IMG/VR virus record: IMGVR_UViG_3300021957_003085
Location: 1-26,250 of that record
Reading direction: 5' to 3' (one strand)
Length of the DNA stretch: 26,250 nt
Origin: a virus
Shown piece after piece: positions 1 through 26,250 of the stretch (positions are counted from its first letter, which is position 1; the number at the start of each line of letters is the position of its first letter). The position numbers and the translations under genes are program-made. The notes under the pieces are model-generated. The model had not been told where the DNA came from, did not search any database, and saw only the letters and a list, made by a program, of their open reading frames with translations.

Positions 1-962
1 CTGATGACTGGAACTATAAGAAGGTCGGTTATGAGTTTCACAAGACAAGTCCTAAGCTAACAACAACTAGTTTAGCTCTCTTAGGTGATATAGGTAAGGA
101 CATAGATAGATACTACACCACTCGGTCTAGAAAGTCTATACTAGAGGGCTGGCTTGAGGCAGTCAAAGATAAAAGACTTCATGGTAAGATGTGGGTCATT
201 GGAACACCTACATTCAGAGCTAGACATGAGATAATAACTAACTTACCTAGTGTAGAAGCTGCATGGGGTAAAGAGATGAGGTCACTGTTTATATGTGAGG
301 AAGGCTATCGAGTAGTCGGAGCTGACTCAGCAGGTAATCAGATGAGAGCCTTATGTCATTACATAGGTGACGATAACTTTACAGAGGAGGTTACAAGTGG
401 AGATATACATTCTTATAACGCTAATATCCTTGGTAGTACTCGTGGTGATGCTAAGAGATGGCTCTATGCTTACCTATTCGGTGGAGGAGGTAAGAAGCTG
501 GGTACGATACTTACAGGAAAACCAGATGATAAGGCTGGTAATGCAAGTAAAGCGAAGTATCAATCAGCAATTCCAGGACTGGGTAAGATCAAAGCAAAGC
601 TGGATACCATCTTTAATAAGACAAAGAATGGCTATGGGAATGCTTTTGTTCCTGCCCTTGATGGTCGTAGGGTATACGTTAACAGTGCTCATCAATCACT
701 GAACTACCTACTACAATCAGCTGAAGCTATCACATGCAAAGCCGCAGTAGGTTATGCCATGAATAAGATAGCTGAAGAGAAACTAGATGCTTATCCAGTC
801 ATATTCTATCACGATGAGATGGCATGGGTAGCGAAAGAGAGTGATGCAGAACGAGTCAAAGAGATTTGTATTGAGTCATTTAGAGAAGCACCAAAACAAT
901 TTAATGTAACATGCATGGATGGCGATGGTGTCATTGGTAACTGTTACGCAGATGTTCATTAG
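1..962 (+). CDS. DNA polymerase I-type (family A), T7 gp5-like, C-terminal part
   Basis: This gene makes the replicative family A DNA polymerase; only its C-terminal polymerase domain lies here. The frame is open from the left edge (first full codon at base 3) and has no stop before 960-962, so the 5' end is outside the window and the ATG at 189 is internal. Numbering from that ATG, motif A is GADSAGNQMR (Asp46), motif B is RGDAKRWLYAYLFGGG (Arg85, Lys89, Tyr93, Phe97) and motif C is YHDEMAW (His208-Asp209-Glu210). The TPTFRARHEI and SGDIHSYNA stretches also match T7-type polymerases. The residue four after the motif B lysine is Tyr, as in T7 (Tyr526). The position of T7 Tyr530 is Phe here and the Gly after Tyr526 is Ala. 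It begins the plus-strand replication module. Family assignment is secure; the upstream domains cannot be judged. Confidence 0.95.
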   Translation, partial: DDWNYKKVGYEFHKTSPKLTTTSLALLGDIGKDIDRYYTTRSRKSILEGWLEAVKDKRLHGKMWVIGTPTFRARHEIITNLPSVEAAWGKEMRSLFICEEGYRVVGADSAGNQMRALCHYIGDDNFTEEVTSGDIHSYNANILGSTRGDAKRWLYAYLFGGGGKKLGTILTGKPDDKAGNASKAKYQSAIPGLGKIKAKLDTIFNKTKNGYGNAFVPALDGRRVYVNSAHQSLNYLLQSAEAITCKAAVGYAMNKIAEEKLDAYPVIFYHDEMAWVAKESDAERVKEICIESFREAPKQFNVTCMDGDGVIGNCYADVH

Positions 963-974
963 AAAGGAAATACT

Positions 975-1160
975 ATGGGACAAATGAAAAGACTGGCTAT
1001 GGAAATGGAAGATGAATTCTATGAAATAGCAAATGAGTTTGTATACGTTGCAGAAAACTGGGATGAATACAGAGATTATATGCTAGAGCATAGACATTTA
1101 GTAGATCATTTAGATATCGACTTGGAAGAAGAGTTAGAATCTCTTTGGCATAATCAATGA
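975..1160 (+). CDS. Small acidic protein of unknown function
   Basis: A 61-residue protein rich in Glu and Asp (for example DIDLEEELESLW near its C-terminus), without a recognisable domain, signal peptide or membrane segment. The start is supported by the ribosome binding sequence GAAAGGAAA just upstream, the same sequence that precedes other genes in this module. Its stop overlaps the start of the exonuclease gene in an ATGA arrangement, so the two are probably translationally coupled. Position between the polymerase and the exonuclease suggests a replication-associated accessory role, but that is inference. A small acidic protein could bind DNA-binding proteins or mimic DNA; nothing here proves it. 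Confidence 0.75.
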   Translation: MGQMKRLAMEMEDEFYEIANEFVYVAENWDEYRDYMLEHRHLVDHLDIDLEEELESLWHNQ

Positions 1161-1843
1161 TAGCAGTAGTAGATGCTGACTCTTGTATCTATCAAGCCGC
1201 ATGGCAAAGAGAAACAGTAGAAGATGCTTTGGATAACTACAAGTATCTTCTAGAAAAGAACTGGGTTGGTCCTATATGGGCTGATGAAGTGATAGTATAC
1301 TGTGGTGGTAAAGATAACTTCAGGTATAAGTTATGTCCACAGTATAAGGCTAACCGTAAAGACCCTCCAGAAGATGCAAGTCTGTTTAGACCATTGATGG
1401 ATCTTATTGTTGAGAAAGAACTCGCAATACCTTCTCATGGTATGGAGGCAGATGATATGGTACGTATTAAATCCGTAGAACTCCTTGAAAAGAAAGAGGA
1501 ATTCTGTGTGGTACACATTGATAAAGACCTTGACTGTATTGTCGGTGATCATTATAATCCTCGTAGAGAACAGTTCTACAAGGTAGATGAGGACAGTGCT
1601 GACATGCATTACTGGTTACAGATGCTTAAGGGTGATCCAACAGACAATCTTCCTGGACTACCTAAGGTTGGTCCTAAGACTGCTGAGAAGATGCTTAAGG
1701 GCGTACCAATGAATAGACGTAAGGCTAGAGTACTAGCAGCTTATCGAGCTAAGTTCGGTATAGTAAACTGGAAAGAGAAGTTAATGGAGACCGCTAATGG
1801 TGTTCATATTCTGCGTACTGCAGATGACTTCTTCTCAATATAG
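1157..1843 (+). CDS. 5'-3' exonuclease / flap endonuclease (T7 gp6-like)
   Basis: A 228-residue FEN-family nuclease, probably the counterpart of T7 gene 6 exonuclease, which removes RNA primers and helps degrade host DNA into nucleotides. The metal-binding acidic residues are visible in order: VDAD (Asp6, Asp8), YKANR (Tyr63, Lys64, Arg67), MEADD (Glu97, Asp99, Asp100), IDKD (Asp122, Asp124) and GDPTDN (Asp160, Asp163). The last leads into the helix-three-turn-helix DNA-binding element LPGLPKVGPKTAEKML (165-180). The length fits a compact phage FEN enzyme. It overlaps the preceding gene by 4 nt (ATGA) and is followed 12 nt later by the GIY-YIG gene, in one operon. All expected active-site acids are present, so it should be active. 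Confidence 0.93.
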   Translation: MIAVVDADSCIYQAAWQRETVEDALDNYKYLLEKNWVGPIWADEVIVYCGGKDNFRYKLCPQYKANRKDPPEDASLFRPLMDLIVEKELAIPSHGMEADDMVRIKSVELLEKKEEFCVVHIDKDLDCIVGDHYNPRREQFYKVDEDSADMHYWLQMLKGDPTDNLPGLPKVGPKTAEKMLKGVPMNRRKARVLAAYRAKFGIVNWKEKLMETANGVHILRTADDFFSI

Positions 1844-1855
1844 AAAGGAAATGTT

Positions 1856-2557
1856 ATGTCTAATATAACAGACCACCAACGATATGAAGATGTTATCATC
1901 ACAGAAGTTACTAAAGTAGATAGTAAAGGTTGGGTTGGTATAAAGACTGAAGAGCACGGTGAAATAAGGTGTAAGTCTAATCTCAGAACTAAAATGAAAT
2001 TAAAGAAAGAATGGGAGGGTGACCTGACTGTATGGGTCAACCCTAACAATAGCACTGTGTGTGTAGCCTTTGATCAGAAGGCTTACCAAGCTACTGGTGA
2101 TGATGCAAGACCTAATGGTCAATGGGAAGTCACATTTAAGAATAACCCTTATGAAGCTGAAGGCTTTGTATACCTTATCATTGAGAAGAGCACTGGTAAG
2201 AGATATATAGGTAAGAAGTCTTATTGGAATTACAGTAAAGGTAAACGAGTAAGACAATCTAACTGGAAGACTTATGCTTCATCTAGTTCAGAGATATCTA
2301 CAAAGGTAGCTGAGAACAAAGATGACTATAACTTTATTATGTTACATGAAGCACCAGATAAATCTGCTCTAAACTATTTAGAAATAGAACTTCAAATAGA
2401 GCATAAAGTACTCACACTACTAGATGATCAAGGCGAGAAAGTCTTCTATAATAAGACACTCGGTAGTGAGAGATGGATGTTAACTAAATCATTTATAGAG
2501 GAATACAATGAATATAATTCAACAGAAAACACCTTACACGAACAGTATAACACCTGA
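1856..2557 (+). CDS. GIY-YIG endonuclease with an extra N-terminal domain
   Basis: A 233-residue protein whose central and C-terminal part fits the GIY-YIG nuclease fold: GFVYLI (103-108) for the first strand, RYIGKK (116-121) for the YIG strand, SNWKTYASSS (135-144), the acidic NYLEIELQ (173-180, Glu176 as likely metal ligand) and YNKTLGS (198-204, Asn199). This resembles a group of phage GIY-YIG enzymes in which a Lys after YIG takes the place of the usual Arg. Residues about 10-75 form a separate beta-rich domain with a possible SH3/OB-like pattern, which I do not recognise. The start follows the module's standard GAAAGGAAA ribosome binding site. It sits where T7 carries endonuclease I (gp3), so it may resolve junctions or cut host DNA; a homing enzyme is the alternative. 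The fold is likely, the role uncertain. Confidence 0.8.
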   Translation: MSNITDHQRYEDVIITEVTKVDSKGWVGIKTEEHGEIRCKSNLRTKMKLKKEWEGDLTVWVNPNNSTVCVAFDQKAYQATGDDARPNGQWEVTFKNNPYEAEGFVYLIIEKSTGKRYIGKKSYWNYSKGKRVRQSNWKTYASSSSEISTKVAENKDDYNFIMLHEAPDKSALNYLEIELQIEHKVLTLLDDQGEKVFYNKTLGSERWMLTKSFIEEYNEYNSTENTLHEQYNT

Positions 2558-2678
2558 AAAAGAATGGGATGAATTGTTTGGTAACAAAAGAGGAGAGCGT
2601 AATGCACGCTCAACACGAGCAAGACGTAAACGAAAGGAAAACCGTTATGCTAAAGAAAAAAGATTATACGGAAAGTAA
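2508..2678 (+). CDS. Small very basic protein bridging endonuclease and primase genes
   Basis: A 56-residue reading frame (ATG 2508, TAA 2676-2678) in a different frame from both neighbours. It overlaps the end of the GIY-YIG gene by 50 nt and the primase start (ATG 2647) by 32 nt, covering what would otherwise be an 89-nt gap. An AGAGGA sequence lies at a good distance before the start. The N-terminal half, MNIIQQKTPYTNSITPEKEW, is neutral; the C-terminal half is packed with Arg and Lys (GERNARSTRARRKRKENR), which suggests nucleic acid binding. No family recognised. The evidence is the open frame, ribosome binding site and tight packing; conservation was not testable, so a chance frame remains possible. 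Confidence 0.5.
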   Translation: MNIIQQKTPYTNSITPEKEWDELFGNKRGERNARSTRARRKRKENRYAKEKRLYGK

Positions 2679-4308
2679 AGAGATAGGTAAAACTAATTGT
2701 GAAGACTGTGGTAGCTCAGATGGGTTCGCTCTGTATGATGACAACCATGGCTTCTGTTTTGTATGTGGTGTGCATGTGCAAGATGTAGGAAACAGAAAGG
2801 AAATAAAGATGACTAATATGTCTAATGTAGTAATAGATATGAATAAGTTTAAAGAAACTCTTGGTGACCATAGAGGTTGTCAGGAGAGAGGTATAACTAA
2901 AGCTATAGCAGAACACTTCGATGTTCGTGTTATGTACAACGATAAGAGAGAAATAGAGGCATACTGCTATCCTTATTATGATGCTGATAATAAACTAACG
3001 GCATATAAGATACGTACTATGCCTAAACAATTTAAAACTGTAGGAGAATTTAAAGATGTTCAGCCTTTTGGTAGTCAAAGTTTTGGAAATGGAGGCAAGA
3101 GACTCGTTATTACGGAAGGAGAGTTTGATGCGATGGCGGTCGCCCAAGCTTCACTTAACAAATACAAGAAAATCTACCCAGTTATCAGTGTTGCTTCGTC
3201 AACTAACCTCAAGAGTCTACTCCTTAATAGGACTTGGATCAGATCGTTTGATGAAGTAGTATTATTCTTTGATAATGATGATGCAGGTAAGAAAGCTATT
3301 AGGGAAGCTGCTAATATAATCGGTATAGATAAGATCAAAGTAACTAGTAGTACTGCCAAAGATCCTTGTGAACTATTCAATCAAGGTGGCTACATGAGAG
3401 TCATGGAAGCTATATGGGATGCACAACCCTATAGCCCAGCTGGTATTGTCATGGGTCACGAAGCAGTGTGGGAACAGTACCTTGAGAGACAATCAAGAGA
3501 GAGTATACCATACCCTGATTGCCTTAGAGGTATCAATGATAAGACTAACGGTATGAGGTTCGGTGAGATAACCTTGTTTACTAGTGGTACTGGTTCAGGA
3601 AAGTCTACTGTTATCAAAGAGATAGTGCTAGACTTACTTAACAAGTCAGAAGATAAGATAGGTATGATATCACTCGAAGAGTCTGTTGGTGATACTGCTG
3701 AGAAGTTTATTCAGATGCAGTTGAGACAGAACCTACAAGAGTATGATGTGCCACTTGAAGATCAAGAACAGGCATCTAAAGAAGTATTTGGTACTGATAG
3801 GTTAGTATTACTTGATCATCAAGGTTCTGTAGGTGATGAGTCACTGATAGATAAGATAGAGTACATGGCTCTGATGGGCTGTAAGTATCTTATACTAGAC
3901 CATATCACTATCGCAGTATCTGAAGGTGCTGAAGGTTATAGTGGTAATGAAGCCATTGATAAGGTTATGTCAGATCTACTGAAGATAACTAAGAAGCATA
4001 ACATATGGCTGGGTATTATCAGTCACCTGAGAAAAGGACTCGTGGGTAGTAAGAACTTCGAGGAAGGTAAGCTACCTAGTCTAGATGATATCAAGGGTTC
4101 AGGCTCTATTAAGCAGATATCATTTGATATTATAGGTTTTAGTCGTAACATGACTGATGAGAACGATGATGTACGTAACACTATCAACTTCACTGTTCTT
4201 AAGTCTAGGTTTACAGGTAAGACTGGTCCAGCTGGTGCGGCTAAGTATCATCATAATACATCTCGTCTTACATGGACAGATGGTTTAGACTTTGAGGTGT
4301 TAGACTAA
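2647..4308 (+). CDS. Bifunctional primase-helicase (T7 gp4-like)
   Basis: Fused DNA primase and replicative hexameric helicase, 553 residues from the chosen start. In order: a four-cysteine zinc finger (Cys18, Cys21, Cys37, Cys40), a primase core with TOPRIM motifs ITEGEFD (155-161) and FDNDDAG (208-214), then a DnaB-type helicase with Walker A SGTGSGKS (313-320), the strand YLILDH and a GSGSIKQ loop. The ATG at 2647 is preferred over the upstream in-frame ATG at 2569, because AAAGGA lies 8 nt before it and the length then matches T7 gp4 (566). The extension from 2569 (NCLVTKEES...) has no such site and overlaps the basic ORF. An internal start at 2809 probably gives a form without the zinc finger. 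It lies between the endonuclease and small accessory genes in the replication operon. Confidence 0.95.
   Translation: MLKKKDYTESKEIGKTNCEDCGSSDGFALYDDNHGFCFVCGVHVQDVGNRKEIKMTNMSNVVIDMNKFKETLGDHRGCQERGITKAIAEHFDVRVMYNDKREIEAYCYPYYDADNKLTAYKIRTMPKQFKTVGEFKDVQPFGSQSFGNGGKRLVITEGEFDAMAVAQASLNKYKKIYPVISVASSTNLKSLLLNRTWIRSFDEVVLFFDNDDAGKKAIREAANIIGIDKIKVTSSTAKDPCELFNQGGYMRVMEAIWDAQPYSPAGIVMGHEAVWEQYLERQSRESIPYPDCLRGINDKTNGMRFGEITLFTSGTGSGKSTVIKEIVLDLLNKSEDKIGMISLEESVGDTAEKFIQMQLRQNLQEYDVPLEDQEQASKEVFGTDRLVLLDHQGSVGDESLIDKIEYMALMGCKYLILDHITIAVSEGAEGYSGNEAIDKVMSDLLKITKKHNIWLGIISHLRKGLVGSKNFEEGKLPSLDDIKGSGSIKQISFDIIGFSRNMTDENDDVRNTINFTVLKSRFTGKTGPAGAAKYHHNTSRLTWTDGLDFEVLD
2795..2811 (+). promoter_or_regulatory. 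Internal ribosome binding site and start inside the primase-helicase gene
   Basis: The sequence GAAAGGAAATAAAGATG places AAAGGA 7 nt before an in-frame ATG at 2809, immediately after the zinc-finger codons. The same GAAAGGAAA element precedes the genes at 975 and 1856. Initiation here would give a 499-residue protein with primase core and helicase but no zinc finger, the same arrangement as the T7 gp4A/gp4B pair. Confidence 0.65.
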
Positions 4309-4487
4309 TGACTGAAGAGTATATGAGGAAATGTCAAGAGGTAGAGCTACTTGGTAAGCATATAGATAAGCTTACTAAGGAGCGTAATATGTATCGTACA
4401 CAAGCTATAATGCGAATGAATAGGATAAAGGAACTAGAAGACAATGAACGTAAGATACTCAAGGAATCATATGATCCCAGCTCATGA
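4308..4487 (+). CDS. Small charged helical protein, unknown function
   Basis: A 59-residue protein starting in a TAATG overlap with the primase-helicase stop, which implies translational coupling. The sequence (MTEEYMRKCQEVELLGKHID at the N-terminus, then many Lys, Arg, Glu and Met) looks like one long amphipathic helix or coiled coil. No domain is recognised. It is the first of three short overlapping frames between the helicase and dCMP deaminase genes. Its own upstream sequence lies within the helicase gene and has no strong ribosome binding site. The contiguous overlap chain supports it as real; function unknown. Confidence 0.6.
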   Translation: MTEEYMRKCQEVELLGKHIDKLTKERNMYRTQAIMRMNRIKELEDNERKILKESYDPSS

Positions 4488-4620
4488 AGATGCTGAGAAA
4501 ATAATTAATCAACTAAGAGCTAACAAGGTAGTAAGATATCTTGTTGAGTGGTCAGAAAGTGACTGTAAAAATTACATAGTGGTGAAATTAAATGAAGAAA
4601 ATAAAGAGAAAACTTATTAA
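4471..4620 (+). CDS. Small protein of unknown function (49 aa)
   Basis: A 49-residue frame (MIPAHEDAEKIINQLRANKV... ending EENKEKTY) that overlaps the preceding small gene by 17 nt and the next one by 29 nt. AAGGA sits 5 nt before the ATG, a good ribosome binding site. The predicted pattern is a short helix followed by a beta hairpin (VVRYLVEWSES, KNYIVVKLNE). No family recognised. It is supported mainly by the binding site and its place in a chain of coupled small genes. Confidence 0.55.
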   Translation: MIPAHEDAEKIINQLRANKVVRYLVEWSESDCKNYIVVKLNEENKEKTY

Positions 4621-4717
4621 GATACAGAACAATGCAGCTAAGAGTGGTGGTAAGATACCCTCTATAGCTGAAGCTTTAATCATGCTAAGAAAGGCAGAAG
4701 GAAATGACAGTAAATAA
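4592..4717 (+). CDS. Small basic protein of unknown function (41 aa)
   Basis: A 41-residue frame beginning MKKIKRKLIKIQNNAAKSGG and ending in EGNDSK. It overlaps the preceding frame by 29 nt and the dCMP deaminase start (4704) by 14 nt. The N-terminus is a basic helix and the second half (IPSIAEALIMLRKAE) an amphipathic helix. The ribosome binding site is weak (GGTGA about 9 nt upstream), so translation probably depends on coupling to the upstream gene. No family recognised. Confidence 0.45.
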   Translation: MKKIKRKLIKIQNNAAKSGGKIPSIAEALIMLRKAEGNDSK

Positions 4718-5153
4718 TGTTAAAGAAAAAGCTAAACTTGAGAGATACGATTATCTATATATGGATATCGCTCAGCGAGTATCTGAGATGTCTCATGATA
4801 CAGATACTAAAGTTGGAGCAGTTATTGTCAAAGACGGTAACATTATTTCAATGGGTTGGAACGGTACTCCTACAGGGTTTCCTAATAATTGTAAGGATAA
4901 TACAACTGGTCGTACACTCCCTATTGTTATACATGCTGAAGCTAATGCTATATGTAAGCTGGCTCGTTCTAGTACGAACGGAGAAGGTGCTACACTATAC
5001 ACTACGCTTTCTCCTTGTACGGAGTGTACTAAGCTTATCCTACAGTCTGGTATCGATAATGTTGTGGTCGGACAAGCGTATGAGAAAGATATGGTTGGAT
5101 ACGCAATATTAAATAATAAAAAGATGATAAAAGTACTTGCAAAAAAGAAGTAA
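4704..5153 (+). CDS. Deoxycytidylate (dCMP) deaminase
   Basis: A 149-residue zinc-dependent enzyme that converts dCMP to dUMP, feeding thymidylate synthesis during phage DNA replication. The zinc and catalytic motif is HAEANAI (His77, Glu79) and the second zinc motif is SPCTEC (Cys105, Cys108), both spaced as in the cytidine/dCMP deaminase family. The TKVGAVIVKDGNIISMGWNG segment (35-54) is the usual N-terminal core. Length agrees with the family. The start overlaps the previous small gene by 14 nt and follows AGAAGGAA. The 3' end of the gene contains the -35 box of the promoter for the RNA polymerase gene. It fits with the ribonucleotide reductase at the other end of the window as nucleotide supply. 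Confidence 0.95.
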   Translation: MTVNNVKEKAKLERYDYLYMDIAQRVSEMSHDTDTKVGAVIVKDGNIISMGWNGTPTGFPNNCKDNTTGRTLPIVIHAEANAICKLARSSTNGEGATLYTTLSPCTECTKLILQSGIDNVVVGQAYEKDMVGYAILNNKKMIKVLAKKK

Positions 5154-5165
5154 ACATGTTATAAT
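5137..5165 (+). promoter_or_regulatory. Sigma70-type promoter for the phage RNA polymerase gene
   Basis: TTGCAA (5137-5142) and a perfect TATAAT (5160-5165) are separated by exactly 17 nt, and TG at 5157-5158 makes an extended -10 (TGtTATAAT). Predicted transcription starts near 5172, leaving a leader of about 22 purine-rich nt before the ATG at 5194. This is a host-type promoter, so host RNA polymerase could transcribe the phage RNA polymerase gene independently of the upstream operon. Confidence 0.8.
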
Positions 5166-5193
5166 ATAAGTCCAGAGAAAGAGAGAGAAATAC

Positions 5194-7311
5194 ATGCAGG
5201 ACATAAAGGACTACCTCCTCAATAAAATAAGAGGAGACAACTTGGGTGTTAAACCCAGACGTAACTTACAACTCATGCGTATGATAGATACGGATGGTGT
5301 TGACATGCTAGACTTCTTAATAGAAGATATGGTATCCTATGCTAGAAAGGTAATTCAACGTTGCTTTAAACGCAATAAGGTAGAAGGTGAGTCAGCAATA
5401 ACTCAAGCCTCTATGGCAATAGGCAAATATATAGTGGAAGGTTGGGATAGCTCTAACGTTAACTTCAGAGATCATGTACGAGTAGGTGATCTAGTCATTG
5501 AAGGTTTCGTTATGTGTGGGTATCTAACTATCTCTGTAGGACATATGAAGAGTCGTAAGCCAGTGACCATACATGCTACTCCTAAGTGGGGTGAGATGGA
5601 AGTAATTGCAGGTAAAACAACTTGTATTAGTGCTACAGTGATTCCACCAATCAAAGGACTATTCCAAGACAACGGTAAGTCAGTTATAAAGACTTGGGAT
5701 AAATCTAAAGAACATAAGTTCTTAAACTATCTTAATAAACCATTTGTAAAAGCTATAAATAAACTACAAGCAACTAGATTTGTAGTAAACTCTGATGTGC
5801 ATAAGGCTATCCTAGAGAACTGGGATATGTTCATAAGTAATGAAGAGTATAGCGGAGAAGACAAGAATGAGAACGCTAAGCTCTATCAACGTCAAGCCTC
5901 AAAGAATAGAGAAGTCAAAGAGGTGATGGCTGCAGCTGATAAGTGGTTAGATAAAGAGTTTAGCTTTTATCTAGATGCAGACTATAGAGGTAGGCTATAC
6001 TATAGCGAACCGTTCTTTAACTTTCAAGGGGCAGATATAGCTCGTAGTCAGTTATTGTTTGCCAAGGGTAGACTCTTTGATGAGACTGCTAACTTCTGGC
6101 TTGCAGTACATACTGCTTGTTCATTTAATCAGTCATACAGTATAGATCAAATACCTAATTGGGCATCTTCAGACTATAAGAAGATACTCTTGGAAGAAGA
6201 GCTAGACACTATATCTGTAGATAAAATGACCCTAGAAGACAGAGCTAGATGGACTCAAGAGAACCTCGATGTGATAATAGAGATGGGTGAGATGAGAATC
6301 TTTGCAGAAGAAGCAGAGAAACGAATAGCATTCATGGCTTGTTGTATTGAGTGGTATAAGTACTCTCAGAGTAAAGATGAGTTCTATACTCAGCTACCTA
6401 TACCTATTGATGGTGCTAACAATGGTTGGCAACACCTAGGTGCTATGTCTAAGGACTCACTCACAGGTAGGCTAGTAGGTCTTGTACCAGTAGATATTCA
6501 GAATGACTTCTACGTACAGGTAGCTAAGAGACTATGTGAAAGGATGCCTGATTGGTTTGAAGAAAGACAAATGCCTATGAAGCATATCAGGAAGGGTATA
6601 GCTAAACGAGGGGCTATGACTAGGGCTTATAGTTGTGGTCAGAAGAAGATGTCAGAGTCTATGTACAGTGACTGCTATCAGTTTGGCTACACTAAAGATT
6701 ACGATATCAACACATGGGATTGTGATGAGCTTAGTAGTCAGGTGATCAGAGCTATACAAGAGGTATGCCCAGGACCATTAGACACCATGAGATACCTACA
6801 GAGGTTAGCTGATAAAGAGATATCTAATTGGCTAGCTACATACGGTACTGATAGAGGTCGTGGTATACAATGGGAATCTGAGTCAGGCTTTCCAGTAATA
6901 TACGAATGTTATCGTACTAGACCTGCTAAAGTAGACTGCTACGGATTCAATACACCAGACGGTGAGCTAAGGTTCAAGCATGTGATACGAGAGAAGACAG
7001 ATATACCAGATAGACGAGGGTTTATGTGTGGTATCAGTCCTAACTTTGTTCATAGCTCTGATGCAGCTCATATGGCTCTTGTAGTAGCCGATTGGGATGG
7101 TGAGTTTGGTGCAGTACACGACTCATTTAGTGCTCATGCGAGTAAGATAGAAGAGCTTATGATAGATGCACGAGACAAGTTCGTTAAAATATACGACAAA
7201 GAAAACTTCTATGACTCAATTCCATTTGGAAGAGGCTATGAGGGTGAGCAACCTACAATAGGTGCTTTGAATGTAAACGGAGTAATCGAATCAGATTACT
7301 TCTTCTGTTAA
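5194..7311 (+). CDS. T7-like single-subunit DNA-dependent RNA polymerase, short N-terminus
   Basis: A 705-residue single-subunit RNA polymerase for middle and late phage transcription. Motifs in order: DYRGR (Asp263-Arg267), motif A PIDGANNGWQH (catalytic Asp406), motif B KRGAMTRAYS (Lys471, Met475, Tyr479), PNFVHSSD (616-623), motif C VHDSF (His642, catalytic Asp643) and the C-terminal foot ESDYFFC, matching ESDFAFA of T7. All catalytic residues are present. T7 RNA polymerase has 883 residues and its DxxGR lies near 421-425, so about 155 residues are missing from the N-terminal domain, where T7 has its AT-rich recognition loop and intercalating hairpin. The Gly after the motif B Tyr is Ser480. 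The ribosome binding site is only a purine run (AGAGAGAAA). It has its own sigma70 promoter and lies last but one in the plus-strand module, unlike T7 where gene 1 is early. Confidence 0.96.
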   Translation: MQDIKDYLLNKIRGDNLGVKPRRNLQLMRMIDTDGVDMLDFLIEDMVSYARKVIQRCFKRNKVEGESAITQASMAIGKYIVEGWDSSNVNFRDHVRVGDLVIEGFVMCGYLTISVGHMKSRKPVTIHATPKWGEMEVIAGKTTCISATVIPPIKGLFQDNGKSVIKTWDKSKEHKFLNYLNKPFVKAINKLQATRFVVNSDVHKAILENWDMFISNEEYSGEDKNENAKLYQRQASKNREVKEVMAAADKWLDKEFSFYLDADYRGRLYYSEPFFNFQGADIARSQLLFAKGRLFDETANFWLAVHTACSFNQSYSIDQIPNWASSDYKKILLEEELDTISVDKMTLEDRARWTQENLDVIIEMGEMRIFAEEAEKRIAFMACCIEWYKYSQSKDEFYTQLPIPIDGANNGWQHLGAMSKDSLTGRLVGLVPVDIQNDFYVQVAKRLCERMPDWFEERQMPMKHIRKGIAKRGAMTRAYSCGQKKMSESMYSDCYQFGYTKDYDINTWDCDELSSQVIRAIQEVCPGPLDTMRYLQRLADKEISNWLATYGTDRGRGIQWESESGFPVIYECYRTRPAKVDCYGFNTPDGELRFKHVIREKTDIPDRRGFMCGISPNFVHSSDAAHMALVVADWDGEFGAVHDSFSAHASKIEELMIDARDKFVKIYDKENFYDSIPFGRGYEGEQPTIGALNVNGVIESDYFFC

Positions 7312-7323
7312 TAGGAGAATATA

Positions 7324-7575
7324 ATGGAAAATAAAAATTGGTTAGCCCAAAAAGGAAATAACTTTAATGATTTAGAATTTGCAGAAACGCTAGGTGTATC
7401 TACTGATTTAGTAGGCAAAGAAGGTTTTAATAGAGCAATGCTAGATGTTGTTCATGCAAATAATATGAACGGTTATATTAAACAAGGCTTTGAAGAAAGT
7501 AAAGCAAGACAAATGGCTGATAAGCAAAGACATCTTGCGATGAAGGCGGCTAAAGATAATGGTCTTAAAATGTAA
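7324..7575 (+). CDS. Small protein of unknown function, last gene of the plus-strand module
   Basis: An 83-residue, mostly helical, charged protein (MENKNWLAQKGNNFNDLEF... ending AAKDNGLKM) with no recognised domain. The start follows TAGGAGAATATA, a good ribosome binding site 12 nt after the RNA polymerase stop. It should be co-transcribed with the RNA polymerase and ends 7 nt before the terminator hairpin. It may act with or against a polymerase, as small genes near T7 gene 1 do, but nothing in the sequence shows that. Confidence 0.75.
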   Translation: MENKNWLAQKGNNFNDLEFAETLGVSTDLVGKEGFNRAMLDVVHANNMNGYIKQGFEESKARQMADKQRHLAMKAAKDNGLKM

Positions 7576-7582
7576 AATAAAA

Positions 7583-7622
7583 ATACCCCACAAGGTTTCC
7601 GTAAGGATTCCCTGTGGGGTAT
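7583..7622. terminator. Bidirectional Rho-independent terminator between convergent modules
   Basis: ATACCCCACA (7583-7592) pairs perfectly with TGTGGGGTAT (7613-7622), with inner AGG/CCC-type pairing around a short loop. The plus-strand transcript continues into GTTTGTTT and the minus-strand transcript into TTTTATTTTA, so both directions have a U-rich tail. It sits in the 53-nt gap between the plus-strand stop (7575) and the minus-strand stop (7629) and should end both modules. Confidence 0.9.
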
Positions 7623-7628
7623 GTTTGT

Positions 7629-10600
7629 TTATGCGTATTGATCTACGTATTCATCTGTTATAAGTGCACTTAATCGCTTCCTTTCTGCATTAACTTCAGC
7701 TATCATTTTATTTAAATCATTTTCAATATTAAGTATTTCGATTGATTTATTAAATAATTCTAAGAATACTTCAGGAGTTACTTTAACAGAAGGATCTTCA
7801 CCCTTTACTGTAGTCATATTAACATTTGGATCTCCGCCTTCCGACTCTTTTACCATGGCTCTTAAGATATTTATCTGGTCGTAAGTTCCTTTAGGTATTT
7901 TACCTTCTTCCATGTCTCTTCTAATAATAGATCCACCAAAGAAAACAAACTTACCTAATTCTTTATACTTACCTGCTCTGCCAATATCCATAAGCTCATT
8001 TCTAGCTTTTGCTTTTGCTATGTCTTCTCGCATCTGCCTTTTCATTTTATTAAATCCATCTCTTTCGGATTCTAATAAGTTATACTTCTTATTAACATCA
8101 AGAAATACTCTATTTGCTACGCTTTTTAACTCAATAAAAGTATCTGAATCACCCATAAAAGCATCATAGACTTGCATAACTAAATTATCTGGATTATTAC
8201 CAATAACTTCTGTTATAGTACGTTGAGCTATTGTTGCATCTATATTTTGAGTAGCATTAACCGCAAATTGATTACGTAATTTACTACCAGATCCAGGATT
8301 AGAAAGAAATCCTCCTTTAACTTTTTTCTTTTTAGCTTCTGCTGCAGCACTAAAATCTCTTTTCATAAGGCTTATCTGTGCAGGTTTAGTACGCTGATCT
8401 GCTTCAGGTCCAAAGTCAAACATAATAGTATCTTCTAATGAATACTCAAAACCGCCTGACTGAACTTCAAATCCATTAGGACCAACTGTAGTTGCCATTC
8501 TCTCAGCAAAGTTAAATACTCTACCCATCCGTTTAGCTAATTTAGCGTGTGCTAAAGCTCCACCAAGACCGTTGTTAAGAGCTACCTCTAAATATTTAGT
8601 AAGATCAGCTACAGATTCTTCATAATCTAAATTAGCAAAGAAATCAGGGTTATCATCAATAAATTTTCTAGCTGATTCTTCATGAAACTGTGCATCTTGA
8701 CCATAAATAGATGTCATAATAGGTAATTTCATTAGTTCTTTTACTTTACCTTTAGCATCTCTAATCTTTTCAAAGATATCATCCCATGTTTTAGGTTCTT
8801 TAACAAGTTGCTCTTGCCCAAACATAAAATTAAATACATCATCTCTTATATCGCCTTCAAAGTCTTCAAGAGACTTAGTGCTAGGATTAGTTTCATATAA
8901 CACTCCGCCTTTCCTAAGTATATTCTCAACACCCATTTGATAAGCTTGTATAACAGCACCGTTAGAGTTACCATCTATTTCAGCCTTAACCCTAGTAAGT
9001 AATGTACCTCCAGAAGGCATTGCTTCATATCGAGCTAACTCATGAAGAGCATCCATTGTAAAATAAAAAGCATCTTTACCTTGTTCTTCGAATAACGCCT
9101 GTAATCCAGGACTTAACGATAACCCTGCAGAAGTTTGAGTATCATTACCATTTTCTGCTTTAGTTTTTAAGTCATTAAAATTACTTGCATTCGCTTCTGT
9201 ATAGGCTAATAGTTCATTTCCAAACTGAATATATTGATCTTTATTTTTTTCAAACTCTCTTAGTTGTGCTTCATTAGATATCTTATCAGCTCCAGGCACA
9301 ATCGCCCTTGCTAATATCTGTAAAAAACCTCTTTCGGTTTTACTATTAGAGCCTTTAACTACTTTAGATTGTTTAGCTCCATCGACTATAAATCTAGCTG
9401 TTTTATCTGCTTGATAATTAAGTTCGGTTTGAGTTATCATTAAGCGAGAAGAGTTATTAATTGCAGTAAAACCATAAAAGAAAGAACGACCTGATTGTAA
9501 TAACCCATCATTCATTTGAGATACACGCATAGCTCTGTGACTACCTTGTATTCTCATTGCTTCTTTCGCTGCAATAGCTGCAAAGTCTTCTCCTCCTAAA
9601 CTCTCTGGAGTAAAAGAAGGATCAACTGCTGCTCTTTCTTTGTATTCTTTTTCTAAAGCAAGCCTTTTCTTTTTGAGATAAGCACTGTCTTGTTTAGTTG
9701 CTTTCTGTAAGAAAGGATTCATAGAGTTAAGTATACCACCTAACAACAATAGCTTATGCGGTGATGTAGTATGTGCAACTGTAGATGCTGCTTGTATAGC
9801 AACATCGATTTCCTTAGTGAGATAATTTTTTTGAACCTGAGTTGTTAATTGCTTTTGAGTATAAGCTCCTTCTCCCCTAAGTCTACCTTTATTAAGCGGA
9901 ACATTAGATACTGGTCGGTTATGTTTAGCCATACCCAACGCTTGCCTTGCAGCTGATCGAATAGCCGATAGCTTATTCTCACCTGTTCTAGTTGTTTCAT
10001 AAGTTCTTTTTTGCTTTCCATCTTCCATAGTTATAGTTCTGCCTTCAATCCAATCAAAAGCACTACTAGATGCTAATCCTTCTAAGATTACTTGCCCTAA
10101 TAAAGATCTTTCTCTTTCTGTAGTTCTATACTTATAACCAAATTCAGATGTTTCACCTGTAAATATTTCTGAAGGATCAGATCCTTGAGTAGGGTAAAGT
10201 AATCTTTCAAAAGTAGAACCAACTGCTTTACCCATATTAACTCTATCAAGAGCAGAATCATATTGTCTTTGACTAGATACTTTATCTGCTTCTTTGTCTT
10301 GTAATTGTAATCGATTACCTAATTCAAAGATAACAGCCATCATAGCAGTACTACCTGCTTCATCTCTAATATCTGATTGAGGATTAGAAGGGTCAACTAA
10401 TAAGTTTAACTTATCATACCCTTTTAATGCATAACTAAATTCACTACTATTATTCTTTAATACACTCATAGGATCTATTAATGAATCTGATATATCTTGA
10501 TCAGTTAAATTTACTTTTTCTCCAAAGAGAGAACCCTTACCAGAACCAAATTGAAAAGATTTAGAGCCTAAAGATAATGCAGCAGTCAAATTCATCATAC

Positions 10601-11144
10601 CATCATCTTCAGCAATCAGTCTTTTATTTGCATTATCTTCTAGCACTTCTCTTTCTACTTCGTTTCCAAATAGTTTAGCTACTTCTGAATTAAAATTAGG
10701 TCTATCTATAGCTTCTTTTGTTAAGGTACTATACAGTGCTTCTGATTTTTGTTTTGGACCTAATTGACCTATAGTCTCTCCATATAACCCTTGGGTTTTT
10801 GGATCAGCGACATTAGGTATATTAGATTTTTGAACTTCTCTAATACTTTCTTGACTAGGATCTATGTTAATTCTGCTCTGTAAGTCAGCAGGCTGGACAT
10901 TTTCTGGATTAGGACCAGTACCTATTGCTACTGGCTGATTTGCAACCTGAGTTTGAGGAGTATCTTCAACTCCTTTCATTCGCTCTACCATTTGATCGGT
11001 AGGGAATTCAATATTAAATTGCTTATCTGCAATAGTGGCTGTTTGTTGATTAGCTACGTTAGCTTTTTCTCTAGCCGCTTCTTCTGTTTGAATATTACCT
11101 TGTTCTAATTCATCTAAAAAATTAAAACCACTTCTCTTTCCCAT
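7629..11144 (-). CDS. Candidate virion-associated single-subunit RNA polymerase (N4 vRNAP-like), in internal core protein position
   Basis: A 1171-residue protein, last gene of the structural operon. Single-subunit RNA polymerase motifs can be read in order: FFYGFTAINNSSRLM (555-569, Arg567 at the DxxGR arginine) followed by NYQADKTAR (576-584), like NPQ in T7; motif A EIDGNSNG (Asp724; DGxxxG as in T7 DGSCSG); motif B KLPIMTSIYG (Lys806, Met810, Tyr814, Gly815; same Lys-Met-Tyr spacing as T7 631, 635, 639); NATQNIDA (963-970), like NFVHSQDG of T7; and motif C QVYDAF (Asp994). Asn963 to Asp994 is 31 residues, equal to T7 Asn781 to Asp812. Differences: Gly to Ser in DxxGR, T7 His784 to Gln966 and His811 to Tyr993. 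The N-terminal 150 residues are Gln/Asn-rich and the C-terminus is helical. The start follows AAAGGAGA. Its place after the SNase/gp16-like gene argues for ejection with the DNA. Homology is inferred from motifs; activity is untested. Confidence 0.7.
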   Translation of the reverse strand: MGKRSGFNFLDELEQGNIQTEEAAREKANVANQQTATIADKQFNIEFPTDQMVERMKGVEDTPQTQVANQPVAIGTGPNPENVQPADLQSRINIDPSQESIREVQKSNIPNVADPKTQGLYGETIGQLGPKQKSEALYSTLTKEAIDRPNFNSEVAKLFGNEVEREVLEDNANKRLIAEDDGMMNLTAALSLGSKSFQFGSGKGSLFGEKVNLTDQDISDSLIDPMSVLKNNSSEFSYALKGYDKLNLLVDPSNPQSDIRDEAGSTAMMAVIFELGNRLQLQDKEADKVSSQRQYDSALDRVNMGKAVGSTFERLLYPTQGSDPSEIFTGETSEFGYKYRTTERERSLLGQVILEGLASSSAFDWIEGRTITMEDGKQKRTYETTRTGENKLSAIRSAARQALGMAKHNRPVSNVPLNKGRLRGEGAYTQKQLTTQVQKNYLTKEIDVAIQAASTVAHTTSPHKLLLLGGILNSMNPFLQKATKQDSAYLKKKRLALEKEYKERAAVDPSFTPESLGGEDFAAIAAKEAMRIQGSHRAMRVSQMNDGLLQSGRSFFYGFTAINNSSRLMITQTELNYQADKTARFIVDGAKQSKVVKGSNSKTERGFLQILARAIVPGADKISNEAQLREFEKNKDQYIQFGNELLAYTEANASNFNDLKTKAENGNDTQTSAGLSLSPGLQALFEEQGKDAFYFTMDALHELARYEAMPSGGTLLTRVKAEIDGNSNGAVIQAYQMGVENILRKGGVLYETNPSTKSLEDFEGDIRDDVFNFMFGQEQLVKEPKTWDDIFEKIRDAKGKVKELMKLPIMTSIYGQDAQFHEESARKFIDDNPDFFANLDYEESVADLTKYLEVALNNGLGGALAHAKLAKRMGRVFNFAERMATTVGPNGFEVQSGGFEYSLEDTIMFDFGPEADQRTKPAQISLMKRDFSAAAEAKKKKVKGGFLSNPGSGSKLRNQFAVNATQNIDATIAQRTITEVIGNNPDNLVMQVYDAFMGDSDTFIELKSVANRVFLDVNKKYNLLESERDGFNKMKRQMREDIAKAKARNELMDIGRAGKYKELGKFVFFGGSIIRRDMEEGKIPKGTYDQINILRAMVKESEGGDPNVNMTTVKGEDPSVKVTPEVFLELFNKSIEILNIENDLNKMIAEVNAERKRLSALITDEYVDQYA

Positions 11145-11146
11145 AC

Positions 11147-14100
11147 TTAATCTCCTTTATCTGCATACGGATATGGATCTGGATATTTACCATGTACCAA
11201 ATCTTTTATTATATTTCTAATAGGAGTTATTGGACCGACTCCAGGTATTAATTTAGTTGCATGACCAGCTGCTCTTTCAGTTTCTCCTTTACCAAGAGCA
11301 CCTATAGCCTTCATAGCAGTTCCAATAGACCTTACTGTAGGTGATCCTCCTACGGTTTCTCCAAACAATCTATCTGTTATACTTTCGTCTCTGCCTTGAT
11401 ATAAAGGCAAAGCACCCTGAAGTAGACGTTCTCCAGTACCTAATAAACCAGAAGATTGTAATGCCCTTTGTAATAATTGTGCATCACTAAGATACGGAGT
11501 ACTTCCTCCAAATTTGATATAGTCTTTAAGCCATTGAGAAGCACCTGCTACTGCCATCATAGTTACTACAAGTGCAAATGTATTGTACTTCATTCTAGGA
11601 CTACCATTTCTAATATAGTCATTCCATAGTTTAGGTACAATGTTAGCTGTAAATGTAGATATAAAACCATTAAACTGTACAAATAACTGATAATGAGGAT
11701 CTTGGAAAAACATAGGTCTATTATATGCTTGAGGATTCTGCACTCTGTCATTAACAAAATACCATGTGGCAGTATCCATCTGTCTTTCAATCTCTTTATA
11801 ATCAGCATTGTTATCATCTAACATCATCTTATCAAAGATAACAGGATCATCATAACGTCTAAATATCTGTATAAATAATTCTACATCGATACCTAAGTTA
11901 TTTAATTGCGTATATATCTCTAGCTGATCTTGATTCATTTCAACATTATCTGGTTTAGCAGAGAGTATTTTTATTCTATCACCAACAAAGCCAGCTACTG
12001 CAGAAGCAGCAATCGCTCTTTGTAATTGTGTAACTCCAGCTATACCTGAATATTTAAAGAATTGTTTTTGCCACCATGCTTTACTAATATCAGTCTCACC
12101 TAAACCAAGACGAGTAGCTATAGTTGCATCATCGTTAAATAGACCTGAATCAGTTAATCGTGTCCAAGATTCCCTATCTATATTGGCACGAGGTACATGT
12201 CCTAACTTTTTATTTAACTTCATTTGAGCAATAGATTTAAATATCTCAACTCCTTCTTTAACCCCAGCAAGAATACCTCTTTGAACGTCTTTTCCTCCTC
12301 TACCTTGATACATTATCATAACAAATTCAGGAAAAGAACTTATAGCAGATAGAGGTAAACCAACCATTGCAGCGTAGAAGGCTGCTGTTTGTTGAAAGGC
12401 AGCTAACTTTCTATTTTTAATAGTATTATAGTTACCTGTGCCTGCATCAATAATATTTTTTGCATGATAAGCTATCTCAGCTACTTCTTCTCTGCTTAAC
12501 CCATCTTCTTTTTCCATTTTATTTAAAAGGTAATCTAAATTTTTACCGCCACGACCAAAGTACTTAGTATAAGAGGCATACTTAGCTGTTTGATTAGCAC
12601 TGTTAATCATATTTTGTAAAATATTATCATTAGCAAACTTATCGAATCCAGGCTTAGAAGAAAATTCTTTGTTTTCATCTTTAGAATATCCAGGAATATA
12701 TTCAACACCTTCTACTACTGAAAAATCAGTAGCATTTTCGTTATTAGATATTTTCATATACAAATCATCAAGTTCTTGACCTTTATATTTAGTATTTTTT
12801 CGCATCCAATCATACCACTCATCACGATATTGTCTAACCTTTTGCCAATCCCATGACTTGTTATTAAGATAATAGTCTTTTTGTTCGACCAAATCTTTTC
12901 TATTACGACCTTCATTTTTTTGTGTCATATTTTTTAAATTATAAATACCATCTTGGAATTCTACCAGCTCTTCAATAGTTTGTTCTATGGCTTGTATATC
13001 AGATTGAGACATATTAGCAGTGTCACCTGCTTTATATCTTCTTATCATGTCAGAAACCTTTTGAGAATTAGTAATACTATCTCTCATACCAAATCTTTCA
13101 AATATACGTTTAGGATTTATTATTTCTAATAATTCAGCTCGTGTTCTTGCTTCTGCTGCTTGTACATCTCTTCCTGAATATACTTTACCTGCAACAGATC
13201 CTAAAAGACCTGCTAATATTCTAGCATGTTTAGACCTTCTTTGAATATCTGCACCTAACGCAGTGAGTGATGAGGCACGATATAGCTCTCCAGCATACTT
13301 AAGTGGGTTCTTTACTATATTCATAAACTTTCTAGGTATAGCACCGCTTTGTGCTCGATCTTTAGTAACGCTAGAGTTTTTATTTAACTTAGCATCTCTG
13401 GTTTCTTTTTGTAAGTTTAATATTTGAGCATCAATAGAACCTTGATCACCGTCTCGTTTAAGAATCTCTTGAGACATCATATCTAGCTTACCTAGCTTAC
13501 CTATCCTTCCTGTCTCAAGACCTTTTTGAGTCGCATAACGGTCTCCAGCCTCTATTACACCGCCACCTATTCCAAAGCCAGCACCGAGAGTACCTCCAGC
13601 AACTGCCGAAGCAGCTAATAGGTTTGTGAATTGATTAGCATTAAAATGCTGATCTAAGCCTCCTTCCGACATACTTTTAGATGAGAGGTAACCGAGTCCT
13701 TCTTGTGCTGCTTCTGTTATTCCTTCTGCAAATCCGCCTCGACCAGCTCTCTTTAATAAGTCCTTAGCAATTTGACTATTATTAATATTATCAGAAGCGA
13801 AGTTACCCATACCTTCAATGGTCTCTTTAATTACCTTTTTACTTTCAGTAGCTAATAATTCTTCTGCCTTATCTCTGGTCATGCCTTTACCTAAAGCACT
13901 GCTCCCAGTTACTAATGCTTGTATTACTTTCTCCCTACCAGTTTTAGTAAGAAATTCAGAAGGCTTCATGATTGCCTTCATACCTAGGCGGTCTAATAAA
14001 GCCATAGCAGTACCAGCCATTATAGACCCTGTAGCTTCTGCACGACCCTTAGGTCCGATAATATCATTCCACACTTGACCAGCATAAGTAGCTGCAGTAG

Positions 14101-15097
14101 ATCCGTAAGCTATAGGTACGGAAGCACCTAAAGTTAACGGAGCGAGTAATGTACCAGCAGTTAGAGTAACTAGATAAGGTGCTGACATGGCTAAGTTATT
14201 AGTCATGAACCCCCATCCATCCATAATGCTATCTATATCTCGATAATCTAAATTTTTTAGGGCAGGCATTCTTGCAAGATCTTCTTTAGCCATTCTTACT
14301 CGGTCAGTTCCGTAGTCTTTGATAGTATCACTTCCTAACTGAACACCCATTAGCTCTGCAAATCCACCTAAGCCAGTAGCCATTCCTTTCCAACCTGTAT
14401 TCCAAGCCTCTGTCATTTGGTTATAAGCAACACCTTCTTTTGTTCTATCTGATTGTCTAAAATCTATACCGCTAAAAGGAATACTACGAGGATCATAGTT
14501 TCCTGATTGTACTATATTAATAGCTTTTCTATGATCTGCTTCATTGTTTAAATCTAAGCCCATCTGATCAGCAACAACTTCTTTTACTGATTGTGCATAC
14601 TCATTTTCATTTAAGGCACTACCTTTAAAAGAAATAGGTTGTTGTTTAACCTCTCCCAGTTCATCATTAACAATATCTTCATATAGCCTTTTTCCGTTTA
14701 ATTCTTTTGATAAACGACCAGCATCAACTGCTTGAATACCTTCTTCATCAGTAAATAGGTTCATATCAATAGCACCAGATCGATATAATGTATTAGTTAA
14801 ATCATCTCCTTGTGCATTTTTTATTCTTATTCTCTTACGACCAAAAGAATCAGTCTTATCTAAATCTTCAATAATATTAAAACCACCTGCTGCAATTATT
14901 CTTTTAACTGCAGAGGTAGTTTCATCTCCACCTACTTGACCTTTTTTAAACTTTAATCCTTTTTCTTCATCACTAAATATTTTAGAAGTTTCAGGAGCGT
15001 TATATCCCTGAATACGATAGCTTTGAACGCCATCACTAATAGTATCTCCATCAGTAAGATTGTATTTTTTTCCGTCAATGCCTTCAATATCAGCCAT
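11147..15097 (-). CDS. Large internal virion (DNA ejection) protein, gp16-like, with N-terminal SNase-like domain
   Basis: A 1316-residue protein. Residues about 8-112 match the staphylococcal nuclease (thermonuclease) fold: DGDT (16-19, Asp18 for SNase Asp21), YRIQGYNAPET (Arg28 for Arg35, Asn33 for Asp40, Glu36 for Glu43) and DSFGRKRIRI (Arg87 for Arg87). The Asn-Ala-Pro-Glu variant also occurs in other family members. Next come long helical regions with hydrophobic stretches (about 301-345, 355-368, 490-515) that could cross a membrane. The C-terminal 150 residues (SQWLKDYIKFGG, GVGPITPI, ending PYPYADKGD) resemble the end of large T7 gp16-type core proteins. T7 gp16 carries a transglycosylase at its N-terminus; here a nuclease-like domain holds that place and the transglycosylase is in the neighbouring protein. 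The start follows AAGGAGG and a T7-like promoter candidate lies just upstream. Ejection role inferred from position and composition. Confidence 0.75.
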   Translation of the reverse strand: MADIEGIDGKKYNLTDGDTISDGVQSYRIQGYNAPETSKIFSDEEKGLKFKKGQVGGDETTSAVKRIIAAGGFNIIEDLDKTDSFGRKRIRIKNAQGDDLTNTLYRSGAIDMNLFTDEEGIQAVDAGRLSKELNGKRLYEDIVNDELGEVKQQPISFKGSALNENEYAQSVKEVVADQMGLDLNNEADHRKAINIVQSGNYDPRSIPFSGIDFRQSDRTKEGVAYNQMTEAWNTGWKGMATGLGGFAELMGVQLGSDTIKDYGTDRVRMAKEDLARMPALKNLDYRDIDSIMDGWGFMTNNLAMSAPYLVTLTAGTLLAPLTLGASVPIAYGSTAATYAGQVWNDIIGPKGRAEATGSIMAGTAMALLDRLGMKAIMKPSEFLTKTGREKVIQALVTGSSALGKGMTRDKAEELLATESKKVIKETIEGMGNFASDNINNSQIAKDLLKRAGRGGFAEGITEAAQEGLGYLSSKSMSEGGLDQHFNANQFTNLLAASAVAGGTLGAGFGIGGGVIEAGDRYATQKGLETGRIGKLGKLDMMSQEILKRDGDQGSIDAQILNLQKETRDAKLNKNSSVTKDRAQSGAIPRKFMNIVKNPLKYAGELYRASSLTALGADIQRRSKHARILAGLLGSVAGKVYSGRDVQAAEARTRAELLEIINPKRIFERFGMRDSITNSQKVSDMIRRYKAGDTANMSQSDIQAIEQTIEELVEFQDGIYNLKNMTQKNEGRNRKDLVEQKDYYLNNKSWDWQKVRQYRDEWYDWMRKNTKYKGQELDDLYMKISNNENATDFSVVEGVEYIPGYSKDENKEFSSKPGFDKFANDNILQNMINSANQTAKYASYTKYFGRGGKNLDYLLNKMEKEDGLSREEVAEIAYHAKNIIDAGTGNYNTIKNRKLAAFQQTAAFYAAMVGLPLSAISSFPEFVMIMYQGRGGKDVQRGILAGVKEGVEIFKSIAQMKLNKKLGHVPRANIDRESWTRLTDSGLFNDDATIATRLGLGETDISKAWWQKQFFKYSGIAGVTQLQRAIAASAVAGFVGDRIKILSAKPDNVEMNQDQLEIYTQLNNLGIDVELFIQIFRRYDDPVIFDKMMLDDNNADYKEIERQMDTATWYFVNDRVQNPQAYNRPMFFQDPHYQLFVQFNGFISTFTANIVPKLWNDYIRNGSPRMKYNTFALVVTMMAVAGASQWLKDYIKFGGSTPYLSDAQLLQRALQSSGLLGTGERLLQGALPLYQGRDESITDRLFGETVGGSPTVRSIGTAMKAIGALGKGETERAAGHATKLIPGVGPITPIRNIIKDLVHGKYPDPYPYADKGD

Positions 15098-15122
15098 ATA
15101 GACCTCCTTGTTAAAATAAAGT

Positions 15123-15178
15123 ATCCCTAGGGATTCTCCCCTATAAGGGTGTGTTAAGAATTCCTAGGGATTTTTTTT
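15123..15178. terminator. Long-loop hairpin with T8 tail enclosing a promoter candidate
   Basis: ATCCCTAGG (15123-15131) pairs perfectly with CCTAGGGAT (15163-15171) around a 31-nt loop. On the plus strand it runs into eight T; on the minus strand into ACTTTATTTTA, a weaker U-tract. The left arm is part of a 12-nt palindrome (ATCCCTAGGGAT, 15123-15134), and CCTAGGGATT also occurs as a direct repeat at 15126-15135 and 15163-15172. It lies in the only sizeable gap of the minus-strand module (15098-15176). It may terminate or process the transcript of the genes before it and block plus-strand antisense transcription. Confidence 0.65.
15136..15158 (-). promoter_or_regulatory. Candidate T7-class phage promoter for the last two ejection-protein genes
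   Basis: Read on the minus strand, ACACCCTTATAGGGGAGA resembles the T7 promoter core CACTATAGGGAGA: TATA directly before a G-run then AGA, with an AC and C upstream at matching positions. The likely start is the G at 15141, 44 nt before the ATG of the 1316-residue protein. It lies inside the loop of the hairpin, so RNA starting here carries only one stem arm. I saw only this one clear copy in the window, so the consensus of this phage polymerase is not established. Confidence 0.55.
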
Positions 15179-17828
15179 ATTTAATTAGCTCGTTTATCCT
15201 TTCAGATGGCGTTCTATACGCCCATAAAGTAAAACCAGACCAACCATTATTATTGTCATCTTTCTTTTTCTCAGCAGCATTTGCTATTGCTTGGTCTCTT
15301 TCATCTTGAGGTATTTGACCCCAAGCATCATATGCCGCTTTCCATTCTGCTTTATACTCATCATTATAACCCTTGTCTTTAGGACTTTTTATATCCATAT
15401 CTTTCTTAATTTGTTTATCAAGTAAAGCTAAGTTATCTGGAGAAGTTCCTGTTATTGCTCCAGGACCAATACCAGTTAACGGAGTAAACATTTCTAATTG
15501 AACGTATTGTTCTAAACGATAAGGCTTTATATTATCACTATCTTTTTTATTAAGAGCTTTAGCTTCATAAAAGTTTACCATTGCTCTTTCAATAGCCATT
15601 TTTAATTGAGGAGCTTCGTTTATAGATCTACCACTACTTCTTAATATCTTTCGATAAATAGAGTTAGCTTCACTACCCATAGGTCTATACGCAGAATAAG
15701 AAGAATCGGTAGATTCAATACCACTCATTGTAGATTTATGTATTGCTTCACCGTAATTATCAAATTGTTTAGTAACTGCAGCATCACCATGAGCACTATC
15801 ATCCCACTCTTCAATATATAGCTGGCTAGTCGGAACATAATCTTTGCCTATTCTAGCATACTCTATTCCATCTTTATCTTTAAACTTAGGTACTTTACCA
15901 AGACCTCTAAGATAACCGCTTCCTGAAGATGTTTTCATACTTATCTTTTTAGTTGCAGGAATAAGATCATTCATGTCTGCTGTCTTAGCATATATTAATA
16001 AAGATTCTGGAGTATATTTTTCTGCAAAGTCTTTATCAAGAACTGCTTTCTTTGCATACGCTTGATTAGCATCAACACGCTTCATGTAATTTTTCATAGA
16101 ATAGTTTAAAGAGCCACCATGGTTATACCCCATAGCACGAGAGCCAGCATATATAAGAGCCATCCTTGCGAGTTCTTCACCATCAAACATACTTGAAAAG
16201 GCATTTTTAAAATACTCCATTGATTTATCTAGTATAACACCGCCATATTCTTTACCTTTATTTATAAGGTATTGACTAAAGTCACCCTCATACTCTCCTG
16301 TAAGGTTTTTCTTAGCCCAAGCTTCATCTGCCTCGTCAAGGCTTAGCTTACCCTCACCATAATCTGCAGTATTAGTATCTTGAATTATCTTTTTAACTAC
16401 TTCATTTTTATTTTTCTTTTCGTTAACTATATCTTCTGAAGATTTTTTCTCATATTTTTTCTTTTCTTTTTCTTTATCAGAAGTAAATTTCTCTACTGAA
16501 TCAGTTCTTTTTTCAACTATTTTTAAAATCTTTTTTTGAGCTTTAATAGCATCTTTTAATTTCTTTTCATTTGCAGCATTAGGTTCATTATCAAATTTTT
16601 CTTTATAATATTCTACATTTTTGTCTGCATCAACAAGAAATTGTTTAGCTTTTTTTAAATCTTTTGCTCTACTAACTTCAGTAGCTTTACCTTTAATAAT
16701 ATCATATATCTCTCCAGGAGCATCTGTTATAGTATTATAGATATCGGTAAGTGTGGTGTCGGTATTAAATGGATTAGCTTCCTTACCTCCAAATGCTTTA
16801 TCAAAATCAAATTCACCACCACTTAGTTTATTCATAATCTGATTACCAAGACCTGTTTCACTAGTGTCTGTTGAGATATCTTCAGGAGGTATTCCTTTTA
16901 TATAATCAGGAACTCCTTTGTTTGAAGTATCAGTAGTACTAGCTTGAGCGGACATGAATCCAGGCTCTATAGGTCTGCCATCAAGGGTGATTATCTTTGT
17001 TGTAGGTATTGCATCGGCTATTTTGCCAGCATATGCTTGACCACGAGGACCAAGTTCTTCTTCACCAGACTTAGCTTTAAGAACATTACCAACACCTGAA
17101 TGATAAGCAGTTAGTACCTGATCTTTAGTAAACTCTGGGTGTGCTTTCATAATACCTTGTAGATATTGTTTAGCAAAGCCTCTTGACTTTACTTCATTAA
17201 ATCTATCAGCACCACTTATAGCCTCTACACCATACCCAGGTTTTAATGCTGTAGCTTTCATTATCTGATATGGTCCAGCTGCACCTACTTCAGATACTGC
17301 ATTTACATCACCACCAGACTCTACTTCTCTCATAGCATCAAGTACGCTAGGCATCATATCTTCGGTAATAACTCCGCCATCCTGTTTATAAGCTGGCATT
17401 AAGGCTGCTTGTGCTTCTCCTTGAGACATATTAAGGTTATTCATAAGTGCTTGTATGATTTGCGAATCAGATAATCCCATTCCTTTTAATGTACTTATTT
17501 CTGAATTAACTGTTGATTGATTATAGTCATTGCCATAGTAATCTATCTGACCTCCCTCTGAATTGTAGCTAGGTATTGGTCCACCTTGTTTCTTTTGAAT
17601 AGCACGACCTTTGTCATTGAGTTTATCAAGCATAGGTTGTACTCCAGGAAGTCTCGATGCTTCTGCATTCACTACGTTTTCTCCAGGAGTTAACATAGCA
17701 GGCACAGTATCAGTTCCTTTTGGTTTAAATATCTCTGGGTTAGGAATCTCTTGCATAGAAGGAACATCGAATTCGTAGGAAAACATATTTCCATACCTAT
17801 CTTTTTCTGTGTACTTTTTAATGTTCAT
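15177..17828 (-). CDS. Internal virion protein with lytic transglycosylase (SLT) domain
   Basis: An 883-residue structural protein that likely opens a hole in peptidoglycan during DNA ejection. Residues about 155-275 form a lysozyme-like SLT domain: AMREVESGG (catalytic Glu170), VGAAGPYQIM (181-190), TAYHSGVGNVL (240-250). Near the N-terminus GTDTVPAMLTPGE (38-50) is a short motif recurring in phage tape-measure and structural proteins. Residues about 380-480 are a Lys/Glu-rich coiled coil (KKLKDAIKAQKKILKIVEKR). GG-hydrophobic repeats (QGGPIP, QDGGVI, NHGGSL) are scattered through it. The start overlaps the preceding stop as TAATG, with GGAGG inside the upstream gene. It is separated from the next gene by the hairpin-promoter gap. 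In T7 the transglycosylase is part of gp16; here it is a different polypeptide. Domain secure, precise virion role inferred. Confidence 0.85.
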   Translation of the reverse strand: MNIKKYTEKDRYGNMFSYEFDVPSMQEIPNPEIFKPKGTDTVPAMLTPGENVVNAEASRLPGVQPMLDKLNDKGRAIQKKQGGPIPSYNSEGGQIDYYGNDYNQSTVNSEISTLKGMGLSDSQIIQALMNNLNMSQGEAQAALMPAYKQDGGVITEDMMPSVLDAMREVESGGDVNAVSEVGAAGPYQIMKATALKPGYGVEAISGADRFNEVKSRGFAKQYLQGIMKAHPEFTKDQVLTAYHSGVGNVLKAKSGEEELGPRGQAYAGKIADAIPTTKIITLDGRPIEPGFMSAQASTTDTSNKGVPDYIKGIPPEDISTDTSETGLGNQIMNKLSGGEFDFDKAFGGKEANPFNTDTTLTDIYNTITDAPGEIYDIIKGKATEVSRAKDLKKAKQFLVDADKNVEYYKEKFDNEPNAANEKKLKDAIKAQKKILKIVEKRTDSVEKFTSDKEKEKKKYEKKSSEDIVNEKKNKNEVVKKIIQDTNTADYGEGKLSLDEADEAWAKKNLTGEYEGDFSQYLINKGKEYGGVILDKSMEYFKNAFSSMFDGEELARMALIYAGSRAMGYNHGGSLNYSMKNYMKRVDANQAYAKKAVLDKDFAEKYTPESLLIYAKTADMNDLIPATKKISMKTSSGSGYLRGLGKVPKFKDKDGIEYARIGKDYVPTSQLYIEEWDDSAHGDAAVTKQFDNYGEAIHKSTMSGIESTDSSYSAYRPMGSEANSIYRKILRSSGRSINEAPQLKMAIERAMVNFYEAKALNKKDSDNIKPYRLEQYVQLEMFTPLTGIGPGAITGTSPDNLALLDKQIKKDMDIKSPKDKGYNDEYKAEWKAAYDAWGQIPQDERDQAIANAAEKKKDDNNNGWSGFTLWAYRTPSERINELIK

Positions 17829-18868
17829 TACTTACCTCCGCCTCCACCACTATTAGAAGATGATGCATCGTCTGCATAACTTGTTCCTGTTCCTTGCCCT
17901 CGACCTGCAGTTGCAGTAGAGCTCGTTGATCCACTATAAGAATCAAAACTATCATCTGAATTGTTGTCAGTCATATCACCGCTATAGACACCACTATCAA
18001 CGGAGGGTGCTGCTGCTGACTCATTACCAGTAGAGAATGTACCTGTAGAGCTAAACTGTGAGCCTTGAGTTGCCGCACCAGTGTCACTATAACTTAAACC
18101 TTGTATAGCATCTGTAGTTGCACTGTTAGCACCTAAAGAACTTTCAGCTATTCCCATATCAAGACCTATCTTTTTAGCAATAGTGTTTTTATCAGCTTGA
18201 GTCATACCATCTGCATCTTTACCGAGAGGACTATTTTCTAAAGCAAATTCATAAGACTGTGCTTGATTGGAATTAGCTCTATTAGGATCATTTACACTAT
18301 AATCAAAAGCATTCTTAGGATCACCAAGAATATTACCAAGAGGATCATCCATAATTTGATTTGCAAATGCTCCCATCGTAGCGTACTCAGGATTCGCATA
18401 ACCTGTTATAGGATCTATTGATCTTCCTTGCTGGTCAAACGTACCACCAGTAAGACTACTAACAGTTCCAGGAGTTCCATAACCACTTGTCGGTACTGCT
18501 GGTCCAAATAAGCCATAGCCTGGAATCATATTCATTGGACTTGGTCCATACGTCTTTTGTAAACCAAAGTCTTGTCCTATATTTGCATTATTGATATCTT
18601 TATTTGCCTGATCAATAGACATTTGTGTACTTGCCATAGCACTCCCATTATCACTATCATTTCCCATAGTCATAGACGTATTATCTGCATATGGAGTAGG
18701 AGCTACTGTTGGAGCTTCGTATGCTGGGATTGTATAGTTAACTGGGGGTATATTTGCTGGACTCATAGAAGGTGCAAAATTCGAACCGCTATATCTAAAG
18801 CCATACTTCGGTTGTATCGAAGGGGCTGGTTGATAGGCTGTTGTGCCTGCACTAGATTTAAATGCCAT
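17828..18868 (-). CDS. Low-complexity structural protein, unknown function
   Basis: A 346-residue protein rich in Pro, Ser, Gly, Ala, Tyr and Asn, with a disordered N-terminus (proline-rich APSIQPKYGFRYSG, then PTVAPTPYAD) and a Ser/Gly/Thr-rich C-terminus ending in five Gly and Lys. No domain, signal peptide or membrane segment is evident. The start follows TAGGAGAAAAAC and its TAA overlaps the next ATG by one base. Its place between the gp14-like proteins and the transglycosylase protein suggests a virion component. The C-terminal Gly codons also supply the GGAGG ribosome binding site for the next gene. Confidence 0.75.
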   Translation of the reverse strand: MAFKSSAGTTAYQPAPSIQPKYGFRYSGSNFAPSMSPANIPPVNYTIPAYEAPTVAPTPYADNTSMTMGNDSDNGSAMASTQMSIDQANKDINNANIGQDFGLQKTYGPSPMNMIPGYGLFGPAVPTSGYGTPGTVSSLTGGTFDQQGRSIDPITGYANPEYATMGAFANQIMDDPLGNILGDPKNAFDYSVNDPNRANSNQAQSYEFALENSPLGKDADGMTQADKNTIAKKIGLDMGIAESSLGANSATTDAIQGLSYSDTGAATQGSQFSSTGTFSTGNESAAAPSVDSGVYSGDMTDNNSDDSFDSYSGSTSSTATAGRGQGTGTSYADDASSSNSGGGGGK

Positions 18869-18877
18869 GTTTTTCTC

Positions 18878-19528
18878 CTATGTATTAGGTGCGTTATCTG
18901 GTCTTATCATGTCATAAGGACTATATGTTTTATCAGCATTGAGAGGGTCTGCTCCTAGAGGAGGTCTCATCATTGGCATAGCCTGTTGAGCTGCTTCAGT
19001 CATGCTTTCAGCCATTATCTCGTTGTATAAATCATCAGGATTTATTCTCATCATTGGCATACTTGTCGGTGGCATTGTTTGAATAGGCTCTGGTTGATTG
19101 TTCATCAGTGCCATTGCTTGTTCTTTTGACATTGTACCTTGTGCATTATACTGCGGACTCAAAGGTCCAACCATTCCACCTTCATTAAACAATCCAAGTG
19201 CCTTACCAGCCAATAGACCAGCACCTACATAAGGTATTGCTGTAGCCATAGCCGCACCAGCACCTGCTCCGCCAGCACCTAGTATAGCACCGCCTTCAAC
19301 ACCACTGGCTACAGTAGGTGCAAGTGCACTGCTGATGCCTGAAGTGATTGCTCCTTGACCAGCATCTAAAACACCTGTCATCGCTCTTTGCTTAGCCATA
19401 TCCATCATTTGTCCACCCATCCCCTTTTGTTGTTGAGGAGCTTGAGGTGTTGCGAGGGGTGCTCTTTGAGTTTGCATCATTTGATTTCTTTTTTGTTCGT
19501 CTTCTGGGCTTAATGCTAGATCAATCAT
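18878..19528 (-). CDS. Putative internal virion protein with Gly/Ala-rich hydrophobic core
   Basis: A 216-residue protein with a Gln/Met-rich N-terminus (RNQMMQTQRAPLATPQAPQQ), a long Gly/Ala-rich hydrophobic stretch (about residues 55-113: ITSGISSALAPTV, ILGAGGAGAGAAMATAIPYV, GAGLLAGKALGLF) and a Met/Pro-rich C-terminus. The hydrophobic region could insert into a membrane or pack in the virion core. The motif NEGGMVG after it resembles GG motifs in the 883-residue protein. The ATG overlaps the preceding stop as ATGA. Small membrane-active ejection proteins such as T7 gp14 are the best analogy, but no homology is claimed. Confidence 0.7.
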   Translation of the reverse strand: MIDLALSPEDEQKRNQMMQTQRAPLATPQAPQQQKGMGGQMMDMAKQRAMTGVLDAGQGAITSGISSALAPTVASGVEGGAILGAGGAGAGAAMATAIPYVGAGLLAGKALGLFNEGGMVGPLSPQYNAQGTMSKEQAMALMNNQPEPIQTMPPTSMPMMRINPDDLYNEIMAESMTEAAQQAMPMMRPPLGADPLNADKTYSPYDMIRPDNAPNT

Positions 19529-20163
19529 TTGCCACCTCCACTACTTGTTTGTGTTTGAGATTGAGGAGCACCTGATAGTAATCCTGCAAGTCTTGTTTGC
19601 TCTGTATAAGGAGCATCAATAAGTTGTTGTTGAAACTTTTGTTTAGTCGTTCCAGCTTGCCCTAATGACTGTATACCTTGTTGAATATCTGCTTGTCTTT
19701 GTCTTTGCTGTTCTAAAGATTGGTTAGCTAACGCTCCTGACATAGCTGCTTGTGTTCTTGCAGAACCAAGAGCACCACCACTAGAGGCTTGACCCATAAG
19801 GCTACCCATGGTGTCTTTCAAAGCTCTGTCTTGAGCAGCTCTTGTATCATAAGCTCCACGACCTCTGATAGCATCTTCAGCGGAGGCTGATTGATAAGCC
19901 AAAGCTTGTCTTTGCTCAGGACTAAGATCAGCTACTGTAGCTTCTACACCTCTACCTCTGCGTTCTTTGTATCCAGCAAGAGCATCTGCCATAGCTTCTC
20001 TATAATAAGGTATAAATTCTTTAGTCATACCTGATTCAGTAACAGTAGTGCCTCCACCACCTTTCATACATATATTAGTATTTATTCTATTAGCAAGAGA
20101 CTTAGGTAATCCTTCAGTATCTCTACGCATATCATATAGACCTAAGTTAGGTTCATAGTTCAT
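19525..20163 (-). CDS. Putative internal virion / DNA ejection protein
   Basis: A 212-residue Gln/Ala/Gly-rich helical protein. The C-terminal half (NQSLEQQRQRQADIQQGIQS, then LIDAPYTEQTRLAGLLSGAPQ) has the look of internal virion proteins of marine T7-like phages, where helical Gln-rich stretches end in a DAPY-like segment. A run of four Gly (KGGGGTT) is near residue 35. The start lies inside the end of the GNAT-like gene (11-nt overlap) with AGGAGAATAAAG before it. The end, SSGGGK, contains the GGAGG for the next gene. No enzymatic motif. Assignment rests on composition and position. Confidence 0.65.
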   Translation of the reverse strand: MNYEPNLGLYDMRRDTEGLPKSLANRINTNICMKGGGGTTVTESGMTKEFIPYYREAMADALAGYKERRGRGVEATVADLSPEQRQALAYQSASAEDAIRGRGAYDTRAAQDRALKDTMGSLMGQASSGGALGSARTQAAMSGALANQSLEQQRQRQADIQQGIQSLGQAGTTKQKFQQQLIDAPYTEQTRLAGLLSGAPQSQTQTSSGGGK

Positions 20164-20638
20164 CTTTATTCTCCTGTATTACACCTCTTACCGAGACATG
20201 TAGTTCTGCATTATATCTTTTCTGTAAGAAGCGACCATACTTATATGCTTCTTCTTCACTACGAACAGAATCTGCTCGCCAATGTTTTCCACCATTTTTT
20301 TTTATATGCTCTATCATATGATCAAATAGACGATACACAACGTAAGCATTGTTGTAGTTATGATCGACAATACAATCTTTGACATCCATAACCCATTGTT
20401 TATTATAGTAATTACTAAAAGTAGAAGCAGAAAGAAATCCTCTTAGCTTGTTAGTTTTATCATAGTCACCTATGACAAGAGCATGAGGACTCCCTTCCTT
20501 TTGTTTTTTAACTAATGATAAAAAGTATTCTATCCATATAGCTTCATTCTTTTCATAACCATAAAATTGACCCTGAGTAGACTCATTCATAAGACTTATT
20601 GCTTCAAATACATTATTATCTTCTATAAGCTTTATCAT
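20153..20638 (-). CDS. GNAT-fold protein in T7 gp13 position
   Basis: A 161-residue protein with the outline of a GNAT acetyltransferase: an N-terminal helical part, ALVIGDYDKTNKLRGFLSAS (53-72), whose LRGFLSAS suggests the central strand, the strand VMDVKDCIVD, the long helix VVYRLFDHMIEHIKKNGGKHW and a C-terminal segment (RFLQKRYNAELHVSVRGVI) like the end of the fold. The canonical acetyl-CoA loop (Q/RxxGxG/A) is not clear, so activity is doubtful. T7 gp13, an internal virion or assembly protein, is also GNAT-like and lies just after the nozzle gene, as here. It overlaps the neighbours at both ends (4 nt before, 11 nt after). A structural or assembly role is more likely than catalysis; this is inference. 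Confidence 0.65.
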   Translation of the reverse strand: MIKLIEDNNVFEAISLMNESTQGQFYGYEKNEAIWIEYFLSLVKKQKEGSPHALVIGDYDKTNKLRGFLSASTFSNYYNKQWVMDVKDCIVDHNYNNAYVVYRLFDHMIEHIKKNGGKHWRADSVRSEEEAYKYGRFLQKRYNAELHVSVRGVIQENKDEL

Positions 20639-20802
20639 TTTTGATCTATCCTTATTTTTAAGTCAGCAAAGTTAGAAGAAGCTCTTATGTCTGCCAATAA
20701 CTTTAATTGTCTTTGTTCTATAAGATTTATCTCTCTAATAACTTCTAATAGTGCCATATTAAGTGTACTATTATCTGTGAGAGGAGGATTATTAATAGCC
20801 AT
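20635..20802 (-). CDS. Small protein of unknown function (55 aa)
   Basis: A 55-residue frame, starting MAINNPPLTDNSTLNMALLE and followed by a leucine/isoleucine-rich amphipathic helix (VIREINLIEQRQLKLLADIR) that looks like a coiled-coil segment. The start overlaps the nozzle gene stop as TAATG, with AAGGAGG 9 nt upstream, and the stop overlaps the GNAT-like start as ATGA. The strong ribosome binding site and double coupling make it very likely real. It fills the only apparent gap between the nozzle and GNAT-like genes. A short coiled-coil protein here might be a virion component; not recognised. Confidence 0.75.
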   Translation of the reverse strand: MAINNPPLTDNSTLNMALLEVIREINLIEQRQLKLLADIRASSNFADLKIRIDQK

Positions 20803-23800
20803 TATCTATCGCCTCCTTTCTTAACCTTCATTTGAAGACCAGAGATGTTCCAAGCTTTATTATTACTAGCTACATAACCACTAGCTAGGCTTGCATTTGC
20901 ATCATCAACTCTATAGTTAATAAATCGACCCTGTACACGAGTATCTACTTTATGACTACTCGCCACATTAAAGTCATTGACAATAAGTCTATTACGCTTA
21001 GCGTTAGTCTGAGTGTTATCTTCTGGTGTAGTTAAAAATGGATCTTCTCCAGAAAAGTTAGTGCCTCTAGCTCTCACTTGTAGAGTAGCCCTTTGGGGCT
21101 CACCGCCTACTACTGTAACCGTTCCACCATTCGCCCATAGAGCTATCGTATCTATAGTTTCAGTGTCAAAGTTAGGTGTAATAGAGAGTTGTTGTCTCTC
21201 GAAATAAGAGATATAATTAGTACCTCCGAAGTCATAGCCAAGATCACCAGCTCTTATACGATTAAATAACGTACCACTGCTAAATCCACTCTCCGCAAAG
21301 ATAGGAAAAGATTTATTTGGATTTATATTAAGGCTACTCCAAGGTCTAACAATATCAAATGTAGTATTAATAGTAGTTCCACTAGTACTCTGCGTAGGAT
21401 TACCTGCTGCAACTAATGCACCCTCTGCTGCAGCTGTAAGTGCAGTAGTTGTGGGTGCAACACTCGCATTAATAGCTTGTGTAGCTGGACTAAATGATTT
21501 AACATAGTTAGCATTAGAACTAAATTGACTAGGACTTATAATAATACTAGTTGGTGAACTCGCATTATTAGGGGTTACTAATAATAACTGATTAGAGCTA
21601 ATCGTTGCTAACGCAGCCTGCATTGCCGTGAGTGTATTCACTACACTACCATTAGGCTTAGCTAGTTCTGTACTATTTTGAGTTGCATCTGGATTGTAGT
21701 ATGCGGCTAGATAAGCACTATCGCTAGTCAATCCTGTGTCTCCGTATCTACTATCTCCTGGAAGTAAAGTGAAGTTAGGATCTAATAATCTTCCTGGACC
21801 TTCGCCATAATGTCTATCAAATATAACACTATCACCTGCAAGTGTTTGTAGAGTGATTGTAACACGAGTCATCTTTGACCATACTGCGTTAATACCCTCT
21901 GTCACTGCTACGTTACTGCCAGTAGAGTTAGCGATAAGTGGGCTGACAAGTGTGCCAGTCCTAGACGTACCGTTTGCCACTGTATAACTAAAAGCTCCTG
22001 TAACATTTGTTCTAGCCACACTAGTAAAAGTTAATACTTCATTAGATCTAGCGATTGTAAAGAAACTAGAGTCTGTCCATGCTGACTCTAATGCTGTTGC
22101 TATCTCTGTAGCAGTTATTGTTTCTACATTGGTAGGACTGCTTCCTGAATCAGGATCAAATGCAGAAGTACTATCAAAATTCACTTGTATTGCATTACCG
22201 AGAGGAGGAGTTAAAGTAATAGTATCTGTTGTACTATGTGCTGCTCGACCTGCTCTTGTCTGTGCCCCTGTAAAAGTACTGTTAGTAAATCCACTTGGTA
22301 ATGAACCTATGCTAGCTAACGTCACACTAAAATTAACATTTTGTATTCCAACTGCTGCAGCATTTGCAGTAATTAAACCTGTACTTGTAGAACTTGTCCA
22401 ATTAGAATTGGCATTAACTAGTGTATTAATCTCACTAACTATGTTAGCACGACTAAATGTTCCTTCTAATACCTTAACTCCAGTATTTAAATTAGGAAAT
22501 GATACAGTCATAGTTACAGGAGGAATATTATTATTTACTCCTGTTGTGACTACACTAACACTACTCGTTACATCACCACCAAAAGTAGTTTCTGTATAAT
22601 CAGTTCCGCTATAGCTAGTTTTAAATGTGATAGTGAGAGCACTATGATTTCCACCTAGTCTAGAGATAAACCTGATCTTATTACTAACATTCGATACGCT
22701 ATAGATAGAACTACTACCACCGTTGAATACTGTTTTAGCTTGTAATAAAGGTAATGCATCTGCCGCTAATAATGCCTGACTATTCTTTCCAGTGCTAAAT
22801 GTTATTGTCTCATCTATTGCATCATGCAATCCACCAACAGCTGGAGCTTGTATTCTCATGCTTATTGCTGGACTAAGTGCTGCAGTGATACCGTATATAC
22901 CAACACCAGTTCTTGTAGAAGCTACTACAATACTTGTTGTTGCACCACCGCCTATGGCTAATGAGCTTGTACTAAACGCTCTTGGTCCTGGAACATCTGA
23001 AGTGAGTGTCAATACATTTGTACTTGCAGTTGCAGTAAAATCTGCTAAAGCATTGTTATTATTGATATAATCTCTAACTGCTGCTACAAGTATCGTCATC
23101 GTTATCGTAGCACCTTCAGCTTGACTAGTGCCTAGTAATGCACTTGCTGGAAGATTTACTGTACCAATACTACTATCACCTGTGATAATAACACTAGCTC
23201 CTCCGTCAAGGAAAGTACTTCCATCTCTATCATAAGTGAATGTACTACTTGAGTTAAAAGTAAGAGTACTTCTAGCAGTTACTGTATTTGGTCCACTGTC
23301 TCCTGTAAGTGTAAGGTCTACTACTTCAAGTGTATCTGTAGTAAACGTACTAAACGTTCCTACTGCTACAGTTTTAATAGCCTTAGTACCTATTGTCTTT
23401 TTAGGTGTGCCACCATTAATTGTGACTGCTTGTATTTCTTTCTTTCCTCTATTAGTGTAACCAGCATTACCTGAATTACCTGTGAGTGCTATAGTTGCTG
23501 TTGGTATGCCACCACCCTTAATTGGTCCGACATCACCTGCAGTAACACTATCAAGATCTCTAACTGTCCAAGCATTATCTCTATAGTTCCACACAAGAGC
23601 TTCATCACACTCACCAGCAAAAGAAGCTAAGGTAGGATAACAAACCCATACTTCATTTTCTCTATGATTGAGTAAAGTGAATAGTTGTTGTTCATGTATA
23701 GGATTAAGGTTGTTGTAGAAGTATTCTCTCACTCTACCATCAGACAATGATTGTATATCTCCTGGATTTCCAGCAAATACATATATGTCATTACCACCTA

Positions 23801-25061
23801 TAATAAAGTGTTTACCATCATATTCTATTACACCACCAGTAGTCAATAGACCATACTCATCTGTTACAGGACTAAATGACACAGGAGCATTAACGTTTCC
23901 TGTAAGTCTCATAACATGTATACTGTCTGAACTGTATATATACATATTACTTTGAAGAGACTTCATATCTTTAATAACATTAGTTTCTGACAAAGTGAAT
24001 TCATCAGCAGTACTAACACCAGCACTAAATGGATTCCAGTTATTAGGCACAGAGCCTGGAACTGCGACATCTGAAGTTCTCACGACACCTGATAGTCTTC
24101 TGATAATAGCATTATTAGTAGAGTCTAACTCTGTAAGATCACCTGCAACTAACAAATCACCGAATGATTGTATTATACCACATCTAACCTTAACGACATT
24201 TCTAGACTCAATAACAACTTTAACTGCATCACTAACTGTGAGACCACCAATAACTGCAACTGTAGTATTTGTACTTGTGTCTGTGTATAACTGAAAATTA
24301 TTTCCAGTAACAGTAGGAATAGTTGAAGGTAAATCTCCAGGAACAAAGTTAGTTCCGTTAGGAGTTCCACTTCCTGCTGGTGTTCCAGCTTGTACATTCT
24401 TAGTGTTAGCACCTGTAATTATAATAGAGTTGTTAGCAAAGTCTACTTTCTGACCAAGGTCAAATACAGTAGTTGCACCTTGAGTATAGGTGTCATCGAA
24501 TGTCTTTTGTTCAACTTGATAACTATCCCATCCAGGAAGTTCAGCTAACACTATATTAGCGATATCTGTATTACCTGCAGTGTCTAGTATGTAATGAGGC
24601 TTTTCAATTCCATTGTTAATAATAAAAGCAAAACCACCACTAAATAATGTATGTTGCCATCCACTAGTTGTGAAAGAAAAACCATCTCCACCATTAAGAC
24701 CACTAGGAGTTATGTCTCTCTTAGTTCCTGTATGGTCTTGTATATAAATCTTTTGTCCTACAGTGACGTTAGCTCTTACATAGTCCACTACCCAAAGATA
24801 GTAGCAAGCAAGAGGTTGCTTATTAGGATTTTCCCATACTGCAAAGTATCTCACCTTACCAAACTCTTCGTTGGCTGGTCCAAGATCTTCTGTTATGTTA
24901 TTAAGGAGTAACTCTCCTTCCATTTTCCTAATAGCACCATCTTTAAATCTCACATTCCTTGCATCTGTAAATACGTTAGGTGCAAGAGCGACAGGAGGAG
25001 TGTCAAACACGACACCCATTTTTGCTACATCAGTAACATTAATCACATTGTCTTCTGCCAT
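20802..25061 (-). CDS. Tail nozzle-like structural protein with inserted beta-rich modules
   Basis: A 1419-residue virion protein. Residues 1-515 begin with DTPPVALAPNVFTDARNVRF and contain WENPNKQPLA, YIYSSDSIHVMRL and VWVCYPTLASF segments, the pattern of podovirus tail tubular B / nozzle proteins, which close the tail and meet the receptor. Residues about 1236-1419 (VRPWSSLNINPNKSFPIF, ISYFERQQLSITPNFDTET, VDTRVQGRFINYRVDD) look like the end of the same platform. Between them, about 520-1060, are several Ser/Thr/Val-rich beta modules of 95-125 residues. T7 gp12 has 794 residues, so this protein is much longer. The start follows AAAGGAGA 22 nt after the reductase stop. No protease or lyase motif was seen. 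Nozzle identity rests on pattern and genomic position, so it is likely but not certain. Confidence 0.75.
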   Translation of the reverse strand: MAEDNVINVTDVAKMGVVFDTPPVALAPNVFTDARNVRFKDGAIRKMEGELLLNNITEDLGPANEEFGKVRYFAVWENPNKQPLACYYLWVVDYVRANVTVGQKIYIQDHTGTKRDITPSGLNGGDGFSFTTSGWQHTLFSGGFAFIINNGIEKPHYILDTAGNTDIANIVLAELPGWDSYQVEQKTFDDTYTQGATTVFDLGQKVDFANNSIIITGANTKNVQAGTPAGSGTPNGTNFVPGDLPSTIPTVTGNNFQLYTDTSTNTTVAVIGGLTVSDAVKVVIESRNVVKVRCGIIQSFGDLLVAGDLTELDSTNNAIIRRLSGVVRTSDVAVPGSVPNNWNPFSAGVSTADEFTLSETNVIKDMKSLQSNMYIYSSDSIHVMRLTGNVNAPVSFSPVTDEYGLLTTGGVIEYDGKHFIIGGNDIYVFAGNPGDIQSLSDGRVREYFYNNLNPIHEQQLFTLLNHRENEVWVCYPTLASFAGECDEALVWNYRDNAWTVRDLDSVTAGDVGPIKGGGIPTATIALTGNSGNAGYTNRGKKEIQAVTINGGTPKKTIGTKAIKTVAVGTFSTFTTDTLEVVDLTLTGDSGPNTVTARSTLTFNSSSTFTYDRDGSTFLDGGASVIITGDSSIGTVNLPASALLGTSQAEGATITMTILVAAVRDYINNNNALADFTATASTNVLTLTSDVPGPRAFSTSSLAIGGGATTSIVVASTRTGVGIYGITAALSPAISMRIQAPAVGGLHDAIDETITFSTGKNSQALLAADALPLLQAKTVFNGGSSSIYSVSNVSNKIRFISRLGGNHSALTITFKTSYSGTDYTETTFGGDVTSSVSVVTTGVNNNIPPVTMTVSFPNLNTGVKVLEGTFSRANIVSEINTLVNANSNWTSSTSTGLITANAAAVGIQNVNFSVTLASIGSLPSGFTNSTFTGAQTRAGRAAHSTTDTITLTPPLGNAIQVNFDSTSAFDPDSGSSPTNVETITATEIATALESAWTDSSFFTIARSNEVLTFTSVARTNVTGAFSYTVANGTSRTGTLVSPLIANSTGSNVAVTEGINAVWSKMTRVTITLQTLAGDSVIFDRHYGEGPGRLLDPNFTLLPGDSRYGDTGLTSDSAYLAAYYNPDATQNSTELAKPNGSVVNTLTAMQAALATISSNQLLLVTPNNASSPTSIIISPSQFSSNANYVKSFSPATQAINASVAPTTTALTAAAEGALVAAGNPTQSTSGTTINTTFDIVRPWSSLNINPNKSFPIFAESGFSSGTLFNRIRAGDLGYDFGGTNYISYFERQQLSITPNFDTETIDTIALWANGGTVTVVGGEPQRATLQVRARGTNFSGEDPFLTTPEDNTQTNAKRNRLIVNDFNVASSHKVDTRVQGRFINYRVDDANASLASGYVASNNKAWNISGLQMKVKKGGDR
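21888..23504 (-). repeat. Coding-level tandem divergent beta modules within the nozzle-like gene
   Basis: Residues about 520-1058 appear to contain at least three or four related units, each with Thr/Ser/Val-rich strands, an Asn/Ala-rich helix (AVRDYINNNNALADF; SQALLAADALPLLQAK; SRANIVSEINTLVN; TATEIATALESAW), a hydrophobic strand (NVLTLTSD; NKIRFISR; TGLITAN; EVLTFTS) and a Gly/Ala-rich closing segment ending near STRTGVGIYG, VVTTGVNNN, TRAGRAA or VTEGIN. The units are diverged in protein sequence and not obvious DNA repeats. Confidence 0.5.
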
Positions 25062-25083
25062 TCACTTCTCCTTTTGTTCTTTT

Positions 25084-26250
25084 CTAAGCACACTCTCGTA
25101 CGCCAGTCGCTGGGTCGATAAAGCAAGCTTCAGCCTTGTCTTCTTCTTGAGCCACTTCCTCATTCTCGCCAGATACCTTCGCTTCTTCTTCCACGGTTTC
25201 GTTAAAGATTCCGTATCGTTTTCCATCAATGCGGAACGTAGTACACCCTTTCGCCCCACCTTTCCATGCATTAACATATACTTGTTTGAATGAATCATAG
25301 TCCACATCACCACTAACGTTACAAGTTTTTGAACATGCACTATCAATATAGTGTTGAGCTAATAATAACACATCTAAGTGATCATTAACACTAATACTAT
25401 CTGCAGTGCGACCCTCGACTCCATGTGAGTACGCATAATCTTTTACGGTCTCAACAATCGGTCCATCAAATGTCTGTATAGTTCTATCGTACTTATGACT
25501 GAAGACAGGTTCAATTCCTCCGCTAACGTTATCACCGACAATACTAATTGTACCTGTAGGTGCTATTGATGTAAGATGACTGTTACGGATTCCGTGTTCT
25601 CTTATAAGACTTTGAACGGAAGCTGGTAACGATCTAATGTAGTTACTCTTGAGGTAGTCCTTCCTATATAAGGGGAAAGCACCTTTATCTTTTGCTAACA
25701 TAGCCGAAGCTTTATAGCAATTATCTCTTAGACATGCGAATATCTTTTCTGCCCATGTCATAAATTCTTTAGATGCATATGGATATCCGAGCATCTCACC
25801 AGCATTTGCCATGCCTGTAACACCTAGACCCATACGTCTTTTATTCTTAGCCTCATCTTCTTGTGCTTTAAGTGGATATATGGTTCTATCAACGACATTA
25901 TCCATAGCTTGCACAACTGGCTTTATATCTTTTTTAAATTGTTTAAAGTTAAATACATAACCTTTCTTTTCTTTTTCAAGATACTTAGTAAGATTGAATG
26001 ATCCTAATAAGCAAGCACCGTATGCTGGCAAAGGTTGTTCTCCACAAGGATTAGTTGCGTATATATCTTCACAGTACCATAGGTTATTCATCTCACTGAT
26101 ACGATCAATAAATAAAACTCCAGGTTCTGCCCAATCCCAAGTAGATGACATTATCTCATCCCACACTTCTTGTGCTGAAAGAGTGCCTCTTACTTCACCG
26201 TTAAAGAATAACTCATAATCAGTGCCATTCTCTAATGCTTCCATGAATGC
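25084..26250 (-). CDS. Adenosylcobalamin-dependent (class II) ribonucleotide reductase, C-terminal part
   Basis: The C-terminal 388 codons of a class II ribonucleotide reductase, which makes deoxyribonucleotides from ribonucleotides. The frame stays open to the right edge (residues Ala-Phe precede the ATG at 26244), so the true start is outside. Visible motifs: ATNPCGEQPLPAYGACLLGS with the Asn-Cys-Glu catalytic set, SIAPTGTISIVGDNVSGGIEP (phosphate-binding and active-site loop) and a C-terminal cysteine pair (ACFIDPATGVRECA) that would serve as redox shuttle. NPCGEQPLP is typical of the B12-dependent NrdJ type rather than NrdA, so the host or its surroundings must supply cobalamin; that is inference. 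It is the first visible gene of the minus-strand structural operon, upstream of the nozzle gene. Like the dCMP deaminase it serves nucleotide supply. Confidence 0.92.
   Translation of the reverse strand, partial: AFMEALENGTDYELFFNGEVRGTLSAQEVWDEIMSSTWDWAEPGVLFIDRISEMNNLWYCEDIYATNPCGEQPLPAYGACLLGSFNLTKYLEKEKKGYVFNFKQFKKDIKPVVQAMDNVVDRTIYPLKAQEDEAKNKRRMGLGVTGMANAGEMLGYPYASKEFMTWAEKIFACLRDNCYKASAMLAKDKGAFPLYRKDYLKSNYIRSLPASVQSLIREHGIRNSHLTSIAPTGTISIVGDNVSGGIEPVFSHKYDRTIQTFDGPIVETVKDYAYSHGVEGRTADSISVNDHLDVLLLAQHYIDSACSKTCNVSGDVDYDSFKQVYVNAWKGGAKGCTTFRIDGKRYGIFNETVEEEAKVSGENEEVAQEEDKAEACFIDPATGVRECA

Follow-up and report, generated by a model that had tools for sequence, protein, structure and literature searches.

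A virion-packaged single-subunit RNA polymerase (RNAP) is treated as a hallmark unique to the Schitoviridae (PMC12633501; PMC5512222). These N4-type virion RNAPs (vRNAPs) span ~2800-3800 aa and possess N- and C-terminal domains, usually with a metallopeptidase fusion (PMC10654107, PMC5512222, PMC12633501). A large search of IMG/VR dropped vRNAP matches shorter than 2500 aa (PMC10654107), a cut-off that would hide the compact family described here. Large virion proteins of the Zobellviridae have been put forward elsewhere as vRNAP candidates, in part for their lack of cysteine (PMC10747016).

The window analysed here, a viral stretch of 26,250 nucleotides that derives from an uncultured, probably aquatic phage, carries a candidate for such an enzyme in an open reading frame of 1171 codons. 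The window begins within a DNA polymerase gene, and the early region and head genes are absent from the contig. The original prediction had placed the candidate as the last structural gene of a T7-like phage. The gene is indeed the final one of a leftward structural cluster (Table 1), but the phage itself is not a member of the Autographiviridae and is better described as a CRP-7-type mosaic podovirus. All motifs listed in that prediction were found at the claimed residues, namely NNSSR (563-567), DGNSNG (724-729), KLPIMTSIYG (806-815), NATQNID (963-969) and VYDAF (992-996). In composition-preserving shuffles of the protein, K-x3-M-x3-Y arose by chance in 6.4% of cases, and its co-occurrence with a DGxxxG motif spaced as in polymerases in 0.22%. 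Such an a posteriori test is weak alone, and conservation of the residues is decisive.

Table 1. Features of the window discussed in the text.
Feature	Position	Strand	Remarks
T7-like RNA polymerase, 705 aa, 15 Cys	5194..7311	+	Pfam RNA_pol 1e-50; DGANNG, KRGAMTRAY and HDSF intact
Hairpin CCCCACA...TGTGGGG	7585..7621	.	Lies where the vRNAP and early/middle gene clusters converge; probably a terminator for both directions
Candidate virion RNA polymerase, 1171 aa, no Cys	7629..11144	-	ATG at 11144, stop at 7629; residues ~170-1171 with single-subunit RNAP fold, residues 1-170 predicted to be disordered
Motif C region, NATQNID + VYDAF, D999	8148..8258	-	D994 in turn of beta hairpin 990-999 (model)
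Motif B / O helix, K802-x3-K806-x-P808-x-M810-x3-Y814-G815	8700..8741	-	Helix 800-813 in model
Motif A, DGNSNG (D724)	8958..8975	-	End of beta strand; strand 720-723 in model
DxxGR/TxxGR-type motif, NNSSR (R567) to N576-Y-Q578-x2-K581-x2-R584	9393..9458	-	Conserved in family
Ejection/core protein, 1316 aa, no Cys	11147..15097	-	phrog_6958 virion structural protein, 3.1e-27; tentative T7 gp16-like fold match
Virion protein, 883 aa, no Cys, SLT transglycosylase domain (158-258)	15177..17828	-	Peptidoglycan-opening component of ejection module
346-aa protein, no Cys	17828..18868	-	Upstream, same cluster
216-aa protein, no Cys, Gly/Ala-rich hydrophobic stretch	18878..19528	-	Possible small membrane/pore ejection protein (function inferred)

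The 1171-aa sequence alone yielded no match in phage, viral-contig and genome-contig sets, Pfam, PHROGs, NCBIfam or PDB sequences, so that only relatives and structure could settle its identity. Pfam RNA_pol misses the protein, and barely detects N4 vRNAP itself (E 0.007). Relatives were reached solely via the neighbouring genes, and a scan of genome contigs with the resulting family alignment found no prophage or host contig. Profile comparison, an alignment made without supervision and the structure predicted by AlphaFold2 (pTM 0.73) together establish the protein as a single-subunit RNAP, while catalysis is inferred. An unrelated predicted fold would have refuted the original prediction; instead, the model is a right-hand single-subunit RNAP, and its best Foldseek matches (E 3e-16) are without exception RNAPs from mitochondria, T7 or N4. 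VIA Z-scores were 23.5 for yeast mitochondrial RNAP, 23.2 for T7 and 19.4 for N4 (2po4), and the N4 chains aligned over more residues than any others (753-777). With T7 and mitochondrial RNAPs the protein shares the right-hand fold over residues ~170-1171, the catalytic residues and coinciding C-terminal ends.

By sequence comparison, the predicted protein is closer to N4 vRNAP than to T7 RNAP, which bears out the proposed kinship to N4. In hhalign, the family matched Schitoviridae vRNAPs with a probability of 99.2 and a score of 193 over 534 columns, as opposed to 92.6 and 69 for T7-like RNAPs, with negative controls at 0.3 and 0.1. A HMMER search with an N4-core HMM ranked family members above all other ORFs, and phrog_2206 ('virion RNA polymerase') matched five of 25 relatives (best 3.9e-11). 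K581 and P808 are N4-type residues that T7-like RNAPs lack. Compared with the core of N4 gp50 (residues 998-2103), in which the R/D/K/Y/D residues are aligned, the protein shares a DGxxNG motif A, a K-x-P-[LI] motif B and an NPQ/NYQ-x2-K-x2-R block. The segment R567-R584 corresponds to TRVGR...NPQSAKLVR in N4 and DWRGR...NPQ in T7, while motif A (DGNSNG) reads DGVTNG in N4 and DGSCSG in T7; the N4 counterpart of motif B is R-x3-K-N-P-L-T-I-T-I-Y-G. For motif C, Q966 is equivalent to H784 and D969 to D787 of T7, and D994 to T7 D812 and N4 D951.

Conservation among relatives, whose lengths range from 1156 to 1407 aa, strongly supports these assignments. R567, D724 and D994 occur without exception in ~47 non-identical IMG/VR homologues, in gp33 of Roseobacter phage CRP-7 and in nine CRP-7-like loci; throughout this set, position 806 holds K or R and position 814 Y or F. 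Loss of Asp724, Lys806 or Asp994 in homologues had been named as grounds for rejection; in the 41-member family alignment, R567, D724, D994, K/R806, Y/F814 and R584 are present in 41/41, with R replacing K806 in seven, followed by G729 and D969 (40/41 each), K581 (39/41) and P808 (36/41). Unguided MAFFT alignment placed the family residues R567/D724/K806/Y814/D994 onto R425/D537/K631/Y639/D812 of T7 and R424/D559/K670/Y678/D951 of N4.

CRP-7 gp33 (QBQ72826.1, 'hypothetical protein') is detected by the family HMM (E ~1e-13). It went unrecognised as a polymerase when the genome was published, in a paper that describes CRP-7-type phages as ubiquitous in the ocean (PMC6918029). It contains no cysteine and is encoded between gp34, a homologue of the 1316-aa protein, and the T7-like RNAP gp30. 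The homologues of the CRP-7 group are very divergent, with DARQSNAG as motif A and R at the position of K806; their profile matches the family (probability 99, 708 columns) and showed no direct match to N4 or T7 polymerases. Of the Schitoviridae hallmarks, considered for CRP-7 only, the portal belongs to the N4 phrog_1216, while the MCP and TerL fall into other phrogs, and the genome has 58 kb versus the hallmark of ~70 kb. As far as can be judged without biochemistry, CRP-7-type phages hold a separate clade of compact, putative vRNAP-like enzymes beside a T7-like RNAP. No report of a vRNAP-type enzyme in these phages, and no virion proteomics or enzyme assay for CRP-7, was found in the open PMC literature.

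The proposed ejection-protein position also holds, since throughout the family the gene ends the structural operon directly behind that of a tentatively T7 gp16-like protein. Its ATG lies two bases past the stop codon of the 1316-aa gene and is preceded by AGGAG. In every locus that shows it, the gap between these genes is 0-52 nt, and the vRNAP gene is convergent with that of the T7-like RNAP. The 1316-aa neighbour resembles the phiM1 ejectosome and the T7 and E1004 cores (VIA Z 8.4, 7.5 and 6.4; next, unrelated match 4.4), but its model reaches a pTM of only 0.60, and no significant Foldseek E-value backs these matches. Three phages that share the 1316-aa protein, KIT05, KPP25 and BroderSalsa, have no vRNAP and no T7-like RNAP according to phrog_2206 and PF00940. 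The 45 family proteins contain two cysteines, i.e. 0.04 per 1000 residues, a value identical to that of Schitoviridae vRNAPs, whereas the T7-like RNAPs encoded alongside the family have 20 per 1000. N4 gp50-52 and T7 gp15/16 likewise lack cysteine. The 1171-aa protein shares genomic place and Cys-free composition with T7 gp15 and gp16, although neither of these is a polymerase; T7 RNAP, in contrast, is rich in cysteine, and its gene is one of the early ones. The Zobellviridae candidates ICP2 gp6 and SIO1 gp26 gave no match to the family polymerase profiles, which indicates that absence of cysteine marks ejection proteins generally rather than polymerases. Together, synteny and the cysteine depletion of the entire ejection module provide indirect but good support for the inferred packaging of the 1171-aa polymerase.

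As in Schitoviridae, the gene is the last of the late cluster and faces early/middle genes, its product is devoid of cysteine, and the phage encodes a second RNAP; the predicted T7-like polymerase is present as the 705-aa protein, the second, non-virion RNAP of the phage. Unlike the Schitoviridae vRNAPs (~3500 aa), the new family lacks giant N- and C-terminal domains, forms a separate clade in the vRNAP tree and occurs together with a gp16-like protein and a monomeric RNAP of the T7 type. The 1171-aa enzyme, about one third the size of N4's packaged polymerase, therefore does not meet the criterion of giant size and flanking domains. Nevertheless, it is very probably a compact N4-type virion RNAP that is packaged, ejected and transcribes the first genes, with catalysis, packaging, ejection and the target genes and promoters all being inferred. 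It would be synthesised late from the structural operon and packed into the head with the gp16-like protein, the SLT transglycosylase and small partners. Upon infection, it may be threaded via the short tail into the cell, before or together with the DNA, where it would refold and transcribe those genes of the entering genome that are expressed first. These could include, or lead to, the T7-like RNAP, which would run later transcription. In N4, the vRNAP similarly makes RNAP II.

Alternatively, the packaged polymerase might mainly be a genome-entry motor that replaces host RNAP, with early expression as a by-product. This possibility, which seems unlikely but cannot be set aside, finds support in the adjacent gene for a gp16-like protein, as in T7 the host RNAP is recruited by gp16 and pulls the DNA in (PMC12633501). 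However, no evidence separates a motor from early transcription, and N4 vRNAP is reported to do both, its genome transport needing early transcripts (PMC4496689).

There is only a slim chance that the protein is a polymerase-derived ejection-channel component that has lost catalysis. It does carry the noncanonical residues S566, Q966 and Y993, the latter two aligned with T7 H784 and H811 as originally noted, some relatives replace K806 by R, and the T7 gp16-type protein holds a comparable place without polymerase activity. Yet the changes at residues 566, 966 and 993 do not indicate lost activity, a possibility raised at first, and the latter two fall within the range of related vRNAPs. The active N4 enzyme deviates equally or more at the H784 and H811 positions; Schitoviridae vRNAPs mostly have G at the former and F at the latter in 13 of 16, and position 993 is H in half of the family. 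Moreover, canonical GR and HD motifs occur in many relatives, the invariance of R567, D724 and D994 and the retention of K/R806 and Y/F814 extend down to ~15-25% identity, and dN/dS values of 0.05-0.16 indicate purifying selection.

Slightly less probable still is an active RNAP that is made late and serves intracellularly, either in late transcription or to prime replication, without being packaged. Virion proteomics is lacking, and N4-type early promoters were not found, as 5-bp/3-nt hairpins are not over-represented between the early genes of CRP-7 or contig G001 (the promoter type being unknown). On the other hand, a T7-like RNAP is already available to the phage, the vRNAP gene resides in the ejection cluster at every locus, the cysteine depletion fits ejected proteins rather than intracellular RNAPs, and the nearest relatives with known function are virion-packaged. 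Finally, a chance likeness of motifs in an unrelated helical ejection protein, compatible with the empty Pfam, PHROGs, NCBIfam and PDB searches of the single sequence, is already refuted by the predicted fold, the profile matches and the invariant catalytic residues.

More tentatively, the locus could encode a hybrid ejection machine, in which a single virion combines a T7 gp16-like channel protein and a transglycosylase with a minimal N4-type polymerase acting as genome-entry motor and early transcriptase. The compact form might then be ancestral, and the giant Schitoviridae vRNAPs may have evolved from it by addition of N- and C-terminal domains. Virion proteomics could be carried out directly on CRP-7, which is in culture along with its host. 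If the compact N4-type virion RNAP proves true, it would represent a second phage lineage that enters cells with its own polymerase, as well as a natural enzyme of about the size of N4 mini-vRNAP. It would thereby offer a simpler system in which to address two unanswered questions: how a folded polymerase passes through a narrow tail and what purpose the giant flanking domains of the N4 enzyme serve.

The polymerase motifs that the original prediction had claimed for the 1171-aa ORF, the candidate virion RNA polymerase (vRNAP), are present exactly where it had placed them. As a single query, this protein had no match in any library searched. Its homologues ("the family") were reached by way of its neighbouring genes and comprise 47 non-identical IMG/VR sequences, 45 of them longer than 500 aa and the complete ones spanning 1156-1407 aa, as well as gp33 of Roseobacter phage CRP-7, annotated as hypothetical, and nine CRP-7-like loci. 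Among 41 aligned members, R567, D724 and D994 are invariant, K/R806 and Y/F814 occur in 41/41, and G729 and D969 in 40/41 each. The conservation demanded of Asp724, Lys806 and Asp994 holds, with Arg in place of Lys806 in some members. Canonical HD (VHDAIITD) is found in half of the members and canonical GR (SSVGR) in many; dN/dS is 0.05-0.16 between close pairs.

An AF2 model built from a 25-sequence alignment (pTM 0.73, pLDDT 75) places D724 at a strand end, K806 and Y814 within or ending helix 800-813 and D994 in the turn of β-hairpin 990-999; in this predicted structure, the locations fit those of motifs A, B and C. All 50 matches listed by Foldseek against the PDB are mitochondrial, T7 or N4 RNA polymerases (RNAPs), and VIA gave Z values of 23.5 for yeast mtRNAP, 23.2 for T7 and 19.4 for N4 (2po4), the N4 chains aligning the largest number of residues (753-777 residues). 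The VIA match covers residues 170-1171; the first 170 residues of the model are of low confidence. Structure prediction thus bears out the proposed polymerase fold. Homology and fold are established, and catalytic competence is likely.

The claimed kinship to the vRNAP of phage N4 (gp50; Schitoviridae) is strongly supported. In profile-profile comparisons, whose E-values refer to single comparisons and not to a database, the family matched N4-type vRNAPs with a probability of 99.2 (score 193, 534 columns) and T7-like RNAPs with 92.6 (score 69); N4 versus T7-like gave 93.4 (73.5), and negative controls with a neighbouring protein family 0.3 and 0.1. Family members rank first in an N4-profile search over all ORFs, 5/25 matched PHROG 2206 'virion RNA polymerase' (best 3.9e-11), and K581 and P808 are common to the family and N4-type enzymes but missing in T7-like ones. 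A joint MAFFT alignment, in which 16 vRNAP cores represented the Schitoviridae and 10 sequences the T7-like RNAPs, brought the five catalytic residues of all three groups into shared columns. A maximum-likelihood tree without known root resolves the family (99/94), Schitoviridae vRNAPs (100/94) and T7-like RNAPs (100/100) as distinct groups; the branch leading to CRP-7 gp33 is very long.

The CRP-7 group profile matches the rest of the family (99.0, 708 columns) and has no direct match to N4 in profile comparison. CRP-7 gp33 and its nine relatives retain R, D, Y and D; their motif A reads DARQSNAG, and Arg replaces the motif B lysine. For this divergent branch, activity is less certain. CRP-7 is a mosaic, its portal falling within the N4 portal phrog and its MCP and TerL outside N4 phrogs, and schitovirus status is not shown. 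KIT05, KPP25 and BroderSalsa have in common the C-terminal half of the 1316-aa protein encoded directly upstream of the vRNAP; in KIT05 and BroderSalsa its homologue is the last structural gene, with no vRNAP after it. Since the whole records of all three contain neither N4-type nor T7-type RNAP (phrog_2206, PF00940), vRNAP and T7-like RNAP appear together in the CRP-7-type lineage.

Schitoviridae have been described as sole carriers of vRNAP (PMC12633501), and N4-like RNAPs were reported only from N4-like phages, almost always with a metallopeptidase fusion (PMC5512222). An IMG/VR survey discarded vRNAP hits <2500 aa (PMC10654107), and the CRP-7 genome paper named ORF30 alone as RNAP (PMC6918029). 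No description of the 1171-aa protein family was found in open PMC papers.

The window is the entire contig (26,250 bases), each end falling inside a gene. Its T7-like RNAP matches Pfam RNA_pol (1e-50). The ribonucleotide reductase gene lies inside the late operon, next to the gene for the 1419-aa virion protein. In its N-terminal third, this virion protein matches phrog_3287; since its counterpart in CRP-7 is a mere 533 aa long, the window protein carries a long added C-terminal part. In contrast to the window, CRP-7 has no SegE-like GIY-YIG gene annotated at the corresponding place. The hairpin element that CRP-7 has in common with the 57.85-kb contig G001 is possibly a shared regulatory element.

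Coordinates of features in the window and in related phages
Feature	Record	Position	Strand	Remark
Left half	window		plus	DNA polymerase end, exonuclease, primase-helicase, dCMP deaminase, T7-like RNA polymerase
SegE-like GIY-YIG homing endonuclease	window	1856-2557	plus	between exonuclease and primase-helicase
Right half	window		minus	ribonucleotide reductase, 1419-aa virion protein, cluster with vRNAP ORF at its end
vRNAP ORF	window	11144-7629	minus	1171 aa
1316-aa protein	window	11147-15097	minus	possibly resembles T7 gp16-type core proteins
216-aa protein	window	18878-19528	minus	Gly/Ala-rich hydrophobic stretch, cysteine-free
1419-aa virion protein	window	20802-25061	minus	
Ribonucleotide reductase	window	25084-26250	minus	
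CRP-7 gp33	L057	17859-21566	minus	
CRP-7 early intergenic region	L057	1436-1626		repeated AACCTTGATA-like units
CTTCTGGG, then GC-rich hairpin	L057 (CRP-7)	322-360		just past left-end early gene
CTTCTGGG, then GC-rich hairpin	L128 (G001)	629-665		just past left-end early gene
ICP2 gp6	L166	3411-7661		core protein
SIO1 gp26	L167	28362-32816		core protein

In every locus reaching far enough, the vRNAP gene follows the 1316-aa homologue by 0-52 nt on the same strand and is convergent with the T7-like RNAP gene, a genomic place equivalent to that of gp50 in N4. In the window, its ATG, preceded by AGGAG, stands two bases past the upstream stop codon, and a hairpin, probably a terminator, separates the two convergent clusters. 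The three best structural matches of the 1316-aa protein are core proteins of phiM1, T7 and E1004 (Z 6.4-8.4; next match 4.4), from a model with a pTM of only 0.60. CRP-7-type phages would combine a gp16-like protein with a vRNAP, a pairing reported to be absent from N4 and DEV. The 883-aa virion protein carries a transglycosylase domain, and the 216-aa protein might serve the ejection set as a small pore protein.

Cysteine content was not among the checks that the original prediction had suggested. In total, the 45 family proteins contain 2 Cys (0.04 per 1000), as compared with 0.04 in Schitoviridae vRNAPs, 20.1 in T7-like RNAPs from the phages with a family vRNAP and a background of 6.0 in all ORFs >300 aa. 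The 346, 216, 883, 1316 and 1171-aa proteins of the window have no Cys at all, like N4 gp50-52 and T7 gp15/gp16. Zobellviridae have been proposed to have possible vRNAPs (PMC10747016); their core proteins ICP2 gp6 and SIO1 gp26 are likewise Cys-free, and judged by the polymerase profiles, which neither of them matches, they are not polymerases. Hence, the absence of Cys marks ejected proteins, not polymerases.

Hairpin promoters for the 1171-aa protein are not supported, nor are they excluded. Taken together, the protein is likely packaged in the virion and ejected, albeit on indirect evidence, and by analogy with N4 it is inferred that it would carry out early transcription.

Follow-up and report, generated by a model that had tools for sequence, protein, structure and literature searches.

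A divergent staphylococcal-nuclease domain at the head of a probable gp16-like ejection protein in a marine podovirus related to CRP-7

Results

Gene order around the locus

The window (the whole stretch of DNA analyzed) is a 26,250-base virus record, IMG/VR IMGVR_UViG_3300021957_003085. Its plus strand encodes a partial family A DNA polymerase, a 5'-3' exonuclease, a SegE-type GIY-YIG protein, a primase-helicase, a dCMP deaminase, and a single-subunit RNA polymerase, and its minus strand carries the late genes together with part of a ribonucleotide reductase. The nearest named relative is the podovirus Roseobacter phage CRP-7, which has a similar gene order and belongs to a group reported to be widespread in the ocean (PMC6918029). 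Two plus-strand genes merit brief comment. The GIY-YIG protein (1856-2557, 233 aa; PF19835, E 2.2e-23) lies among the replication genes and matches a PHROG labelled NAD synthetase, a label also given to CRP-7 gp22 that looks like a misannotation. The RNA polymerase (5194-7311) is only 705 aa long, with its C-terminal part matching; that of CRP-7 is closest (34% identity), other phages being at about 25%.

The protein of interest, P0001, is one of three large late proteins encoded in succession on the minus strand (Table 1). It reads MADIEGIDGKKYNLTDGDTISDGVQSYRIQGYNAPETSKI...DKTDSFGRKRIRI, and its start codon is sound: AAGGAGGT, a strong ribosome-binding site, stands 4 bases before the ATG at 15097. 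Just upstream of this site, between the genes for P0003 and P0001, a stable RNA hairpin is predicted on the minus strand (15123-15171; -24.1 kcal/mol, z -2.3), followed by a U-rich stretch; it is perhaps a processing site or a partial terminator. P0002 has no family match in Pfam or PHROG. Four small late proteins on the minus strand (17828-20638; 346, 216, 212, and 161 aa), which gave no Pfam or PHROG match where scanned, may include gp13/gp14-like internal proteins.

Table 1. Features of the P0001 locus, with positions in the window and the basis of each assignment
Feature	Position	Strand	Basis
P0001, putative gp16-like ejection protein, 1316 aa, with N-terminal SNase domain	11147..15097	-	ORF, RBS, phrog_6958, structure matches of residues 590-1316
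P0003, preceding late protein, 883 aa, gp15-position; muralytic SLT domain at about 17055-17357	15177..17828	-	PF01464 E 4.9e-11, residues 158-258
P0002, following large late protein, 1171 aa, in the place of CRP-7 gp33	7629..11144	-	Gene order common to CRP-7 and IMG/VR relatives
SNase domain, residues 7-131 of P0001	14705..15079	-	hhalign with shuffle controls; AlphaFold2 model, Foldseek, VIA-align
D16-G-D18 (DGDT motif), matching SNase D19/D21	15044..15052	-	Both Asp invariant, 16/16
R28, matching SNase Arg35	15014..15016	-	Invariant; hhalign pairing
N33, at the position of SNase Asp40 (Ca2+ ligand)	14999..15001	-	
E36, matching SNase Glu43 (general base position)	14990..14992	-	Invariant
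D83-S-F-G-R87, matching SNase D83-K-Y-G-R87	14837..14851	-	D83, R87 invariant; G86 in 15/16
Putative gp16-like core, about residues 641-1200	11498..13177	-	VIA-align to T7 gp16 (residues 641-887), weak hhalign, phrog_6958

P0001 begins with a divergent staphylococcal-nuclease domain

A sequence-only reading of this DNA had proposed a staphylococcal-nuclease-like (SNase-like) domain at 14762-15076 on the minus strand, i.e., residues 8-112 of the ORF at 11147-15097. Profile comparison bears this out and agrees on the location, although the domain ends slightly further on, at about residue 131. When the 16-member family of P0001 was aligned by hhalign with nine annotated SNases, the score was 68.3 (96.98%, 99 columns), compared with a mean of 12.6 (SD 2.3) and a maximum of 21.5 for 200 column-shuffled controls. 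None of these nine was reached through the P0001 family; they belong to a set of 12 annotated SNases from phages and plasmids, three of which had come via weak similarity to that family, so that the comparison was redone without them (with all 12 the score is 75.7, 97.3%). A PDB search with the profile of the 12 recovers S. aureus nuclease at E about 1e-36. All three clades of the family match the SNases when taken separately, the window sequence scores 33.6 on its own, and five of nine SNase-invariant columns coincide with the 11 columns invariant in the family (hypergeometric P 0.0006, with columns treated as independent). By profile comparison and structure prediction, residues 7-131 of P0001 are thus an SNase domain.

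Its divergence is evident from single-sequence searches. The window protein has no Pfam match and no PHROG or PDB sequence match for the SNase domain, and the domain searched by sequence against the PDB, Pfam, and phage records gave chance matches only. One relative matches PF00565 with E 0.0014 in a single-genome search, at 13.5 bits and hence below the curated cut-off of 21. The Pfam cut-off is a detection threshold, and as it is not reached we use the label "divergent" SNase. The domain of another relative, L004, searched against plasmids, found thermonuclease genes in six of nine matches.

Viral-contig searches enlarged the window clade by ten members, added several to the CRP-7 clade, and, via the N-terminal domain, recovered two distant members; their phage contigs encode the same SNase-fused protein at 5908-10155 (L022) and 5947-10062 (L023). 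The resulting 16-row alignment of the SNase-fused family covers three phage lineages sharing about 22-29% identity. Searching viral contigs with this alignment and with L023 added no further lineage, and a search of cellular genome contigs found no relatives. Nei-Gojobori dN/dS for residues 10-130 lies at 0.04-0.41 in eight pairs, about the level of the rest of the protein or somewhat above it; by this codon-level measure purifying selection acts on the domain, which is not decaying freely.

An AlphaFold2 model of the domain built from the 16 sequences (mean pLDDT 66) has its strands and helices in SNase order, with an OB-fold followed by C-terminal helices, as the sequence-only reading requires. 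Every one of the 50 PDB matches that Foldseek lists is S. nuclease (best E 5.5e-4, probability 1.00), and VIA-align superposes the model on SNase with Z 8.5 over 105 residues at 3.7 A. In BFVD, the first-ranked match has 1368 aa, as does CRP-7 gp34; ranked third is an uncultured-phage protein of 1342 aa that already bears an SNase-like name. The loop holding N33 and E36 is modelled at pLDDT <50, so the predicted active-site geometry is tentative.

The catalytic residues are conserved

In the hhalign comparison, D18, R28, N33, E36, and R87 of P0001 pair with D21, R35, D40, E43, and R87 of SNase, respectively. D16, D18, R28, N33, A34, E36, and the FGR motif ending at R87 all lie at the positions given in the sequence-only reading, which had proposed conservation of Asp18, Arg28, Glu36, and Arg87 as a check; these four, the equivalents of catalytic D21, R35, E43, and R87, are invariant in 16/16 sequences. 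The full set of invariant columns over the three lineages is D16, D18, R28, A34, E36, K39, G72, D83, R87, N94, and G97. In L022, DPYNR replaces D.YGR, making it the only member without Gly before the catalytic Arg.

The Asp40 position is occupied by Asn in the window clade and in L022/L023, and by Asp in the CRP-7 clade. The substitutions of Asn for Asp40 and Ala for Thr41 had been noted earlier and are indeed present, but as signs of a DNA-binding remnant they carry little weight: among the 12 annotated SNases, Asn is found at the Asp40 position in 3/12 and Ala at the next position in two. Thr41 of SNase binds Ca2+ via its backbone, so Ala in its place ought to do no harm, and Asn retains an oxygen that can serve as a ligand. 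Being ordinary SNase variation, these residues do not show a loss of activity, and Asn33 or Ala34 as the mark of a dead enzyme was dropped. A literature search on Asp40 mutants found none. Judged from the conserved residues, the predicted fold, and the analogy with gp16 developed below, the domain is likely a Ca2+-dependent nuclease that would be delivered into the host envelope.

The rest of P0001 has a possible gp16-like core

Residues 827-1200 of P0001 match phrog_6958, a virion structural protein. A structural model of residues 590-1316 is poor (pLDDT 53), and a Foldseek search with it returned nothing significant. When 180 chains were realigned to this model with VIA-align, the best was the PhiM1 pre-infection ejectosome protein (Z 9.5, with an rmsd of 25 A, so the match is piecewise), followed by T7 gp16 (7eyb_I; Z 7.0, 209 residues) and then by a chain at Z 4.8. 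An hhalign comparison with the T7 gp16 family is collinear (821-1227 with 801-1196) and scores 37.8 against a shuffle maximum of 27.7, at a probability of only 14.5%; a claim of core homology from this comparison alone was rejected as too weak (probability 5-15%). We base the link to gp16 on the VIA-align ranking and on gene order: P0001 follows the muralytic 883-aa protein as gp16 follows gp15, yet the 1171-aa protein comes next, so P0001 is not the last large late gene. Taking these matches together with gene order, we consider it probable that P0001 is a gp16-type protein, which is in line with the earlier suggestion of a core protein whose counterpart in T7 has a transglycosylase at this place; the location of the SLT domain on the preceding gene speaks for that suggestion as well.

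The core also occurs in more distant relatives, among them Vibrio phages such as KIT05 and Pseudomonas phages such as KPP25 and BroderSalsa. The proteins of KIT05 and BroderSalsa (927 and 1039 aa) keep the core while their N-terminus is without SNase motifs; therefore the SNase domain behaves as a module.

A Pfam scan of P0001 found neither SLT nor another N-terminal peptidoglycan transglycosylase, the SLT domain sitting instead on the preceding protein. Comparison of L003, L008, L010, L022, and L040 showed that the type of cell-wall enzyme on the gp15-position protein varies between relatives: the window and L008 have SLT there, L003 has phage lysozyme, CRP-7 and L040 share a pesticin-type lysozyme, and L022 gives a transglycosylase-family match, while the SNase gene that follows stays constant. 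That the muralytic type changes while the SNase stays argues that the SNase serves a need of these phages. A hydrolase is not universal in gp16-like proteins, and swaps between gp15- and gp16-like genes have been described, with no nuclease among them (PMC8954989).

Discussion

A possible periplasmic nuclease carried by a probable ejection protein

In T7, the periplasmic tunnel bears wings made of gp16 residues 1-156, and the C-terminal part of the protein reaches the cytoplasm (PMC8954989). Because this N-terminus is periplasmic, the SNase domain of P0001 would, by position, be periplasmic after ejection, off the path of the DNA and in contact with external Ca2+. We therefore favor, at a probability of roughly 0.5, a reading in which P0001, from a marine podovirus related to CRP-7, serves as a T7 gp16-like ejection protein with an SNase in its enzyme slot and acts as a Ca2+-dependent periplasmic nuclease outside the tunnel. 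The staphylococcal-nuclease domain would replace the lytic transglycosylase in the N-terminal slot; P0001 would be packed in the head and leave before the DNA, its core helping to build a channel into the cell; and the SNase domain, by analogy with the N-terminal part of gp16, would come to lie on the outer side of the periplasmic tunnel, where it could cut nucleic acid encountered outside the conduit in a Ca2+-dependent manner. Stray DNA, such as that of competing phages, seems to us a likelier target than the host chromosome.

The sequence-only reading had left open how the phage DNA would be spared. If the gp16 topology holds, a periplasmic domain offers one answer (PMC8954989), since the phage genome would be shielded by the tunnel in which it runs while other nucleic acid is exposed. 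The cytoplasm, where virions are assembled, is low in free Ca2+, and this too may protect the phage DNA. Against this reading, one Ca2+ ligand has given way to Asn in the window clade, and a useful substrate for a periplasmic nuclease is not obvious. The most specific form of the proposal, that CRP-7-like podoviruses deliver an active, Ca2+-switched nuclease outside the trans-periplasmic tunnel, thereby clearing rival-phage or transforming DNA with their own DNA spared, is put forward tentatively, from residue conservation, models, and analogy.

It is possible, though rather unlikely, that the SNase fold has been kept only for nucleic-acid binding or structure, gripping packaged DNA near the core or bracing the ejectosome, with no cutting. 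Most members have Asn at the Asp40 place, and the Pro of the NAPE motif is replaced by Lys or Ala in L006 and L030, indicating some drift; in PhiM1, moreover, density attributed to DNA runs along grooves made by enzyme-like ejectosome domains (PMC11440229). A pure binder, however, need not keep exactly D18, R28, E36, and R87, and all four are invariant over three lineages at about 22-29% identity. The net charge of residues 1-135 is -5, which disfavors a general grip on DNA.

We regard as unlikely a nuclease that becomes active in the cytoplasm as soon as the phage has entered and that degrades host DNA or RNA or disables a nucleic-acid-based defence, in the manner proposed for nuclease domains of MuF and polyvalent proteins. 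Virion-delivered nuclease domains have been predicted in those proteins (PMC5576092, PMC5512222), and gp16 refolds on ejection, its C-terminal part being the one that reaches the cytoplasm (PMC8954989). Against this, it is the N-terminus of gp16 that forms the periplasmic end in T7, and no immunity-type partner was found within the window. SNases depend on Ca2+, of which the cytoplasm has little, and incoming phage DNA would be exposed there.

Finally, a chance or convergent likeness in a short set of motifs, the domain being something else, would suit a window protein without a Pfam, PHROG, or PDB sequence match, but is very improbable given the scores against shuffles, with independent SNases and clade by clade, the fold matches, the PF00565 match in one relative, and the mostly thermonuclease plasmid matches of another.

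Podovirus ejection proteins are known for swappable cell-wall enzymes. Were that slot to hold a conserved nuclease-fold domain, one of the earliest proteins to enter the cell could also act on nucleic acid, and the question arises of how the virion keeps a nuclease beside the phage genome. For gp34 of the isolated phage CRP-7, annotated as hypothetical, the domain also suggests a function that can be tested. If the periplasmic-nuclease reading is true, the nuclease would reach the host envelope before the genome does. Searching the literature for an SNase among ejection and internal virion proteins yielded no description; both parts are of known kinds, and their combination appears to be undescribed in the literature searched, one automatic annotation (the 1342-aa protein) aside.

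Comparison with known systems

With SNase/thermonuclease (PF00565) the P0001 domain shares the fold topology, the catalytic Asp, Arg, Glu, and Arg, and the DGDT, xAPE, and D.[YF]GR motifs; it differs in being fused to a large late virion-type protein, in having Asn at Asp40 in the window clade, and in falling below the Pfam cut-off. MuF toxins and polyvalent proteins are likewise virion proteins whose predicted nuclease or other enzyme domains would enter the host alongside the DNA (PMC5576092, PMC5512222), although their delivery scaffold is different, and the term SNase is absent from the main text of the polyvalent-protein paper among these two.

T7 gp16 (internal virion protein D, peptidoglycan transglycosylase; PDB 7eyb, 7k5c, 6yt5) is of almost the same length as P0001 (1318 vs 1316 aa), is encoded after the gp15-position gene, and has a core that the predicted one appears to resemble; the N-terminal enzyme of P0001, however, is an SNase by prediction and not a lytic transglycosylase, and the sequence similarity of the cores is marginal. 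The tetrameric ejection protein of PhiM1 (PDB 8vb2, PMC11440229), the best structural match of the core at Z 9.5, is an ejection protein with enzyme domains, but these cut peptidoglycan. BFVD entry A0A6J5NQ80 from an uncultured Caudovirales phage, a 1342-aa "Staphylococcal nuclease (SNase-like), OB-fold" protein, has a similar size and an SNase domain matching our model, although its SNase name is an automatic annotation only. CRP-7 gp34 (QBQ72827.1, "hypothetical protein") is the counterpart in an isolated phage and has the SNase domain; it differs from P0001 in its overall sequence (about 22% identity) and in having Asp at the Asp40 place, and the host strain of its phage is Rhodobacteraceae FZCC0042.
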